NCBI RefSeq assembly: GCF_001886815.1
Contig: NZ_CP018099.1
Location: forward strand, 682,001-746,000
DNA: 64,000 nt
Source: Caldithrix abyssi DSM 13497
Lineage (GTDB): Bacteria; Calditrichota; Calditrichia; Calditrichales; Calditrichaceae
Direction: 5' to 3'
How positions within the stretch are numbered: position 1 is the stretch's first letter; each line of letters begins with the position of its first letter. The position numbers were made by a program, and so were the translations under genes. This document shows, piece by piece, positions 1-64,000 of this stretch. A model generated the notes under the pieces. That model had not been told where the DNA came from, did no database searches, and saw nothing but the letters and a program-made list of their open reading frames with translations.

Positions 1-2
1 AA

Positions 3-275
3 GGTAAAAAACGCCTGGCTGACGGAACCGCGCTGGTTTCGTGTTATCCCAATCCGTTTAACAGTCGGGTAACGTTTCGTGTGCCGCCTCTTGTAGCCCG
101 TTCTCTCCTTAAAGTCGAAATTTTTTCCGTTTCCGGACAAAGAGTGCTTACGCGAAGCGTGGTCGCCAGTGGAACCTTTACTATTGATTTTAGGGAATTT
201 CCTGCCGGCATTTACTTTGCTCAATTGAAAGGCGCAAGGTTTATCCAGCGCGTTAAGCTTTTGCATGTAAAATAG
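3..275 (+). CDS. C-terminal end of a T9SS-exported protein (5' truncated)
   Basis: Only the last 90 codons lie in the window; the frame is open to the left edge. They form a type A sorting domain of the type IX secretion system: a CYPNPFNSRVTFRV start, then a beta-sandwich with VEIFSVSGQRV and a PAGIYFAQL strand, ending in a basic strand (RFIQRVKLLHVK). Such domains target proteins through the outer membrane in FCB bacteria and are usually cleaved. The catalytic or binding part lies upstream and cannot be named. A GTG at 81 could act as a start but sits inside the domain, so I treat it as internal. Confidence 0.85.
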   Translation, partial: GKKRLADGTALVSCYPNPFNSRVTFRVPPLVARSLLKVEIFSVSGQRVLTRSVVASGTFTIDFREFPAGIYFAQLKGARFIQRVKLLHVK

Positions 276-365
276 GCGAAAAAAAACGGCCGGGGAGCTT
301 ACGAAGCGATCCTACCAGAACACAAGCTCGCGCTCCCGCCGCAGAAGCTGCCTGAAACACAACGA

Positions 366-1289
366 TTAATATCTTATTACCTTACCGGAGATATCGTGCG
401 TTGAGAGTTTTCCGCCGCCATCGTTAACAATGATTAAATCGCCGTCAACCTGTTTGACGACAATGTCGCCGCTTCCGTCTTCAATTTCCACCGTGCCGAT
501 GACATTGCTAATTTCCAGGCCTCCCGAGGAATCATCTATCTTGATGTAGCCTTCGGCATTTGTAATGGAAATATCTCCCGAGCTGTCTTCAAGATCGATG
601 TCCGCAGTGATATGGGAAAGTTCGATGTTGCCCGAAGAATCGTCAACCTTCACTTTACCGTCCGCCAGGCGGATTTGCAGATCGCCAGAGCCATCGTCAA
701 TCACAATTTTACCTTTAATTTTTTCCAGAATAATGTCTCCCGATCCATCGTCGATCTTTAAATTGCCGGCGATAGAGGTAGCCAAAATACTTCCGGACCC
801 ATCATGAATTCGCACCGGCCCCTGAATGTCCGCCAAAAAGATATCGCCGGAGCCGTCTTTCAGGTCAATATCGCCCTGAATGTTTTTTAGATCAATGAAA
901 CCGGAGCCATCTGAGATATCCAGGTTGATGGTTTGTGGTACGGTTACGGTTAAATTAATTCTTAAATTCGGCTGTTCAAACAACCAGCTAAAAAATCCGT
1001 CTTCGTAAATCTTGCTGGTTAATACCACCTTTTTGCCTTCGCGACGCAGTTGTAGTTTAACCACTTTTTGCACCTCTTTCCATGTGGTGTTTTGGGGCAA
1101 AAGTTCGGCGATCACCTGGATTTCTGAGGCGTCGGGCTGGCCCACGATTTTTAAAAAGCCCTCTTCGCATTGGATGCTCAGTTTTTCCACGCCCCGGGCA
1201 GACAGGGTTAGCGTTTTTTGCCTGTTGTCTTTAGCCGTTAATGGAAGGGTAAAAATTAAAATCAAAAAAAATCCGATAATGGTTCGCAT
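366..1289 (-). CDS. Secreted DUF4097-like beta-solenoid protein
   Basis: This 307-residue protein has an N-terminal signal peptide (about residues 1-19, ending LTAKD) and no further membrane segment. From about residue 120 it is built of ten consecutive 18-residue repeats with the core D-G/S-S-G-D-I, the pattern of DUF4097/DUF2807-type beta-strand repeat proteins that stack into a right-handed solenoid. It is probably periplasmic or outer-surface. The biochemical role of the family is not established; homologues are often near ECF sigma/anti-sigma systems, which are not present here. It stands alone, convergent with the gene to its left. Confidence 0.75.
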   Translation of the reverse strand: MRTIIGFFLILIFTLPLTAKDNRQKTLTLSARGVEKLSIQCEEGFLKIVGQPDASEIQVIAELLPQNTTWKEVQKVVKLQLRREGKKVVLTSKIYEDGFFSWLFEQPNLRINLTVTVPQTINLDISDGSGFIDLKNIQGDIDLKDGSGDIFLADIQGPVRIHDGSGSILATSIAGNLKIDDGSGDIILEKIKGKIVIDDGSGDLQIRLADGKVKVDDSSGNIELSHITADIDLEDSSGDISITNAEGYIKIDDSSGGLEISNVIGTVEIEDGSGDIVVKQVDGDLIIVNDGGGKLSTHDISGKVIRY

Positions 1290-1423
1290 GTCAAAATCCT
1301 CCTGCTAAATAATTTGTGACGTTATGATCTACGAAAAGATGGTAAGAAGGTTTAAATTTCTTTGCTTAAAATCCGTTTCTTTTTAAATTGTTATTGTCAA
1401 TATCAAATTTGGGAAATAAAGCA

Positions 1424-3019
1424 ATGGCAGAAAATAGTTTGACCATCCCGGCTATTTTAGAAAGCAATTTTTCCAGGAGTTCCACCAGAGTAATTTTTAA
1501 TTTTCCCGATGGAAGTTCGGCAACATTTGCGGTCTTTTACAATCGGGTGGAACTGTTAAGCGAGTTTCTATTAAGAAATGGCATCAAAAAAGGGGATTGT
1601 GTTGCCATTCTGGACAGCCGTTTTACCAATTTACCGATCATCTATTTTGCGCTTGCTCAGATTGGCGCCATTACCATACCCATTGTGCCGGCGCTCTCGG
1701 ATGAAGATTTGCATTTCTTTTTAAAGCAGAACCGGATTGTCGCTGTATTTGCCGCGCAAGAAATTAAGCCCCGAATAAAACAACATAGCTACCACCACTT
1801 GAAATTTTTTATTGATATTCATTCCTTTAAGTTTGAATCGTTGCAGGAAGATACAGTATCTGAAAAATTTGAAAAAGAAATCCATAAAATAAAAAAGGCG
1901 GCCCTGGAGCTGGTTAAAGCGGAAGAAGTTATTCCGCCCCCGCAGATTGAAGAGGACGATGAAATTCAACGTCTTATTTTGCCCGATTTACACGGAAAGT
2001 GGCAGTTTTACCGGTACAACCATAAACACCTGATCTCATCGGCCAGCATTGCCAGCGAAACCATCGGCCTGAACGCAGAGAGCAAAGTGCTTTTGCTTTT
2101 GCCGTTCTATTTTAATTTGACGTTTTCGCTGGGCGTTTTGGGAACCATTTTAAAGGGCTATCAGGTGGTCTTTGGCGCCCAACCGCAAACGCTCGGAGAA
2201 CTGGCTGATCTAATCAAACGCTACCAGCCCACGCATGTGCTTCTGGAAAGCGGCCTGTTAGAAAGAATTTTAAAGCCACAACTCCAGGCGGTTGGACGCC
2301 GATCCATTTTGAAAACTTCGCTAAAGATATTTTCATTTTTAAAAGATAAAATTACCGGCGGCAAACTGGATTTTATGAAACAGGTTGAGTGGCTAATTTC
2401 TGCGAACTTAACACCGCTCAACCGTTCCTGTAACCAATTTTTACTGAAGAATAAAATACGGCACCATCTACTTTTTGGCATATTTGAAACAACCTCGGTT
2501 TTGCTAAGCGGAAAAGCCGTTGAAGATTTTTGCTGGATCAAAGGACAACTGGTTAGAGATATGGAGGCCAAAATAGAAGAAGGTGAAAGGCCGGGCGGCG
2601 CATTGTGGGTAAAGGGGCCGAATGTGTTAAAAAGCGATCCGACCACTGACTTTAGCAGAACGCCTCTGATTGCGGAACCTGCCGAAGAAGCCTTCAAAAT
2701 TTTAGGATTCCATTCCACCATTATTGAATTCGCGTCGGGATTTAAACTGGACGCTCGCGTTGTGGAGGCCTCGCTGCGTGAATTGGAAGAGATTGTAGAG
2801 GTCTTGATTTTTAAACACAATGACGAGCTTGTTTTAAAAGTTTTGCCCAATCCGGAATTAATGAGTCTCAATGAGGGCGAACTGGAAGCCCATTTAATCA
2901 AAAAGATACAAAATCATCTTGCCGGACAATTTCCGTTTCCGGTAGAAATCTCAAGAATCTCTATTGAACGACAACCGTTTCCCAAAACCTACCTGGGGCA
3001 GTTGTTACGAATTGAGTGA
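1424..3019 (+). CDS. ANL-superfamily (AMP-binding) homologue with degenerate active site
   Basis: This 531-residue protein has the fold pattern of acyl-CoA/acyl-ACP synthetases: an N-terminal part with GIKKGDCVAIL and YFALAQIGAITIPI, and a small C-terminal domain with RVVEASLRELEEIVEVLIF. The functional motifs are eroded. The Thr/Ser/Gly-rich ATP loop expected near residue 190 reads PDLHGKWQFYRY. The GYGxTE motif is FGIFETT. The TGD aspartate and hinge are not recognisable. The C-terminal PKTxxGK lysine is Gln526 (FPKTYLGQLLR). It may bind an acyl ligand without adenylating it. A TTG at 1388 is possible, but ATG 1424 gives the usual N-terminus. No operon partner is evident. Confidence 0.7.
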   Translation: MAENSLTIPAILESNFSRSSTRVIFNFPDGSSATFAVFYNRVELLSEFLLRNGIKKGDCVAILDSRFTNLPIIYFALAQIGAITIPIVPALSDEDLHFFLKQNRIVAVFAAQEIKPRIKQHSYHHLKFFIDIHSFKFESLQEDTVSEKFEKEIHKIKKAALELVKAEEVIPPPQIEEDDEIQRLILPDLHGKWQFYRYNHKHLISSASIASETIGLNAESKVLLLLPFYFNLTFSLGVLGTILKGYQVVFGAQPQTLGELADLIKRYQPTHVLLESGLLERILKPQLQAVGRRSILKTSLKIFSFLKDKITGGKLDFMKQVEWLISANLTPLNRSCNQFLLKNKIRHHLLFGIFETTSVLLSGKAVEDFCWIKGQLVRDMEAKIEEGERPGGALWVKGPNVLKSDPTTDFSRTPLIAEPAEEAFKILGFHSTIIEFASGFKLDARVVEASLRELEEIVEVLIFKHNDELVLKVLPNPELMSLNEGELEAHLIKKIQNHLAGQFPFPVEISRISIERQPFPKTYLGQLLRIE

Positions 3020-3230
3020 TTTCTTTCTAAGACGGACTTTGATTTAGTGAACTGCAAAGCGTGCCATAACAACATAAATGTCGTCTCAAATATAAAATGT
3101 TGTGAGTGCATTTCAGTCTGGGGATTTCATCTTTTTTTGAGAGAACGCGCTTATTTTAACGTTTATCAGGGAATAATTCCTCCGACATCTGCGCTTAATT
3201 TATTGAATATTTTACGAGGAGGAGAATTCC

Positions 3231-4040
3231 ATGAAACAGTCTATTGATTTTATTTCAAAAAAGCCGCTTATTGTGTTATTGCTTTTATTAGCCATCGGCT
3301 ACCTCTGGGCAAGTTCGAACGGGGTAACTGGCAAAACAACGCTGGGAAACTCGCCGGGTTGCACCTGCCACAGCGCCCAGCCTTCTGATAATGTAACGGT
3401 TACCATTTCAGGGCCGGATACCGTACAGCCTAATGCAGTGGCTACCTTTCAGGTTCAGATTAGCGGCGGAACGTTAAGCGCTGCCGGAATCAATATAGCC
3501 GCCAACCGGGGGCAACTGGAAGCAGATGACGCTTTTCTACAAAAACTCAACGAAGAACTTACGCACAGCTCCCCCAAGTCACCATTTAATAATGTGGTTA
3601 CCTTTCAGTTTACTTACACAGCGCCCGAAACAGAAGGGCCGGCAGTTATTGCGGCAACGGGAAACAGTGTTAATCTTAACGGTTCAACTTCTGGCGATGT
3701 ATGGAATCACGCGCCCAATTTTACCGTACAGGTCAAACTGCCATCAGCGCTTAACGGTGACTCTGGCCTTCAGCCAAAAGATTATCTTCTGGAGCAAAAC
3801 TATCCCAATCCATTTAACGCCAGCACCACCATTCAATTTTATCTGCCTAAAACTACCGTTGTTCGTCTGACGGTTTTGAATGCCGCGGGAGAAAAGGTCA
3901 AAATTCTAACCGAAAGTATTCTTTCTGCCGGAAAACATTCACTTAACTTTAAAGCCGATGATTTACCTTCGGGAATGTATTTTTACCGACTTCAGACAGC
4001 AGACCGCATTTTAACGCGTAAGATGTTATTGTTAAAATAA
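3231..4040 (+). CDS. Secreted choice-of-anchor V-type protein with T9SS sorting domain
   Basis: The start follows an excellent ribosome site (AGGAGGAG, 7 nt spacing). The 269-residue product has an N-terminal membrane/signal segment (about 12-28), then the motif NSPGCTCHSAQPS. This resembles the GCTCH motif at the start of choice-of-anchor V/Reeler-like domains and could bind one c-type heme (CxxCH is not strictly met, since the spacing is C-T-C-H). A beta-rich domain follows (about 55-165, VTVTISGPDTV). Residues about 185-269 are a T9SS type A sorting domain (NYPNPFNASTTIQF, ending KMLLLK). It is likely a surface or secreted protein of unknown function. Confidence 0.75.
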   Translation: MKQSIDFISKKPLIVLLLLLAIGYLWASSNGVTGKTTLGNSPGCTCHSAQPSDNVTVTISGPDTVQPNAVATFQVQISGGTLSAAGINIAANRGQLEADDAFLQKLNEELTHSSPKSPFNNVVTFQFTYTAPETEGPAVIAATGNSVNLNGSTSGDVWNHAPNFTVQVKLPSALNGDSGLQPKDYLLEQNYPNPFNASTTIQFYLPKTTVVRLTVLNAAGEKVKILTESILSAGKHSLNFKADDLPSGMYFYRLQTADRILTRKMLLLK

Positions 4041-4168
4041 ATTGTCTCTGTTGATGAAAGTAGAGGCAGGCTCATAATTGATTTTCGGCAGATATGTCGT
4101 TCTACTGACTGTCGCCTGTGAAATAATTGAGGCAAGGTCTTTGTTGTAAAGTAAAAAAGGACATTGTC

Positions 4169-4450
4169 ATGGAGAAATTAAGAAAAGAAGAAGCACAGGA
4201 TTTGATTAAACGGCTAAAGAACTGGAAATTGCAAGACGAACAAATCAGCGCACAATGGCAATTTACAGATTTTACCGAGGCCATGGTTTTTATCAACAAA
4301 GTAGCTATCTTAGCAGAACGACACGGGCATCATCCCGAAATTTTTAATGTGTACAATCGTGTTCGTTTAACGCTCACCACGCACGATGCAGGCGGTTTGA
4401 CGCAGAAGGATTTTGATCTGGCCATGGCCATTGATGAGCTTTTGTCTTAA
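4169..4450 (+). CDS. Pterin-4a-carbinolamine dehydratase
   Basis: This 93-residue protein matches the PCD/DCoH family over its full length. It dehydrates 4a-hydroxytetrahydrobiopterin to quinonoid dihydropterin in pterin cofactor recycling. The active-site signature is clear: AERHGHHPEIFNVYNRV, then LTTHDAGGLTQKDFDLA. ATG 4169 follows an AAGGA site; an upstream in-frame ATG (4127) would add 14 atypical residues. No aromatic amino acid hydroxylase lies nearby, so the pterin substrate is unknown; it may serve molybdopterin metabolism, as proposed for some bacterial homologues. Confidence 0.92.
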   Translation: MEKLRKEEAQDLIKRLKNWKLQDEQISAQWQFTDFTEAMVFINKVAILAERHGHHPEIFNVYNRVRLTLTTHDAGGLTQKDFDLAMAIDELLS

Positions 4451-4749
4451 AGAATAGCACTTGAGATTTGGCAATAGTTGTAAAAAGGTTTACTCAAGCC
4501 TGAATGTGGCAGTTTAATGCATTGGAAAAGACGGATGAGTTGGAAATCTGCCCTGCTATTCGTCAGCGTTGACATCATTTAAGTTTTTAGGCAAAATGGT
4601 TTTAATTTTTTATGCCCACCAGAGATTTATTTTCATTAAACGGCAAAAGCAAGATTAAGGCGAGCGATTAAAAAAACATGAGTCATCATTGAATTTAAAT
4701 TTTTTATGCCTTAAATTCTTCCAATTTATTTAACCAAATGGAGAGCGCC

Positions 4750-6723
4750 ATGCAAGAGGTAGATTTAATTTTTAAAAATGCGCGTGTTTTGACCATGGAT
4801 TCCGAATTACGGCAATTTGAGCCCGGAGCCGTGGCCATTAAGGGCGATGAAATAGTGGCGGTCGATAAAGAGGAAGCCATCCTCAAGAAATATAACGCCC
4901 GGGAAGTGGTAAATTGTCAGGATAAAGTTTTGATGCCCGGCCTGGTGAACGCCCATACCCATGTGCCCATGACGTTACTGCGCGGCGTTGCCGACGATCT
5001 TCGGCTTGATGTGTGGCTTTTGGGGCACATGATGCCCGTGGAACGCGAGTTTGTTTCACCGGAATTTGTGCGGCTGGGGACTTTGATGGCCTCCGCCGAA
5101 TTGATACGTTCCGGGGTGACGACATTTGCCGATATGTATTATTATGAAGAGCAGGTGGCACAGGCTGCCGCCGAGGCCGGATTAAGAGCAGTTTGCGGTG
5201 AAACGGTCATTAAGTTTCCGTCGCCGGATGCTCAGTCTTACGAGGAGTCGCTGGAGTACACACGTGATTTTATCAAGCGCTGGAAAGATCATCCCTTAAT
5301 TACTCCTTCTGTGGCGCCTCACGCGCCTTACACGTGTACAACGGAAATTTTGCAGGCGGCCACTGAGTTAGCCCTTGAGTTTGATGTTCCAGTTCAGATT
5401 CATCTGGCGGAGACCAGACAGGAAGTGGAGACAATGCGCAGGGAGCATGGCATTCCTGTAATTCCATACATCCGTAAAATAGGCATGTTAGAAGCTAAAA
5501 TTATTGGCGCGCATCTGGTGCACGTTGACGAAGGAGAAATGCACACACTCAAAAACTTTAATGTGGGCGTGGTGCACAATCCCTCTTCCAATTTAAAATT
5601 GGCTTCCGGCTTTGCCAAAGTGACGCAAATGAGCGCCATGGGGATCAATGTGGGGATCGGAACCGATGGCCCCGCATCGAACAATGATCTGGATATGTTT
5701 GAAGAGATGCGTCTGGCCTCATTTATTGCCAAGGGCATTACCAATGATCCGACGGCGTTGCCGGCCCCCCATGTTTTGACCATGGCAACGCGCATTGGCG
5801 CTCAGGCTCTGCATCTCGATAAGCAAATTGGTTCTATTGAAGCGGGCAAAAAGGCCGATTTGATTTTGATCGATACCAGCGCCATTCACAATTCGCCGCG
5901 TTACAAACGTGAGGATAAAATGTCATTTGCCCAGATCGTTTATGCGACCAAAACCTTTGACGTGACAGACGTGCTGGTTAACGGTAAATTTTTAATGCGC
6001 GATAAGAAATTACTGACTCTGGATGAAGAGTCGTTGTTGAAAGAAGCGCAGAATTTTGCACGGCGCATCGATTCTTTTCTGCTGGAGCGTGAAAAATCCG
6101 TACTCTCTAAACTGATCGCCATTGAAACGGCCACCGAAGAAGAAAGCTTTGAAGTGCAGATTAAGGTGCCGGTGAAAAGGTTTGACGAGATCTTTGAAAA
6201 ACTGAAAAAACCGGAAATAAAGGTTGTCTATCAGCGACACTATTTGCAGTACGATACTTATTTCTATTTTGACGATGCCGATCAGGGGCGCCTGCGCTAT
6301 CGGGAAGATGAAATCATCAATCCACAAGGTCAGATTGTTAAAGCGCGCTATCGTTTGACATTACTTGGACCGGCTTTTGAACGGGAATTTGCGCACACGG
6401 TTCTTCTGTCACGCTCCAGATATCTGGCTAAAGCCACGCACAGCCTGCGATTTTACCGGGAGTATTTTAAACCGATTAAAGAGATGGTGATTGAAAAAGA
6501 GAGATATCGCTGGAAAGTGGTCTTTAAAGAAACGGAATTTTACATCAACCTGGATCGTCTGGTCATTCCTAAAATGGGCGATTTTCTGGAGATCAAGAGT
6601 CGTACCTGGAGCAGGCATGATGCGGAAGAAAAAGCGGTTCTTGTGGCCGATTTACTAAAAACGCTGGGGCTGGAAGCGGCGGAGCCCATTGGTAAGGACT
6701 ACTCCGATCTGGCGCTTGAATAA
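4750..6723 (+). CDS. mtaD: MTA/SAH deaminase-like amidohydrolase fused to a CYTH domain
   Basis: Residues 1-440 form a metal-dependent amidohydrolase of the 5-methylthioadenosine/S-adenosylhomocysteine deaminase (TrzN/MtaD) group. Visible are the metal site NAHTHVPMTLLRG (His69, His71), the ADD..LDVWL segment, HLAETRQEVE, GAHLVHVDEGEM, NPSSNLKLASG and GTDGPASNNDLDMFEEMR. Residues about 467-657 are a CYTH-type triphosphate tunnel domain: EVQIKV (a weakened ExExK), YDTYFYF, RLRYRED, RYRLTLLGP, INLDRLV and DFLEIKSR. The fusion is unusual. ATG 4750 is preceded by GGAG; the ATG at 4738 overlaps that site. The gene converges on the FMN reductase with a 7-nt gap. Confidence 0.88.
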   Translation: MQEVDLIFKNARVLTMDSELRQFEPGAVAIKGDEIVAVDKEEAILKKYNAREVVNCQDKVLMPGLVNAHTHVPMTLLRGVADDLRLDVWLLGHMMPVEREFVSPEFVRLGTLMASAELIRSGVTTFADMYYYEEQVAQAAAEAGLRAVCGETVIKFPSPDAQSYEESLEYTRDFIKRWKDHPLITPSVAPHAPYTCTTEILQAATELALEFDVPVQIHLAETRQEVETMRREHGIPVIPYIRKIGMLEAKIIGAHLVHVDEGEMHTLKNFNVGVVHNPSSNLKLASGFAKVTQMSAMGINVGIGTDGPASNNDLDMFEEMRLASFIAKGITNDPTALPAPHVLTMATRIGAQALHLDKQIGSIEAGKKADLILIDTSAIHNSPRYKREDKMSFAQIVYATKTFDVTDVLVNGKFLMRDKKLLTLDEESLLKEAQNFARRIDSFLLEREKSVLSKLIAIETATEEESFEVQIKVPVKRFDEIFEKLKKPEIKVVYQRHYLQYDTYFYFDDADQGRLRYREDEIINPQGQIVKARYRLTLLGPAFEREFAHTVLLSRSRYLAKATHSLRFYREYFKPIKEMVIEKERYRWKVVFKETEFYINLDRLVIPKMGDFLEIKSRTWSRHDAEEKAVLVADLLKTLGLEAAEPIGKDYSDLALE

Positions 6724-6730
6724 AGCGCGG

Positions 6731-7258
6731 CTACGAAGCTAACAGTTTTTCAGCAAGGCGAATGGTTGTTTTAACCAGTTCATTAATTCTTTTTGTGATT
6801 TCGGTAGGCAGGGGGTGTGTTTCCGAAATCTGGTTTTCGAGTGCGTAAACATAGCGGGGGACGATGAGACAGCGGGCGTTAAACATCAGACTGTTCAAGA
6901 AATTCATGGGCGCCATGTAGCTATTCCTGCCGCCTCCCACAGCCATGAGTCCGATAATTTTGCCTTCCCAGGCGGAACCGGTTAAATCGAATAGGTTTTT
7001 GAGAGCGGCATTCATTTCGTAATTGTAAATCGGCCCTGCGACAATCAGGGCCGAGGCTTTTTCAATTTTTTGTTTGATTTGTTTGACATGCGGGTGATTG
7101 AAGGTTTCTCCTCCGTCACACAAAGGCAGTTGATAATTACGCAGATCAATTAACTCCGCCTGCTGACGATGTTGTTTAAAAACTTCAAGCGCGCTTTGCG
7201 ATAGAACAAAACTGCGGCTGGTTTTATTTAAGCTGGCGCTGATGATTAAATATTCCAT
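6731..7258 (-). CDS. NADPH-dependent FMN reductase family flavoprotein
   Basis: This 175-residue flavodoxin-like protein has the FMN phosphate loop near the N-terminus (ISASLNKTSRSFVLSQ), the middle motif ALIVAGPIYNYEMNAALKNLFD typical of NAD(P)H:FMN/quinone/azo reductases, and a glycine loop (GLMAVGGGRNS). It presumably reduces flavin, quinones or metal-type acceptors in the cytoplasm; the substrate cannot be read from sequence. ATG 7258 sits 8 nt after AGGA; a TTG two codons earlier is less likely. Proline dehydrogenase lies just upstream on the same strand, so the two may be co-transcribed. Confidence 0.88.
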   Translation of the reverse strand: MEYLIISASLNKTSRSFVLSQSALEVFKQHRQQAELIDLRNYQLPLCDGGETFNHPHVKQIKQKIEKASALIVAGPIYNYEMNAALKNLFDLTGSAWEGKIIGLMAVGGGRNSYMAPMNFLNSLMFNARCLIVPRYVYALENQISETHPLPTEITKRINELVKTTIRLAEKLLAS

Positions 7259-7310
7259 CCACAATCCTACATGTTCATTAAAGAACTAAAGTACGCTTTT
7301 AACGCCCAAA

Positions 7311-8219
7311 TTATTTCCCAATGCCGAAGATTCGTTTGAATACGTAGCCGGCCATCTTGGGATTTTCTTTCAAACGCCGCGTAGAATAGCCATACCAGTC
7401 CTTACCAAACGGCACATACACGCGCAAGCGGTGTCCGGCCTTTACCAGAATGTCGCGCAGTTGTTCCTGAACGCCCAACAGCATCTGAAATTCGTAATCC
7501 ATTTTGTCCAGTTTTAAGCGATCGATGACGGTCAAGGCGTGGTAGATCAGCTTTTCGTCATGGGTGGCAATGCCAGTGTAGCAGCCGTTGGAGAGTAGTT
7601 TGTCGAGATTGTATTTAAAGCTTTCGTTGATAATATCCATGTCTTTAAAGGCGATGTCACGCGGTTCTACATAAATGCCCTTGCACAATCGCAAATTGGC
7701 TTTGTGCTCGACTAAACGATTGATATCATCGATGGTTCTTCTTAAATAGGCCTGGATGACCGTTCCCACGTGCTGGCTGCCGAATTCTTCTTTAAGCTTA
7801 AGATAAATGTCAATCGTATCATCGGTGGTCGTATGATCTTCCATGTCGATGCGTACAAAGTTATTCAGCTTTTGCGCTTCCAAAACAATGCGGCGGATAT
7901 TATTGTAACAAAAATCTTTGCTGATTAAAAGTCCCATATGCGTGGGTTTTAATGAGACATTTGAATCTAGGCCCTCGCGGTCAATGGTTTTTAGCATTTC
8001 GATGTAGGTATCGGCGGCCTGCTTGCAAATTTGTTCGTCTTTGCTAAACTCGCCGAGTAAATCCATGGTGGCCATTATTCCTCTGGCGTTCAATTCCTTA
8101 ACTTTTGCCACGCCTTCCTGGAGTGTTGAACCGGCAATATAAATTCTGGAAAAGAATTTAACAATGGGTTTAGGCACCAGCGGCAAGCTCCAGACGATTA
8201 AATTATCGAATAGTTTCAT
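7311..8219 (-). CDS. Proline dehydrogenase
   Basis: This is a monofunctional FAD-dependent proline dehydrogenase of 302 residues, the usual size for the stand-alone bacterial enzyme. It oxidises L-proline to pyrroline-5-carboxylate. Signatures are VSLKPTHMGLL, RIDMEDH near the flavin, RLCKGIYVEPR, YEFQMLLGVQEQLR and the C-terminal RVYVPFGKDWYGYSTRRL, which binds the proline carboxylate. The partner P5C dehydrogenase is not in this window. Transcription probably continues into the FMN reductase 52 nt downstream. Confidence 0.95.
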   Translation of the reverse strand: MKLFDNLIVWSLPLVPKPIVKFFSRIYIAGSTLQEGVAKVKELNARGIMATMDLLGEFSKDEQICKQAADTYIEMLKTIDREGLDSNVSLKPTHMGLLISKDFCYNNIRRIVLEAQKLNNFVRIDMEDHTTTDDTIDIYLKLKEEFGSQHVGTVIQAYLRRTIDDINRLVEHKANLRLCKGIYVEPRDIAFKDMDIINESFKYNLDKLLSNGCYTGIATHDEKLIYHALTVIDRLKLDKMDYEFQMLLGVQEQLRDILVKAGHRLRVYVPFGKDWYGYSTRRLKENPKMAGYVFKRIFGIGK

Positions 8220-8488
8220 AGAGACCTCGTCATATTTTAATGTTTGCTTAATCGTTTGTAAACATTAGTCTTTTGTAATTTAAGAGCTTAAAATAATAGA
8301 TTCAACCAAAACACGATATTTTTTGTGCTATTTTTAACGAAGTCTGTTAAAATATTGATGGAGATAGGGAAAAATGAGATTATTGGATTGGAGTGTTTGA
8401 TTTAAGGCTTTTGCGAGAGCCATCAGCAAGAAACGCTGCGCTGTTAATGATCATTCGTGCTTTATTAACCGTTCAATTGGGATGCGCA

Positions 8489-8741
8489 AACCGTTAAAAC
8501 GGTTCACGCTTCATACCTCCCAACGCAGATGCGGCGCACATATTCAGGCCTTTCCACCGTTAAAACGGTAGAAAGGCCACATCTATACCCCCCGCAGGTT
8601 TTTAAACGGAGTCCAATAAACCTCCCTGTTTACACCATTCCTTTTAAGCGCAGGATTTTCCGCCCCCGTGTTCATAGCCCGCGCGTCTCATTCGGCAAGT
8701 TTAAGCCTCTCACGCCGCTCTTAAAAACCGTTAAAACGGTT
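8489..8741. repeat. Three palindromic AACCGTTAAAACGGTT repeats (REP/MITE-like) in a gene-free stretch
   Basis: The 8220-8780 interval holds no convincing gene. Within it the palindrome AACCGTTAAAACGGTT occurs at 8489-8504 and 8726-8741, and its core ACCGTTAAAACGGT at 8556-8569. The middle copy is extended by a second stem, GGCCTTTC (8547-8554) pairing with GAAAGGCC (8571-8578), giving a hairpin with about 14 paired bases. The arrangement resembles REP elements mobilised by RAYT transposases. An 81-codon open frame across it (8529-8774) is proline- and arginine-rich and looks like translated repeat. Confidence 0.8.
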
Positions 8742-8780
8742 CCCCCTCTCCGCGTCCCTCCCACGCCTTTTTAACATCTC

Positions 8781-10949
8781 TTAAAAAATATGGCGCCGTT
8801 TCTTACGATAGGGAATGGGCTCCTGGTGTTTGTCGCACTTTTTAGACGGCGCGTATTTTAAATTAAATAGTTCTTCGTACGTTTCCGGACAGTAGGGCGT
8901 GGCCAGCAAATTGGTTTCTGCGCAAATCTTTAAGCGGGCAACCCCAGAAGCCTGAGGAAAATCCTTGTGCTTGCGAATATCCGGAATCGAATCATAGACC
9001 ATTTTCATAAAATCCGCCCAGAAGGGCAGAGCGGCCACCGAGCCGGTCATCCCGCGGCCCAGGCTGTATTTAAAGTCGTCCAGTCCCACCCAGATACCGG
9101 CCACCATATCCGGCGTAAAGCCAATGAACCAGGCGTCGGTGTAGGAGTTGGTTGTGCCGGTTTTACCGCCGGCTTTTTCGTAAAATTTAAAAACCGTTCT
9201 GGCCCGGGCGCCCGTTCCGCGATTGACCACCGTTTGCAGCATATCGTTCATAATGTAGGTGGTTTCCGGCGACAGGGCTTCTTTCATGCGCGGCGTTTGC
9301 GTGTAAATGACATTACCGTTTCGATCCTCAATACGCGTAATGGCGATGGGATAGACATGCACGCCGTTATTGGCAAAAATGCCGTAGGCAGAAATAATTT
9401 CCAGCGGAATCACATCCGCGCTGCCCAGAGCCAGGGAAGAATAGGGATGCAGGGGCGTGGTGATGCCCATTTCACGGGCATATTTAATGACCATTTGCGG
9501 CGTAATATCGGCAATCAGGCGCACGGCAACGGAGTTCAGCGATTTGCGTAAGGCTTCGCGCAGGGTGACCATTTCACCGCTAAACGCGCCGTTGTAATTT
9601 TGCGGCGTCCAGCGCGTGCTATCGGGATTAAATTCCACCGTGGGCAAATCCGGGTATTTACTGGCGGGAGAATAACCGTTATCAATCGCCGCCGTGTAAA
9701 GAAACGGTTTAAAGGCGGAGCCGGGTTGACGCATCATTTGCGTAACGCGGTTCCACTTCGATTTTGAAAAATCCCGCCCGCCGACCATGGCCAGAATATG
9801 CCCGTTGTGTGGATCAATTGCCGTAAAGGCCAGTTGCACTTTGCTGATACTCTCATAGGCCGAGTCGCCCAGTTCTTCTTTAATTTTTCGGAAGACCGAT
9901 TGCCGCCGAACGCGTTCCTGAATAGCGTCAATATGTTTGGCAATGGACATTTCCATGTATTTTTGAACGCGCGTGTCCAGCGTGGTGTAAATACGCAAAC
10001 CGTCTTCATAAATATTAACGCCCAGCGAATCCTGCAACTTATTAAGTTTGCGTCGCACATATTCCGTGAAGTAGGGCGCAATTTTCATTTTGTACGGATC
10101 GGTGATATCCAGTCCCAGCGGCAATTGTTTCAGGCTATCAAACTCCGCTCTGGTCAATTTACCATTGTCCATCATCATGCTCAGCACCACATTACGGCGT
10201 TTTAGGGCGCGTTCCGGATGACGAATGGGCGAGTAATAGGTTTGACCCTTCAGAATTCCGATTAAAAGGGCCGCTTCCTGAACATTCAAATCTTCCACAT
10301 CTTTATTAAAATAGCGCTTTGCCGCCGCCCGAATGCCGTAAGCATGATTACCAAAAAAAGTAATATTCAAGTACATACTTAAAATTTCTTCTTTGGAATA
10401 GGTGCGTTCGATCTGGATGGCGGTTAAAGCTTCTTTGATTTTACGATCGAAGGTCTGGGCATAACCAAAATACAAATTGCGCGCCAATTGCATGGTGATG
10501 GTGCTGGCGCCCTGCTTCAATTCCATGTGGATCAAGTCAACCAGTAAGGCGCGTAAAATTCCTGTCAGATTAATGCCCCAGTGGTTGAAGAAGTCGCGAT
10601 CCTCAGTGGAGATCAATGCGTCGATGACGTATTTTGGAATCTTTTCATAGGGCGTATAGGTGCGATTAAACGTGAAAAACGAATGCAAAACCTCGCCGTC
10701 CGCCGAATAAACAACCGTGGCGATTTCCGGATCAATACGCTCCAGCTTTTCCAGAGGGGGCAATTCCTTGCTTAGCGAATACAGATAGAGCCCAAAAACC
10801 AGCAAAAATATCAAAGCGCCGGCAATGCCAATCCACGTTGTTGTTTTCAGCCGAAAAGGTGAAGAGGCCGACCCTTTTTGCGTTCCCGTTGTTTTCTTTA
10901 TTTTCGTACGACTAATAGAACCCGTGTTGGTTCTTCGTTTTCGTTTCAT
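8781..10949 (-). CDS. Class A penicillin-binding protein (PBP1A-type)
   Basis: This bifunctional peptidoglycan synthase has 722 residues. A short basic cytoplasmic tail precedes one membrane anchor (about 37-60). The GT51 glycosyltransferase domain follows, with STEDRDFFNHWGI (catalytic Glu near 115) and KQGASTITMQLARN. The transpeptidase domain carries all three motifs: SxxK in PGSAFKPF (Ser near 411), SLN in KSLNSVAVR (near 468) and KTGT in GGKTGTTNSYTDAW (near 595). It acts at the periplasmic face of the inner membrane, polymerising and cross-linking glycan strands. It is transcribed alone, divergent from the TPR lipoprotein. Confidence 0.96.
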   Translation of the reverse strand: MKRKRRTNTGSISRTKIKKTTGTQKGSASSPFRLKTTTWIGIAGALIFLLVFGLYLYSLSKELPPLEKLERIDPEIATVVYSADGEVLHSFFTFNRTYTPYEKIPKYVIDALISTEDRDFFNHWGINLTGILRALLVDLIHMELKQGASTITMQLARNLYFGYAQTFDRKIKEALTAIQIERTYSKEEILSMYLNITFFGNHAYGIRAAAKRYFNKDVEDLNVQEAALLIGILKGQTYYSPIRHPERALKRRNVVLSMMMDNGKLTRAEFDSLKQLPLGLDITDPYKMKIAPYFTEYVRRKLNKLQDSLGVNIYEDGLRIYTTLDTRVQKYMEMSIAKHIDAIQERVRRQSVFRKIKEELGDSAYESISKVQLAFTAIDPHNGHILAMVGGRDFSKSKWNRVTQMMRQPGSAFKPFLYTAAIDNGYSPASKYPDLPTVEFNPDSTRWTPQNYNGAFSGEMVTLREALRKSLNSVAVRLIADITPQMVIKYAREMGITTPLHPYSSLALGSADVIPLEIISAYGIFANNGVHVYPIAITRIEDRNGNVIYTQTPRMKEALSPETTYIMNDMLQTVVNRGTGARARTVFKFYEKAGGKTGTTNSYTDAWFIGFTPDMVAGIWVGLDDFKYSLGRGMTGSVAALPFWADFMKMVYDSIPDIRKHKDFPQASGVARLKICAETNLLATPYCPETYEELFNLKYAPSKKCDKHQEPIPYRKKRRHIF

Positions 10950-11360
10950 TGCGCTCCTTTTACATTCTTCATTTTTGGTAAGCTAAAAATTAATAAATTT
11001 AACTCTAATATAAAATTTTTTCTCCATTAAAATGGTTTGCTTTACAGAAAGGCTTCTTTTTGTCGGCAGTGCGTCAATTTATGTCTGCCGCAAACAGAAC
11101 CTTCCCATCAGGCCAGTAACCATTCCATTTGTTAAAAAAAGAAAGCTACAATTAACCCTGATGAGGGAAAGGCTCCCGAACATGCGACCATGCATTCAAA
11201 ATAGAACATTCTTCTTTTTAAGCGACACGGTCTTGCGAAAGAAGTCTTTGTTTTTCAGGAACTAAATAAAAGAAAAAGGGATTTAATACCTGCAAACGAT
11301 ATTCATGGAAAAACTTAGCTTGTTATTTATTGGTAGTAGCTTTAAATTAGGCCACTTATT
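10950..11360. other. Divergent intergenic region, no gene supported
   Basis: About 410 bp separate the PBP gene (leftward) from the TPR lipoprotein operon (rightward) and must hold promoters for both. A 77-codon open frame at 11032-11265 has no ribosome site, no recognisable domain and an unusual composition, so it is not called. No terminator, tRNA or strong repeat was seen. Confidence 0.5.
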
Positions 11361-13046
11361 ATGAAAAAAAGATATTTGATTTTCAACCTGTTAATTTTGA
11401 TTTTTTTGGGTAGCTGCGTTCACTACCGCCCGCCCCTGAAAAAGGGTACGGAAAAAGAACATCCCCATGTGTTCAAAGCGCGCGATCATTTTTTACAGGG
11501 TATTTACTACCAGCAGGAAGGCCGATATCCGGAAGCTCTGGTCGAGTTTTATCAGGCCCTGCATTACGATTCCACTTCGGCCACCATTTACAGCGCCATT
11601 GCCGAAAACTACATTCAGCTTGGAGAATACGAGACCGCCGAACTCATGTTAAAAAATGCCCGGCGTCTGGCGCCGAACAATGCCGATATTTTAGAAATGT
11701 CTGCCGAAGTGGCTTTACGCCTGGGCAAAGACGACCAGGCCATCCAATTTTATGAACGGTTGCTAAAAGTGAATCCCTATGACGACAGCGCGCGGGAGAT
11801 GCTGATCCTATTGTACCAGAAAAAAGGAAACGATCTGGCCGTGGCCCGACACAATCGGATGTTGATGGAATTGTACGGCGCAAACAAAGATTTACTCTAT
11901 CGCTTAACGCAAACCTACCTGCGCACAAAAAAATACAGCGAGGCCACCAAAACGGTTCGCTCCATTTTAAAATTGGACAGCACAGATTCCAAGGCTTACT
12001 ATTTTTTAGGGCTGATGCAGGAACAAAAACTGAATACAGACAGCGCCGCATACTACTATCAAAAAGCCGTCAAATTTGATCCAAAGTTTGACCAGGCGGT
12101 TGAGCGTTTGAACTTTATTTACCGCACAAAAAAAGCCTGGCCGCAAATTGTTCGACTGTACAAATATGTGTTAAAGGCCGACTCGGCTGCGGCGCCGGCA
12201 AAAATTTTAATCGCCGAAGCATATTTTAATATGAATCAGCCCGACAGCGCAAGCCTTTACCTTAAACCGCTGCTCCATCGATCGAACTTGCCGCCCGGCG
12301 TTTTTGAACTGGCCGGCAGGATTGCCCTGGATCAAAAAAATTACCCTCAGGCCGAAACGTATTTCAAAAAAGCCATCCAGGCCGATCCGGAGAATCGCCT
12401 GGCCTGGCTATTGTTAGCCTTCACCTATTCAAGCATGGACGATGTAGCCAGAGCCGATTCCACCTATCAGGAGCTGCTTGGACGTTTTGGGAATGAAGCG
12501 ACTTTCTGGGCCTTTTACGGTAATTTTTTGCAGGAAAATCAAAAGTACCAGGAATCCATCAAAGCCTTTAAAAAGGTGCTGGAACTGGAGCCGAACAATG
12601 AAGCGGCGCTTTCGGGACTGGGCATTGTTTACGAAAACATGAAAATGTTCGCGCAATGCGACAGTATTTACGAAGTGGCCCTGCAGCGCCTGCCGGATAA
12701 CCCATTGATCTTAAACAACTACAGCTACAGCCTGGCCGAACGCGATAAAGATTTACAGCGCGCTCTGCAAATGGCTCGACGCGCCATTGAACTGAGCCCG
12801 GATAACTCGGCCTATCTGGATACCTATGGTTGGGTGCTGTACAAGCTGGGGCGCTATCAGGAAGCCGTCAAATACATTAAACGTTCGATTGAATTGCGCG
12901 ATGATTCCGCCGTGGTCATCGAACACCTGGGCGATGTGTACAAAGCCATGGGCGATCTGGAAAACGCCCTCCACTACTGGAAAAAAGCGCTGGAATTAGA
13001 ACCGAATAACGAATCGTTAAAAAAGAAAGTAGAAGAATACCAATGA
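11361..13046 (+). CDS. TPR-repeat outer-membrane lipoprotein
   Basis: The 561-residue product begins with a lipoprotein signal (IFLGSC, Cys19 as the acylated residue). It then consists almost entirely of tetratricopeptide repeats, recognisable by A-x(3)-Y..A...P motifs such as AEAYFNMNQPDSASLYLKPL and YPQAETYFKKAIQADPEN. TPR superhelices assemble protein complexes; in FCB bacteria such lipoproteins often accompany envelope biogenesis. It overlaps the start of the DUF4292 lipoprotein gene by 4 nt (ATGA), which indicates translational coupling, and heads a run of envelope/glycan genes. Confidence 0.88.
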   Translation: MKKRYLIFNLLILIFLGSCVHYRPPLKKGTEKEHPHVFKARDHFLQGIYYQQEGRYPEALVEFYQALHYDSTSATIYSAIAENYIQLGEYETAELMLKNARRLAPNNADILEMSAEVALRLGKDDQAIQFYERLLKVNPYDDSAREMLILLYQKKGNDLAVARHNRMLMELYGANKDLLYRLTQTYLRTKKYSEATKTVRSILKLDSTDSKAYYFLGLMQEQKLNTDSAAYYYQKAVKFDPKFDQAVERLNFIYRTKKAWPQIVRLYKYVLKADSAAAPAKILIAEAYFNMNQPDSASLYLKPLLHRSNLPPGVFELAGRIALDQKNYPQAETYFKKAIQADPENRLAWLLLAFTYSSMDDVARADSTYQELLGRFGNEATFWAFYGNFLQENQKYQESIKAFKKVLELEPNNEAALSGLGIVYENMKMFAQCDSIYEVALQRLPDNPLILNNYSYSLAERDKDLQRALQMARRAIELSPDNSAYLDTYGWVLYKLGRYQEAVKYIKRSIELRDDSAVVIEHLGDVYKAMGDLENALHYWKKALELEPNNESLKKKVEEYQ

Positions 13047-13834
13047 TGAGAAGACTGCCGATCCTAATGATATTAACGTTTTTAATTATTTTGCAGGGAT
13101 GTACTTCGAAACGCCCATTATTAACAAAACAATATCCCGATCTAACCTATCGTCAACTGCTGGAATTGCACGATCAATGGATCAACAGCATCCGAACGCT
13201 AAGCGCTAAGGGTCGAATTACCATCGATTCGCCGTCCTATTCCGGAAAATTTGAAGCCGATATTTATGCCAGCGGCAGGGATTCTCTGCTGATTTCGGTC
13301 AAGGGACTATTCGGGGCCAACGTGGGCAAGGTTTTTATTGGCAAAGAACGTTTTATCTTTTACAATCAGTACGAAAACCAATTTATTACCGGACAAAAGA
13401 GCGACTTTGAAAACATGAATTTTCTGCAATTCCCCCTGTCGCTCAACGAATTGCAACAGGTCTTTTTAGCCAGAGACGAATTTAATATTTTGAAAAAAGA
13501 AAAATTTGAAAAAAAGCCTGACGGGTATTTTTTAAGCGCCAAAAACGGTCGCTTTCATTATCACATCTGGTTTGATGCCAACACATTGCTCATTAAGCGC
13601 ATTGAATATTACAATGACCAGAAGCTGCTGTTTTTTAAAGAATATCGACAATTCAGCAAAAAAAACGGCGTCCTATTTCCGCGTGTGATTAATTTTGTGC
13701 GGCCCGATGAAAAACAGGGCGTGAGCATTATTTTTTCTCAAATTGAGATCAACAAACCGCTTGATGGGCAGGTGTTTCAAATTAAAGTCAGCGAATCTGC
13801 AAAACAGTTAATTATTCCGTCAAGTAATTCATAA
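13043..13834 (+). CDS. DUF4292-like lipoprotein (LolA/LolB fold)
   Basis: This 263-residue lipoprotein has the lipobox LQGC (Cys20) and a beta-rich body beginning SIRTLSAKGRITI, followed by DSLLISVKGLFGANVGKVFIG. That is the pattern of DUF4292 proteins, whose predicted fold is the open beta-barrel of LolA/LolB lipoprotein carriers. It probably acts in the periplasm or at the outer membrane, handling lipids or lipoproteins; this is inferred from fold. Translation is coupled to the TPR lipoprotein before it, and a glycosyltransferase gene follows 13 nt later. A second ATG lies immediately after the first. Confidence 0.75.
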   Translation: MMRRLPILMILTFLIILQGCTSKRPLLTKQYPDLTYRQLLELHDQWINSIRTLSAKGRITIDSPSYSGKFEADIYASGRDSLLISVKGLFGANVGKVFIGKERFIFYNQYENQFITGQKSDFENMNFLQFPLSLNELQQVFLARDEFNILKKEKFEKKPDGYFLSAKNGRFHYHIWFDANTLLIKRIEYYNDQKLLFFKEYRQFSKKNGVLFPRVINFVRPDEKQGVSIIFSQIEINKPLDGQVFQIKVSESAKQLIIPSSNS

Positions 13835-13847
13835 TTTGGTGGGAAAT

Positions 13848-14771
13848 ATGGATTTATCAATTGTCATTCCTTTTTTAAATGAAGAGGATTCTCTCCAGGA
13901 ATTGGTAGAGCGCATCTACACTCATGTTCGGCCCCTTAATTTGCAATTTGAATTGATCTTTATCGACGATGGGAGCACGGACGACTCAATAAATCGTCTG
14001 CTGGAGAGCAAAAAAAAGCATCCTGAGATTAAGATTGTGCGTTTTCGTAAAAATTTCGGGAAAAGCACGGCGCTGTCCGAAGGCTTTGACCGCGCCCAGG
14101 GAAAAATCGTCATCACCATGGATGCCGATTTGCAGGACGATCCGGCGGAAATCCCGAACTTGCTAAAAAAACTGGACGAGGGATACGATCTGGTTTCCGG
14201 ATGGAAAAAGAAAAGGCATGATCCCATCACCAAAACCGTGCCTTCCAAGTTGTTCAATTTTACAACGCGCCTTTTAACAGGCATCAAAATTCACGATTTC
14301 AACTGCGGTTTAAAAGCATACCGTAAGGAAGTGATTAGAGCCATACCGATTTACGGCGAATTGCATCGCTACCTGCCGGTGCTGGCTCATTGGCAGGGCT
14401 TTCGCGTGGGCGAAATTCCCGTAAAACATCACGCTCGTAAGTTCGGGCACACCAAGTTTGGCGCCCGTCGCTTTTTGAGCGGTTTTTTTGATTTAATTAC
14501 CGTGTTGTTTATTACCCGTTACAAACACAAACCCATGCACCTGTTTGGTCTGTTTGGTTTGATTAACATGTTTTTTGGCGCGCTCATTCTGGTCGTTCTG
14601 GCCATCCAGTGGTTTCAGGGCGAACCGCTTAGTCGCCGTCCCCTGCTCTTTTTGGGCATTTTGCTGGTCATCGTCGGAGTGCAATCGTTCTCGCTGGGCT
14701 TAATCGGCGATATGCTAACCAGCAGTAAAGACACGCGCCCCAAATTTGCGGTTAAAGAAGTCATTGAATAA
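13848..14771 (+). CDS. Family 2 glycosyltransferase (DPM1/ArnC-like) with membrane tail
   Basis: A GT-A domain occupies residues 1-220: the nucleotide-sugar site LSIVIPFLNEED with FIDDGSTDDS, the metal-binding MDADLQDDP, and the acceptor region HDFNCGLKAYRKEV. Two hydrophobic helices follow (about 235-260 and 268-290). This layout is that of polyprenyl-phosphate sugar transferases such as dolichol-phosphate mannosyltransferase and ArnC. ATG 13848 follows GGTGGG; a TTG at 13836 is the alternative. It sits in an operon with a second GT2 and a YfhO-like protein, consistent with loading sugars onto a lipid carrier for envelope glycan assembly. Confidence 0.9.
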   Translation: MDLSIVIPFLNEEDSLQELVERIYTHVRPLNLQFELIFIDDGSTDDSINRLLESKKKHPEIKIVRFRKNFGKSTALSEGFDRAQGKIVITMDADLQDDPAEIPNLLKKLDEGYDLVSGWKKKRHDPITKTVPSKLFNFTTRLLTGIKIHDFNCGLKAYRKEVIRAIPIYGELHRYLPVLAHWQGFRVGEIPVKHHARKFGHTKFGARRFLSGFFDLITVLFITRYKHKPMHLFGLFGLINMFFGALILVVLAIQWFQGEPLSRRPLLFLGILLVIVGVQSFSLGLIGDMLTSSKDTRPKFAVKEVIE

Positions 14772-14782
14772 GATGGAAGGCC

Positions 14783-15817
14783 ATGAAATATTACAAGTAT
14801 TCGATCATCATTCCTTCTTATAATCGAGCGGATGAAATTAAAGAATTGTTGCAATCGCTGGCGGGCCTGGAATTCCCGCTGGAACGATTTGAAATCATCA
14901 TTGCCGACGACGGCTCTACGGATAATACGCCGCAAATTGTGGAGCAGGCCAGGCATCAATATCCCTTCGATTTAAAGTATTTCACGCAATCCAATCAGGG
15001 ACCCGGCGCAGCGCGCAACCTGGGAATGCAAAAGGCCGAGGGTGATTTTTTTATTTTTGTCGATTCAGACGTCACGGTTCCTGCCACATGGCTGGCGAAT
15101 ATCGATAAAGCTCTGCATCAGGAAAAAGCCGACGCCTTTGGCGGTCCCGACACCTATCGCAAAGATTTTCCCGCGTTACTCAAAGCCATTAATTATTCCA
15201 TGACATCCTTTCTGACCACCGGCGGCTTGCGCGGTAAAAAAGGAAAAAAGCTGGCTAAATTTTATCCGCGCTCTTTCAACATGGGCCTGAGCAGAGAGCT
15301 CTGGCAGAAAATCGGCGGATTTTCATCTCTGCGTCACGGTCAGGACATTGAGTTTAGCAACCGGATCATTAATTCGGGCGCCAGGGTCATTTTTGTGCAC
15401 GATGCGCCGGTTTATCATAAACGCAGAACCAGCTTACGTCGATTTTTCAAACAGGTGTTTAACTGGGGCGTGGCGCGCGTCAATCTGTACAAAATGGATC
15501 GACGCATGCTGGAATTGGTGCATGTGCTGCCGGCCATTGCTACGCTCATTGTGATTCTGATTGCCCTGCTGGCTGTATTCTGGCAACCAGCAAAAGTGGT
15601 TTTCCTCGCCGGATTGGCGCTGGGCGCTTTGTTATTGTTGATCTCCATGATCGACGCCGTTTTCATGTACAAAGAGCTAAAACCAGCCCTCTATTTGCCA
15701 GTTGTCATCCCTTTCCAGATTTTTGGCTACGGGCTGGGCTTTATCTACAATTTTATTCGTCGTGTCCTTTTGAAAAAGGGCGCGAAGGTTGGTTTTCAAA
15801 AAAATTATTACAAATAA
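14783..15817 (+). CDS. Family 2 glycosyltransferase, membrane-associated
   Basis: The 344-residue protein carries a GT-A domain with YSIIIPSYNRADEI, IIADDGSTDNTP, NQGPGAARNLGM and the metal-binding FVDSDV. A later HGQDIEFSNRI segment supplies the acid (ED) of the active site. Two or three membrane helices lie in the last 100 residues (about 235-300). It probably adds a sugar to a lipid-linked or surface glycan at the inner membrane. The gene starts 11 nt after the preceding glycosyltransferase, and a YfhO-like gene starts 12 nt after it. Donor and acceptor sugars are unknown. Confidence 0.9.
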   Translation: MKYYKYSIIIPSYNRADEIKELLQSLAGLEFPLERFEIIIADDGSTDNTPQIVEQARHQYPFDLKYFTQSNQGPGAARNLGMQKAEGDFFIFVDSDVTVPATWLANIDKALHQEKADAFGGPDTYRKDFPALLKAINYSMTSFLTTGGLRGKKGKKLAKFYPRSFNMGLSRELWQKIGGFSSLRHGQDIEFSNRIINSGARVIFVHDAPVYHKRRTSLRRFFKQVFNWGVARVNLYKMDRRMLELVHVLPAIATLIVILIALLAVFWQPAKVVFLAGLALGALLLLISMIDAVFMYKELKPALYLPVVIPFQIFGYGLGFIYNFIRRVLLKKGAKVGFQKNYYK

Positions 15818-15829
15818 AAGGGCTTTACC

Positions 15830-18327
15830 ATGGCTGCAAAAAAGCAAAAGAAGTCGCATCCTAAAAAACAGGCGCCAAAAAAAAAACGAGCGGATTTACA
15901 CTATCGCCCAGAACGCAGGATTACCTTGCGGTGGCCTTCCTCTTTTTCTTTTTGTTGATTTTACTTAAACCGCTGGCCATCGATCGTCTTTCACCGCAGG
16001 GGGTGGACGTCCTCGGTTCCATTGCAAAGATGCATTCGGTGCGTGAATACAAACAGCAAACGGGCGAGCAGGCCCTGTTTAATCCCAATTTATTTGCCGG
16101 CATGCCCATCTACCATCGCCTGAGTCCCAAAGCATTTTCGTTAGATAATTTGATTTCCAGAATGTCCAGGCTGCTGCACGCCGTGTTCTGGTACTATTTA
16201 CTGGGCGCGCTGGGCGGATTTTTGCTCTTCCGCTATCTTGGCATGTCGCCTTTAATTAGTTTGTTGGGGGGGCTGCTTTTTGTACTGTTTCCTCACTACA
16301 AATCGCTTTACACCGAAGGCCACATGGCCAAGTTAATGGCGCTGATGTATCTGCCCTGGGCCTTTTTAACCTTTCGTTATTTGCTGGATAAAAAAACATT
16401 GCTTTCCATGGCATTGTTTGCCCTGGCCTTTGGTTTGCAAATTCGTACACAACATTATCAGATCGTTTTTTACACGGGGCTGGCTGTTTTTGCGCTGGGC
16501 ATTTATCCTGTAATTAAAAACCTGCTGGATAAGGACTGGGCTTCGGCTGGCAAAACGGTGGGCTTGAGTCTTGTGGCGCTCATTCTGGCGGTGGCCATGG
16601 CCGCTCAGCCGCTGTTTTTAGCCAAAGAATATCTGCCCTATTCCAAACGCGGCAAAACCACCGTGGATGTCAAACAAACAGGCGCCCGGCAGGAGAAAAG
16701 TTCCGGCGTCTCTTTTGATTACGCCACACAGTGGTCCACGCATCCGTCGGAAATATTTACCTGGCTCCTGCCGCATTTTTACGGCGGTATGTCCGGCGAA
16801 CAGTACGATGGCAGCAAATTCCCGCAGCTTAAAAATCAACGCATCCCCGGCTACTGGGGACACATGCCCTTTACGCAAAGCTACGAGTACATGGGACTGA
16901 TTATTTTAATGCTGGCGGTAATCGGGCTGATCGCTAACTGGCGCGATGTCACCATTCGCAGCCTGTTTTTTCTTTTGCTGGTGCTGGTTTTACTCTCTTT
17001 CGGTCGCCATTTTGCGCTGTTTTACCATCTGTTTTTCGATTACTTTCCTTTTTTCAACAAATTTCGCGCGCCCATGATGAGCGTGACGGTGAGTTATTTT
17101 ATCATTGTGATTTTCGCCGTCTATGGCTTTAAATATCTGTTAGAATTAAGGCGCGACAAAGTGGACTGGAAACAACAGAAATTAATTTTGTACACCTTTG
17201 GCGCTTTTTTTGCTCTGGGCGCGATCTTCTGGTTGTACAGTCTGGGCGCCTCGTTTAGCAAAGTCGGCGAAACGTATCAGGGCCAGACCCTGGAAATCAT
17301 CAAACAGATCAGGCAGGAGTTGTTCCAGCGTGATTTGATCCGTTATTTTGTGCTCCTCATTCTTACGGGCGGCGCCTTATTTGCCTTTTTAAAGAACAAG
17401 CTATCGACCTGGGCTTTAATCTTAGTTTTAGGTCTGTTGCAAATCGGCGACTCTTTGCAGGTGCAGAGTCGGGTAAAACCCCAATATACCGATATTAAAC
17501 GGCTGGAACGCCAGCATTTTCGACCGACGGAAATCGATCGTTTCTTAAAGAGCGACAAAGACTTATTCCGTATTTTTCCGGCGGGTCAGCTTTTTAGCGA
17601 TAATCGCTGGGTCTATTTTCACCAATCCATCGGCGGTTACACGCCGATCAAAATGTACGCCATCGAAGAACTGGTCGAAAAAAATATCTACAACGGCTGG
17701 GATCGCAACTTGCCCATTAACTGGAATGTGTTAAAAATTCTGAACGTTAAATACGTTATTACCCAACAGCAATTACAGCATCCGTTTCTCCGGCTGGTGA
17801 AAAGCGATCCGGGGGCAAAACTGTACGTTTACTATTTTACCGGCTACCTGCCGCGCGCTTTTTTTGTGGGGCAGACGCAGGTGATCAAAGATGAGGTGCA
17901 GCGTCTGCACACCATCAACAGCCGCGAGTTTGAGCCGGCCACAACCGCCATTCTGGAAGAGGAATTAACCGAGCCCATTTCTCAACCGGACAGTAGTTTT
18001 ACAAAAGTACTTAAATTCACGCCCAACGAACTGCAATTGCAGGTTTACACGGATAAGCAGAGCCTGCTGGTCATTTCCGAAGTCTATTATCCGCCAGGCT
18101 GGAAAATTTTTATCGACAATCGGCCGGTGCAAAAAATTTACAAGACCGACCACGCCATTCAATCCATTGTGGTGCCGGCCGGCGAACACACGGTTGTGTT
18201 AAAGTTCGAGCCAGATTCTTATTTCAGGAACATCAAAATTTCCTACGCCTCGCTGGGCATTATCTATTTGATTTTGCTGGGCTCGCTGGCAGGCCATGTG
18301 CTCAGGCGAAAAAAGGGGAAAGTATAA
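15830..18327 (+). CDS. YfhO-family multispanning membrane protein, reading frame split at an A10 run
   Basis: The product resembles the YfhO/DUF6044-type polytopic proteins of GT-C glycosyltransferase type: about 12 membrane helices, an extracytoplasmic loop with QYDGSKFP, and a C-terminal beta-domain (VYYPPGWKIFIDNRPV). In Gram-positives YfhO glycosylates lipoteichoic acid; here a glycosyltransferase role is inferred. The best start is ATG 15830, after AAAGGG and 12 nt behind the previous gene. It encodes a Lys-rich cytoplasmic tail but runs into TGA at 15956. Re-reading one A in the A10 run at 15877-15886 joins it to the long frame, giving about 832 residues. GTG 15931 would start inside the first membrane helix. 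Confidence 0.8.
15877..15886 (+). other. A10 homopolymer at the frame junction of the YfhO-like gene
   Basis: Ten consecutive A residues join the Lys-rich N-terminal frame (starting at 15830) to the main membrane-protein frame, which is shifted by -1. Runs of nine or more A/T are known sites of RNA polymerase slippage, and A-AAA-AAA strings favour -1 ribosomal slippage. An added A in the mRNA, or a -1 slip, restores one continuous protein. A sequencing error or a phase-variable tract would look the same. Confidence 0.7.
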
Positions 18328-18329
18328 GA

Positions 18330-18579
18330 GTGTAAGAGTTGAAAAGTTAGATGGATGATCACTGGTCTGTCATTCCAAGTCCCGACTCATCGGGTTAGGA
18401 ATATCTGTCACCTCTGGATATGACCGCCCACGCCCAGCGTCCCCCTCTCCCAGACTTTTATTCTGGGAGAGGGGGATTGAGGGGGTGAGGGCTAGTGAAG
18501 GAAACGCCTTCCGCCGTTGGGAAGAGAAAAGTGTAAGAATTGAAGAGTTAGATGGATGATCACCGGTCTGTCATTGCGA
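18330..18579. repeat. Direct repeat pair flanking a GC-rich hairpin
   Basis: The gene-free interval 18328-18646 contains two copies of a 45-bp sequence beginning GTGTAAGA and ending GGTCTGTCATT (18330-18374 and 18531-18575, three mismatches), 201 bp apart. GTCATT followed by a G/C-rich tail is typical of dispersed intergenic repeats. Between the copies lies the perfect hairpin annotated separately. The unit looks like a partly duplicated dispersed element and not a gene. Confidence 0.8.
18441..18475. repeat. 14-bp perfect inverted repeat, hairpin core
   Basis: CCCCCTCTCCCAGA (18441-18454) pairs perfectly with TCTGGGAGAGGGGG (18462-18475) across a 7-nt loop. No T-run follows; the downstream sequence is ATTGAGGGGGTGAGG, so this is not a classical intrinsic terminator. 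The CCCCCTCTC/GAGAGGGGG core and the GGGGGTGAG tail recur in the element at 37421-37513, indicating a dispersed repeat family. Confidence 0.85.
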
Positions 18580-18646
18580 GGAAAGAGGAGCGGCCTGTGA
18601 CAAGCCGCTTGTTCAATATGTTTCAAAATGAGAAGTGAAATTTACC

Positions 18647-19576
18647 ATGTTCATTTTAATTACCCCGGTGCACAACGAATACGAATTACTCGATGATCTG
18701 GTAAACTGCGTGACGCGCAGTAAATTCAAACCGCATATCTGGGTTATTGTGGACGACGCCTCAAATGACGGGAGCGAGAAAAAACTGAAAGAGCTGGCCG
18801 CGCGCCATCCGTTCATTCGTGTAAAGAGATTGGATGAACAGCCGGAATACATGGGCTTTCACATTTCCGAAGTCTTTCAGGCTGGAATGGAAACGGTAAA
18901 AGACGAAATCGAACACGCGCAGTACATCGGGTTCTTAGACGCCGACATCCGCTTTGGCCCGGGATACTGGCGGCGTCTTAAAGAATTTTTGGACGACCAT
19001 GCCCGGGTTGGCATTGTTTCCGGAACGCTTTGTTCAAAGAACGCACGCGGTCAGTGGCAGGTCGAGCCCTTTCAACGCAAAGACAATCCTCGCGGCGGTT
19101 TGCGCCTGGTGCGCGGCGATTGTTTTAGAGATATCGGCGGGGTACCGCGCAGCCGGGCCTGGGACCCAGTGATGAATGTCAAGGCTCGAACGCAGGGCTG
19201 GCAGGTGGTCACTCTAACCGATGTTTTTGCCGTAAGCGTCCGCCCCACCGACGCGCGATTCGATCGCAAATCCGGCGAGCTGAGCAGGGGACAGCGCGAC
19301 TGGCATTTGCACCATCCCTTTTTTCAGGTTTTAACGCGTGCCTTTTTTAAATCATTAAAGAGTAAATCGTTGATTGGCTGGTATTACATCAAGGGCTATT
19401 TGCAGGAAATGCGTCGTGGCGGCGAACAATTTCCTGATCCCGCCGTGCGAGAATATTACCGCAAAGAACGCAGCCGGGAGTGGTTGCGCATCATTCGGGC
19501 CAGATTGACCGGAGGCGAAAATGTGCACGGTCTTATTCCGCAGCAGGTGGTGCCGGAAAGTAAAATCTTTGTTTGA
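18647..19576 (+). CDS. Family 2 glycosyltransferase
   Basis: A soluble GT-A type protein of about 309 residues: FILITPVHNEYELL and VIVDDASNDGS for nucleotide-sugar binding, GFLDADIRFGPGYW for the metal site, and RGGLRLVRGDCFRDIGG toward the acceptor. No membrane helix is present. ATG 18647 gives the normal beginning of the fold; the GTG at 18635 adds four residues. It starts a second small run with the Mpg glycosylase (9-nt gap) and a methyltransferase (12-nt gap). It probably belongs to the same surface glycan pathway as the glycosyltransferases upstream, separated from them by a repeat-rich gap. Confidence 0.88.
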   Translation: MFILITPVHNEYELLDDLVNCVTRSKFKPHIWVIVDDASNDGSEKKLKELAARHPFIRVKRLDEQPEYMGFHISEVFQAGMETVKDEIEHAQYIGFLDADIRFGPGYWRRLKEFLDDHARVGIVSGTLCSKNARGQWQVEPFQRKDNPRGGLRLVRGDCFRDIGGVPRSRAWDPVMNVKARTQGWQVVTLTDVFAVSVRPTDARFDRKSGELSRGQRDWHLHHPFFQVLTRAFFKSLKSKSLIGWYYIKGYLQEMRRGGEQFPDPAVREYYRKERSREWLRIIRARLTGGENVHGLIPQQVVPESKIFV

Positions 19577-19585
19577 TGGAATGCA

Positions 19586-20218
19586 ATGCTACTGACAAAA
19601 TTGTTAAGGTCGCCCTCCAAAAGTAAAAAATTAACGCAAGATTTTTATCTCCGGGGCGATGTAGCGCAAATTGCTCGAATGTTGTTGGGCAAAGTGTTGG
19701 TTTCTGAAATCGAGGGAATAAGAACGGCCGGCATTATCGTGGAAACCGAAGCCTACAGCGGAAAGAACGATCGCGCTTCCCATGCGTACAAAAATCGCCG
19801 CACCGAACGAACGCGTGTGATGTACGAAGAAGACGGTCGGGCTTACGTTTATCTGATTTACGGTATGTACCATTTGCTCAATGTGGTTACCAACCGGGCG
19901 GGCAAACCGGATGCCGTGCTGATCCGCGCCATTGAACCGCTGGAAGGCGTGGAACACATGATGGCCAGAAGAAAACAAAAACGCGTTATCCCCGACCTGA
20001 CCAACGGGCCAGGAAAGTTGACCAGGGCCCTGGGAATTACTCTGGCTCATTACGGCGTTTATTTAAGCGGAGACCTTTTGTGGATTGAGGACAGAGGGAT
20101 TGCCCTCCCGCCGCATTTCATTACTGCGGGCCCGCGCATCGGCATTCACTATGCGGGCGAAGACGCCGCCAGACCCTGGCGCTTTTGGGTAAAAGACAAT
20201 CCTTTCGTAAGCAAATAG
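19586..20218 (+). CDS. mpg: DNA-3-methyladenine glycosylase (Mpg/AAG family)
   Basis: The 210-residue protein is a full-length member of the AAG family. These excise 3-methyladenine, 7-methylguanine and hypoxanthine from DNA in base excision repair. Visible motifs are QIARMLLGKVLV, the catalytic segment IVETEAYSGKNDRASHAY (Glu acting as base), the intercalating-tyrosine region AYVYLIYGMYHLLNVVT, VLIRAIEP, and NGPGKLTRALGI. The gene lies in a short operon with a glycosyltransferase and a methyltransferase, with no obvious functional link to either. Confidence 0.95.
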   Translation: MLLTKLLRSPSKSKKLTQDFYLRGDVAQIARMLLGKVLVSEIEGIRTAGIIVETEAYSGKNDRASHAYKNRRTERTRVMYEEDGRAYVYLIYGMYHLLNVVTNRAGKPDAVLIRAIEPLEGVEHMMARRKQKRVIPDLTNGPGKLTRALGITLAHYGVYLSGDLLWIEDRGIALPPHFITAGPRIGIHYAGEDAARPWRFWVKDNPFVSK

Positions 20219-20230
20219 CGGAGTTGATCC

Positions 20231-21031
20231 ATGCCTTACAATTTTCATGACGATCGTAAAAAATACTTTCAAATGCAAACCGAGGTGACGGAGCATTTTA
20301 TCATTCCCTTTATCGAACAGGCCCGGGCCTTGCCCGAAGGCGGACGCGTACTGGAAATTGGTTGCGGCGAGGCCGGCGTGCTAAAGGCTTTTATCAAGCG
20401 TGGCTGGCGCGCTGTAGGCGTGGATCTTGCCCCCGAAAAGCTGGCCCTCGCCCGGCAGTTGATGCACGACGAAATAAAGGATGGGCGTCTGGAGTTAATC
20501 AACGAAAACATCTACGAAGAGCGTTTTAAGCAGAAATTTAAAAAGCAGTTCGATTTAATCATTTTAAAAGATGTCATCGAACACATCCCCGACCAGCCGC
20601 GTTTGCTTTCGTACCTGCACACCTTTTTAAGGGAGCAGGGCGTCATCTTTTTTGCCTTTCCTCCCTGGTACATGCCCTTTGGCGGGCATCAGCAAATGTG
20701 CGCCTCCTTCCTTAAAAAGATGCCTTATTTTCATTTGCTGCCCATGCCGCTTTATCGTCTGGTTTTAAAGATGGCCGGAGAATCATCAAATAAAATAGAA
20801 GCTCTGGCGGCGAATAAACGAACGGGCATCACCATCGAACGCTTTGAACGGATTTTAAAGAAAAGCGGTTACGCCATTTTAACAAAACGTTTTTACCTGT
20901 TTAACCCCATTTACCGTTACAAATTTGGTCTTACGCCAAAAGAACAATATGCTTTGATAGCCCGTTTGCCTTACATCAGAGATTTTTTGACCACCGGCGT
21001 TTATTATTTGGTTACAAGATCAAAGGATTAA
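20231..21031 (+). CDS. Class I SAM-dependent methyltransferase
   Basis: A 266-residue Rossmann-type methyltransferase. Motif I is RVLEIGCGEAGVLKAF, the acidic end of strand 2 is VGVDLAPEKL, and motif IV/post-I is FDLIILKDVIEHIPDQPRLL. This is the UbiE/Methyltransf_11-25 layout used for small molecules and lipids or sugars. The C-terminal part (ITIERFERILKKSGY) matches the substrate-side helices of such enzymes. The substrate is unknown; the neighbouring glycosyltransferases make a glycan or lipid target plausible. Confidence 0.87.
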   Translation: MPYNFHDDRKKYFQMQTEVTEHFIIPFIEQARALPEGGRVLEIGCGEAGVLKAFIKRGWRAVGVDLAPEKLALARQLMHDEIKDGRLELINENIYEERFKQKFKKQFDLIILKDVIEHIPDQPRLLSYLHTFLREQGVIFFAFPPWYMPFGGHQQMCASFLKKMPYFHLLPMPLYRLVLKMAGESSNKIEALAANKRTGITIERFERILKKSGYAILTKRFYLFNPIYRYKFGLTPKEQYALIARLPYIRDFLTTGVYYLVTRSKD

Positions 21032-21155
21032 AACGATTAATGAGTCTCCTCTAAAAAGGTATTGTTATTGAATTTCATGTAAATGGGACTATTGTTTTTA
21101 TTTAAATTACATAAAATATATTCGTGTCCATTCGTGAAATTCGTGGTTTTTATAC

Positions 21156-23042
21156 CCCCAGTTTGACAGTTAACGCCAAATTTTTCAAAGCCAAATCAAA
21201 AAAAACATATAATTAAGTTTCTCTGTTTCAATTTCTTTGTAGTCTATGCAGGCGTGCTTTTTTTATTTGCTATCAAATCGTTTTATTATTATATTCATTC
21301 TATGTTTGTTAAGGTAAGTCGATCCAAAAGAAATAACAAAGTCCATGAGACTTTACAAATCGCTGAGTCCTACAGAGACTCAAATGGAAAAGTACGCCAT
21401 CGAATCTTGCTGCATTTAGGCCCTACCGACAAATTCATCAAAAAAGACGTAGACACGCTTATCAACGGACTTTTAAGGGCTAAGGGGTTAACTTTACAGG
21501 ACTTAGATAGCAATATTGATAATGTCAAGGCCTTCGGTCAAATCTGGGCGCTTGTCCATTTATGGAAAGAGCTTAAAATGAGCCAGATTATTGCCAGGCA
21601 AAAGGAAAAAAGCGGAATAAAGTTTGATCTTGAAGCTCATTTAAAAAGTCTGATATTTAACCGCCTGGATGATCCTTCTTCCAAACTAAAACTACTCACC
21701 TGGTTAGAAACCGTTTATATTCCGGGTATCAACAAAGACGACATTCGTTATGAGTATCTTTTAAGAGCGATGGATTTTCTAATAGCTCATAAGGAAAAGA
21801 TTGAAACCCAACTTGCTAATCGTTTACTAGATCTGTTTAATCAGGATCTAAAGGTTTGTTTTTATGATTTAACATCAAGCTACTTTGAAGCCGAAAACTC
21901 ATTGGTAGAAGGCGATATTCGTCAGTTTGGTTATAGTCGTGACCACCGCGGAGATAGAGAACAGATCGTAATTGGCGTGGTGATGACCGGAGATGGTATT
22001 CCTATAGCCCATTACGTCTTCCCTGGCAATAAGGCTGATCGCTCTACCTTGCAAGAGATGCTCAATGATATTCGCAGGCGATTTAAGGTAAAAGATATCC
22101 AGCTGGTGGCAGACAAAGGTTTATTAAGCAATGACAATCTCTGGCATTTAATCCAACAAGGTTATGAGTTTATTCTTGGAGAGAGTGTTCGTCAGAGCAA
22201 GGATGTCAAATCGGTTATAAAAGAAGCCAATGCGCATAAAGAGGCGACTGGTGAGACGATCTATGAGCGCCTAACGGAGCGTGAAATCAAGTCAAAAGAT
22301 GGTAAAAAGGAAAAGATAAAACTTCGTTATGTGGCCAGTTACAATGCCGCCACGGCATTAAAGCGCTATAAAAATCGCATCAATCGTATTAATGAATTTT
22401 TAGAGCTGTCAGAAGAGATTAAGAAAAAGGAAATAAACACAGAAGATAAATATCATCAAATAAAGAGTGTATTATCAAGAAAACGTTTAAGTCGTTTCTT
22501 TAATGTTGAATTAACAGAAGATACGATAGAGATTCATAAGCAAGATGAGGTATTATCAGAAGAAGAAAAGAGCGACGGTTGGTTTATAGTGATAAGCAAT
22601 GCTCATGACCTGAGTAAATCAGAACTCATAGCGCGCTATAAAGATTTAAAATATGTGGAGCATGGTTTTTACGAATTAAAGCATAGTTTGAATTTACGTC
22701 CCAATTTTCATTGGACAGAGAAGCGTATCAGGGCTCATGTGATGGTATGTTTTCTTGCATTCCAGATGGCGGTATTGTTTGAGAAGCGTTTGAGTGGCAT
22801 AAAATTAAGTTGGCAGCGTGCTATGGAGAGCCTGCGTCGAGTCGTGGTTGTAGAATGGGAAAATGAAGGGAGACGTCGTAAAGGATTATCCAGAGTGCAT
22901 GTCGAACAGTTGGAAATATTTCAGGAGATAGGCAGCAGCAAGCCAACGCTTTTATCTTTGTAGTGACAACTCAACGAAAATGAAATTAAACTAACTTAAT
23001 AATAATAAAGGAATTATGTTCCATACAACTGTCAAACTCAAG
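21156..23042 (+). mobile_element. Complete IS1634-family insertion sequence (1887 bp)
   Basis: The element is bounded by imperfect 16-bp inverted ends: CCCCAGTTTGACAGTT at 21156-21171 and the complement of CTTGAGTTTGACAGTT at 23027-23042, 13 of 16 matching. A 6-bp direct repeat TTATAC flanks it (21150-21155 and 23043-23048), as expected for a target duplication of this family. One transposase gene fills the interior. The left flank contains a GTGTCCATTCGTG..ATTCGTGG sequence of the kind often dispersed in FCB genomes. The intact ends and target duplication suggest a fairly recent insertion. Confidence 0.85.
21302..22963 (+). CDS. IS1634-family DDE transposase
   Basis: The 553-residue transposase belongs to the IS4 superfamily. 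The N-terminal part (KVRHRILLHLGPTDK) is typical of IS1634/IS1549 proteins. The catalytic triad is visible: Asp189 in FYDLTSSYFEAE, Asp271 in LVADKGLLSND and Glu458 in YVEHGFYELKHSLNLRP. The insertion domain between the second Asp and the Glu is long and Lys/Glu-rich, as in the family. ATG 21302 gives the canonical MFVKVSRS start; the upstream GTG/TTG extension is unlikely. The frame is intact, so the element could be active. Confidence 0.93.
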   Translation: MFVKVSRSKRNNKVHETLQIAESYRDSNGKVRHRILLHLGPTDKFIKKDVDTLINGLLRAKGLTLQDLDSNIDNVKAFGQIWALVHLWKELKMSQIIARQKEKSGIKFDLEAHLKSLIFNRLDDPSSKLKLLTWLETVYIPGINKDDIRYEYLLRAMDFLIAHKEKIETQLANRLLDLFNQDLKVCFYDLTSSYFEAENSLVEGDIRQFGYSRDHRGDREQIVIGVVMTGDGIPIAHYVFPGNKADRSTLQEMLNDIRRRFKVKDIQLVADKGLLSNDNLWHLIQQGYEFILGESVRQSKDVKSVIKEANAHKEATGETIYERLTEREIKSKDGKKEKIKLRYVASYNAATALKRYKNRINRINEFLELSEEIKKKEINTEDKYHQIKSVLSRKRLSRFFNVELTEDTIEIHKQDEVLSEEEKSDGWFIVISNAHDLSKSELIARYKDLKYVEHGFYELKHSLNLRPNFHWTEKRIRAHVMVCFLAFQMAVLFEKRLSGIKLSWQRAMESLRRVVVVEWENEGRRRKGLSRVHVEQLEIFQEIGSSKPTLLSL

Positions 23043-23138
23043 TTATACTGAACTCATTAATGATTTTATGATTTTTGTCAAACGTACAAAAATTGTTTAT
23101 ATTTTATCTGTTAAGATAAAGAAGATTGAGAATGCCCG

Positions 23139-24003
23139 ATGATTCCAAAAATTGACATATATCTGGGGGATTGCAAAGACATTTTAAAAGATATCCCGGA
23201 TAACTCTGTAGATTTAATATTTACCTCTCCGCCTTATGCCGATCAGCGCAGGAATACTTACGGGGGCATTCATCCCGATGATTATGTACAATGGTTTTTG
23301 CCGATCTCTCAGGAATTGCTTCGCGTTCTTAAACCAACCGGCACTTTTGCCTTGAACATAAAAGAAAAAGTTGTCAACGGCGAAAGAAGCACCTATGTGA
23401 TTGAGCTGATTCTTGAATTGAGAAAGCAGGGCTGGCTATGGACAGAAGAGTTCATCTGGCATAAAAAAAACTCCTATCCGGGAAAATGGCCTAATAGATT
23501 CCGTGATGCCTGGGAAAGAATCTTGCAATTCAACAAGAATAAAAAATTTAATATGTATCAAGAAGCGGTGATGGTGCCTATTGGCGATTGGGCCAAAACG
23601 CGTTTGAAAAAATTAAGCGATCGAGATAAAATCCGCGATGAATCTAAAGTTGGCAGCGGATTCGGCAAAAATATTTCTAACTGGTTAGATAGAAAAATGG
23701 TTTATCCAACCAATGTAATCCATCTGGCCACGGAGTGCAGCAATAAAAACCACAGCGCCGCTTTTCCGGAAGGGCTGCCGGAATAGTTTATCAAGTTATT
23801 TACGCAGCCCGGTGACACGGTGTTAGACCCGTTTATGGGTTCAGGAACTACACTGTTTGTCGCTCAAAAAAATGGCACGCAATGCGATCGGGATAGAGAT
23901 CGTTCCTGAATACTTTTCCATGGTTAAAGAACAGCTGGAAAAGGAAGAACTGCCCCTATTTAAATACTATTGGAAGATGTCTGACCAGAACCATCAAAAA
24001 TGA
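23139..24003 (+). pseudogene. Beta-class DNA methyltransferase, broken by a stop codon and a frameshift
   Basis: The 5' part encodes IDIYLGDCKDIL and the catalytic TSPPYADQR (motif IV). A TAG at 23784-23786 then interrupts LPE*FIKLFT where family members have Trp (LPEWFIKLFT). In the same frame the SAM-binding motif I follows ([14 protein letters not shown]). After an A7 run at 23866-23872 the frame shifts by one; the end continues as [20 protein letters not shown] to TGA at 24001. Repairing both lesions gives about 287 residues with motif order IV to I. It would protect the site cut by the adjacent PmeII-like endonuclease. As written only a 215-residue fragment lacking motif I is made. Confidence 0.88.
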
Positions 24004-24718
24004 AGTCGTTAAATATGTTGCAGAACATATTGGCGAATTTCATGCAAAAAGAATTGAAAATCTCAAAAATTTAAAATTAAAAAAAGTATTACGCAGAAAG
24101 AATCCCTATCTCTTTAAGGCAAAATATCTTCTGACAGCAGAGCAAATTATTAAAAGTCTGGTGGATGCGCACCTTTCTTCCAATGAGGAAACGCTTTTCG
24201 GTGACTGGTTAGAAGGATTGGCTATTTTTGTTAACGGCATCGCCTATGGCGGATGGAAATCGGGGATTTCGGGTATTGATCTGGGATTTAATCACAATCA
24301 TGTTCGCTATATTGTGGCTATTAAATCCGGTCCTAATTGGGGCAACCAGAGTCAAAAAGAAAAACTAAAAGATTATTTTCGTAAGGCTAAAATAACGCTT
24401 CGCACCAGTAGTTCCGGGCTCAATGTGGTAGCTGTCAACGGATGTTGCTACGGGAAATCAAAAAAAGTTGATTATAGAGACTATTTTTTTTACTGCGGCC
24501 AACGATTCTGGGAATTTATTTCCGGCGAAAAAGAGCTGTATAAAGAACTAATCGAACCCCTTGGTTATAAAGCAAGAGATAAAAATGAAGAATTTTTGCT
24601 TGAATATGCCAGAATGATTAATCGTTTTACCATGGAGTTCAGTCGTGATTTTTGTCGCCAGAGCGGGGAAATTGATTGGCAAAAATTACTGGAATTTAAT
24701 TCTGGCTATGAAGATTAA
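23977..24718 (+). pseudogene. PmeII-family type II restriction endonuclease, start separated by a frameshift
   Basis: The body matches PmeII-type endonucleases: RRKNPYLFKAKYLLTAEQII, LDAHLSS-like VDAHLSSNEETLFGDWLEGL, the PD-(D/E)xK-type core GIDLGF..YIVAIKSGPNWGN, then NVVAVNGCCYG and CGQRFWEFISG. The frame is open back to 24002 without a usable ATG. A start at ATG 23977 (MSDQNHQK), overlapping the methyltransferase end, fits if one A is missing from the A5 run at 23996-24000; about 247 residues would result. A GTG at 24161 would lose the conserved N-terminus. The 3' end overlaps the opposing MATE gene by 23 bp. Confidence 0.75.
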
Positions 24719-26075
24719 TTAAGTCCACTTTAGCTTTCAAGCGCTTCCACTCCGGTACTACTAACAGCAGCGTTACGCCTACCGCCAGAATATCAGCCGC
24801 CGGAAAAGCCAGCCAGATGCCATCCAGCTTATAAAAACGAGGCAAAATAAAAATCAGCGGCAGTAAAAAAAGTATCTGTCGGGCGATGGCCAGAATAAAC
24901 GCGGCCAGCGCCTTGCCCAGCGCCTGGAAGTACCCGGCGCCAATCATTTGAAAACCAATCAACGGCGTCAGTAAAATAATCATGCGCAGCGCCCGGGCCC
25001 CTTCTTTAACCAGCACAGGATCATCATTAAAAAGAAAAAAGATGGGCTGCGCAAAAATCATCAAAAAGATAAAAATGCCAATGACCGTCAGAGTCGCATA
25101 CTTAACGGCGAATTTCAGGGTTTGCAAAACGCGCTCGTAATTCCCGGCTCCGTAATTGTAGCCGGTAATGGGCAAAAAGGCCTGCACCAGCCCGAACAGC
25201 GGCATAAAGGTCATGCGCAAAATACGGTTAATGATGCCGTAAATGGCCACCGCCATCTCGCCGCCAAAAATAAACAGACTATGGTTTAAAATGGCCGCCA
25301 GAACGCTGGCTGCGCCGTGACGGGCAAACGACGAGGCGCCGATGGCTAATATCTCTTTCATCACTTTGAAATTGGGCGAAAAATATTTCCACTCAAAAGT
25401 TAAATTACTGCGGCCGCTGTAAAAATAATAAAGCAAAACAAGCAGGGTTAAAAACTGCGAAAGCACGCTGGCAAGGGCAGCTCCCTTGACCCCTAATTTT
25501 AAAGTAAAAATAAAAATCGGATCGAAGATGATGTTTAAAACGGCCGCCATAACCATGGTCATCATGGCAAATTTGATGTTGCCCTCGGCGCGGTTTACGT
25601 TGTTTAAAATCATGTCAAACATTAAAAATGGCGTGCCGAACAAAATGTACACAAAATAGTCGTGAGCGTAAGACACCATGGCCCCTTGCGAGCCAAAAAG
25701 ATACAGCAACTCCTCGGCAAACAGGTAGCCCAGAAAGACGATTAAGCTGCTGATGACAATGTTTAACAGCAACACGTTGCCAAATGCGTTTTTTGCGCCG
25801 CCTAAATCTTTTGCCCCCAACCTGCGCGAGATGATCGAAGCAGCGCCCAGCCCCAACGTTTGCGACAACGAAAAAATGAGCATTTGAATGGGCATCACGA
25901 TGGAAACCCCGGCAATGGCCAGCGCTCCCAGGCCGCGGCCGATAAAAATCGTATCCACCACATTGTACAGGGCCATGGCCAGCATGCCCACCGTCGCCGG
26001 AACAGAAAGCCGGAACAACAACGGGCCGATCTTTTCTTCGCCTAATGCCCTGCTCGATTTTGCTGCTGGTTTCAT
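24696..26075 (-). CDS. MATE-family multidrug/cation efflux transporter
   Basis: About 459 residues and 12 membrane helices in two homologous halves, with LLFRLSVPATVGMLAMALYNVVDTIFIGRGLGALAIAGVSIVMP at the first two helices and QAFLPITGYNYGAGNYERV at the start of the second half. Such proteins export drugs or metabolites in exchange for Na+ or H+. ATG 26075 follows GGGAAGG and gives the usual start; a longer frame to 26201 adds 42 atypical residues. The gene stands alone, its end overlapping the restriction endonuclease remnant. The substrate cannot be inferred. Confidence 0.92.
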   Translation of the reverse strand: MKPAAKSSRALGEEKIGPLLFRLSVPATVGMLAMALYNVVDTIFIGRGLGALAIAGVSIVMPIQMLIFSLSQTLGLGAASIISRRLGAKDLGGAKNAFGNVLLLNIVISSLIVFLGYLFAEELLYLFGSQGAMVSYAHDYFVYILFGTPFLMFDMILNNVNRAEGNIKFAMMTMVMAAVLNIIFDPIFIFTLKLGVKGAALASVLSQFLTLLVLLYYFYSGRSNLTFEWKYFSPNFKVMKEILAIGASSFARHGAASVLAAILNHSLFIFGGEMAVAIYGIINRILRMTFMPLFGLVQAFLPITGYNYGAGNYERVLQTLKFAVKYATLTVIGIFIFLMIFAQPIFFLFNDDPVLVKEGARALRMIILLTPLIGFQMIGAGYFQALGKALAAFILAIARQILFLLPLIFILPRFYKLDGIWLAFPAADILAVGVTLLLVVPEWKRLKAKVDLINLHSQN

Positions 26076-26327
26076 ACCTTCCCTGCAAATTTTACGCCGC
26101 GCCTGAACGGCCAAACGGTTGAGATGTCCCGCCGTAGCGGTAGCAGACTGTGGCAGTGCGTAAGTTATTAAACCTGAAAGACTGCGTCCGGCCACAGGCA
26201 AAAAATTTCGTTAAAACGAAAATTAACAATTTAATGGAAATTCACAAAATTTTAAACGGTTTGTTTGCTTTAATTGACAAAAGATTTTAAAATAGCCCTG
26301 ATTCGTTTTGCAATATGGAGAACTTTT

Positions 26328-29300
26328 ATGCGCTTCATTGCTGATTTACACATACACTCACATTTTTCGGTCGCCACCAGTAAAGATTTAATTCCGGAAA
26401 AATTAGATTACTGGGCAAGGATTAAAGGGATCACGGTGGTCGGTACCGGCGACTTTACCCATCCGGGATGGTTGAAGGAGTTGAAGGAAAAGCTGGAGCC
26501 GGCTGAAGACGGCCTGTTCAAGCTGAAAGAAGAACTACGGCTGCCCGGCGCTCCCGATACGCCCGTGCGCTTTTTGTTGTCAGCAGAAATCAGCAGCATT
26601 TACAAAAAGAACAATAAAGTACGCAAAATTCACAATGTGATTCTGGCGCCCGATTTTGAAAGCGTGGAGCAAATGCAGGCCAGACTTTCCAGAATCGGCA
26701 ACATCACTTCGGACGGGCGGCCGATTCTGGGGCTTGACGCAAAAGACCTGCTGGAATTAACCCTGGAAGTTAACGAAGACAATTTTTTCATTCCGGCGCA
26801 TATCTGGACGCCGTGGTTTTCGGCGCTGGGCTCTAAAAGCGGTTTTGATTCCATTGAAGAGTGCTTCGAAGACCTTACGCAATACATTTACGCCGTGGAA
26901 ACCGGCTTGTCGTCCGATCCGCCCATGAACTGGCTGTGCAGCTTTCTGGATCGCTTTACGCTCATTTCTAATTCCGACGCTCATTCCCCGGAAAAGTTGG
27001 GGCGGGAGGCCAATATTTTCCAGGCAGAATTGAGCTACCGCGGCATTATTGAGGCCCTGAAAAATCCAGACAGCCAGAAATTCGCAGGCACGGTGGAATT
27101 TTATCCTCAGGAAGGCAAATATCATTTAGACGGGCATCGAAAATGCGGCGTGCGCTGGGATCCCCTGCAAACCTTGCAAAATAAAGGAATCTGTCCGGTC
27201 TGCGGGAAAAAGGTGACCGTGGGCGTGCTAAATCGTGTGGCTCAACTTTCTGATCGTGAAGAGATCGAAGAACTCCCGGGCCGTAAGCCGTTTTACTCGC
27301 TTATTCCTCTAAAAGAAGCGCTTTCCGAAATTTTACAAACCGGCCCCAATACGAAAACCGTGGATCAGGCCTATCAGGCCCTCATTCAAAAAGCCGGGTC
27401 GGAATTTAATCTATTGTTGAATTTACCACTCGATGAAATCAAACAGATGACCAACGAGCTGGTGCACGAGGCCATCCGCCGCATGCGAGAGCGGCGCGTA
27501 ATCGTCAAAGAAGGCTTCGACGGCGAGTTCGGCCGCATTCGTGTGTTTGGCGAAGGAGAAACCGCTAAGGGTTCCAGTCAACAGTCGCTATTTAATGATC
27601 TGGTCGCCGAACCGCAGACGCAATACCATCTGGTAAAGCCCATTCCCTTTGACCTTAAAAAATTTCGTGCGCTGCAAAAAGAGGCGCAACAAGCAGCTCC
27701 CTCGCAGGCTTCTTTGTTTGAGTTTGAAAGCGAAGAACTTTTGTTGAAGGATTTAAACGCAGAACAAAAGGCGGCGGTTAAACACTTTCGTGGACCGGCT
27801 ATTGTGCTGGCCGGTCCGGGAACGGGTAAAACGCGCGTGCTCACGCGGCGCATTGCCTATTTAATTCAAAACGGCCACGTGCCGGCGCAGGAGATTCTGG
27901 CCGTTACCTTCACTAACAAGGCCGCGCAAGAAATCCGTCAGCGCGTGGCGGATTTAATCCGTTCCAGAAAAATGGTAAAACAGTTGAACATTGGCACCTT
28001 TCACGCCCTTGGCTATCAAATTTTAAATGAAAACGCCGCCCTGCTTAACCGACAGGCGCCCATCGCCATTTTTGACGCGCAAGACCGGAAAAAAATTTTA
28101 AAACGGCTGGCTGTGGTTGCCGAAGACGACCTGGAGTCTTTTAACGATTTGATCGGCAAAATAAAACTCTTTTTAGTGGAAACGCCGGAAGACGAAACGT
28201 TGCAACTTGCCATGCAAAGCTACGCCGACTTTTTAGAAAGCCAGAATGCCGTTGATCTGGAAGACCTGATCTACCTGACCGTGCAGCTGCTTCGTTCTCA
28301 CGACGACCTGCTTAAAGCATATCGCCATCGCTTTAAATGGATTCTGGTGGACGAGTACCAGGATCTCAATCGCGGACAGTACGAATTATTGAAATTGCTT
28401 GCCGCGGGCAGCGAGCCCAATCTCTTTGTAATCGGCGATCCCGATCAGGCTATTTACGGCTTTCGCGGGGCGGATGTGCATTACATTACACGTTTTGAAA
28501 CCGATTTTCAGAAGGCCAGGTCGTTCCGACTAAAAATCAGTTACCGTTGTTCGGATAGCATTTTACAGGCTTCCGCTTCCATGCTTTACCGCGGAAAGGG
28601 CGGCGGGTTTCTGGAAGGTCTGCACAAAGGCCTTAAAATCCGTCTGGTTGAGGAGGCCAGCGAAAAAAGCGAAGCCGAATTCGTAGCCCGAACCATCGAA
28701 GAAATGATGGGCGGTTTGCGTTTTTTTTCCATGGACAGCGCCATCACCCAGGGCAATCAGGCCCAGCGCATTCAGTCGCTTTCCGATTTTGCCATTCTGG
28801 TACGCTTGAAAGCCATGATCCCCGTCCTGGAAAAAGCCCTCAACGATCACGGCATTCCTTACCAGGTGGTGGGGCACGATTCCTGGCTGCATGAAGAGCC
28901 GGTGCGCTCTGTAATTGAAATTTTACGCTGCACTCTGGCAGGTCAATCGTACTATCTTAAAGAAGGAGCAATGGCGCGCGACGTTAACGGCCAGGACTGG
29001 CAGATGCTGGAACAACTGGTCGCCGAGCAAAAAACGGTCAGCGAATTACTCGAATTGATCTCCATCCATTTTGTTCAGCCGCAAAGCCCAAAAGAGAAAA
29101 AACGCCTGAAACGATTGTTTGAACTGGCCGCGCCGTTCGGCAAAGACACGCCGGCTTTTTTGCAGTGGGCGTTTTTGGGCCATGGACAGGACCTGTACGC
29201 GCCACAAACCGAACAGGTAACCCTGATGACCTTACACGCGGCAAAAGGCCTGGAGTTTAACGCGGTGTTTATCGTGGGCTGTGAACAGGGGCTTTTGCCC

Positions 29301-29552
29301 TACGCAATTTTCAAAGAACAGGCGGCAGACGTTGAAGAAGAACGACGCCTGCTTTACGTGGGCATGACGCGCGCCATGCACTACCTGTTTTTAACGCACG
29401 CCCGCAGGCGCTTCTTATTCGGGCAAACGTATCAACTGCCGCGCAGCCAGTTTTTAGACGCCATCGAACAGGAATTGATCGAGGCGCGCCGCGCAGAGCG
29501 TCCGCCCAAACGCAAAAAAGACGACGGACAGCTTTCCCTGTTTGATTTTTAG
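26328..29552 (+). CDS. EndoQ-like PHP nuclease fused to UvrD/PcrA-type helicase
   Basis: This 1074-residue fusion begins with a PHP domain (RFIADLHIHSHFSVATSK, TGDFTHPGW, SNSDAHSPEKLGREA), like endonuclease Q, which nicks DNA 5' of deaminated bases. Around residues 270-300 it has a Cys pair (GICPVCGKK) typical of that family. From about 475 a superfamily 1A helicase follows: LNAEQKAAVKH (Q motif), AGPGTGKT near 493, VDEYQDLNRGQYELL, GDPDQAIYGFRGAD, TLMTLHAAKGLEF and RRLLYVGMTRAM. It probably couples recognition of deaminated or damaged bases to strand unwinding. ATG 26328 follows GGAG. No operon partner. Confidence 0.9.
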   Translation: MRFIADLHIHSHFSVATSKDLIPEKLDYWARIKGITVVGTGDFTHPGWLKELKEKLEPAEDGLFKLKEELRLPGAPDTPVRFLLSAEISSIYKKNNKVRKIHNVILAPDFESVEQMQARLSRIGNITSDGRPILGLDAKDLLELTLEVNEDNFFIPAHIWTPWFSALGSKSGFDSIEECFEDLTQYIYAVETGLSSDPPMNWLCSFLDRFTLISNSDAHSPEKLGREANIFQAELSYRGIIEALKNPDSQKFAGTVEFYPQEGKYHLDGHRKCGVRWDPLQTLQNKGICPVCGKKVTVGVLNRVAQLSDREEIEELPGRKPFYSLIPLKEALSEILQTGPNTKTVDQAYQALIQKAGSEFNLLLNLPLDEIKQMTNELVHEAIRRMRERRVIVKEGFDGEFGRIRVFGEGETAKGSSQQSLFNDLVAEPQTQYHLVKPIPFDLKKFRALQKEAQQAAPSQASLFEFESEELLLKDLNAEQKAAVKHFRGPAIVLAGPGTGKTRVLTRRIAYLIQNGHVPAQEILAVTFTNKAAQEIRQRVADLIRSRKMVKQLNIGTFHALGYQILNENAALLNRQAPIAIFDAQDRKKILKRLAVVAEDDLESFNDLIGKIKLFLVETPEDETLQLAMQSYADFLESQNAVDLEDLIYLTVQLLRSHDDLLKAYRHRFKWILVDEYQDLNRGQYELLKLLAAGSEPNLFVIGDPDQAIYGFRGADVHYITRFETDFQKARSFRLKISYRCSDSILQASASMLYRGKGGGFLEGLHKGLKIRLVEEASEKSEAEFVARTIEEMMGGLRFFSMDSAITQGNQAQRIQSLSDFAILVRLKAMIPVLEKALNDHGIPYQVVGHDSWLHEEPVRSVIEILRCTLAGQSYYLKEGAMARDVNGQDWQMLEQLVAEQKTVSELLELISIHFVQPQSPKEKKRLKRLFELAAPFGKDTPAFLQWAFLGHGQDLYAPQTEQVTLMTLHAAKGLEFNAVFIVGCEQGLLPYAIFKEQAADVEEERRLLYVGMTRAMHYLFLTHARRRFLFGQTYQLPRSQFLDAIEQELIEARRAERPPKRKKDDGQLSLFDF

Positions 29553-30185
29553 GATATTTCCTTTGTAGCATCAATCCCGCCATGGCTGATTAGTTGATTG
29601 GTTGATTGGTTGAATAGTCGATGGCCTGTCATTTCAAACCTGTTTCTGCAAATGTGGTGAATTCCTGCCACCGTTTATGTAGGGGCGAAGGATTTCCAAG
29701 AACAATTCAGCGCTGGTAAGCATTAATCTTTAGTCATATAAAAAAAGCGCTCTGGATAAAGTAGGGTTGGAAATCCTTCAACCTTACAAGTACGTTCATT
29801 CCTGATCTTTTGTCTGGGAGTGAGGATCGAACGAACAAGGGTAATTTAATTTAAAATATTCATTGCGCCTTTTGTTACTTCTCTGAGCACCCTGTGGTTG
29901 CTTAAATTCCTGCGGGAATGTTTTTGTTTGCTGCTATGCTGTACTTGAATTAAAAATTACGAATTATCACGCGGAGCGGGAGGCTGTGCCCGAATTACGA
30001 ATAGTAGAGTACCGGTTTGCTTAGCTTGCGTCTTAAATGTTAAATAATTTTCTGCGATGATTGCCGTAATCTGCGAGAAAATTACTTTGCGCACGTTGTG
30101 GTTGATTTTGGTTGCGGCTTCGTTTCCTTAAAGTATTTTCCCGTGCTCTGAACGCAGCCGATGGGCGGGGGGGATGCCAACTTGC
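29553..30185. other. Gene-free, repeat-rich intergenic stretch
   Basis: No gene is supported here. Features seen are a short iterated TTGATTGG tract near 29594-29612, a GTCATTTCAAACC-type dispersed motif, and a perfect 12-bp inverted repeat AAGGATTTCCAA (29688-29699) and TTGGAAATCCTT (29767-29778), each arm lying just behind a GTAGGG. These look like remnants of dispersed intergenic repeats. Open frames on the minus strand are translated repeat. Confidence 0.6.
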
Positions 30186-30320
30186 GGTCACTTCGGCTGC
30201 GCTCACTTCGACTTCGCTCAGTGAGCGGGGCAACACTTCGACAACGCTCACTTCGGATGCGCTCAGTGAGCGGGGCAACACTTCGACAACGCTCACTTCG
30301 GCTGCGCTCAGTGAGCGGGC
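30186..30320. repeat. 45-bp tandem repeat, about three copies
   Basis: A 45-bp unit (CAACACTTCGACAACGCTCA...GTGAGCGGGG) is present at 30231-30275 and 30276-30320, preceded by a diverged copy from about 30186. The core CTTCGNCTNCGCTCA recurs in the 113-bp tandem repeat at 39885-40299, so the two arrays belong to one dispersed family. Because 45 is a multiple of three, several frames stay open and give repeated peptides with no resemblance to proteins. The array lies 90 bp upstream of ychF. Confidence 0.85.
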
Positions 30321-30407
30321 CCTCTTTTCTAAACTTTGATTGCGGCATGAGAATTGCTTAAATTAACGAAGTTAAAAAAAACTTCATTCGAAATTTCAGG
30401 AGATCAG

Positions 30408-31487
30408 ATGCAAATAGGTATTGTAGGTTTACCCTTTTCCGGAAAAACGACGCTTTTTTCAACCTTACTAAAACATAAAAGTCAGGACGCCGTGGGAAAG
30501 ATGAGCGCAGAACGCGGCGTGGTTAAGGTTCCCGATGAACGGCTGGACAGACTAACCGAGATGTTTAATCCTAAAAAGAAGGTCAACGCCACCATCGAAT
30601 ATTTGAAGGTGCCGGGTCTGGAAGGCGAATCGGCCGGAACGCGCGGTCTGCCGCCCCAGTTTTTGGCCAATCTTAAAACTGTGGACGCCCTGCTGGTAAT
30701 GGTGCGCGCTTTCGAAAACGAGTACTACCCGCATCCTTTAAATCGTGTGGACCCCAAAGCGGATATCGAGTTCATCAACGCTGAATTTTTGTTAAGCGAT
30801 CTGGGAATCGTTGAAACACGCCATGAAAAGTTGAAAAAGCTGGTCAACAAAACCCAGGATGAAAAAGATCGCCGCGAGCTGGCGCTGTTTGAGAAGCTGA
30901 AAGAACAACTGGAAAACGAAAAGCCCCTGCGCGAAATGGATTTTGATGAGCACGAGTCGTTGATCCTTAAAGGCTATCAGTTTTTAACGGCCAAACCAGT
31001 GCTGTATGTGTTAAATATCGAAGAAAGTCAAATTCCCAATGCCGAAGAAATTGAACGGGAATTTACAGCCTACACGGGGAAAAATGCCGCGGTAACTTCG
31101 TTAAGCGCTGAAATTGAAAAAGAGATTTCCGAGCTGGAGGAAGAAGACGCAAAGGTTTTTATGGAAGACCTGGGCATCAAAGAGCCGGCGCTGCACAAGT
31201 TGATCCGTAAATCGTACGAGCTGCTGGGGCTGATCTCCTTTTTTACCGTGGGAGAGGACGAGTGTCGTTCCTGGCCCATCCGCAAGGGGACCAACGCCCA
31301 GAAAGCGGCCGGCGTCATTCACACCGATCTGGAAAAGGGATTTATTCGGGCCGAAACCGTACACTACGACGATCTGATTCGTCTGGGCTCCATGGCGGCC
31401 TGCAAAGAGCAGGGGCTGCTTCGTCTGGAGGGCAAGGATTACATCGTAAAAGACGGAGACATCTTAAATATTCGTTTTAACGTGTAA
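30408..31487 (+). CDS. ychF: YchF/OLA1-family redox-regulated ATPase
   Basis: The 359-residue protein is a standard YchF: an Obg-type P-loop (GIVGLPFSGKTTLFS), ARGVVKVPDERLDRL-like ERGVVKVPDERLDRLTEMF, the VPGLEGES switch, and a C-terminal TGS domain (SFFTVGEDECRSWPIRKGT ... VKDGDILNIRFNV). These proteins bind ribosomes and hydrolyse ATP in preference to GTP; they act in stress responses and translation start selection. ATG 30408 follows AGGAG by 6 nt; the open frame upstream crosses the tandem repeat. It is monocistronic, or continues into phoH 73 nt downstream. Confidence 0.96.
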   Translation: MQIGIVGLPFSGKTTLFSTLLKHKSQDAVGKMSAERGVVKVPDERLDRLTEMFNPKKKVNATIEYLKVPGLEGESAGTRGLPPQFLANLKTVDALLVMVRAFENEYYPHPLNRVDPKADIEFINAEFLLSDLGIVETRHEKLKKLVNKTQDEKDRRELALFEKLKEQLENEKPLREMDFDEHESLILKGYQFLTAKPVLYVLNIEESQIPNAEEIEREFTAYTGKNAAVTSLSAEIEKEISELEEEDAKVFMEDLGIKEPALHKLIRKSYELLGLISFFTVGEDECRSWPIRKGTNAQKAAGVIHTDLEKGFIRAETVHYDDLIRLGSMAACKEQGLLRLEGKDYIVKDGDILNIRFNV

Positions 31488-31560
31488 AGTTAGATCGCTT
31501 TTTTACGAATTTACAATAGCAGATTAACCGGAGTTAAACATTGATGAATTATTTTATTCT

Positions 31561-32973
31561 ATGCGTTTAGATTTAAATCCCAAAAGCAAAGAAGATCGGC
31601 GACGCTGCCTTATTTTAGATACCAACGTCCTGCTGCACGACCCTTCGGCCATTTTTCGCTTTGAAGAAAACATTGTGCTCATCCCGCTGTTTGTCCTGGA
31701 TGAAATCGACAGCAAAAAGAGCGATCCGCAGTTAGGGTTTAATGCCAGGGAAATCAGCCAGAAGCTGGAGCAGCTCATTCAAAGAACGGAAAACTGGGAA
31801 GAAGGGATTTCCATTCCGAACGGAAGAGGCGGAATTCTTTATTTCGTTAACAATTTTATGTCCAAGAACTTTCCGGACGAGCTGACCCTCAATTACAAAG
31901 ACAACGCCATGTTATCCCAGATCATGGGCCTGCAGGAGCGTTTTCCGGAACGCGACTTTATCCTGGTTACCAAGGATCGCAATTTGCGGATTAAAGGCTG
32001 GGCTCTGCACATTGCCTGCGAAGACTATCTGCACGATAAAATTTCGGAAGAGTATCTGGACAGCTTTTTTCAACCGGTTAAACATTTGCAGTTAACCGGC
32101 GAGGAGATCAATGAATTATTCAAATCCAAAGCCACGGAGAACTGGGCCATCTCCTATCGTAAAAAGTGGCGTCTGGCCGAAAATGAAGGCGTGGCCCTGT
32201 TTGATCCAGGAGAACAATTTTTTGGCATGGCCATGCGTAAAGGTCATCAACTAAAGTATTTCGACTATTTTTCTACGCGCATTCTGGACATGCCGCCCAA
32301 AGTGCTGGACGCCGAAAATCAGCAGTACAATTTTGAACAGGCGGTTTGTATGCAGCAGGCCATGGACGACAGCATTAAGATTCAGATCATTATCGGCAAG
32401 GCCGGAACGGGCAAAACACACATCGCCATAGCTGCTGCGCTGGAAAAGGTCTTTAAAGAACGCAAGTACGATTCCATTAAACTGATAAAGCCCGTCATCA
32501 CCAAAAGCCGCCTGGGCGAAGACATCGGCTTTTTACCCGGTTCTTTAAAACGCAAACTGATTCCCAAAATGCGCCCGTTTGTGGAAAAGCTGCGCCTGTT
32601 TACCAGTGAACAATCCGACGAGGGCTACCGAAAATTACTCGATTCCGGGGTGATCGAATTACTCAATCTGGCCGATATTCGCGGCGCCGATCTGGCCAAC
32701 TCTTTTGTCATCTTTGATGAGGCGCAGAACGCCAACCCCTTTCAAATGCGCACCCTGGGCACGCGCCTGGGCGAAGACACCAAATTGATCGTGCTGGGCG
32801 ACCCCACGCAAATCGACAGCGTGTATCTGGATAAATACAGCAACGCGCTGATCAACCTTTACGAAAACGCCCTGCAAAATCCCGCTCCCTTTATCGCGCA
32901 CATCTGTTTAATTCAAATGGTGCGCTCGCACACTTCTCAGTGGTTTGAATCTCATATTCAAAGCGGCCGGTAA
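31561..32973 (+). CDS. PhoH-family protein with N-terminal PIN domain (PhoH2 type)
   Basis: Residues about 12-150 form a PIN ribonuclease domain (LILDTNVLLHDPSAIF, LFVLDEIDSKK, LVTKDRNLRIKG, with the expected acidic residues). Residues about 235-465 are the PhoH ATPase: IIGKAGTGKTHIAIAAAL as Walker A, VITKSRLGEDIGFLPGS, and SFVIFDEAQNANPFQMRT as Walker B. PhoH2 proteins act as ATP-dependent RNA helicase/RNase, sometimes as toxin-antitoxin parts. No small antitoxin-like gene precedes it. A strong terminator follows at 33009. Confidence 0.93.
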   Translation: MRLDLNPKSKEDRRRCLILDTNVLLHDPSAIFRFEENIVLIPLFVLDEIDSKKSDPQLGFNAREISQKLEQLIQRTENWEEGISIPNGRGGILYFVNNFMSKNFPDELTLNYKDNAMLSQIMGLQERFPERDFILVTKDRNLRIKGWALHIACEDYLHDKISEEYLDSFFQPVKHLQLTGEEINELFKSKATENWAISYRKKWRLAENEGVALFDPGEQFFGMAMRKGHQLKYFDYFSTRILDMPPKVLDAENQQYNFEQAVCMQQAMDDSIKIQIIIGKAGTGKTHIAIAAALEKVFKERKYDSIKLIKPVITKSRLGEDIGFLPGSLKRKLIPKMRPFVEKLRLFTSEQSDEGYRKLLDSGVIELLNLADIRGADLANSFVIFDEAQNANPFQMRTLGTRLGEDTKLIVLGDPTQIDSVYLDKYSNALINLYENALQNPAPFIAHICLIQMVRSHTSQWFESHIQSGR

Positions 32974-33008
32974 CGAGCGGCGCGTTTTGTAAAGTTCTGT
33001 TTCTATTA

Positions 33009-33048
33009 AAAAATCCTCTGAAAGCAGTTCGTCTTTCAGAGGATTTTT
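33009..33048. terminator. Bidirectional intrinsic terminator
   Basis: A perfect 16-bp stem (33009-33024 with 33033-33048, AAAAATCCTCTGAAAG and its complement) closes an 8-nt loop. The A-run on the left and T-run on the right make it work for both phoH (rightward) and the C25 peptidase gene (leftward), which end on either side. Confidence 0.92.
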
Positions 33049-33103
33049 AAATTTGCCCGCTTTTGATCATTGAATAGAAACGAGCGTTTCTGTTAATCTG
33101 GTT

Positions 33104-36100
33104 TTATTTAAGCAACATCATCTTTCGTACCGCTTTTTGGCCCTGGCTTTCCACCACTAAAAAGTACACCCCGCTCGAAAGCATACTACCTGCGTCGTTT
33201 TTTCCGTCCCAGGTTAGTTGATGCTCGCCGCCGTTTAAAGTACCGTGGAACAGGGTACGCAGCAGCTCGCCCTGTGTGGAATAGATGCGCACGCCAACAT
33301 CGCCGGCCTGCGGCAGTTCGATGCGAATGGTGGTGCTGGGGTTAAACGGATTCGGGAAGTTTGGGTGTACCACAAACCGTTGAGGAACCATATCAGGCGT
33401 TTCGGATCGATTAGAAATCGTCGTTGGGCTTAATTCGGCCCGCCAACCGCTTGCATTAAAGATCAGGTTCGATGAAAAATAAAAGGTAAGGGCGCCTTCG
33501 CTGTTGGTGCTTTCCATTTCCGGCGGCAAGGTGGTTCCCGTAAACGGACTTCCCGGGAATTCAGGCGCACTGGTGGAGGAACCGTCGTACACGCGCAGTT
33601 CATCCCCGCTGCCCACATCAAAAGCCGTAAAAAGCACTTTTAGCCCGTCATATCCCTCGTCTGCTTTAAAGGTCATGGTCAATTGTTCGCGCGGCTGATA
33701 GTCGCCCTCTTCGCCGCCGCTGTCGTAAAAGATGGCATTGCTCACCGTAACGGTAGAGTTGCTCATGGTGTAAACCGGCACATCGCCGATGATGACCTCA
33801 AAGGTGTCCACTGCACTGTAGCTGCCGGAGCTCACCGTGAACTCAAAAAAAGCGGAAGTGCCCAGCGGAATGCTTTCGGAAGACTGCAGGGTAAAGCGGG
33901 CGTTCAGGGTGTCGTCGGCCATTAACAATCCCAGATCATCCTGATCGTCAAGAACCGTTACGTCCGCATGCAAACTGCGTAAACGGGCGACGGTGTTGGG
34001 CGCATCGGCATGGCCCTGATTGATGGACTCAATGACAAAATCGACGATTTCGCCCGCGTCAAATTTCAGGTCGCCGTTTCCCTGTTCAGTGTCGTCGATG
34101 GACAAATTACCGCAGGCCAGATCCGGTGCCTGAATGACAATGGAGATATTGGAACTCCAGGAGCCATCCGCTGTATCGGTAAAGGTTATTGTGCAGGTGG
34201 CGGTGTGTTGATCTGGCGCTTCATTAACGGCCTGCAGTTCAAAGGCGTTATCGCCCATTACAATCTGTCCGGAGTCGATGTTGCCGTAAAAGTGCGTATT
34301 CTGCAAAATTTGTAAATAAGAATCGCTGCTGGAAAGCGTGCCGGTAATCTGCATGGCGCTTTCTGATCCCAGATTTTTGGCCGCCACATCCAGGAAAAAT
34401 CTCTCGTTAAACTCTGCCAGACCGTTGTTGTTGCCCTGCGTTTCGTCGTCAATGCTCCACGAAGAGACGGTTACATAAGCGCCGGACGCGCTGACCACTT
34501 CCACCGGCGCCTGGTAGCGGTAGTAATTTTGTTTGGTTACCGTAACCAGCATGGTGTCGCCCACCTGCAGTTCCGGAATGGGAATTTCCACCAGGTCGCC
34601 GGTGCCATCGGCGCTGGCAATCCACTCGCCGTTAACCGAAAGCCCAATCAAGGAGCCCTCGTCAGCCGTAACGCCAAAGGTTGAGGCGCCGGCTTCCACC
34701 ACGGAATTGTGTGAAACAGTTAAAGACTGCGGCATTTCGGAGTAAACCATGGAAAACGCCCCGCCGTGGTGATGAAAAAGATAGTAGGTAATGGGCTTGT
34801 CGTCTTCGTTGTAAGGCCAGTCGGATTGTTGCAAAAAATATTTCCCGGCGGCATTGGCAAAGGCGGGCAAAATAAAACGCGTTCCGAACCAGGTCTCTTT
34901 GTCGGGCATAAATTCCGGCCACATGTTGTCGTACATGCCCCAGGTGTAGGTGTCGTTCACAAAGGAATAGCTCACCTGAGTGGCGGCAATAATGCCCAGC
35001 GCCCGGTTAGAATAACGGTGGAAGGCCTCGGCAAAGCATTCGCTGGACCAGTTAAAGCGTCCGGTCAAACAATTGACCGAAAAAACAAAGGTTAAATCGG
35101 TGTTGTGCAGGCCATCCATGTCGCTGATACTATAATCAGGTTCGCCCCAGCCTGTTTCGGAGCCGTGATCGCGGTGCTGAATCATAAAGGCGCCGCTGTT
35201 GATGTCGTTGTTCAGACGTGTGGCATTGCCGCCCCAGTCATTGAGATGTTCCGGAGTCTGGGGAATGTAGCCCAGACCGTTGGGGCCAAAATAATCCACT
35301 ACGGTTTCCGTATTGGTGGCGGTTGACCATACGTCGCCCGGTGTGCCGGAATAGATGGCGTTTTCACGCACGGGCTGCTTGCCTAATTTGTGTTCCCAGA
35401 AACCGTTGACAACTTCCGCACACAATTGAAACCAGCGCTCGGTTTGCCAGCCCATGGCCGTCACCGGATGGCTGTAAAAGTCAGGGTTGGTGGGCGGGTG
35501 GCGTTCGTAATCGAGGATTTTACCCACCGTATTGCGTAGTTCTTCTTCATCCCGGGCGGTAATGCGGGCGAACACAATGTCCGGCAAGTCGTCGCCGTCA
35601 ACATCGGCATAGTAGTTGTCAGAAATGTAAGTTCCACTGTAGGGATGCGGCTGCTCGTCAGAAGAGATGATCGTGCTGCCTGAGCTGCCATAGTCGGCCA
35701 GCAACAAAACAGCGGACGGCGGCGTTTCCCAGTTGTAATAAGCGTTGTTCACATAGCTCTCGATGGCTTCGAAGGTGTTGCCGCCAATTTCTGTAGTGGT
35801 AACGACTCCGCTTTTGATGCCCTGTTGATTGCGAAACACGCGCAGGGAATCGCCCCAGGCCTTAAACACCGGATCGTCCGGAACGATTATGAGGTATTCC
35901 ACGTTTTCCACCGTGGCCCGGCTACTTTGTACTTCGGGCGCGCTGGCCGTAAAGTTGGGCGCAGGAAGGCTGCTGTAGTTGAGCAGCATATCGTGCACAA
36001 TGGGTTCCCACCAGCGGCTGCGCAGGCGCTGGTCGCCGAACACATCCTGGCCGCCGGTAAAGGTGATCTTTAAACGGACGTCGCGGTACACTTTGAGCTC

Positions 36101-36637
36101 GCGGCTGACGGGATTGTACTGAAACGGCGTAACGCCGATCAGCACCGCATCCACGCCGCGAATCTGACGCGGCTCGGAAACGCTGACGATATTTTCCGGA
36201 TAAAAGGCGTCGTTCTGGTAGATGTTTTCATCCTGCGGATATTCCAGCGGGCCGTCCTGCGTGTCAAACGGGATAACGGGCGCCGGGGCAATATCTACAT
36301 CGCGGAATTCATCGATCCGCGTTTCCAGCACTTCCACCTCTACGTTCGCGCCCTGGGGTATGGCCACAAAGCGGCTGAGCGCCGGCAGGTTGGGCCGGCC
36401 CGCATCGTGGGGCAAAAAAGTGCCGGGCAGTTGAATCACGTCGCGAATACGATCATTAATCTCTTTTTGTAACAATGAAAACTTTTCAATGGAAACGATC
36501 AGCTCCACCTCACGGGCGTCGCTGTGGATCAGGTTAAAGCCCTGCTTTCCCCAGCTGTCCGTGTAGCGGATCTCTTCAGCCCACAGGATCGTTAAGCCCA
36601 AAATCAAAAAAAACGTAGCAATAACAAAACGCTGCAT
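33104..36637 (-). CDS. Secreted gingipain-like C25 cysteine protease with CUB-like and T9SS sorting domains
   Basis: This 1177-residue exported protein has a signal peptide (FVIATFFLILGLTILWA), a propeptide (about 20-220), and a peptidase C25 domain (about 250-630). Its likely catalytic His lies in QHRDHGSETGW near residue 487 and its Cys in SVNCLTGRFN near 523. Ig-like segments follow, then a CUB-like domain (about 960-1060, GSGDELRVYDGSS), and a T9SS type A sorting domain with PNFPNPFNPSTTIRI and a FlgD-like GEHQLTWDGKND, ending RKMMLLK. It probably digests extracellular protein. ATG 36637 is preceded by AAGGAGG; the frame extends eight codons further. It is terminated at 33009-33048. Confidence 0.9.
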   Translation of the reverse strand: MQRFVIATFFLILGLTILWAEEIRYTDSWGKQGFNLIHSDAREVELIVSIEKFSLLQKEINDRIRDVIQLPGTFLPHDAGRPNLPALSRFVAIPQGANVEVEVLETRIDEFRDVDIAPAPVIPFDTQDGPLEYPQDENIYQNDAFYPENIVSVSEPRQIRGVDAVLIGVTPFQYNPVSRELKVYRDVRLKITFTGGQDVFGDQRLRSRWWEPIVHDMLLNYSSLPAPNFTASAPEVQSSRATVENVEYLIIVPDDPVFKAWGDSLRVFRNQQGIKSGVVTTTEIGGNTFEAIESYVNNAYYNWETPPSAVLLLADYGSSGSTIISSDEQPHPYSGTYISDNYYADVDGDDLPDIVFARITARDEEELRNTVGKILDYERHPPTNPDFYSHPVTAMGWQTERWFQLCAEVVNGFWEHKLGKQPVRENAIYSGTPGDVWSTATNTETVVDYFGPNGLGYIPQTPEHLNDWGGNATRLNNDINSGAFMIQHRDHGSETGWGEPDYSISDMDGLHNTDLTFVFSVNCLTGRFNWSSECFAEAFHRYSNRALGIIAATQVSYSFVNDTYTWGMYDNMWPEFMPDKETWFGTRFILPAFANAAGKYFLQQSDWPYNEDDKPITYYLFHHHGGAFSMVYSEMPQSLTVSHNSVVEAGASTFGVTADEGSLIGLSVNGEWIASADGTGDLVEIPIPELQVGDTMLVTVTKQNYYRYQAPVEVVSASGAYVTVSSWSIDDETQGNNNGLAEFNERFFLDVAAKNLGSESAMQITGTLSSSDSYLQILQNTHFYGNIDSGQIVMGDNAFELQAVNEAPDQHTATCTITFTDTADGSWSSNISIVIQAPDLACGNLSIDDTEQGNGDLKFDAGEIVDFVIESINQGHADAPNTVARLRSLHADVTVLDDQDDLGLLMADDTLNARFTLQSSESIPLGTSAFFEFTVSSGSYSAVDTFEVIIGDVPVYTMSNSTVTVSNAIFYDSGGEEGDYQPREQLTMTFKADEGYDGLKVLFTAFDVGSGDELRVYDGSSTSAPEFPGSPFTGTTLPPEMESTNSEGALTFYFSSNLIFNASGWRAELSPTTISNRSETPDMVPQRFVVHPNFPNPFNPSTTIRIELPQAGDVGVRIYSTQGELLRTLFHGTLNGGEHQLTWDGKNDAGSMLSSGVYFLVVESQGQKAVRKMMLLK

Positions 36638-36925
36638 CACACCTCCTTCATGGTAAAACATCTATATTGAAGAATCTTGATAGCAGAGTGTGAATGAATT
36701 CGCTACAAAAAAGTGAGACTTACCAGCTTTGATCTGGATTTGCAGGAGGAAAATCCAAATACATAAACTGAAACCAGTGTTTCAAAAATCTGTTTTAGAT
36801 CGACAACTCAAAGACCTTTTTAAAGAGAATTCATAAAACATTTGCAAATTAAGGAATGAAATTGCGCCGGGCAAGCCAAATATCACAAAACAACATATTT
36901 TTTCATCATCCATTTTGCCGGAGGC

Positions 36926-37270
36926 CTAAACCTGGCAGATGGTTTGACGATGAATGGTTTTAACTTTATTTCTGTCTTTTAGAATGGTAGGATCGTCTGG
37001 CAGCCATTGGCTTAGAAGAGGCAGCAATTCATTAACGTAGGATATGTTTCCCTGGCGATTGAGCCGATAGTTGACCCATTTCCCCTGTTTTTCGTCCGTG
37101 ATTAACTTTGCCTCGCGTAAAATGGACAGATGTTTGGAGACGGTGGATGTGGCCAGTTGCAATACGGCGGTGATTTCGCAAACGCACAATGGTCGGACTT
37201 CCAGCATTTTTAAAATCCGCAAACGATTTTGATCGGACAGGGCCTTAAAAATTTTTACCAGTTCGCGCAT
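36926..37270 (-). CDS. ArsR/SmtB-family winged-helix repressor
   Basis: The 114-residue protein has the ArsR fold: FKALSDQNRLRILKMLEVRPLCVCEI, then the recognition helix TSTVSKHLSILREAKLI and wing EKQGKWVNYRLN. The CVCE motif at the start of helix 3 matches the Cys pair that binds As(III)/Sb(III) or soft metals in ArsR proteins. It probably represses its own or a nearby promoter and is released by a metal(loid) ion or thiol chemistry. No arsenic resistance gene is next to it in this window; it sits alone between the C25 protease promoter region and a MITE-like insertion. Confidence 0.92.
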   Translation of the reverse strand: MRELVKIFKALSDQNRLRILKMLEVRPLCVCEITAVLQLATSTVSKHLSILREAKLITDEKQGKWVNYRLNRQGNISYVNELLPLLSQWLPDDPTILKDRNKVKTIHRQTICQV

Positions 37271-37326
37271 TTTTTCTCCTTTCTGAATTCTAAAAATATC
37301 AATCTTTTATCAAGTTGTCAAAAATC

Positions 37327-37584
37327 TCTGGTGTAAATTTCTGAATGTCCCCCAAAATTTCAAACAAAGACCTTATAATCTATTGATATTTAAGGGAATA
37401 CATTAGCTGAATGTATGGAAAACTCACCCCCTTAATCCCCCTCTCTTTTTGCAAAGAGAGGGGGATAAGAGCATACCTAACGTGTTAGTAAGTATGAAAT
37501 TAGGGGGTGAGTTGTAAAAATGATTTTAGAAAAAATATTGTTATCTTAAAAAATTTGGGGGCCATTCAGTCTGGTGTAAATTTC
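37327..37584. mobile_element. 243-bp MITE-like insertion with 15-bp direct repeats
   Basis: The 15-mer TCTGGTGTAAATTTC occurs at 37327-37341 and again at 37570-37584. Just inside lie inverted ends, TGAATGTCCCCCAAAATTT (37342-37360) and AAATTTGGGGGCCATTCA (37551-37568), which pair with one or two differences. Nested within are AACTCACCCCCT (37421-37432) pairing with AGGGGGTGAGTT (37502-37513) and a 12-bp hairpin CCCCCTCTCTTT/AAAGAGAGGGGG (37437-37464). No gene is encoded. The structure is that of a non-autonomous element inserted with a long target duplication, carrying a second palindromic repeat. Confidence 0.75.
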
Positions 37585-37660
37585 CGTTGCATGTAAGCGA
37601 CAATTTTTTAAATTAGCAGGGCTGTAGAAAATGTTAAACCATTAATCGTACAGAGGAGTT

Positions 37661-39829
37661 ATGACAGAGATCGAAATGATTCAACTGGTAGCCGAAGAGC
37701 TTAATCTGAAGGCTTTGCAGGTAAAAAATACCATAGAACTGTTAGACACCGGCAACACGGTGCCCTTTATTGCTCGTTATCGTAAAGAGGTTACCGGATC
37801 GCTGGATGAAAACCAGATTCGGGCCATCCAGGATCGCATGCAATATCTGCGTGCGCTGGAAGCTCGCAAGGAGACTATCTTAAAATCCATTGAGGAACAG
37901 GGCAAACTGACGCCCGAGTTAAAAGAAAAAATTCTGAAAGCCACAAAACTGCAGGAAGTGGAAGACCTTTACCTGCCATACAAACCTAAAAAACGCACGC
38001 GCGCCACCGTTGCCAGAGAAAAAGGCCTGGAGCCGCTGGCTGAAATCATCTTGAAGCAAGAAGTTACAGAAGGCTCCGCCGAAGAGATCGCCGTAAAATT
38101 TGTCAATGAAGAAAAAGAAGTGCGCACGGTTCAGGAAGCCTTGCAGGGCGCCATGGATATTGTGGCCGAGGTGATCAGCGACGACGCCGAAGTGCGCAAA
38201 CAAATTCGTGAAGCCACGTTTAAAACCGGGCTGTTAGAAAGCGCCGTTAAAAATGCGGAAGAACGAACGCCCTACGAAATGTATTACGATTACAGCGAAC
38301 CGGTGAACAGCATTCCGCCGCATCGCATATTGGCCATTAATCGCGGCGAAACCGAAGGCGTGCTAAAAGTTAGCGTTGAGGTGGATTCTCAAAAAATGAT
38401 CGGTTTAATTGAAGCGCTGTATGTTAAAAATGAAAGATCGATTTTTATTGATTATCTGCGGCAGGCCATTGCCGATAGTTTTACGCGACTGATTTTCCCT
38501 TCCATCCAGCGCGAAGTGCGCAGCGCTCTGACCGAAAAAGCGGACGAACATGCCATCGCCGTTTTTGCCGAAAATTTGCGCAACCTGCTGCTGCAACCGC
38601 CCGTGCGCGGCAAAATGATTATGGGCATCGATCCCGGCTTCCGAACCGGCTGTAAGGTGGCGGTTATCGACCAGACCGGAAAATACCTGGAGGGGGCAAC
38701 CATCTATCCCCATCCGCCTCAGGAAAGATATCTGGAAGCCAAATCCATTGTACGCGCACTGGTTAACAAATACCAGGTGGACATCATTGCCATTGGCAAC
38801 GGAACCGCCAGCCGCGAAACGGAAATGATGGTGGCCGAACTGATTCGCGAAATGAAAGACGAGCGCAAAGTGGAATACATTATTGTGAATGAAGCGGGGG
38901 CTTCGGTTTATTCCGCCTCAAAGGTGGCGCAGCAAGAGTTCCCCGATCTGGAAGCGGCCATGCGCGGCAATATTTCTATCGCCCGACGCTTGCTTGATCC
39001 CCTGGCAGAACTGGTCAAAATCGATCCCAAACACATTGGCGTCGGTCTTTACCAGCACGATGTCAATCAAAAACGACTGGCAGAAGCGTTGCAACAGGTG
39101 GTGGAGTCCGCCGTGAACATGGTGGGCGTTAATGTCAACACAGCTTCCGCTTCGTTATTGAAATATGTATCCGGCCTCACCAGCCGAACGGCCAACAGCA
39201 TTGTTAAGTACCGCGATGAACACGGCCCCTTCCGCAATCGTGAGGAGATCAAAAAAGTCGATGGCATCGGCGAGGTGGCTTATCAACAGGCGGCGGGATT
39301 TTTGCGCATCCCCGATGGCGATAATCCGCTGGACAACACCAGCATCCATCCGGAATCGTACGAAGCCACACGCAAGCTGCTGGAAAAATTCAAGGTTGAC
39401 GATATTCACCAGGGCGGTAAACTGTTGCGGCTGAAGATCAAACAGGAAAAGGTGGACATCCCCGCTTTACTCGAGGAGCTGGGCATCGGCGAGCCGACCT
39501 TTAATGATATACTGGACAACCTGGAAAAGCCGGGGCTTGACCCGCGCGACGAGCTGCCCAAACCGATCTTTAAAAGCGATGTGTTGAAAATGGAAGACCT
39601 GCGCGAGGGCATGATTTTAAAGGGTACGGTGCGCAATGTGGTGGATTTTGGCGCTTTTGTGGATATTGGCGTAAAACAGGACGGACTGGTTCATGTGAGC
39701 CGCATGGCAAAAAAATTCGTCAAAAATCCTTACGAATTACTATCCGTTGGCGATGTAATCGAAGTCAAGGTGGTTTCTATTGATCTGGAACGGGGGCGCA
39801 TCGGGCTGTCCATGGTGCTGGACGAATAA
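37661..39829 (+). CDS. tex: Tex-family transcription accessory/RNA-binding protein
   Basis: The 722-residue protein is a full-length Tex: an N-terminal helical domain (about 1-190, VPFIARYRKEVTGSLDENQIR), a YqgF-like RNase H fold (about 325-450, IMGIDPGFRTGCKVAVID), helix-hairpin-helix units (about 490-560, SLLKYVSGLTSRTANSIV), and a C-terminal S1 RNA-binding domain (about 645-715, GMILKGTVRNVVDFGAFVDIG). Tex binds nucleic acids and affects transcription and stress tolerance. It follows the MITE-like insertion, so its promoter lies within or near 37585-37660. A 113-bp tandem repeat begins about 55 bp after it. Confidence 0.96.
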   Translation: MTEIEMIQLVAEELNLKALQVKNTIELLDTGNTVPFIARYRKEVTGSLDENQIRAIQDRMQYLRALEARKETILKSIEEQGKLTPELKEKILKATKLQEVEDLYLPYKPKKRTRATVAREKGLEPLAEIILKQEVTEGSAEEIAVKFVNEEKEVRTVQEALQGAMDIVAEVISDDAEVRKQIREATFKTGLLESAVKNAEERTPYEMYYDYSEPVNSIPPHRILAINRGETEGVLKVSVEVDSQKMIGLIEALYVKNERSIFIDYLRQAIADSFTRLIFPSIQREVRSALTEKADEHAIAVFAENLRNLLLQPPVRGKMIMGIDPGFRTGCKVAVIDQTGKYLEGATIYPHPPQERYLEAKSIVRALVNKYQVDIIAIGNGTASRETEMMVAELIREMKDERKVEYIIVNEAGASVYSASKVAQQEFPDLEAAMRGNISIARRLLDPLAELVKIDPKHIGVGLYQHDVNQKRLAEALQQVVESAVNMVGVNVNTASASLLKYVSGLTSRTANSIVKYRDEHGPFRNREEIKKVDGIGEVAYQQAAGFLRIPDGDNPLDNTSIHPESYEATRKLLEKFKVDDIHQGGKLLRLKIKQEKVDIPALLEELGIGEPTFNDILDNLEKPGLDPRDELPKPIFKSDVLKMEDLREGMILKGTVRNVVDFGAFVDIGVKQDGLVHVSRMAKKFVKNPYELLSVGDVIEVKVVSIDLERGRIGLSMVLDE

Positions 39830-39884
39830 CGCGGCGTGGAAGAAGTGCGCGCCGCAAGAGGTCTTGACCCAACGCAAGAAAACC

Positions 39885-40299
39885 GCTCCCTTCGATTTCA
39901 CTCAGGGAGCGGGAGTACGGTTGTTGAGCGTAGTCGAAACAACCGTTGATTGTGAAGGAACTTCCATCGGCTGCGCTCCCTTCGACTTCGCTCAGGGCAA
40001 GCCTTCGACTTCGCTCAGGGAGCGAGAGTACGGTTGTTGAGCGTAGTCGAAACAACCGTTGATTGTGAAGGAACTTCCATCGGTTACGCTCCCTTCGGCT
40101 GCGCTCAGGGCAAGCCTTCGACTTCGCTCAGGGAGCGAGAGTACGGTTGTTGAGCGTAGTCGAAACAACCGTTGATTGTGAAGGAACTTCCATCGGCTGC
40201 GCTCCCTTCGGCTACGCTCAGGGCAAGCCTTCGACTTCGCTCAGGGAGCGAGAGTACGGTTGTTGAGCGTAGTCGAAACAACCGTTGATTGTGAAGGAA
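39885..40299. repeat. 113-bp tandem repeat array (3.4 copies plus a partial leader)
   Basis: Copies start at 39913, 40026 and 40139, with a partial fourth from 40252 to about 40299; spacing is exactly 113 bp. Each unit contains the inverted repeat GGTTGTT..AACAACC around GAGCGTAGTCGA, and CGCTCCC..GGGAGCG arms around CTTCGACTTCGCTCAGGG. The array fills the gap between tex and the end of the response regulator gene (39830-40352), where no gene is supported. It shares its CTTCGACTTCGCTCA core with the array at 30186-30320. Near-identity between copies suggests recent expansion. Confidence 0.92.
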
Positions 40300-40352
40300 G
40301 GAAAAATGACGGGGACGCCGGCGGCTTCGCCCTTACAAAAACGTCTAAACCG

Positions 40353-41738
40353 CTAAACTCTTACGCTCTTTTCCCCTCCGCCTGCCTTTCGGCGGTTGAT
40401 TTTTTCCAGCTTACTGCGCAGGGTGGTGCGGGGCAGCTTTAATAAATCCGCCGCCTTTGAAATATTGTTGTTGGCCTGTTTCATGGCCCAGTCGATGATC
40501 TCTTTTTCTTTGGCCGCCATAAAATCATTAAAAGAATGGTAAGAAAAAAAACTACTGCTTTCTGGCAAGGGCTGTTCTTTACCGCTTGTCACGCCCGGCA
40601 GCAGAGCAAAGGGATCGAAAGACTGCATGCCGGAAAAGGCCACAAAGCGTTCCACAAAATTTTCCAGTTCGCGTACATTTCCCGGCCAGTCGTACTGCGA
40701 GAGACGTTCCAGCAGTTCCGGCGAAAATAAACGCCAGATGTGCGTTGCATTCTGCTTTTGCAAAAAATGTTTGATTAATTGCGGAATATCCTCTTTTCGT
40801 TCGCGTAGCGGCGGCAACACGATGGGAATGATATTCAGACGGTAAAATAAATCTTCTCTAAAGCGGCCTTCCTTCATGCGTTGTTTTAAATCAACTTTGG
40901 TAGCCGTGATCACGCGTACATCGATTTTTACCGATTCCCAGCCGCCAATGCGAATTAATTCCTGCTCCTGCAAAACGCGTAACAATTTAACCTGCATTTT
41001 CATGGGTAAATCATCAATATCATCGATGAACAACGTGCCGTGATTGGCCCGTTCAAAATAGCCGAGATGGCGTTTGGCCGCGCCGGTAAAGGCCCCTTTT
41101 TCATAGCCGAACAATTCGCTCTCCAGCAAGGTTTCGGGGATGGCCGCGCAGTTAACGGCCCAAAAAGGCTGATCCTTTCGCCAGCTGTTCTCATGCAAAG
41201 CGCGCGCCACCAGTTCCTTGCCCGTGCCGCTTTCGCCCACAATTAAAACCGTGGAATCGTGCCGCGCCACATGATGAATGATCTCCTGAAGGTGGCGCAT
41301 GGCCGGCGAAGCGCCGATGATCGGTTGTTTTTCAATAATTTCCAGACGTTTTTTAAGCTGTTGATTCTCATCCAGCACGCGCTGCAATTTTTCTGCATTG
41401 CGCAAAATATTTAGCAAATGATCCGGGGTGAAGGGTTTGGTTAAATAGTCATAAGCGCCCATCTTCAGCGCCTGCACCGCCGTATCCACTGTACCGTAAG
41501 CGGTCATCAATACAACCACCGTTCTCGGCTTTTTCGATTTGACCTGCCGCAGCACTTCGATGCCGTCCGCGCCGGGCAGGCGTAAATCGGCCAGCACCAG
41601 GTCAAAGGCTTCCCGCTCGAACAGCTCCAGCCCCTCCGTGCCTGTTTCGACGCTGCTTACGTCATAGCCTTCTTTTTTCAGCAGATCGTTTAAAGTAATG
41701 CGTGATATTTTCTCGTCTTCAATAATCAAAATTTTCAT
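40353..41738 (-). CDS. Sigma-54-dependent response regulator (NtrC family)
   Basis: This 461-residue protein has a receiver domain (1-120, phospho-acceptor Asp51 in VLADLRLPG), a sigma-54 AAA+ domain (about 140-370) with Walker A GESGTGKELVARALHEN, the sigma-54 contact loop GAFTGA in YEKGAFTGAAKR, and TLFIDDIDDLP as Walker B, then a Fis-type DNA-binding helix-turn-helix (WAMKQANNNISKAADLLKLPRTTLR). It is coupled by overlap (ATGA) to the histidine kinase before it. Its probable target is the sigma-54 promoter at 44366-44380, reached from the half-site cluster at 44230-44277. Confidence 0.96.
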   Translation of the reverse strand: MKILIIEDEKISRITLNDLLKKEGYDVSSVETGTEGLELFEREAFDLVLADLRLPGADGIEVLRQVKSKKPRTVVVLMTAYGTVDTAVQALKMGAYDYLTKPFTPDHLLNILRNAEKLQRVLDENQQLKKRLEIIEKQPIIGASPAMRHLQEIIHHVARHDSTVLIVGESGTGKELVARALHENSWRKDQPFWAVNCAAIPETLLESELFGYEKGAFTGAAKRHLGYFERANHGTLFIDDIDDLPMKMQVKLLRVLQEQELIRIGGWESVKIDVRVITATKVDLKQRMKEGRFREDLFYRLNIIPIVLPPLRERKEDIPQLIKHFLQKQNATHIWRLFSPELLERLSQYDWPGNVRELENFVERFVAFSGMQSFDPFALLPGVTSGKEQPLPESSSFFSYHSFNDFMAAKEKEIIDWAMKQANNNISKAADLLKLPRTTLRSKLEKINRRKAGGGEKSVRV

Positions 41739-43204
41739 TGTCTTTCTCCATACGGCAAAATAACTTCAAAGCGCGTTCCTTTGGCGGGTTGACTGTGTGC
41801 CACAATCTGCCCGCCGTGGGCCTGAACGATGTTCAACGCCACCGAAAGCCCCAATCCCGTTCCTTTGCCAGGCTCTTTAGTCGTGTAAAACGGTTCGAAT
41901 ATTTTTTCCAGATCGGTTTCGTTTATGCCCATTCCGTTATCTTCAATCGTTAAACGTACCTGGTGGGAGGGTAAAGCTTCCGTACGTACAATCACCCGCC
42001 CCCCATCTTCAACCGCATCATAGCCGTTCAACAGCAGATTCATGACCACTTCCTGCAGAAGAGAAGCGTCTCCATACACGGGCGGCAAATCCGCAGCAAG
42101 CTGAAGTTGCAGGTCAATATGCCTTTGATTTAGACGGTAAGCAAGCAGTTCCACCACCTGTCGCACCACCTGATTCAAGTCGACCCACTCCTTATCCCGG
42201 GCCGATTTTCTGGAAAAGCCAAGCAGTTTGCGCACCACCGATTCAATATGCTCCAGGCCTTCGTTGATTAAAGCCAGGTATTCTTTTAACTGCTTTTGAT
42301 TTTGCGGCTCCTTTTCAATGGCATAAACACAATGTTTGATGCCGTTTAAGGGATTGTTGATTTCGTGCGCCACTCCGGAAGCCAGGCGGCCGATCGAAGC
42401 CAGCTTTTCCGCGTGGTAAATCTGTTTTTGCGCTTCGAGCAGTTGCGCTTGCGAGTTTTGCAAACGTTGACGCAAAAGTTCAAAGTGGCGCGTTAAAGCG
42501 CCGATTTCATCCGCACGTTCCGGCAATTCCAGCGGCGCTGAAGAATCCAGCTCCATGGAATCCATGGCCTGCACCAGCAGCATAAGCGAACGCACCGTAT
42601 GTTTGATTAAATAATTTAAAACCGCCAGTACAACCAGCGTTAAAAGCAGCGTAATCCCCACCAGCAGATAAAACAGGCGGGCAATTTCTCGCCGCGTCGA
42701 TTCCGCTTCAAAGGCAATGCGTAAAATTCCCCAGCGCTTTCCGCCAACCTGCAGAGGCAGCGCCGTTTCTATAAGCCACCCGAACTGCGGCGTGCGATAA
42801 ATGCCGCTGACCAGCCCCGTTGTTTTGGCCAGTCGCCCGGAAAGTTCATCGGTCAGCAGGCGATTGTACATGCGCGGATCCGTATGGGCGATGACGCGGT
42901 TATGAGTATCCGTCACCACAATGTATTGAATTTCGGGAATCTTTTCTTTAAGGCCCAGCATGTACGATTCCAGTAAATCTTCCACCTGAAAGTTTTCATT
43001 TTCCGAATAGATCAAAGCGTCCAGCACAGAAATGCCAAAGGCGCTTGTTACGGCCTCCGCTTTTTGTTGCAATTGCTGCAAGATCATGGAACGCCAGTGC
43101 AGCGCAATGCCGATGGAAATAAAAACCATAAAAACCACGACCACGCCGCCCACCGCCAACATCATTTTTAAGCGCAGGGTAGCTGATTTGAACAAAGGAC
43201 GCAT
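41735..43204 (-). CDS. Membrane sensor histidine kinase
   Basis: The 489-residue kinase has two membrane helices (about 12-35 and 180-205) flanking a periplasmic sensor of about 140 residues, a HAMP linker, a dimerisation/phosphotransfer domain with the H box GVAHEINNPLNGIKH, and an ATPase domain with N box LLNGYDAVEDG, G1 DNGMGI, F box FEPFYTTK and G2 GTGLGLS. This NtrB-like catalytic core fits the NtrC-type partner downstream. The gene touches the stop codon of the PhnD-like gene (TAATG-type junction), so all three are co-translated. The binding protein probably presents ligand to the sensor domain. Confidence 0.95.
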   Translation of the reverse strand: MRPLFKSATLRLKMMLAVGGVVVVFMVFISIGIALHWRSMILQQLQQKAEAVTSAFGISVLDALIYSENENFQVEDLLESYMLGLKEKIPEIQYIVVTDTHNRVIAHTDPRMYNRLLTDELSGRLAKTTGLVSGIYRTPQFGWLIETALPLQVGGKRWGILRIAFEAESTRREIARLFYLLVGITLLLTLVVLAVLNYLIKHTVRSLMLLVQAMDSMELDSSAPLELPERADEIGALTRHFELLRQRLQNSQAQLLEAQKQIYHAEKLASIGRLASGVAHEINNPLNGIKHCVYAIEKEPQNQKQLKEYLALINEGLEHIESVVRKLLGFSRKSARDKEWVDLNQVVRQVVELLAYRLNQRHIDLQLQLAADLPPVYGDASLLQEVVMNLLLNGYDAVEDGGRVIVRTEALPSHQVRLTIEDNGMGINETDLEKIFEPFYTTKEPGKGTGLGLSVALNIVQAHGGQIVAHSQPAKGTRFEVILPYGERQ

Positions 43205-44142
43205 TACGGAGCCTCCCTTGCATTTACCAGTGGCAGCAGCAGGTCGTAATCTTCATTTTGGGCCGGCGCAAATCCGTAGGCAAATTCGGCATCCCATTCA
43301 GAAAGCATCTTCTGATAGCGGGGCTGACTGGCGTCAATTTTTAGCAAGGCCGTTTGTATGGCCTGCACAACCGCCTGCGGAGATTGATCGGAAACCACCA
43401 TCGGCGAGCTGGGAATGGGCTCGGAACGAGCGAAAACACGTATCCCGCGATTTCGAAATTCATTGGCCACGCGATCTTTGACAACGCCGGCGTCAAAATT
43501 GCCCTTCAGAACTTCGTAAACCACCGTATGGTGGTGGGCAAAATGGTGAACGGAGTCCAGTTGCGATTGTGTAAGACCGTTTTCGGGCAGGGCCCTGTTC
43601 AAAAACCAGTTGCTGGAAAAAGACAGGGCAGAAGGAAGGGCCACCTTCTTTCCTTTCAAATCGGCAATGGAATGCAGGCCTATTTCCGCTTTGCAGATGA
43701 CAACCGCCTGCAACAGCGGCCTGCCCCCGGCAGACAGCGGACGTAGAATGCATCGAAGACGGTGATTTTGCGCTTCTCTGGCGAAAATGAATGATCCTAA
43801 AAAAGCCGCTACCACTTCGCCGCTGACCAGTTGCTCCACCGTTTGTTTGTACGATTTACTCAACTGCAATTCAAAACGATAAGGCGTGTTTAAAGTAAGG
43901 TAATCCATCACCGGCTGATACCCTTTGTAAATGAAGGTGGGCGGAAAGCGCGAAACGACCCCGATTCGGAAGACGGGTTTTAAAGATTCGGTTGATGAGG
44001 TAGACTGCGACGAAAAAGAAGGAAAGGGACGCGAAATGTCGGTCATTTTGTGAAACAAAAAGACCAACAATAAAGCGGACAATAAACCGCTCAGGAACAT
44101 TGCCCCCCAAAAGATGTTGCCTTTTAAATTTTTCTCCTTCAA
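43204..44142 (-). CDS. Membrane-anchored PhnD-like (phosphate/phosphonate-type) binding protein
   Basis: This 312-residue protein has one N-terminal membrane helix (about 10-31) and a periplasmic type II binding domain of the PhnD/phosphonate family: FRIGVVSRFPPTFIYKGYQPVMDYL, VSGEVVAAFLGSFIFAREA, ADLKGKKVALPSALSFSSNWF and NFDAGVVKDRVANEF. Instead of an ABC transporter it is followed, with touching reading frames, by a histidine kinase and sigma-54 regulator. It is therefore likely the ligand receptor of a three-part sensor. The ligand is unknown: phosphonate, phosphate ester or another oxyanion. ATG 44142 is the only good start. Confidence 0.85.
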   Translation of the reverse strand: MKEKNLKGNIFWGAMFLSGLLSALLLVFLFHKMTDISRPFPSFSSQSTSSTESLKPVFRIGVVSRFPPTFIYKGYQPVMDYLTLNTPYRFELQLSKSYKQTVEQLVSGEVVAAFLGSFIFAREAQNHRLRCILRPLSAGGRPLLQAVVICKAEIGLHSIADLKGKKVALPSALSFSSNWFLNRALPENGLTQSQLDSVHHFAHHHTVVYEVLKGNFDAGVVKDRVANEFRNRGIRVFARSEPIPSSPMVVSDQSPQAVVQAIQTALLKIDASQPRYQKMLSEWDAEFAYGFAPAQNEDYDLLLPLVNAREAP

Positions 44143-44229
44143 ACTTCATCCTGACTATAATTATTCAACGCTTCTGTTTCAGGAAAACGTAAACATCTTT
44201 CCCACACAATTCAAGCCTAAAAGGCAATA

Positions 44230-44277
44230 TTTCGTCATTTTAATCGACGAAATTTCGTCAACCGGCTAGATTTCGAC
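44230..44277. promoter_or_regulatory. Putative enhancer for the sigma-54 regulator: TTTCGTC half-site cluster
   Basis: TTTCGTC occurs at 44230-44236, as its complement GACGAAA at 44246-44252, directly again at 44253-44259, and as the variant TTTCGAC at 44271-44277. The first pair forms a palindrome with 9-bp spacer. The cluster is about 120 bp upstream of the -24/-12 promoter at 44366, a normal distance for an NtrC-type activator, and about 90 bp from the start of the divergent sensor operon, so it could also mediate autoregulation. Confidence 0.6.
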
Positions 44278-44365
44278 AGCTGTATTTTGCAAATTTTTGA
44301 AGACCGTCAATCCCGGAGCGTGAAAAATCAATGAGTTAACGACCTTTTGCCATAATACAATGAAC

Positions 44366-44380
44366 TGGCACATTTCTTGT
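44366..44380 (+). promoter_or_regulatory. Sigma-54 (-24/-12) promoter of the phosphate-transport-type operon
   Basis: TGGCACATTTCTTGT fits the sigma-54 consensus TGGCAC-N5-TTGC at every fixed base except the last (T for C), with exact spacing. Initiation would be near 44391, giving a leader of about 52 nt before the ATG at 44444. A divergent operon encodes a GAFTGA-containing activator, and putative activator sites lie upstream. Confidence 0.8.
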
Positions 44381-44443
44381 AAAAAAAGGCGCGATTGATA
44401 AAAACGATTTTAAACGCTTTAAATGAAATCGGGAGGTGCGACC

Positions 44444-45031
44444 ATGGAAAAGATAATTCCTCGCTGGGAATGGCGGACATTTGGCCAGGATCTCAGGCAG
44501 GGCATCAAAGCCATTCAGGCCTATCCGGAAGGTAAAGTGCGCAAGAGCGGCGAAATCTACATCCTTTCGGAAAAAAGCAATGACAACACAAAGATTCGCG
44601 ACGAACTGATGGACATCAAAACTCTTTTGCGCGTCAATCAGGATGGCCTTGAACAGTGGACGGTGTTGCTCAAAGCCGGCTTTCCCATTCATATCAACGA
44701 GCTGGCCATAGTGTACAAGGCTTTTAATTTACCGCTTCCTTATTTAAAAAAGGACGAGTACTCCTATGATGAGTATCTGAATAACCTGATTAGCCCCAAC
44801 AAGGCGTTGCACATCGTCAATGTGGTTAAAGAACGGCACGGCTTTACCATTAACGATTGCATTGTGGAAATCGCATACGTTACCTTTAACAATCAGCCCA
44901 TTCAAACCATTGCCGTTGAACACGCCGATCCCGAATTGGTGATAAAAACGGTGAAAGAGCTGGGATTGGATCATTACGAAAACGTTAACTACATTAAAGC
45001 CATGAAGCGCTACGTGGGACTGGTATATTAA
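44444..45031 (+). CDS. CYTH-like domain protein, first gene of the sigma-54 operon
   Basis: The 195-residue protein starts after GGGAGG. It opens with RWEWRTFGQDL and carries NTKIRDELMDIKTLLRV, GLEQWTVLLKAGFPI, CIVEIAYVTFNN and TIAVEHADPELVIKTVKELGL. Alternating charged beta-strands and the position of these motifs suggest a divergent CYTH/triphosphate tunnel protein, so it may bind or hydrolyse inorganic triphosphate, polyphosphate or a nucleotide triphosphate. No signal peptide. A canonical CYTH gene lies two genes downstream. The family assignment is from motif resemblance only and is moderate. Confidence 0.55.
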   Translation: MEKIIPRWEWRTFGQDLRQGIKAIQAYPEGKVRKSGEIYILSEKSNDNTKIRDELMDIKTLLRVNQDGLEQWTVLLKAGFPIHINELAIVYKAFNLPLPYLKKDEYSYDEYLNNLISPNKALHIVNVVKERHGFTINDCIVEIAYVTFNNQPIQTIAVEHADPELVIKTVKELGLDHYENVNYIKAMKRYVGLVY

Positions 45032-45094
45032 TTTGCCGATCGGGGCAGAAAATGGCACGGGCTCGTCGGAATAAACGGCCGGAGGAAAGGCGAA

Positions 45095-45493
45095 ATGAAA
45101 ACCTATCGTTTTTCACAGGGGCCCATCGAAGAGGTTTCCTGGGGAAAATTTGTAATCAACGGGCGCGCCCACTTTAAAAACAGCGACGGCACGCTTACCG
45201 GCGCAGGAAAAGACATCTGCCTCATTGGAAAAATGTTGTCTCCCTGGCGGGAGCGAAAGGGGCACCTGCTTACCCAGGATATGGTGCGCCGCGTGGCAAG
45301 CGCAGATGTGGACACGGTGATCATCGGCAACGGTTTTAACGGGGCTTTACAGGTCCCGGATAAGGTTAAAGCTTTTTTAGAAGAAAGCGGCAAAACGGTG
45401 ATCATCGAAAAAACGCCGCAGGCCTGCGAGCGCTTTAATCGCATGTTTCGTCAGGGCGCAAAAGTAGCCTTGCTGGCTCATGGAACGTGCTAA
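45095..45493 (+). CDS. Mth938-like (NDUFAF3/DUF498) domain protein
   Basis: The 132-residue protein matches the Mth938/NDUFAF3 fold: an N-terminal strand block (ISWGKFVINGRAHFKN-like VSWGKFVINGRAHFK), a central VDTVIIGNGFNGALQVPDKV with the glycine turn, and KTVIIEKTPQACERFNRM. Small members of this family occur in all domains; the human relative is a respiratory complex I assembly factor, and the biochemical role in bacteria is unknown. It lies between two CYTH-type genes within the sigma-54 operon. The 121-nt gap after it is the longest in the operon and shows no clear terminator. Confidence 0.8.
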   Translation: MKTYRFSQGPIEEVSWGKFVINGRAHFKNSDGTLTGAGKDICLIGKMLSPWRERKGHLLTQDMVRRVASADVDTVIIGNGFNGALQVPDKVKAFLEESGKTVIIEKTPQACERFNRMFRQGAKVALLAHGTC

Positions 45494-45614
45494 GATCATT
45501 TTACAGCGGATTTGTAGAAATTTTAAAATGTGATGCGGACCATCGGCCGGATCATGGCCGCCGCGTCGCAGGTGTAAAATCATTCGTTAAACATCAAGCA
45601 TTGGAGAAGCAACC

Positions 45615-46097
45615 ATGGCTCAGGAAATTGAACGTAAATTTTTGGTCAAAGACGATTCGTTTAAACGGCAGGCTTTTAAATCAACGCGCATTGTTCAGGG
45701 CTATCTTTCATCCGTGCCGGAGCGTACGGTGCGCGTGCGCATTAAGGGCGAAAAGGGATATTTGACGGTAAAAGGCATCGGCAATGCGTCCGGCGCCAGC
45801 CGTTTTGAATGGGAGATGGAAATCCCCAAAGAAGACGCCGAAAATCTGCTGAAAATTTGCGAGCCGGGCGTCATCGATAAAACGCGCTATCTGGTAAAAA
45901 ACGGCGACCTGACCTTTGAAGTCGATGAATTCTACGGCGAAAACGAAGGGCTGGTGATTGCCGAGATCGAATTAAAATCGGAAGATCAGGCCTTTGAAAA
46001 ACCGGCCTGGCTGGGCAGGGAAGTAACCGGCGACACGCGATTTTACAATTCCATGCTCATGAAAAATCCGTTTAAAAACTGGAAAGATCAACTTTAA
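45615..46097 (+). CDS. CYTH domain protein (inorganic triphosphatase / class IV adenylate cyclase-like)
   Basis: The 160-residue protein is a canonical single-domain CYTH enzyme: the signature EIERKFLV (ExExK) at residues 4-11, the RTVRVRIKGEKGYLTVKG strand pair, FEWEMEIP, CEPGVIDKTRYLV and FEVDEFYGENEGLVIAEIEL. Its likely activity is divalent-cation-dependent hydrolysis of inorganic tripolyphosphate, as in bacterial relatives such as ygiF-type and NeuTTM; adenylate cyclase activity is an alternative. Its place beside Pit transporter genes favours phosphate metabolism. It precedes the TctC-TctB fusion gene by 13 nt. Confidence 0.93.
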   Translation: MAQEIERKFLVKDDSFKRQAFKSTRIVQGYLSSVPERTVRVRIKGEKGYLTVKGIGNASGASRFEWEMEIPKEDAENLLKICEPGVIDKTRYLVKNGDLTFEVDEFYGENEGLVIAEIELKSEDQAFEKPAWLGREVTGDTRFYNSMLMKNPFKNWKDQL

Positions 46098-46110
46098 TTC
46101 GGAAGAAACG

Positions 46111-47610
46111 ATGAACTACCCTTCAGCGCGCTCGTGGTTTTACACCTTAATTATTCTTTTTGCGACGGTTTCGTTGAGCATGGCGTCCTTCCCGGAAAAG
46201 CCCATTACCATTCTGGTGCATTCCAAGCCGGGCAGCGCCATCGACATCACCTCGCGTCAAATTGCCAATATCGCCCGCAAATACTGCCCGGCGCCCATTC
46301 TGGTGGAAAATAAAAGCGGCGGTTCCGGGGTTATTGCCATGCGCACGGCGTTAAATCGCAAAGCGGACGGGTACACGGTTTTAGGCGTAACCAAATCCTT
46401 TATTTCCACCATCTTGCTGACGCAAAGCGGCATTACCATGGACGATTTTTACTTTCTGGCCTGTATGGCGGAAGACCCCGAGGCATTGATTACCAACCGC
46501 CGTTCTTCGGTGCGCACATTGGAAGAGATTATCTCTGACGCCAGAGCTAAAGGAGGAAAACAGCGCTGGCTCGGCCCGCTGGTTGGCGGCGTGGATCATC
46601 TGATGGCTTTGCGAACCTGGGATATTTTAGGCATTAAGGCGGAGTGGATTCCTTACGAAGGGGGCTCGGACGCTCTGGCGGCCTTAATGGGCAAGCACGG
46701 CGTGGTTTATGTCGGAAATCCCGGCGACATTCTGGGCAGGCCCGATTTGATGGTCGCGGCCGTGGCTTCGCCGCACAGACTCTCCCGCTTTCCCCAGGCG
46801 CCCACGTTCGTTGAAAAGGGATACGATCTGACCAGCGAGGTTCTGTGGCGGGGATACGCCGTGCGCAAAGGAACGAACATAGAGGCCGTTAACTACCTGA
46901 CGGACCTATTCCGCAAGGTCAGCAGGGATTCGGCCTGGTTGAACTTTGTGCATGCCACCGCCGCGCGACCGGTTTTTTACGATCATCGAGAATTCACGCG
47001 CATGGTCAATCGCGATCAACAGATCGCCATTAAATATTTACAAAAAGCGGGCATCTTAAAGACCAACCGCGGCGATAAGACGGCAAGTTACCGTCTGTCC
47101 GCATTCGTATTAGCCGGAATCTACCTGCTGATTTTACTTTTCACCTATCTTTTTAAACGCCGTTGGCTAAGCGGCGACACCGTAATAGCCGGTTTTTTTA
47201 TCTTTACGGGACTTTTCCTTTACTGGCAAACCTTTAACTTTCCTGCAGGCAAATTGACCTCGTCGGTCGGGCCGGCTTCCATTCCACGTTTGTGGATTTA
47301 CGGCCTGTGGTTTTTCAACCTCTGGCTTTTGATCAGCGCCGTCAAACATCCCCCCGAACAGAAAGCCAATTCCGGCAAAATCGTCGTGCCATTGCGCCTG
47401 GTGATTTTAATGTTTGTGTACGTGGCGGTGGTTCAATATCTGGGCTATTATTTAAGCACGCTAATTTTTCTGGTTCTGGGCGCCTATCTTTTAGGTTACC
47501 GGAACCACCTTCTCATTTTTGGCGTGTCGTTAGGCTACATTGGCTTTGCTTATTTTGTTTTTTACAAGATGCTGCAGGTGCCGTTACCCGAACTAATCTG
47601 GTTTCATTAA
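46111..47610 (+). CDS. TctC-TctB fusion: Bug-type binding protein joined to TctB membrane subunit
   Basis: Residues 1-325 are a Bug/TctC periplasmic solute-binding protein: signal peptide to about 27 (SLSMASFP), then EKPITILVHSKPGSAID, VENKSGGSGVIAMRTAL and KADGYTVLGVT. Residues about 330-499 have the TctB pattern of four membrane helices (VLAGIYLLILLFTYLF, VIAGFFIFTGLFLYW, LVILMFVYVAVVQYLGYYLS, and a last helix). In ordinary tripartite tricarboxylate transporters these are two separate polypeptides. The fusion tethers the receptor to the membrane complex. TctA follows after 19 nt. The substrate is probably a carboxylate or related anion; it is unknown. Confidence 0.88.
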   Translation: MNYPSARSWFYTLIILFATVSLSMASFPEKPITILVHSKPGSAIDITSRQIANIARKYCPAPILVENKSGGSGVIAMRTALNRKADGYTVLGVTKSFISTILLTQSGITMDDFYFLACMAEDPEALITNRRSSVRTLEEIISDARAKGGKQRWLGPLVGGVDHLMALRTWDILGIKAEWIPYEGGSDALAALMGKHGVVYVGNPGDILGRPDLMVAAVASPHRLSRFPQAPTFVEKGYDLTSEVLWRGYAVRKGTNIEAVNYLTDLFRKVSRDSAWLNFVHATAARPVFYDHREFTRMVNRDQQIAIKYLQKAGILKTNRGDKTASYRLSAFVLAGIYLLILLFTYLFKRRWLSGDTVIAGFFIFTGLFLYWQTFNFPAGKLTSSVGPASIPRLWIYGLWFFNLWLLISAVKHPPEQKANSGKIVVPLRLVILMFVYVAVVQYLGYYLSTLIFLVLGAYLLGYRNHLLIFGVSLGYIGFAYFVFYKMLQVPLPELIWFH

Positions 47611-47629
47611 ACGAAAGTCTTGAAGTTTT

Positions 47630-49126
47630 ATGAACATCTTTACGGAACTAATAAACGGATTTCATCTCATCCTTTCCTGGACGCCCCTGTTCATGGTTGC
47701 GCTGGGCGTGATGCTGGGCATCCTGGTGGGCGTTATCCCCGGATTGTCGCCGGCCATGGGCGTGGCCTTGTTGGTGCCGTTCAGTTATGGAATGGAACCG
47801 CTCAATGCGCTCATTTTGCTAACCGCTGTTTACGCAGCGGCCAACTATGGCGGAACCATTACGGCCATTGCCATCAACACGCCGGGCACGCCTTCGGCCA
47901 TTGTTTCTACCTTTGACGGTTACCCTTTAACGCGGCAGGGAAAGCCCGGCAAGGCGCTGGGCGCCTCGGTAATTGCTTCGACCTTTGGCGGATTTTTAGG
48001 GGCCGTGATTCTGGTTTTCTTTTCCGAACCGCTGGCCCGCGCCGCCTTAAAGTTTGGCCCGGCCGAATACTTTTCGCTGGCCATTTTTGGTTTGACCATT
48101 ATTTCTTCTCTCTCCAGAGGCAACTGGATTAAAGCGTTTATTGCCACGCTGATCGGGCTGCTTTTGAACACGGTGGGCATGGATCCCTTTACGGGCTATT
48201 TGCGCTTTACCTTTGGCATTCCGGAGCTGGCGGACGGCTTCGGTTTTATTCCTGCCTTAATCGGCTTGTTTGCTCTGGGCGAAATTTTTCTTTCGCTGGA
48301 AAAATCGGAGACTGTTCAATCGGCCGTGCAAAAGATTTCTTCGGAAATGCCCAAGTTAAAAGAGATCTGGGCTATCAAACGCACCATCTTGCAGTCTTCT
48401 TTACTGGGGACCCTGATTGGCGTCGTTCCCGGAGCCGGCGCAACCATTGCGGCTTTTATCGCTTACGGAGAGGCCAAACGCATCAGCAAAAATCCGGAGC
48501 AGTTCGGAAAGGGCGCGCTGGACGGAGTGGCGGCTTCTGGCGCGGCAACCAGCGGATCGGTGGGCGGCGCCCTGGTTCCGTTGTTAACCCTGGGCATTCC
48601 CGGCAGCGCGGCCACGGCCGTGTTGATCGGCGCGCTGATGTTGCACGGCCTTACACCGGGCCCCGAATTGTTTAAAAGCAATGCCGCCATTATTTACGGA
48701 CTGTTTGCCAGTCTGTTTTTAGCCTACTTTGTCATGTTCTTTCTGGGCTATCTGGGAAACCAATTATGGATCAAGATCATTTCCCTGCCCCGGGAGCTTT
48801 TGTACCCGCTCATTCTGGCCATTGCCTTCATTGGTAGCTATTCGGTTAACAATTCCATGTTTGATGTGTGGAGCTGCCTGGGTTTTGGAATACTGGGCTG
48901 GATTTTACGGCGCTATCATTTCCCTACGGCACCGGTTATTTTAGGACTTATTCTGGGCTTTTTAGCGGAAACCAATTTCCGGCGCGCTTTATTGATGGGC
49001 GATGCGCGCATCTTTTTTACGCAGCCGGTCAGTCTGGCGCTTTTAATTTTAGCGGTATTATCCTTTTTCTATCCCATTTTAAAAGCTAAGTTTAAATTTT
49101 TGAACAATAATAACAATAAAAAATAG
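47630..49126 (+). CDS. TctA large membrane subunit of a tripartite tricarboxylate transporter
   Basis: The 498-residue protein has 12 or so membrane helices and both duplicated TctA signatures: GVIPGLSPAMGVALLVPF with YGGTITAIAINTPGTPSA in the first half, and GVVPGAGATIAAFIAYGEAKR with VPLLTLGIPGSAATAVLIGA in the second. TctA proteins form the ion-coupled transport channel. With the TctC-TctB fusion directly before it, the whole transporter is encoded by two genes. It is followed by the phosphate transporter pair after 9 nt, so both transporters share one transcript. Confidence 0.95.
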   Translation: MNIFTELINGFHLILSWTPLFMVALGVMLGILVGVIPGLSPAMGVALLVPFSYGMEPLNALILLTAVYAAANYGGTITAIAINTPGTPSAIVSTFDGYPLTRQGKPGKALGASVIASTFGGFLGAVILVFFSEPLARAALKFGPAEYFSLAIFGLTIISSLSRGNWIKAFIATLIGLLLNTVGMDPFTGYLRFTFGIPELADGFGFIPALIGLFALGEIFLSLEKSETVQSAVQKISSEMPKLKEIWAIKRTILQSSLLGTLIGVVPGAGATIAAFIAYGEAKRISKNPEQFGKGALDGVAASGAATSGSVGGALVPLLTLGIPGSAATAVLIGALMLHGLTPGPELFKSNAAIIYGLFASLFLAYFVMFFLGYLGNQLWIKIISLPRELLYPLILAIAFIGSYSVNNSMFDVWSCLGFGILGWILRRYHFPTAPVILGLILGFLAETNFRRALLMGDARIFFTQPVSLALLILAVLSFFYPILKAKFKFLNNNNNKK

Positions 49127-49135
49127 AGGTGCACC

Positions 49136-49780
49136 ATGGCCATATTATTTAAAAAGACAAAATTGCTGGAAGGACAAATCGAAGAATATCTGGATTGCGT
49201 TATTCAGGGCGCTTTACTGTTCCGTCAGGGCGTTAAATATTATTTACAAAACAGAATGGACGACTTTGAAGCGCGCCTGGAGGACCTGGATAAGCTGGAA
49301 AGTCGGGGCGATCAACTGCGCCGCCAGATTGAAACCAGTTTGTATGAACACACGCTGATTCCGGAATCGCGCGGCGATGTGCTGGGCCTGCTGGAAAGCA
49401 CGGACGCCGTTTTGAACACCATGAACGAAACGTTAATGCAATTTTCTGTGGAGATTCCGGAAATAATCCCCGAACTGCACCAGATGTACATTGAACTGGC
49501 GGAGATTTCCACCGCCGCCGTGGAGGCCATGGTTCTGGCCATCCGCTCTTATTTTCGAGATTTAACCGCGGTGCGCGATCACATCAACAAGGTGCAGTTT
49601 TATGAAAACGAATCGGATAAAATCGCCCGTAAAATCAAACGAATCGTGTTCCGCAAAGACTTACGCCTCAGTCATAAGATTCACATGCGCTATTTTGCCT
49701 ATCACATCGAAAATATTGCCGATGAGGCTGAAGATGTTACGGATCGTCTGGCCATTGCAACCATCAAACGCTATTTGTAA
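49136..49780 (+). CDS. DUF47/PhoU-like accessory protein of the Pit transporter
   Basis: This 214-residue all-helical protein belongs to the DUF47 (TIGR00153) family, PhoU-like, with LKKTKLLEGQIEEYLDCV-like FKKTKLLEGQ at the start, ESRGDQLRRQIETSLYEHTLIPESRGDVLGLLESTD, and FYENESDKIARKIKRIVFR containing the acidic metal-binding ExxxD motifs. These proteins occur next to Pit genes and are believed to modulate phosphate uptake through the Pit permease. Here the pit gene starts 12 nt after it. No membrane segment; cytoplasmic. Confidence 0.93.
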   Translation: MAILFKKTKLLEGQIEEYLDCVIQGALLFRQGVKYYLQNRMDDFEARLEDLDKLESRGDQLRRQIETSLYEHTLIPESRGDVLGLLESTDAVLNTMNETLMQFSVEIPEIIPELHQMYIELAEISTAAVEAMVLAIRSYFRDLTAVRDHINKVQFYENESDKIARKIKRIVFRKDLRLSHKIHMRYFAYHIENIADEAEDVTDRLAIATIKRYL

Positions 49781-49792
49781 CGGGGGCCGAAA

Positions 49793-51274
49793 ATGATCTG
49801 GTTTTATTTACTAAGCGGATTGTTTTTGGGCTGGTCGCTGGGCGCCAACGATGCGGCCAATGTTTTCGGCACCGCGGTGGGCTCTAAAATGGTGCGTTTT
49901 AAAGTGGCTGCTCTGGTGGCCAGCGTGTTTGTCATTTTAGGCGCGGTGATCAGCGGCGCCGGTGCGGCGCATACCCTGGGAAAATTAGGCGCAGTTAACG
50001 CCATTGCCGGGTCTTTCACCGTGGCGTTGGCCGCCGCCGCAACCGTGGCCTGGATGACTAAACTGTCGCTGCCCGTTTCCACCTCTCAGGCCATTGTCGG
50101 CGCCATCATCGGCTGGAATTTATTTACCGGCTCGCCTACCGACCTGAACTCACTGGGCAAAATTTTAAGCACCTGGGTCATTTCTCCGATTCTGGCGGCC
50201 GTCTTTTCCATTTTGCTTTACAAATTGTTTAAATTTTTTCTGGGCAGAGCCCGAATTCACTTACTCGAACTGGACGCCTACACGCGGGCCGGACTCATTC
50301 TGGTGGGCGCATTCGGCTCTTACAGTCTGGGCGCCAACAACATCGCCAATGTAATGGGCGTCTTTGTTCCCGCCTCGCCCTTTAAAGATTTGAATATTCT
50401 TAATGTGATTCATTTTACGGGCGTTCAGCAATTATTCCTGCTGGGCGGTCTGGCCATTGCCGTGGGTATTTACACTTACTCCTATCGTGTTATGACCACC
50501 GTGGGCAACGAAGTGTTCAAGCTAACGCCCGTGATGGCGCTGATTGTTGTTTTATCCGAATCGCTTGTGCTCTTTTTATTCGCCTCGCAAAGCCTGGAAC
50601 GCTGGTTGATTGCCCACAATCTTCCGCCGATTCCCCTGGTGCCGGTTTCCAGCTCGCAGGCGGTAATCGGCGCGGTGATCGGGATCGGGATTGCCAAAGG
50701 CGGTAAGGGCATCAACTTTAACATTTTAGGAAAAATCGCCTCGGGATGGATTTCCACGCCCATTGCCGCAGCCATCCTTTCCTTTGTTCTGCTGTTCTTC
50801 ATGCAAAACGTTTTTGAGCGCGAAGTGGTGCGTCCCGTGACCTACGAAATTTCGCAGGACGTTTTAAATAAATTGGCCGCAGAAAACATTCCCGTGCGGA
50901 ATTTACAGAGCCTGAACGGCAAACAATTCAAAAATATGTACAAATTCAGGGAAAGCCTGCAGCAGCGGGAAGCGTTGAACGAAAGCCAATTGTACAAAAT
51001 TTTCGAACTGGCTGAGGTGGATAGTTTTTACATCGATTCGACGCTGGCCAGCACAGAACTGGATGCGGAAATGTTCAGCCCGGAGCAGATTGAAGCGGTT
51101 AAAAAATTACACGGCCGGCTCTTCATTCATAAGTGGCAGCTGGATGACGCGCTTGCGCAGTTAAGCCCGGCCTGGCGACTAAAACCGAATACCATTAGAA
51201 ATAAATTCTTTAATAAAAACATCCTTAAAAAACGTCAGATTCTTTATCAAGTTTTCAAGAAACGTCATCTTTAA
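49793..51274 (+). CDS. Inorganic phosphate transporter, Pit family, with C-terminal extension
   Basis: The 493-residue permease carries the duplicated PiT signatures: GANDAANVFGTAVGS near residue 17 with PVSTSQAIVGAIIGW, and GANNIANVMGVFVP near 180 with PVSSSQAVIGAVIGIGIAKGG. About ten helices end near residue 345. The last 145 residues are hydrophilic and helical (KLAAENIPVRNLQSL ... FKKRHL), an extension beyond the compact Pit core that may serve regulation. Pit transports metal-phosphate with H+ or Na+. Upstream sits its DUF47 partner and downstream an OprO/P-type porin, forming an outer-to-inner-membrane route. Confidence 0.95.
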   Translation: MIWFYLLSGLFLGWSLGANDAANVFGTAVGSKMVRFKVAALVASVFVILGAVISGAGAAHTLGKLGAVNAIAGSFTVALAAAATVAWMTKLSLPVSTSQAIVGAIIGWNLFTGSPTDLNSLGKILSTWVISPILAAVFSILLYKLFKFFLGRARIHLLELDAYTRAGLILVGAFGSYSLGANNIANVMGVFVPASPFKDLNILNVIHFTGVQQLFLLGGLAIAVGIYTYSYRVMTTVGNEVFKLTPVMALIVVLSESLVLFLFASQSLERWLIAHNLPPIPLVPVSSSQAVIGAVIGIGIAKGGKGINFNILGKIASGWISTPIAAAILSFVLLFFMQNVFEREVVRPVTYEISQDVLNKLAAENIPVRNLQSLNGKQFKNMYKFRESLQQREALNESQLYKIFELAEVDSFYIDSTLASTELDAEMFSPEQIEAVKKLHGRLFIHKWQLDDALAQLSPAWRLKPNTIRNKFFNKNILKKRQILYQVFKKRHL

Positions 51275-51290
51275 CAGGAGGTACTAAAGA

Positions 51291-52574
51291 ATGAAGATGA
51301 AATTAGTCCGATCAGGAATGTTGTTGCTTTTACTATTGCTTCCCGGCCTGGTTAAGGCCCAAAGTCAACAGCAAGAAACAAAGCACGCCCATAAAATGGC
51401 GCATCAGGGTGTTTCAGGAGAAACAACCTATCAGATATCCGGCGTTTCCGAGTGGAAGAATGGCATCTATTTCTGGGAATCGCAGGACGGCGCTTTCTGG
51501 GGTCGCTTTGATACGCGAATTTTTATTAATGGCGCCTATTTTTTTGAAAACAAAAATAAGTTGAGCAACGGCACCCATCTGCGCAAGGGACGCTTTGCCG
51601 TTAAGGTTAATTTATGGCGCGTATGGTACATGGAATGGGATATGGACATGGCCGAAGGCGTCGTGGAAGCCAAGGACATGTTTCTGGCGTATCATGGCTT
51701 TAAAAATGCCTATCTTAAATTCGGTCATTTTAAGATGCCGTTCGGTTTAAATATTTTAACCTCGTCGCGTTTCATTCCCTTTGCAGAACGCGCTTACAAT
51801 GCGCTGGCTTTTAAGATGGGACGTCGTATGGGCCTTGAATACGGCCGCTGGACAGATTGGTGGAATTTTCGGGGAGCCATTTACGGCCAGACCTTTGATA
51901 CGAACAAAAACAAAACCAAAGATGAAACCGGTGGGGGCGTTGCAGCCAGGCTGGCAAGCGCTCCGCTGCAGAACGCAACGACCATACTCCATCTCGGTAT
52001 CTCCGCAGCCTGGACCAAACCGGACGATCAATCCAACATCGTTCAGTTTGACAGCGAACCGGAGACTAAAATCGGCGATGTGGAAATTCTGGACACCGAT
52101 TACATCCGAAACGTGGATTACACGACGCGTCTGGGTTTAGAAGGCGCCGCCGTTTACCGCAATTTTCACTTACAGGGCGAATACAACCTGGTGCGTCTCA
52201 ACCGCCTGCAAAACCTGCCGGAGGCGCAATTTTCCGCCGGCTACGTGTATCTGCTCTGGAGCATCACGGGCGAATCGCGGCGCTGGGACAAAACCCAGGG
52301 TGAATTTTCGCAATTAATCCCCAGAGATGTAAAAAAAGGCGCCTGGGAGGTCGGTTTACGTTACAGCCATTTAAATCTTTCCGATACCGATGCCGGCATT
52401 TTGGGCGGCCGCGCCAACAACTACACTCTGGGGCTCAACTGGTACCCCAATCCCAACATGGTGTTTCAGCTCAATTACACTTATGTCTCAACTTCGCCCA
52501 ATGCCACGGGCAACGGCTTTGTGGGCGACGATCGGTTCTCTTATGTTCAGTTTATGACAAAATTCTTTTTTTAA
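51291..52574 (+). CDS. OprO/OprP-type (phosphate-selective) outer-membrane porin
   Basis: The 427-residue protein has a signal peptide (LLLLLLLPGLVKA) and a beta-barrel ending in aromatic Phe (TKFFF), as outer-membrane proteins do. The pattern GRFDTRIFINGAYF, LRKGRFAVKVNLWRVWYMEWDMDMAEG, YLKFGHFKMPFGL and AFKMGRRMGLEYG is that of the phosphate-selective porin O/P family. A His-rich segment follows the signal peptide (HAHKMAH). It lies after pit in the operon and likely lets phosphate or another anion enter the periplasm. Anion preference is inferred from family and neighbours. Confidence 0.88.
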   Translation: MKMKLVRSGMLLLLLLLPGLVKAQSQQQETKHAHKMAHQGVSGETTYQISGVSEWKNGIYFWESQDGAFWGRFDTRIFINGAYFFENKNKLSNGTHLRKGRFAVKVNLWRVWYMEWDMDMAEGVVEAKDMFLAYHGFKNAYLKFGHFKMPFGLNILTSSRFIPFAERAYNALAFKMGRRMGLEYGRWTDWWNFRGAIYGQTFDTNKNKTKDETGGGVAARLASAPLQNATTILHLGISAAWTKPDDQSNIVQFDSEPETKIGDVEILDTDYIRNVDYTTRLGLEGAAVYRNFHLQGEYNLVRLNRLQNLPEAQFSAGYVYLLWSITGESRRWDKTQGEFSQLIPRDVKKGAWEVGLRYSHLNLSDTDAGILGGRANNYTLGLNWYPNPNMVFQLNYTYVSTSPNATGNGFVGDDRFSYVQFMTKFFF

Positions 52575-52586
52575 AAGGAGGCTCTG

Positions 52587-53897
52587 ATGAAAACGCTTCA
52601 TATCATTTCGACGATTATTCTGGCTATCATTTTTGCAGTGGCGGGGTGTAAACTTGACGATACCGTTTCGGCCGACCAGGAAACGCCGCCGCATCAAAGC
52701 GCTTACCAGCTCTTTATTAATGAATTTATGGCCAGCAACGACGCCTGCTGCACAGATGAAAACGGCGAATACGACGACTGGATCGAATTGTACAACGGTA
52801 GCGAAGACACGGTTTCTCTGGCAGGATTTTATCTCTCCGATGACAAATCCGACCCCAAAAAGTTCCAGATTCCGCTTACGGCCGATCTTAGGATTTTGCC
52901 CCATGGCTTTGTTGTGCTGTGGGCCGACGGCCAGCCGGAGCAGGGCGTTACGCATCTCGATTTCAAACTGTCCAGCGGCGGCGAGGATATTGTGCTCACG
53001 GAACCGGACGGTTACACTGTTGTTGACGAATACACCTTCGAAGCGCAGGAAACCGATGTTTCCATGGGACGCGTGCCGGATGGTGGAACAGATTGGCAGA
53101 GATTTACCACCCCCACGCCCGGCGCGCCCAATGTGCAGGGAGAGACCTCCGTTCCGCCAACCATCAAAACCATTCAGGTGTTGCCAGACACCATCAACGC
53201 CGGAGATGTGGTGACCATCCGGGCGCAAATTGTCGATGAGGACGGGGATCTGGCGCAGGTTTCTTTGACCTATGGAGCGGCAGACTCTTTGAATACCACG
53301 GTTAATATGACGGCTGAAAACGACTCGCTGTTTTCGTCACACTTAGGCCCTTTTGCCGATGGCACACGCGTCTTTTTTTACATCGTTGCCAGCGACGATG
53401 CAGACCATTCCACCCGGTCGGATACGCTTTCCTTTGAAGTGGGCTATGTGCCGCCCGCTCTGTACATTAATGAATTCCTGGCCAGCAACGATTCCAGCAA
53501 CGCCGATGAAAACGGGGAGTATGACGACTGGATCGAAATTTATAACGCCGAATCCAGGCCCATTAACATCGGCGGCATGTACATTTCGGACGATAAAGGC
53601 GACCTTACCGCCTGGCAAATTCCGACCAGCGATTCGGCGGCCACCACCATCCCCGCCGGTGGATTTTTACTGCTCTGGGCCGATAAACAACCCGAACAGG
53701 GCGTTTTACATGTTAACATTAAACTTTCAAGCGGCGGAGAAGATATCGTCCTCACCGCGCCCAATGGCACAACGGTTATCGATTCTCTGACTTTTGGCGA
53801 ACAGACCACCGACGTATCTATGGGCCGCCTGCCGGATGGCAGCGACAACTGGGTAAGCTTTACGAACCCAACTCCGGGAGCATCAAACCATCAATGA
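52587..53897 (+). CDS. Lipoprotein with two lamin-tail domains
   Basis: A lipoprotein signal (IFAVAGC, Cys21) is followed by two lamin-tail (LTD) domains at about 45-170 and 290-425. Each has the INEFMASND / INEFLASND start, DENGEYDDWIELYN, AGFYLSDDK and a SMGRVPDG..PTPGAPN end. Between them is an Ig-like domain (about 180-280). The two LTDs are clearly products of internal duplication. Bacterial LTDs are found on secreted nucleases, phosphatases and surface proteins and may bind nucleic acid, polymers or calcium. No catalytic domain is present. It follows the porin in the sigma-54 operon. Confidence 0.88.
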   Translation: MKTLHIISTIILAIIFAVAGCKLDDTVSADQETPPHQSAYQLFINEFMASNDACCTDENGEYDDWIELYNGSEDTVSLAGFYLSDDKSDPKKFQIPLTADLRILPHGFVVLWADGQPEQGVTHLDFKLSSGGEDIVLTEPDGYTVVDEYTFEAQETDVSMGRVPDGGTDWQRFTTPTPGAPNVQGETSVPPTIKTIQVLPDTINAGDVVTIRAQIVDEDGDLAQVSLTYGAADSLNTTVNMTAENDSLFSSHLGPFADGTRVFFYIVASDDADHSTRSDTLSFEVGYVPPALYINEFLASNDSSNADENGEYDDWIEIYNAESRPINIGGMYISDDKGDLTAWQIPTSDSAATTIPAGGFLLLWADKQPEQGVLHVNIKLSSGGEDIVLTAPNGTTVIDSLTFGEQTTDVSMGRLPDGSDNWVSFTNPTPGASNHQ

Positions 53898-54664
53898 AAA
53901 TACAGAGAATCTTCAGGCTAATGGCGATGTTTTTGGCCTGTGGAAGCGTCTTTCTTATTCAATGCTCTCTGACTGAGCCGGAGGACACAACCCCTCCGGT
54001 TCGGTCTTTAACATTGGTAAACAGTTACGCTCTGGATGTTGCGGAGCCTTCCGGTCTTGCTCTAACGCCAGACGGGAGCGCATTGTGGACGGTGAGCGAC
54101 CACAGCAACCGCATTGTTCAAATTAGCCTGACCGGAAAAAGACTGAAAACGCTTTCGTATCAGGGGAACGATCTGGAAGGCGTTGTCATTGATCCCACTG
54201 CACACACCTTGTGGGTGGCCGAAGAACGTTCGCGCGAGCTGGTAGAGGTGGACTCCACAGGAAAAGAATTACAGCGTCATCGGATTTTAGATGGGGACGA
54301 CAACAGCGGATTGGAAGGCGTTTGCTTTGATGTTCTGCGCCGTTTGTTTACCATTAAAGAAAAACAGCCGGGACTATTAATGGCCTTAAACGCAGATTTT
54401 TCGATTCGATGGCAAAAAGAGCTATCATTTGCCGGCGACTATTCGGGCTTATGCGCCGATACGCTTTTGAACCGTTTCTGGATTTTGAGCGATCAGGACG
54501 AGAGCCTGTTTTTGTGGGATACTAACGCTGGTCTTGTCGGGCAGTATAAACTGAATATTGTCGGGCCGGAGGGTATTGCCATCGATTTTGCGAGGGGGTT
54601 GATTTACGTGGTAAGCGATCCACAATCGCGGTTGTATGTGTTTAAATTAGAAAAGTCCTTTTAA
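53894..54664 (+). CDS. SdiA-regulated/phytase-like beta-propeller lipoprotein
   Basis: The 256-residue product has a lipobox-like LIQC (Cys24) and then repeats of a propeller fold: EPSGLALTPDGSALWTVSDHSNRIVQI, DLEGVVIDPTAHTLWVAEERSRELVEV, GLEGVCFDVLRRLFTIKEKQ and GPEGIAIDFARGLIYVVSDPQSRLYVF. This matches the SdiA-regulated family, related to esterase-like phytase domains. It may bind or hydrolyse phosphate esters outside the cell, which would fit the phosphate transporter genes; enzymatic activity is inferred. It overlaps the lamin-tail gene by 4 nt and is the last gene of the operon. Confidence 0.85.
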   Translation: MKIQRIFRLMAMFLACGSVFLIQCSLTEPEDTTPPVRSLTLVNSYALDVAEPSGLALTPDGSALWTVSDHSNRIVQISLTGKRLKTLSYQGNDLEGVVIDPTAHTLWVAEERSRELVEVDSTGKELQRHRILDGDDNSGLEGVCFDVLRRLFTIKEKQPGLLMALNADFSIRWQKELSFAGDYSGLCADTLLNRFWILSDQDESLFLWDTNAGLVGQYKLNIVGPEGIAIDFARGLIYVVSDPQSRLYVFKLEKSF

Positions 54665-54857
54665 TTTTTTACCAGTCAATCAGTCCGTTCGGTCAAAGTT
54701 CTGCTTTCTTACCCTCCCTCGCTCAACCTTCCTCATTTTAATCCCGTTGTGTGCGGCGCTTCTTGAAAAACAGGGAACCTGGGCGAGCATTCCATAGTTG
54801 CTTTTATTCTTTAATATAAGTAACTTAAAAGTTTTGAAAATAACAAATTGGAATACA

Positions 54858-56663
54858 ATGGATCAGAAATACATTCGCAATTTTTGTATTATTGCGCACA
54901 TCGATCATGGCAAGTCCACGCTGGCCGACCGGATGCTCGAGTACACGCACACCCTTTCGCAGCGTGAGCTTAAGGCCCAGGTGTTGGACAACATGGATCT
55001 GGAACGCGAGCGCGGGATCACCATCAAATCGCATCCCGTGCGCATGAGTTACCGCGCTAAAGACGGGCATGACTACATCTTAAACTTAATCGACACGCCC
55101 GGTCATGTGGATTTTACGTACGAGGTTTCGCGCAGTCTGGCAGCCTGCGAGGGCGCTTTGCTGCTGGTGGACGCCGCCCAGGGCGTAGAAGCGCAAACCA
55201 TCAGCAACCTTTACCTGGCCATTGAAAATGATTTGCACATCATTCCGGTTATCAATAAAGTCGATCTGCCCAGCGCCCAGGTGGAGGTGGTTAAACATCA
55301 GTTAATAGAGCTCATAGGCTGTTCAGAAGATGAAATTTTATTGACCAGCGCCAAAACCGGTTTAGGCGTTGAAGATTTGATGGAAGCCATTGTCCAGCAG
55401 ATTCCTCCGCCCGATGGCGATCCTGATGCGCCTTTGCAAGCGCTGGTTTTCGATTCGCTTTTTGATAACTACCGCGGCGCCATTAGCTACATCCGCGTTT
55501 TTAACGGCAAACTGAAAAAAAACGACGCCATTCGTTTTTTTAACTCCGGGCGTGATTATCAGGCCGAGGAAATCGGTATTCTTAAATTGCGTCGTCAGCC
55601 GGTTGACGAATTGCATGCCGGCGAGGTGGGCTATCTGGTTTCCGGCGCCAAAAACATCAAAGATATTCGTGTGGGCGACACCATCACGCACGTTAAAAAT
55701 CCGGCTAAAGAGCCATTGCCCGGTTACAAAGAGATCAAACCCATGGTCTTTTCCGGAATTTTTCCCATAGATTCTGACGATTTTGAGGATCTGCGCGACG
55801 CGCTGGAAAAGCTTTCTCTCAACGATTCGGCTCTGATTTACGAGCCCGAAACGTCCAAAGCGCTGGGCTTTGGTTTTCGTTGCGGCTTTTTAGGGTTGCT
55901 GCACATGGAGATTGTACAGGAACGTCTGGAGCGCGAATACAACTTAACCATCATCAACACGGTGCCTAACGTGGTTTACCAGGTTCACCTTAAAAACGGC
56001 AAGATCATCGAAATCCATACGCCGACCGATCTGCCCAACCTGGCGGAGGTGGATCATATTGAAGAGCCCTATATTTCAGCTCAGATCATCACGCCGTCCG
56101 AGTACATTGGCAACGTGATGAAGCTGTCGCAGGAGAAACGCGCAGTCTTTAAATCCACCTCTTATCTGGATCCGACGCGCGCCGACCTGACCTTTCTTTT
56201 TCCGCTGTCCGAAGTAATCTTCGATTTTTACGATCGGCTTAAATCCGTTTCGCGCGGTTACGCCTCTTTTGACTATGAGTTTGAAGGGTATCGCGAAAGC
56301 AAGTTAGTGAAATTAGATATCCTGATTAACGGCGAGCCGGTGGACGCTCTTTCCACCATTGTTCATGAAAGCAAGGCGTACGAGATGGGGCAGCGTTTAT
56401 GCCGCCATTTGAAGCAGCTTATTCCCCGCCAGATGTTCGAAGTGGCCATACAGGCGGCGATTGGCAGCAAGGTCATCGCCCGCCAGACCGTGAAACCGCT
56501 GCGTAAAAATGTTACGGCCAAGTGTTACGGCGGCGATATTACTCGTAAGCGCAAGCTGCTTGAGAAACAAAAAGAAGGTAAAAAACGTATGAAACAAGTC
56601 GGTCGGGTTGAAATTCCTCAGGAAGCCTTCCTGGCCGTTCTTTCGATGGATAAAGATGATTGA
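54858..56663 (+). CDS. lepA: Elongation factor 4 (LepA)
   Basis: The 601-residue GTPase is a standard LepA. GTP motifs are [15 protein letters not shown] (G1), RERGITIK (G2), [12 protein letters not shown] (G3) and INKVDLPSA (G4), followed by EF-G-like domains II, III and V and the LepA-specific C-terminal domain ([38 protein letters not shown]). LepA acts on ribosomes in translation initiation/elongation under stress. ATG 54858 is the family start; an open frame from 54798 adds 20 spurious residues. It heads the operon lepA-lepB-hemW. Confidence 0.98.
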
Positions 56664-56681
56664 AAAAATCAAGGAGGCATT

Positions 56682-57398
56682 TTGTCTAAACCGGTTGTAA
56701 AACGGAAGAGTCGTTTTAAAAGTTTTACCGAAGGATTATTCTCGGCATTAATCGCTGCATTAATCATTCGCCAGTTTGTTGTACAGGCTTACACCATTCC
56801 CACTTCTTCCATGGAGAACACGCTGTTGATCGGCGATTTTCTGCTGGTTAATAAATTCAATTACGGCATGCGTACGCCAGACTGGATTGGCATTCCTTAC
56901 ACCAAAATCGGCGTGGATTTGCCCTGGTTCCGATTTCCGGCCCTGCGCGATCCGCAGCCTTTTGACGTGGTTATTTTTCGTTACCCGCGCGATCATTCCA
57001 TGGATTACATCAAGCGCTGCATCGCTGTCGGCGGACAAACGGTGGAGATCATCGACAAGGTGGTTTACGTGGACGGTAAAAAGTTTCCATTTCCACCGTA
57101 CGGAAAATTTACAGATCCGCGCATTTTTCGCAGAGACGAGGGACGTTTTTTCTTCCCCACCTTTCGCAACCTGGGCAGTCGTGACAACTACGGCCCGATC
57201 ACGGTTCCCAAAGACAAGTATTGGGTGATGGGCGATAACCGCGACAATAGCTCAGACAGCCGCGTGTGGGGGTTTGTCGATCATTCGGAGATTGTCGGGC
57301 AGGCGTTGATCATTTATTTTTCGTGGAATTCCCACGTGCCGTTGTCGCAGTTTTTCAAAAAAATACGTTTTGGCCGCATTGGCCGCGTCATTCGATGA
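56682..57398 (+). CDS. lepB: Signal peptidase I
   Basis: The 238-residue inner-membrane protease cleaves signal peptides of exported proteins. One N-terminal membrane helix (about 18-37) precedes the catalytic serine in PTSSMENTL (Ser43). The general base is Lys111 in DYIKRCIAVGGQ, and the conserved GDNRDNSSDSR box lies near residue 188. The start is TTG 56682, well placed after AAGGAGG; no ATG or GTG is available there. The gene follows lepA by 18 nt and overlaps hemW (ATGA). Confidence 0.97.
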   Translation: MSKPVVKRKSRFKSFTEGLFSALIAALIIRQFVVQAYTIPTSSMENTLLIGDFLLVNKFNYGMRTPDWIGIPYTKIGVDLPWFRFPALRDPQPFDVVIFRYPRDHSMDYIKRCIAVGGQTVEIIDKVVYVDGKKFPFPPYGKFTDPRIFRRDEGRFFFPTFRNLGSRDNYGPITVPKDKYWVMGDNRDNSSDSRVWGFVDHSEIVGQALIIYFSWNSHVPLSQFFKKIRFGRIGRVIR

Positions 57399-58555
57399 GC
57401 GGTGAAAAAGCAAACATCTCCTTTAATCCGGGTATTTACCTGCACATTCCGTTTTGTGAACACAAATGCGGGTACTGCGATTTTTACTCGATCACCAATC
57501 GATCGCAGCAAGCCCTGTTTGTAGAAGCCCTCTGTCAAGAAATGGAACAGGTGGCGGAGCAAATCCGGCCTGCCGAAACTTTTGACACCATCTATTTTGG
57601 CGGTGGCACGCCTTCTTTACTGCAGCCCGACCAACTGCAGCGCATTTTGTCTGTCATTCAACGCGTGTTTGCCATTTCAAGCGATTGTGAAATTACGCTG
57701 GAAATGAATCCCGGCGCCACGGAAAAAGAAAAATTACCCGTTTTTAAACAACTGGGCGTTAACCGTTTGAGTATTGGCGTGCAAAGTTTTGACGACCGTG
57801 AATTAAAATTGCTGGAGCGCATCCACAGCGCACGGCAGGCCGTCGAAACCTTTGAGGCGGCCCGCAAGGCCGGTTTTACCAATCTGGGCATCGATCTGAT
57901 CTACGCCCTGCCCGGTCAGTCTTTAAATTCATGGCGCGCTACCCTGCAGCAGGCGTTACATCTGGCGCCGGAGCATATTTCGGCCTACAATCTTATTTTT
58001 GAACCCGGTACGCCGTTTTACAAATTGCGGGAAAAAGGACAATTGAATCCGCAGGAAGAAGAGGAGGAGCTGCGCTTTTTCAATTTTACTCATCAATTTT
58101 TAAGCGAGCGTGGTTTTTTGCACTACGAGGTTTCCAACTTTGCCCGGACAGCATCATTGTACTCGCGCCACAACTACAAATACTGGCTCCATGTGCCCTA
58201 TCTTGGTTTTGGCCCTTCGGCGCATTCATTCTGGAACGACCGTCGCTGGGGAAACGTCCGTTCACTCAACGCCTATCTGCAACAGCTCAAACAGCAACGT
58301 TTGCCCCGCGCCTTTGAAGAACAGCTTTCCGCGCAGACCAAAGAATTTGAGCACATCTTTTTGCGATTACGCACGTACGAGGGAATTAACCTTGCTTATT
58401 TTGAAAAGACTTTTCATCGATCTTTTTTAGAAACGTATCGTAAAACAATCAATACTTTGATCGATCGGGATTTTGCCGTAATCGACGCACAGATTTTTCG
58501 TTTAACACAGAAGGGAATGGCCGTTTGCGATGAAATTTTACAATATTTTGCCTGA
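57395..58555 (+). CDS. hemW: HemW-type radical SAM heme chaperone
   Basis: The 386-residue protein has the radical SAM cluster CEHKCGYC (Cys21, Cys25, Cys28) in LHIPFCEHKCGYCDFYS, followed by FGGGTPSLL, EMNPG, NRLSIGVQSFDDREL and LGIDLIYALPGQS. Its C-terminal HemN domain has HYEVSNFAR and LGFGPSAHSF. HemW proteins are heme chaperones rather than coproporphyrinogen dehydrogenases; the bona fide HemN has an extra Cys and N-terminal segment not present here. ATG 57395 overlaps the lepB stop. The 3' end overlaps the next TPR gene by 26 nt. Confidence 0.93.
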   Translation: MSGEKANISFNPGIYLHIPFCEHKCGYCDFYSITNRSQQALFVEALCQEMEQVAEQIRPAETFDTIYFGGGTPSLLQPDQLQRILSVIQRVFAISSDCEITLEMNPGATEKEKLPVFKQLGVNRLSIGVQSFDDRELKLLERIHSARQAVETFEAARKAGFTNLGIDLIYALPGQSLNSWRATLQQALHLAPEHISAYNLIFEPGTPFYKLREKGQLNPQEEEEELRFFNFTHQFLSERGFLHYEVSNFARTASLYSRHNYKYWLHVPYLGFGPSAHSFWNDRRWGNVRSLNAYLQQLKQQRLPRAFEEQLSAQTKEFEHIFLRLRTYEGINLAYFEKTFHRSFLETYRKTINTLIDRDFAVIDAQIFRLTQKGMAVCDEILQYFA

Positions 58556-60365
58556 TTTAAAAAGAACGACCTTAATTTTACTACTTCTGGCCCTTGCCGT
58601 CCAGCTGTCAGCCCAGACCGACAGTCGCTTACGCATGGCAATGCTGTTTAAGAACAGCGGTAGCTACGAAGAAGCGCTGGAACTTTACCTGCAAATTTAC
58701 AAATCTGGCAGAACCTCCAACCAGGTCATTAATGATATTCAATTTTGCTATGAAAAACTAAAGCGTTATGATGATCTGATCGCCTTCTTACAAAATCTGA
58801 TAAAAAAATCTCCCGCCAGGCTGGAATACCAGGTTAAGCTGGGCAAGGCTTACTATCTGAGCGAAAATCGCGAACAGGCCTTTGCCCTCTGGAACGGCCT
58901 GTTGCAAGCGCACGGCCAAAATGCGCACCTGTACCGACTTTTAGGCAATGTGTTCATCGAGTTGCGCCTGTACGACAAAGCCATCGAAACCTACCAGCTT
59001 GGCATCCGGAAAACAAAAAGTTTGTACAGCCTGTACCGCGAGATCGCCCTGCTTCACCGGGCGCAGTTAGATTACGGCCAGGCGGCGGTCAGCTACCTTA
59101 AATATCTGGAACATTTTCCAAAGCAATATTCGTTTGTTAACGGTCAAATTATTGCCATGTCTTCGGACAGCTCGGCCGTCCAACAGATGATTGAGGCCAT
59201 TGAAAAGTACTTGAAAACGCGCGGCGATCAGGCCGGCGTTCGGCAGATTTTAGCGGATTTATATTTACGCAACGGCGATTTTAAACATTCCTTTGCTATT
59301 TATCTGGATTTGCACAAAAAGGCGCCCAGAACCAATTACCTGCTGCAATTTGTCCATAAAGCCAGCCAGAATCAGGCCTACGAATTTGCCGTTAAGGGCT
59401 TAAAATTATTGATGGAACAGGCCTCTCAGCCAGGGCAAAAACAACAATACGCCTTTCAACTGGCCCGCAATTATTTTGCCTGGGCTAAAAAACTTTCTGC
59501 CCGGCAGCAGGAAAAGCAAGCCCGGCAAACCATCCAACTGGCCATGCAGGTCATCGACGGCCTGCTGCACAGTAAAACAAAAACCAGCTACCGCTGGAAC
59601 GCTCTGGAACTGCGCGGCGATATCTATTTTAACTACTTCCAGGATATCGATCAGGCCATTAAAGATTATCAAAACTATTTACAGGCGCCTTTAAACGCCC
59701 AACAGCTCGATCGCGTGCGCTTTAAACTGGCCAAAAGCCACCTGGCCAGGGGCGATATTGCCGCAGCCGAAAGACTGCTGCGACAAATCCGAACTAAAAA
59801 ATTGCGCTCGTTGGTCGAGTACACACAGGCAGAGCTTCTGTTTTATTTGGGGGAATTAACGCCCGCTCAAAAGGCCTTTGCCGATCTTTCGGTTAAACTT
59901 TCGCCGGGAGATTCTTTAAAAAACAACGTATTGCAACGTTTGTTGCTGTTAAACCACATTCGACAGGATTCTTCCACATTGGCCGAAATGGGTCGTGCGG
60001 AGTTTTTAATCGCTCAAAAAAAGCTTTCGCAGGCGGCGAATATCTTTAAAGAACTGGCTTTAAAGAATGGGCCGCTCAGCCCGCAGTGCGCCGAGCGTGC
60101 CGTGCATTTATTCATCAAACTGGAAAAGTGGGAAGAGGCGCAGAGCCTGATTGCCCATGTGCTGCAGCATTCGCCCGATTACGTTAATATGGATCGTTTG
60201 CTGTTTACCCTGGGCGGAATCCAGGAAAGGCAAAAACAACTGCAAAAAGCCTTTAACACCTATCGTCTGATTATTACGCGCTATCCGGACAGTTTTTTTG
60301 TGGAACAGGCCAGAGAGCAGGCGCGTTGGTTAAAAGAAAAACTCAAACAAGAACAGGTGCCATGA
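58530..60365 (+). CDS. Secreted/periplasmic TPR-repeat protein
   Basis: The 611-residue protein has a signal peptide (LILLLLALAVQLSAQTD) and consists of TPR-like helical hairpins throughout: AMLFKNSGSYEEALELYLQIYK, YRLLGNVFIELRLYDKAIETYQ, IDQAIKDYQNYLQAPL, and KQLQKAFNTYRLIITRYPDSFF, the last resembling BamD/YbgF-type repeats. It is probably a periplasmic scaffold. The start ATG 58530 lies inside the end of hemW in another frame, so translation is probably coupled. The stop overlaps the start of the next gene (ATGA-type), so these form one operon with hemW. Confidence 0.85.
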   Translation: MKFYNILPDLKRTTLILLLLALAVQLSAQTDSRLRMAMLFKNSGSYEEALELYLQIYKSGRTSNQVINDIQFCYEKLKRYDDLIAFLQNLIKKSPARLEYQVKLGKAYYLSENREQAFALWNGLLQAHGQNAHLYRLLGNVFIELRLYDKAIETYQLGIRKTKSLYSLYREIALLHRAQLDYGQAAVSYLKYLEHFPKQYSFVNGQIIAMSSDSSAVQQMIEAIEKYLKTRGDQAGVRQILADLYLRNGDFKHSFAIYLDLHKKAPRTNYLLQFVHKASQNQAYEFAVKGLKLLMEQASQPGQKQQYAFQLARNYFAWAKKLSARQQEKQARQTIQLAMQVIDGLLHSKTKTSYRWNALELRGDIYFNYFQDIDQAIKDYQNYLQAPLNAQQLDRVRFKLAKSHLARGDIAAAERLLRQIRTKKLRSLVEYTQAELLFYLGELTPAQKAFADLSVKLSPGDSLKNNVLQRLLLLNHIRQDSSTLAEMGRAEFLIAQKKLSQAANIFKELALKNGPLSPQCAERAVHLFIKLEKWEEAQSLIAHVLQHSPDYVNMDRLLFTLGGIQERQKQLQKAFNTYRLIITRYPDSFFVEQAREQARWLKEKLKQEQVP

Positions 60366-61627
60366 TGAGCGGTTTCAAAAAAATAGTTCTCTGGATCTTT
60401 TTACTGACAGGCCTGGTACGGTCGCAATTCATTCTTATTCCGATGGACCTTTCGCAAAATGATCATCTAAAGGCCTATGGCGTGGCTTATTGGATACTGA
60501 CTCAGGGCATTAATGTGGAATGGCTGCTCAATTACCGTGGCGGTTCTTTTTTGTTTACGGACACGCCTTTATTCCGGGAGGAATGTCAGCTGCGCGGCGT
60601 GACCTTTGAGTTAAAAAACGGCGCACAGGTCAATCAAATTTACGCCGAAATCGAAGAGAATAACATGGAACGCGTTCTTCTGGAAAAAGCGCCTAAAATC
60701 GCCATTTACACGCCGCCCACCACTCAACCGTGGGACGATGCCGTAACCCTGGCCATGAATTACGCGGAGATCAAGTACGATAAAGTTTACGATCGCGAGG
60801 TGCTGGACGGTAAGCTGGCAGAGTACGACTGGCTGCATCTGCATCACGAAGATTTTACCGGTCAGTACGGAAAATTCTGGGCTTCTTTCCACAACCAGCC
60901 CTGGTACATTAAACAACAACTGGAAGCCGAAAAACTGGCCAGAGAGCTGGGCTTTAATAAGGTGAGCAAAGAAAAAGCGGCCGTGGCCATCGAAATACGG
61001 CGCTATGTGATGAAAGGCGGATTTTTGTTCGCCATGTGTTCGGCCACCGACGCCCTGGACATTGCCCTGGCCGCCCAGAATACCGATATTTGCGACGCGG
61101 TTTTTGACGGCGACGGCATCGATCCCGATTACCAGAAAAAACTGGATTTCAGTCAGACCTTTGCTTTCCAGAATTTTAAATTGATTACCGATCCGGCTAT
61201 CTACGAATTTTCAGATATCGACGTGCCGCCCAGCAATATGCCCCGTTTACGCGACCCGGAAACGGATTATTTTACGTTGTTTGAATTTTCGGCCAAATAC
61301 GATCCGGTGCCAACCATGCTCACGCAGAATCATGTAAACGTCATCAAAGGCTTTATGGGGCAGACCACCATGTTCCGGGAAGAAAAAATCAAACCCAATG
61401 TGACCATCATGGGCAAGATCGAAGGCACCAACGAGGTAAAGTACATCCACGGCAATCTGGGGAAAGGCACGTTCACTTTTTACGGCGGGCACGATCCGGA
61501 AGATTACACGCACCGCGTGGGCGATCCGCCTACCGATCTCAGCCTGCACAAAAATTCGCCGGGCTACCGCCTGATCTTAAATAATGTTTTGTTCCCGGCG
61601 GCCAAAAAGAAAAAGTTGAAGACATAA
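60362..61627 (+). CDS. Conserved secreted protein of unknown function (often labelled asparagine synthetase B)
   Basis: The 421-residue protein starts at ATG 60362, overlapping the TPR gene stop; a longer frame exists. A signal peptide (LWIFLLTGLVRS) is followed by FILIPMDLSQNDHLKAYGVAYW, EWLLNYRGGSFLF, PTTQPWDDAVTLAMNYAEI, YDWLHLHHEDFTGQYGKF and GHDPEDYTHRVGDPPTDL, ending with a Lys-rich tail. FCB homologues with this architecture are often named asparagine synthetase B, but the glutaminase and ATP-pyrophosphatase motifs of that enzyme are absent. I see no catalytic signature I can name; the His/Asp-rich blocks suggest a metal-binding periplasmic or surface protein. Confidence 0.8.
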   Translation: MMSGFKKIVLWIFLLTGLVRSQFILIPMDLSQNDHLKAYGVAYWILTQGINVEWLLNYRGGSFLFTDTPLFREECQLRGVTFELKNGAQVNQIYAEIEENNMERVLLEKAPKIAIYTPPTTQPWDDAVTLAMNYAEIKYDKVYDREVLDGKLAEYDWLHLHHEDFTGQYGKFWASFHNQPWYIKQQLEAEKLARELGFNKVSKEKAAVAIEIRRYVMKGGFLFAMCSATDALDIALAAQNTDICDAVFDGDGIDPDYQKKLDFSQTFAFQNFKLITDPAIYEFSDIDVPPSNMPRLRDPETDYFTLFEFSAKYDPVPTMLTQNHVNVIKGFMGQTTMFREEKIKPNVTIMGKIEGTNEVKYIHGNLGKGTFTFYGGHDPEDYTHRVGDPPTDLSLHKNSPGYRLILNNVLFPAAKKKKLKT

Positions 61628-61703
61628 AGATCCGGAGAGTTGAATTTACCATTGTTAAAAAAAAGCGCAGCAGACTTCATGGGCAAATTGAGGAGAGACG
61701 AAC

Positions 61704-62102
61704 ATGGTAAAACTGGATATTCGCAGCACGAGCCGCACAGAAATGATCGACATCACGCATCAGGTTCAAAAGGCTGTAACCGACAGCGGTTTGCAAAATG
61801 GACTGGCGGTGATATTTGTGCCGCACACCACCGCCGCCGTAACCATTAACGAAAATGCAGACCCGACCGTTCAAAGAGACATTTTGTACGAAATCAACAA
61901 AGTCATCCCATTCGAAGACGGTTATCACCATTTTGAGGGCAATTCTGCGGCGCATATCAAATCATCGCTCTTTGGCAGTTCGCAAACCATTATCGTAGAA
62001 AACGGACAATTGCAGCTGGGCACCTGGCAGGGCATCTATTTTTGTGAGTTTGACGGACCGCGCAACAGAAAAATTTGGATACAACTGGTTCCGGGAATTT
62101 AG
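61704..62102 (+). CDS. YjbQ/UPF0047 family protein
   Basis: The 132-residue protein matches the YjbQ family over its length: FVPHTTAAVTINENADPTVQRDI, the metal-binding FEGNSAAHIKSSLFGSSQTI, and LQLGTWQGIYFCEFDGPRNRKIWIQL. Family members have weak thiamine-phosphate synthase activity in vitro, which gives the common name secondary thiamine-phosphate synthase; the physiological role is unsettled. It has a GGAGAG site shortly upstream and stands between the unknown secreted protein and a 240-bp gap that shows only weak A/T-rich hairpins. Confidence 0.94.
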   Translation: MVKLDIRSTSRTEMIDITHQVQKAVTDSGLQNGLAVIFVPHTTAAVTINENADPTVQRDILYEINKVIPFEDGYHHFEGNSAAHIKSSLFGSSQTIIVENGQLQLGTWQGIYFCEFDGPRNRKIWIQLVPGI

Positions 62103-62343
62103 GACTTATTTTTTTCGTCTAAACGGACGATAAGAAACATTAGTTTGCGGTTTTAGCCTGGAATTTTTTGATTTCAAGCTAAAACAATCTTTTCCCGTTT
62201 TCCTGCAATTCAATGAGAAAAGGGTGATGTGTAACAAGAATTGTTTCATTGAAAATTGTAAAAGACTCTTTGACCGTATTTAGATTTGAAGTAAAAGGGT
62301 TATTCTTTTATTTTTTTGAAAAAACAAAAAAGAGGAAGTCTCC

Positions 62344-63951
62344 ATGTTAGAAGACGTAATGGATGTTTTTATCGAACGAATTCGCAAGAAAGTTCTGGCC
62401 AACCAAAAAATGAACGAAATCCCTCTGGCTTATTTGATGACGCTCGACATTCCCCAGTCCATCAAACATTTTTTTGATCAGGAAGTGGAACTGTGGATTC
62501 GTGAAGAGGAAGAGAAATTTACCAGCAGCGATCGTTTTGACTATGACCTTCCGGAAGTGCGCGTTTTGATCGACCGTATCTTTGACATCCTGAAACAGAC
62601 TGCGCGTTTCACCATCCCCAAATTCAATCAATTACTGGAGCGCGCCGTTAAGCTGCAAATGAATTTTGTGATTGAACCGCACCGGACGCTAACACAATTT
62701 CTATTTAAAGACAGCAATATCATTTCTACCATCGAAGTGTACGACACTCTGAAATATTTCTTTCAGTTTGAATATTACAAGGAAGCGATCTCCGATTACT
62801 TTAATAACAAGTACATGAAGGAGATTTCGCAAGATCAGTTTGTCACTTTGATCAACAAAATTGATGAAAAAGTATTTGCCGAAAATCGTGTTGAAATGGC
62901 CTTAAAGGTGATCAAGACCATTATGAATTTTTTGAGCGAGGCGCGGGGTACAGAAGTTACCTCGTTGTCGGCAGACGTTTTGCTGGCCGCTTTAAAAGAT
63001 CGCAACCTGCACGATCTGGTAAAACGCTTCGAAAACGCTCAACAGCAAATTCAACTATCTGAGTTCTCTTTTGACGAAATTGAAAGCATTCTTTTTGGAC
63101 GTTTTGAAGAAGCCCTTGAGTCGCCCGCAGAAAAATTGCGTTTTGAAGACATCGAAAGTATTGAGCAGGAAGAGCTGCGTATTGAGGTGGATGATATTGA
63201 AGTGGGAGAAACGCCTCTTGAACAGCAAATCGCAGACGCTGTGGAGGAACTGGAGAAAGTAGGTGAAAAAATAGGGGCGCCTGAACTGGAAACGGATGAT
63301 ATTGAAGAGGAAGAAGACGAAGAAGAATTTGAAGAAGAAGAGGAAGAGCTTGAGCATGAAGAAATGACGACGCCCGAAAAAGATTTTGAATTGATCGAAG
63401 AGCCGGCGGCCGACATGTCCGGTGAGCTAATCGAAGAACAACCGCTTACTGTTGCCGAAGAACCAGGCGCCGAGGAGGAATCTTTTTCCATTGTGGAAGA
63501 ACCTGTGGAGAGCGAGCCGCAGCCCGAAGTTGAAGAACAGCCCGTCGAACCGCAGATGCCTGCGGAAGAGCCCATGCTCGAGCAGCCTCCCGAACCTGAG
63601 CCGGTAAAGACTTCTAAAGTAGCCGACGACCTGGCCGATCACCTGGCCCGCCAAATTTCAGGCGAAGGCCCGTTGCAAGATTTACACACCATGATCAAGG
63701 GACGCACGCGTAAAAAGATCATCAAAAAACTCTTCCGCAAAGATGAAAAAACATATAATGAGTTTATTGATCGATTGAACGCCATGAGCTCCTGGAAAGA
63801 AGCATCGCATTTTATTGACGACACTTTTTACGAGTTAAATATCAACCCTTATTCAAAAGAAGCCATTACCTTTAGCGATATCGTTTACATGCGTTTCTTC
63901 CCGAAGGACAAATACATTGGACAGAACCTTGAGGAAGACAAATTCGATTAA
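62344..63951 (+). CDS. Large acidic cytoplasmic protein of unknown function
   Basis: The 535-residue protein has three parts. Residues 1-235 are helical with mixed charge (VFIERIRKKVLANQKMNEIP, YDTLKYFFQFEYYKEAISDYF). Residues about 260-425 are extremely rich in Glu, Pro and Asp and probably disordered (EEEEDEEEFEEEEEELEHEE). Residues about 430-535 are a compact helical domain (LADHLARQISGEGPLQDLH, TRKKIIKKLFRKDEKTYNEFIDRLN). No signal peptide, membrane segment or catalytic motif is seen. A good GAGGAAG site precedes the ATG. I do not recognise the family; the acidic linker between two helical domains suggests an adaptor or scaffold. Confidence 0.8.
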   Translation: MLEDVMDVFIERIRKKVLANQKMNEIPLAYLMTLDIPQSIKHFFDQEVELWIREEEEKFTSSDRFDYDLPEVRVLIDRIFDILKQTARFTIPKFNQLLERAVKLQMNFVIEPHRTLTQFLFKDSNIISTIEVYDTLKYFFQFEYYKEAISDYFNNKYMKEISQDQFVTLINKIDEKVFAENRVEMALKVIKTIMNFLSEARGTEVTSLSADVLLAALKDRNLHDLVKRFENAQQQIQLSEFSFDEIESILFGRFEEALESPAEKLRFEDIESIEQEELRIEVDDIEVGETPLEQQIADAVEELEKVGEKIGAPELETDDIEEEEDEEEFEEEEEELEHEEMTTPEKDFELIEEPAADMSGELIEEQPLTVAEEPGAEEESFSIVEEPVESEPQPEVEEQPVEPQMPAEEPMLEQPPEPEPVKTSKVADDLADHLARQISGEGPLQDLHTMIKGRTRKKIIKKLFRKDEKTYNEFIDRLNAMSSWKEASHFIDDTFYELNINPYSKEAITFSDIVYMRFFPKDKYIGQNLEEDKFD

Positions 63952-63985
63952 TGACCGCTTCAGGTTTGATGTTTAAAGGATCGCC

Positions 63986-64000
63986 ATGCAAAACGCCCTG
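63986..64000 (+). CDS. Possible start of the next gene (truncated at window edge)
   Basis: ATG 63986 follows AAAGGA at 7 nt spacing, 34 nt after the preceding gene, and encodes MQNAL before the window ends. Only spacing and the ribosome site support it. Confidence 0.35.

Follow-up and report, generated by a model that had tools for sequence, protein, structure and literature searches.

A private A10 run splitting a conserved membrane protein gene of Caldithrix abyssi: a candidate for decoding by transcriptional slippage

Introduction

A gene for a large membrane protein in Caldithrix abyssi is written in two overlapping reading frames, and it raises the question of whether, and by which route, the cell obtains a complete protein from it. 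The locus lies in the window, a stretch of 64,000 nucleotides that was analysed as a whole, within a genome consisting of one contig of 4,978,541 bases. A well-placed start codon opens a short frame, the body of the protein follows in another, and a run of ten adenines (A10) stands where the two meet. Such an arrangement may reflect a decoding event, a lost gene, or a miscounted run.

The A10 run and the two frames

The elements that define the problem are the following (coordinates refer to the window).

15818 to 15822, plus strand: AAGGG as read in the sequence, Shine-Dalgarno-like, 7 nt 5' of ATG 15830
15830 to 15958, plus strand: zero frame, ATG to TGA, 42 codons, reading MAAKKQKKSHPKKQAPKKKRADLHY...
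15865 to 18327, plus strand: long -1 open frame of the membrane protein, 820 codons plus stop (18325-18327), opening after TAA 15862
15877 to 15886, plus strand: A10 run as read in the sequence, within the stretch shared by both frames, where the join must fall
15931 to 15933, plus strand: GTG, earliest candidate start of the long frame, at residue 23 and inside predicted helix 1

A first-pass annotation had traced the short frame from ATG 15830 through a Lys-rich stretch to a TGA at 15956, and these coordinates hold. It had also assigned the membrane protein to the -1 frame without a good start of its own; a scan of the long frame agrees, finding no ATG, GTG or TTG upstream of GTG 15931. That GTG is itself a poor start according to the structural model, being placed within helix 1. 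The frames overlap by 94 nt, from TAA 15862 to TGA 15956, and the A10 is the sole long A run in this interval. Joining them across the run is a -1 shift, equal to one additional A in the transcript, and the zero-frame codons ahead of it encode the genuine Lys-rich tail with which the membrane protein begins.

The A10 is the sole run of A9 or longer on either strand of the window. It accounts for two overlapping A9 matches, against 13.4 expected from shuffles, and the remaining A/T runs reach a length of 8 at most.

Conservation of the gene in relatives

The closest named relatives are mostly metagenome-assembled genomes (MAGs) of Calditrichota. Of 60 genomes searched, 46 contain the membrane body; the genome of C. 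abyssi has it as a single copy (one match). Start sites were surveyed wherever the DNA upstream was readable, in 38 relatives (27 and 11 loci from two sets), a sample that leaves out loci from the same contigs and loci lacking a 5' end. In all 38, start, N-tail and body lie in one frame, with ATG in 37 and GTG in one (L014), and a Lys-rich tail stands immediately 5' of helix 1 in nearly every case. Neither an A10 nor a split frame occurs in any of them; their longest A runs measure 5 to 9, and the one A9 is in frame. The closest relative (83% identity) reads MAAKKQKKPRPKKVEQKPSTGFSLSTRLQDYL, matching the two frames of the window in order. It shares the upstream glycosyltransferase neighbour and carries AAAGGG ahead of its ATG.

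Since start, tail and body share one frame in 38 of 38 relatives, the comparison identifies ATG 15830 as the ancestral and true start, and the frame break as new and private to the C. abyssi genome. Both frames belong to one ancestral gene joined at the A10. The earlier placement of the join at the A10 is thus borne out, at or beside the run, by the single frame of the relatives. In one relative (L015, genome G019) the homologous gene is interrupted far downstream, by a TAA within the C-terminal part and away from any A run.

Selection on the gene was gauged against the closest relative, giving pN 0.109 and pS 0.707, the latter near saturation. A relative-rate count over 812 sites, with a 73% relative as outgroup, found 37 residues unique to the C. 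abyssi protein and 38 unique to its sister. These values indicate strong purifying selection on the body and no faster evolution on the C. abyssi branch. Because there is no acceleration, the gene is not decaying, and it is therefore expressed, or its break is very young, or the break is not real.

Predicted fold and genomic neighbourhood

Three further features bear on the identity and topology of the protein.

14783 to 15817, plus strand: family-2 glycosyltransferase gene (Pfam Glycos_transf_2), ending 12 nt before ATG 15830
15907 to 15963, plus strand: predicted helix 1, model residues 15-33, beginning 8 residues before GTG 15931
16006 to 16008, plus strand: Asp48, unchanged across the alignment of 19 sequences, within the loop that follows helix 1

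An AlphaFold2 model built from 19 sequences reached a mean pLDDT of 85, and its best Foldseek match was AftD (E 1.2e-5). Likeness to the GT-C glycosyltransferases (STT3/PglB, AftD, ArnT) resides in the shared predicted fold, with VIA-align Z scores of up to 19 (19.1 over 448 residues for STT3, 17.7 over 569 for AftD), and in a shared invariant Asp in the first loop; the gene here adjoins those of family-2 glycosyltransferases. The VIA-align comparisons were drawn from Foldseek's own candidates, and the absence of YfhO among the matches listed is not counter-evidence. Asp48 occupies the position after helix 1 where GT-C enzymes keep a catalytic Asp. With a fold match across most of the membrane domain and an invariant acidic residue in the predicted first external loop, a GT-C fold is predicted and offers a firmer description than 'YfhO-like'.

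The latter label, used in the first-pass annotation, stands only at the margin. Pfam YfhO (PF09586) scored 28.9 in a six-frame search against a cut-off of 28.5, over the C-terminal part of the profile only. YfhO is not listed when the protein is run through hmmscan with E up to 1, and NCBIfam gives no hit for the membrane protein.

Joining the frames had been expected to place a basic tail directly before helix 1, and both the N-termini of the relatives and the AlphaFold2 model concur. This tail, which only the joined frames supply, would keep the N-terminus cytoplasmic and Asp48 outside. Two family-2 glycosyltransferase genes and one DUF4292 gene lie upstream, and the gene probably serves an envelope glycan. 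On its 3' side are two 54-nt direct repeats, 89% alike (window 18326-18379 and 18527-18580), with a 26-nt inverted repeat, 81% complementary, between them (18429-18487). No further copy of the 54-nt repeats turned up in the genome when a 23-nt core was allowed as many as two mismatches.

Other frame breaks at long runs

A survey of long runs across the genome covered all 25 A/T runs of at least 10 and 99 of 169 runs of nine, of which 123 had enough flank. It returned six frameshift candidates at runs of at least 9, and three stand on reading: the A10 of the window and two A9 runs (L106 and L093). Two others were dropped, as the run precedes a start codon (L055, L108), and one because its frame is of low complexity (L157). 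The idea that the A10 was the only broken long run was overturned by the larger sample and the reading of its candidates.

L106 (also L185; near C1:762246, minus strand) is a gene for a membrane SpoIIE-type phosphatase-like protein, a label that comes from reading the sequence rather than from a family search. It is broken at A9, the sister has A8, and relatives with a full-length match hold a single open frame of about 678-720 codons. At L093 (C1:144262), an A9 puts the start of an ATPase-like gene (motif GPRQCGKTT) out of frame, and the gene is truncated downstream. Many coding runs of 9 to 11, including a T11, a T10 and the A10 of dnaX, stay in frame. The list of such in-frame runs (29 rows) is lenient, as several rows fall at gene ends and it includes the A9 of L106, which is actually broken. 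Breaks at runs fit genuine indels tolerated through slippage and miscounts of run length alike, and their pattern does not separate the two.

A conserved A run in dnaX of Calditrichota

The dnaX gene of C. abyssi (L070, L115; C1:3893434-3894999) contains an in-frame A10 (LLKKKAS...) 331 codons past the Walker A motif, and adding or removing one A there brings up a stop only a few codons on. Sampling by the Walker A motif gave 30 dnaX loci from Calditrichota, of which 3 ending before or within the site were left out; four additional matches without a locus fall outside this sample. Of the 27 loci reaching the site (relatives' loci L116-L135), 19 have an A9 or A10 at the same codon. The eight loci without the run belong to families f3, f5 and f6, yet a genome of f6 (G031) has A9. 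Most run-bearing loci meet stops within about 10 codons in both alternative frames. In G006 (A10) and G019 (A9) the zero frame itself stops after the run, and about 155 codons become readable again with one added A. The Lys codons, three per locus, are AAA throughout in 19 of 19, for which the chance is about 4e-7 at a dnaX AAA share of 0.77, a value that ignores kinship and is only indicative.

These features make the A9/A10 of Calditrichota dnaX a likely programmed slippage site. In Thermus, slippage on the nine A's of dnaX yields about half short product, according to Baranov et al. (PMC1088944), and in other bacteria dnaX genes are described that have two frames and a run of 10 A's (GeneTack paper, PMC3711429). 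Like the A9 of Thermus thermophilus dnaX, the A10 of the yfhO-like gene codes for Lys in a thermophile, and the dnaX of the same genome fits that design with A10. In dnaX, however, slippage occurs at a conserved run and yields a shorter product, whereas the long product of the yfhO-like gene would require slippage at a private run. A literature search found no report on dnaX slippage in Calditrichota or on transcriptional slippage in Caldithrix. The dnaX pattern backs, without proving, productive slippage in the lineage, and the conserved dnaX run rather than the broken gene is the more interesting lead.

Slippage or a miscounted run

The reading we consider best, at just short of an even chance, is that a private A10 is decoded by RNA polymerase slippage, making the locus a 'pseudo-pseudogene'. 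The gene would be an ordinary, conserved one that starts at ATG 15830 and encodes a membrane glycosyltransferase of GT-C fold (YfhO-like); its Lys-rich tail would here be written in A-rich codons that make up an A10 lying one base out of frame. RNA polymerase would slip on the run, so that part of the mRNAs would carry A11 and direct full-length protein, with A10 mRNAs giving a useless 42-residue peptide. The gene would still work, as one of the 'pseudo pseudogenes' described by Baranov et al. (2005) and not as an evolved switch. We infer that the run on the chromosome really numbers ten A's, that the polymerase slips on it, and that the working protein comes from A11 mRNA. Because the same genome has a dnaX A10 of the Thermus type, transcript slippage that adds one A is credible, and by analogy it is plausible at the yfhO-like A10.

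Known cases offer partial precedents. The name 'pseudo pseudogenes' was given to frame-broken genes rescued at A runs, as the 2005 paper (PMC1088944) describes them: a single indel at 9 or more A's, slippage restoring the frame, and a gene intact in relatives. Likewise, the break in C. abyssi falls at a run of at least nine A/T, the gene is otherwise intact, and its relatives hold it in one frame; it differs in that the run is A10 and in being known from the DNA of one strain alone. Rescue at A runs is also described for Blochmannia and Buchnera, where the share of full-length transcripts is quoted as about 30% (PMC3017870), and there too an otherwise intact gene is shifted at a long A run only. 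Those genomes, however, are very AT-rich and full of runs, whereas the present one has about 44-47% GC where sampled and long runs are rare in its genes. A second conserved gene broken at A9 with A8 in the sister (L106) is consistent with rescue by slippage; the lack of the site in every one of the 38 relatives weighs against it.

Its close rival, which we hold to be a serious but somewhat less probable account, is that the chromosome has A11, or the culture a mixture of A10 and A11, and that the assembly wrote A10, leaving the gene simply in frame. Sequencing by 454 is prone to homopolymer miscounts. The complete genome published for C. abyssi LF13 (4.98 Mb) was a 454 and Illumina hybrid, as stated in its report (PMC5317091), which favours a miscount if it is the source of the present sequence; the same paper reports polishing with 81.5x Illumina, which argues the other way. 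Miscounts would also give breaks such as those at the A9 runs of L106 and L093, would explain a break found in no relative, and would suit purifying selection without acceleration, as expected of a gene never broken. According to the GeneTack paper (PMC3711429), homology-confirmed singletons are expected to be sequencing errors. Against this, the T11, the T10 and the dnaX A10 remain in frame in the same assembly. If the DNA does have A11, polymerase slippage would still yield mixed transcripts.

Other routes across the break

Decoding by the ribosome is improbable. A -1 shift on A_AAA_AAA would join the frames, and the zero-frame CCA AAA AAA AAA CGA does hold the slippery heptamer in the right phase. 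However, the downstream RNA gave z-scores of -0.38 to 0.23 against shuffles in four windows (a test that pseudoknots fall outside), reading finds no clear Shine-Dalgarno-like stimulator upstream, and the site is not conserved in relatives. The absence of stabilised RNA structure 3' of the run also tells against the suggestion in the first-pass annotation of a programmed slippage site that sets expression, as does the finding that a conserved programme in the yfhO-like gene, sought in the 38 relatives, appears in none. Equally improbable is separate initiation, whereby ribosomes that terminate at TGA 15956 begin anew at GTG 15931 (or TTG 15952/15955), or else ribosomes enter directly at the GTG, to give a 798-residue protein without the basic tail. 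The GTG sits 25 nt ahead of the TGA with AGGA 10 nt 5' of it, and the open reading frame is listed as beginning there. Yet predicted helix 1 already begins 8 residues ahead of it, every relative starts upstream, and the pre-GTG segment SGFTLSPRTQDYLA still matches STGFSLSTRLQDYLS of the relatives, though it would be untranslated.

Phase variation, in which replication slippage would toggle the run between A10 (off) and A11 (on) within the population, is less probable still. It would suit a gene that probably acts on envelope glycans and carries a long mononucleotide run close to its 5' end, but run length and break are absent from 38 of 38 relatives, and the earlier proposal of a switch for a surface glycan goes unsupported, as neither recurs. 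We give the least credence of all to a recent true null mutation and a young pseudogene. The frame is broken as written; against this, the 820 codons are otherwise intact and under strong purifying selection, and what would have been lost is the single copy of a gene carried by 46 of the 60 genomes. Neither a conserved programme nor phase variation nor stimulated ribosomal frameshifting finds support.

Implications for Calditrichota

In practical terms, the start of the gene is to be placed at ATG 15830, and the locus annotated neither as a pseudogene nor with a start at GTG 15931. Frame breaks at such runs deserve treatment as possibly decoded. The conserved A9/A10 of dnaX hints that the polymerase of this phylum may slip productively on A runs. 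We entertain, as a rather unlikely extension, that slippage on long A runs is a normal decoding step in Calditrichota, with a widely kept A9/A10 slippage site in dnaX, and that broken genes such as the A10 glycosyltransferase and the A9 SpoIIE-type phosphatase are retained because slippage decodes them. If true, annotated pseudogenes of Calditrichota at runs of at least nine A's would often be expressed genes.

Follow-up and report, generated by a model that had tools for sequence, protein, structure and literature searches.

The intergenic stretch that separates a leftward trio of sensory genes from a rightward row of transport genes in Caldithrix abyssi DSM 13497 carries an array of three putative operator sites followed by a sigma-54 (-24/-12) element. 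Judged from these elements and their counterparts in relatives, there is a high probability that array and element serve a sigma-54 operon as enhancer and promoter under the control of a three-component sensor, and the sensor module very probably switches on the neighbouring anion-transport operon via the array. The window analysed here is a stretch of 64,000 nucleotides from a genome of 4,978,541 bases in a single contig. An earlier reading of the sequence alone had placed the motifs between divergent operons, and this position was correct.

Sensor module

The leftward trio begins with the gene for a PhnD-like periplasmic binding protein (43204–44142, minus strand; PF12974, E 1.8e-45), whose start codon is uncertain. 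It is abutted by the gene for a sensor histidine kinase with sCache, HAMP, HisKA and HATPase domains (41735–43204, minus strand), which is overlapped in turn by the gene for an NtrC/AtoC-type sigma-54 response regulator with a Fis-type HTH (40353–41738, minus strand), which is proposed to bind the array. Together the three genes make up one module that resembles AioXSR. The regulator had previously been described as an orphan; it is instead the third gene of this module. The genome contains one sigma-54 gene (rpoN).

Putative enhancer array and promoter

A direct check of the sequence confirmed the -24/-12 element TGGCACATTTCTTGT at 44366–44380 on the plus strand, which the sequence-only reading had reported as TGGCAC-N5-TTGT with the right spacing and one mismatch. 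It has the -24/-12 dinucleotides and the N5 spacing of a sigma-54 promoter, with its single mismatch to the TGGCAC-N5-TTGC consensus at the C of the -12 GC, and transcription would be expected to start near 44391.

Upstream of this element, exact TTTCGTC half-sites were found at 44230 (plus strand), 44246 (minus) and 44253 (plus), with a near-match, TTTCGAC, at 44271. The four half-sites described earlier are thus present within 44230–44277, and the pair at 44246 and 44253 does form a perfect palindrome, GACGAAATTTCGTC (44246–44259), but the unit is a set of three spaced palindromes. Read against the relatives, the half-sites appear as parts of three putative 14-bp operators: site 1, GGCAATATTTCGTC (44223–44236), which has a degenerate left arm and aligns with site 1 of five relatives; site 2, the perfect palindrome; and site 3, GGCTAGATTTCGAC (44264–44277), 18 bp from site 2 and also with a degenerate left arm. 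Because of this degeneracy, both of these left arms had been missed.

The site 2 palindrome has one mismatch-free occurrence in the 4.98-Mb genome. The same holds for the 23-bp TTTCGTC-N9-GACGAAA, which was considered as the unit and rejected: although it is unique in the genome, relatives keep abutting palindromes instead. An RNA element was likewise dropped as a reading of this stretch, where Rfam gave no match.

Taken singly, neither motif stands out from chance in the window. The -24/-12 pattern with at most one mismatch was found 4 times against 5.6 expected, so that the match on its own is no evidence, and single TTTCGTC was seen 14 times against 13.5 expected. These counts are what would favour a chance or compositional cluster of half-sites beside a random consensus match. 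However, none of 200 dinucleotide shuffles produced three exact half-sites within 48 bp, and none of 100 produced the 14-bp palindrome; the half-site cluster is not due to chance. Conservation and leave-out prediction, presented below, also speak against a chance origin; the leave-out search has already refuted it, and we regard it as barely credible.

Conservation in Calditrichota

The regulator, the binding protein and the first operon gene co-occur in six Calditrichota genomes: that of the window, G001, G006, G008, G009 and G011. Conservation of the half-sites in orthologous intergenic regions had been set beforehand as a test that could refute the proposal, and the sites are kept. Each of the six regions holds three 14-bp palindromes with the consensus GRCGAWATWTCGYC, whose starts lie 22–23 bp and then 18–19 bp apart. 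For the Calditrichota sites the first alignment was made by eye; the tests outside this set did not rely on such an alignment. Each region also has one TGGCAY-N5-TTG element, which faces the operon; no -24/-12 element faces the sensor genes in any of the six loci. Comparison of orthologues makes strong evidence of a consensus match that says nothing by itself.

Measured from site 2, the middle of the array, the promoter lies 114 bp away in the window and 67–451 bp away in the other genomes, a variability that is compatible with an enhancer. In G001, several hundred extra bases lie between array and promoter, both of which are intact. In the same genome, array and sensor genes are separated by a small gene in leftward orientation (L076:2530-3093), which is lipoprotein-like and has no Pfam match.

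The array could be predicted from other genera. With a matrix trained on four other genera, sites 2, 1 and 3 of the window ranked 1, 3 and 25 of 63,987 positions, and the spaced triple took the top place in the window with a leave-out score of 41.9, whereas no unrelated place scored above 9.3. When a sequence model made from the four other-genus arrays, without that of the window, was run against all 4.98 Mb of the genome, the window array came out first (E 5.6e-6; next match E 0.1). A model of all six arrays, the window array included, found one full array per genome in the six Calditrichota genomes with the sensor module beside the operon and none in 34 other relatives. Extending this six-array search to 385 genomes added only weak matches in two distant genomes (G195 and G366), which were taken as chance since they have no sensor module around them.

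Whole-genome searches of the window genome found no second array, and single sites were near control level genome-wide (26 vs 20), so a multi-operon regulon was rejected. The genome-wide regulon search that had been proposed from the sequence therefore locates the array, but it locates only this one. With a single array in the genome, it looks like a dedicated local switch.

Sensor-linked loci in other phyla

Relatives of the first operon gene were collected from 80 loci in many phyla. Genes for binding protein, kinase and regulator, the same trio as in AioXSR (a PF12974 protein, a kinase and a sigma-54 regulator), adjoin in 13 of these when the Calditrichota already counted are left out; the assemblies are labelled Ignavibacteria, KSB1, Neomarinimicrobiota, Acidobacteria and Bacteroidetes. 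All 13 linked loci have the array, with spaced-site scores of at least 16.8, although several are mutually related and they represent fewer than 13 independent events. Of the 61 scored unlinked loci, 60 lack it, with spaced-site scores of 5.2 or less. The exception, L148, has its array at a contig edge with only about 350 bases upstream, and its sensor genes may lie beyond the contig end. A -24/-12 element lies within 200 bp in 12 of the 13 linked loci (N-masking affects the 13th); among 60 unlinked loci, 2 have one, L148 being the first of these. The Ignavibacteria loci have two clear sites, not three.

Given the near-perfect co-occurrence of the array with the linked module across phyla, binding by another regulator, with the linkage incidental, appears very improbable. 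The genome does hold many NtrC-type paralogues from which such a regulator could come, but homologous operons without the module lack the array, including the related operon in G012. The recognition helix of the linked regulator, PRTTLRSK, is largely kept in array-bearing loci; it reads PR-T/S-TL-x-SK in most of them, whereas related regulators that lack the array have a different helix. The suggestion that the sites are the operator of the regulator at 40353 holds to the extent that a sigma-54 promoter with an enhancer array is present, which is most likely its own; with at least 26 other regulators of the NtrC family in the genome, the binder is assigned by linkage only.

The layout of these loci also bears on which of the two operons the array serves. 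It lies between both operons in the window and in relatives, about 80–135 bp from the start of the sensor operon in the window, and autoregulation is common; the array might then be the operator of the sensor operon, its place before the rightward promoter being a by-product of the divergent arrangement. However, sensor genes and operon share a strand in two loci of tandem layout (L178 and L182), where the array separates the regulator gene from the operon and is not upstream of the sensor genes. L207 has a porin gene in place of the first operon gene, and array and promoter precede the porin. Both layouts indicate that the target is the operon promoter. Furthermore, a -24/-12 element facing the sensor operon occurs in 0 of 6 Calditrichota loci, and in G001 a separate leftward gene intervenes between array and sensor genes. 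We consider autoregulation improbable as the explanation of the array, although the array may exert dual control.

Two other arrangements were encountered. In five Firmicutes loci (L147, L152, L153, L155 and L156), a divergent NtrC-type regulator adjoins the first operon gene and TctCB/TctA; these five have no binding protein, kinase match or array, and possibly represent a different control of the same operon. Another trio of binding protein, kinase and NtrC-type regulator is found in G021 and G037 (L057, about 4248-13086, and L058), near genes resembling molybdenum oxidoreductase by sequence, and its recognition helix differs.

Probable target operon

The first gene of the rightward operon (44444–45031, plus strand) encodes a divergent triphosphate-tunnel (CYTH-like) protein without a Pfam or NCBIfam family. 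Its AlphaFold2 model (pLDDT 92) matched thiamine triphosphatase and TTM proteins in Foldseek, with TM about 0.5–0.6, and shows a triphosphate-tunnel fold. The N-terminal ExExK signature is absent from the protein, where the invariant residues are R-x-E-x-R, and it is a divergent TTM member or a relative. The family is widespread, with at least 499 confirmed relatives, often beside a second CYTH protein.

The genes that follow, all on the plus strand, encode a DUF498 protein (45095–45493), which, of the Calditrichota examined, only this genus has in the operon; a CYTH protein (45615–46097; PF01928); a TctC-TctB fusion of the tripartite tricarboxylate transporter family (46111–47610; PF03401 and PF07331); TctA (47630–49126; PF01970); a DUF47/PhoU-like protein (49136–49780; PF01865); a divergent branch of the PiT-family (PHO4) transporters (49793–51274; PF01384); and an OprO/P-type porin (51291–52574; PF07396). 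With the Pfam model, the main PiT of relatives reaches more than double the score of the PiT in this operon. A sodium:sulfate/citrate-type carrier replaces TctCB and TctA in loci outside Calditrichota (L141:9076-10647 and L172:9125-10744). A literature search, for which subscription journals were largely outside reach, found no paper that deals with this operon or with a sigma-54 regulon in Caldithrix.

Proposed mechanism

When phosphorylated, regulators of the NtrC type bind to dimer sites that come in twos or threes, assemble into oligomers, reach the polymerase at -24/-12 by looping and open the promoter at the expense of ATP. The elements observed here are conserved, regularly spaced and strictly associated with the sensor genes, and the mechanism proposed for them would follow this scheme. 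The PhnD-like periplasmic protein would bind a small oxyanion, probably of phosphorus type, and signal to the histidine kinase, which would phosphorylate the NtrC-type regulator. Regulator dimers would then occupy the three palindromes at 44223, 44246 and 44264, and the assembled regulator would contact sigma-54 polymerase at 44366–44380, probably by DNA looping. Its AAA+ ATPase would open the promoter, activation rather than repression being the expected outcome, and so drive a rightward operon that presumably extends over the two triphosphate-tunnel-type proteins, the anion transporter, DUF47, PiT and the porin.

Sensed ligand

The closest solved structures to the binding protein are ArrX, PtxB, PhnD and AioX. 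In AioX, Cys106 bonds arsenite (PMC5908839). We take the ArrX cysteine to be the equivalent of this residue, and its column is glycine in 8 of 8 aligned orthologues, as in PtxB. AioX-type arsenite sensing was rejected because glycine replaces the cysteine at the ArrX-aligned position, and the sensing of arsenite by this protein is accordingly judged unlikely from the alignment. Nor does the operon contain a gene for an arsenic oxyanion enzyme.

With its porin, DUF47 and PiT genes, the operon suggests phosphorus. Since Pst permease genes and a further PHO4 gene are also present in the genome, the operon was rejected as a unique phosphate importer in the place of Pst; these genes, together with the alternation of TctA with the sodium:sulfate/citrate-type carrier, make the ligand less certain. 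A phosphorus-type oxyanion is our best guess.

Comparison with known systems

In Rhizobium NT-26 and Agrobacterium, AioXSR is found with a sigma-54 aioBA promoter, which is TGGCACAACGATTGCA in NT-26 (PMC6011840, PMC5908839). The likeness lies in the grouping of genes for a PhnD-family binding protein, a histidine kinase and an AtoC/NtrC-type regulator next to a sigma-54 promoter. The operator differs: the documented AioR site is GTT-N10-AAC (PMC5335332), whereas the site here is GACGAAATTTCGTC, which does not have that form. The target differs as well, being an operon of transport and TTM genes, whereas aioBA encodes arsenite oxidase. By analogy, the system would work like AioXSR, but it is not AioXSR.

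Like NtrC-type upstream activating sequences, the array consists of multiple palindromic dimer sites, three in this case, at a variable distance upstream of -24/-12, with the tolerance of position seen among the orthologues. It differs from them in having another palindrome and a near-fixed triple (22–23 and 18–19 bp) in Calditrichota, with similar triples in several phyla. The binding protein shares its sequence family, part of its pocket and the glycine in place of the AioX/ArrX cysteine with the phosphite/phosphonate binding proteins PtxB and PhnD; however, these are encoded with an ABC transporter, while here the gene stands with a histidine kinase and a regulator.

What is new here is the operator and the target of a sigma-54 enhancer under an XSR-type three-component system. 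We further suggest, as a tentative proposal that is possible rather than probable, that a distinct three-component branch, spread over multiple phyla and not described so far, senses a non-arsenite, phosphorus-type oxyanion and controls, via a near-fixed three-operator sigma-54 enhancer, a dedicated operon coupling paired triphosphate-tunnel-type proteins to anion and PiT transport. The analysis provides an exact, conserved putative operator and a single target operon for a regulator from a phylum that has received little study. Moreover, it connects a widespread triphosphate-tunnel-like family with the sensing and transport of oxyanions, and so offers a way to approach the function of both.
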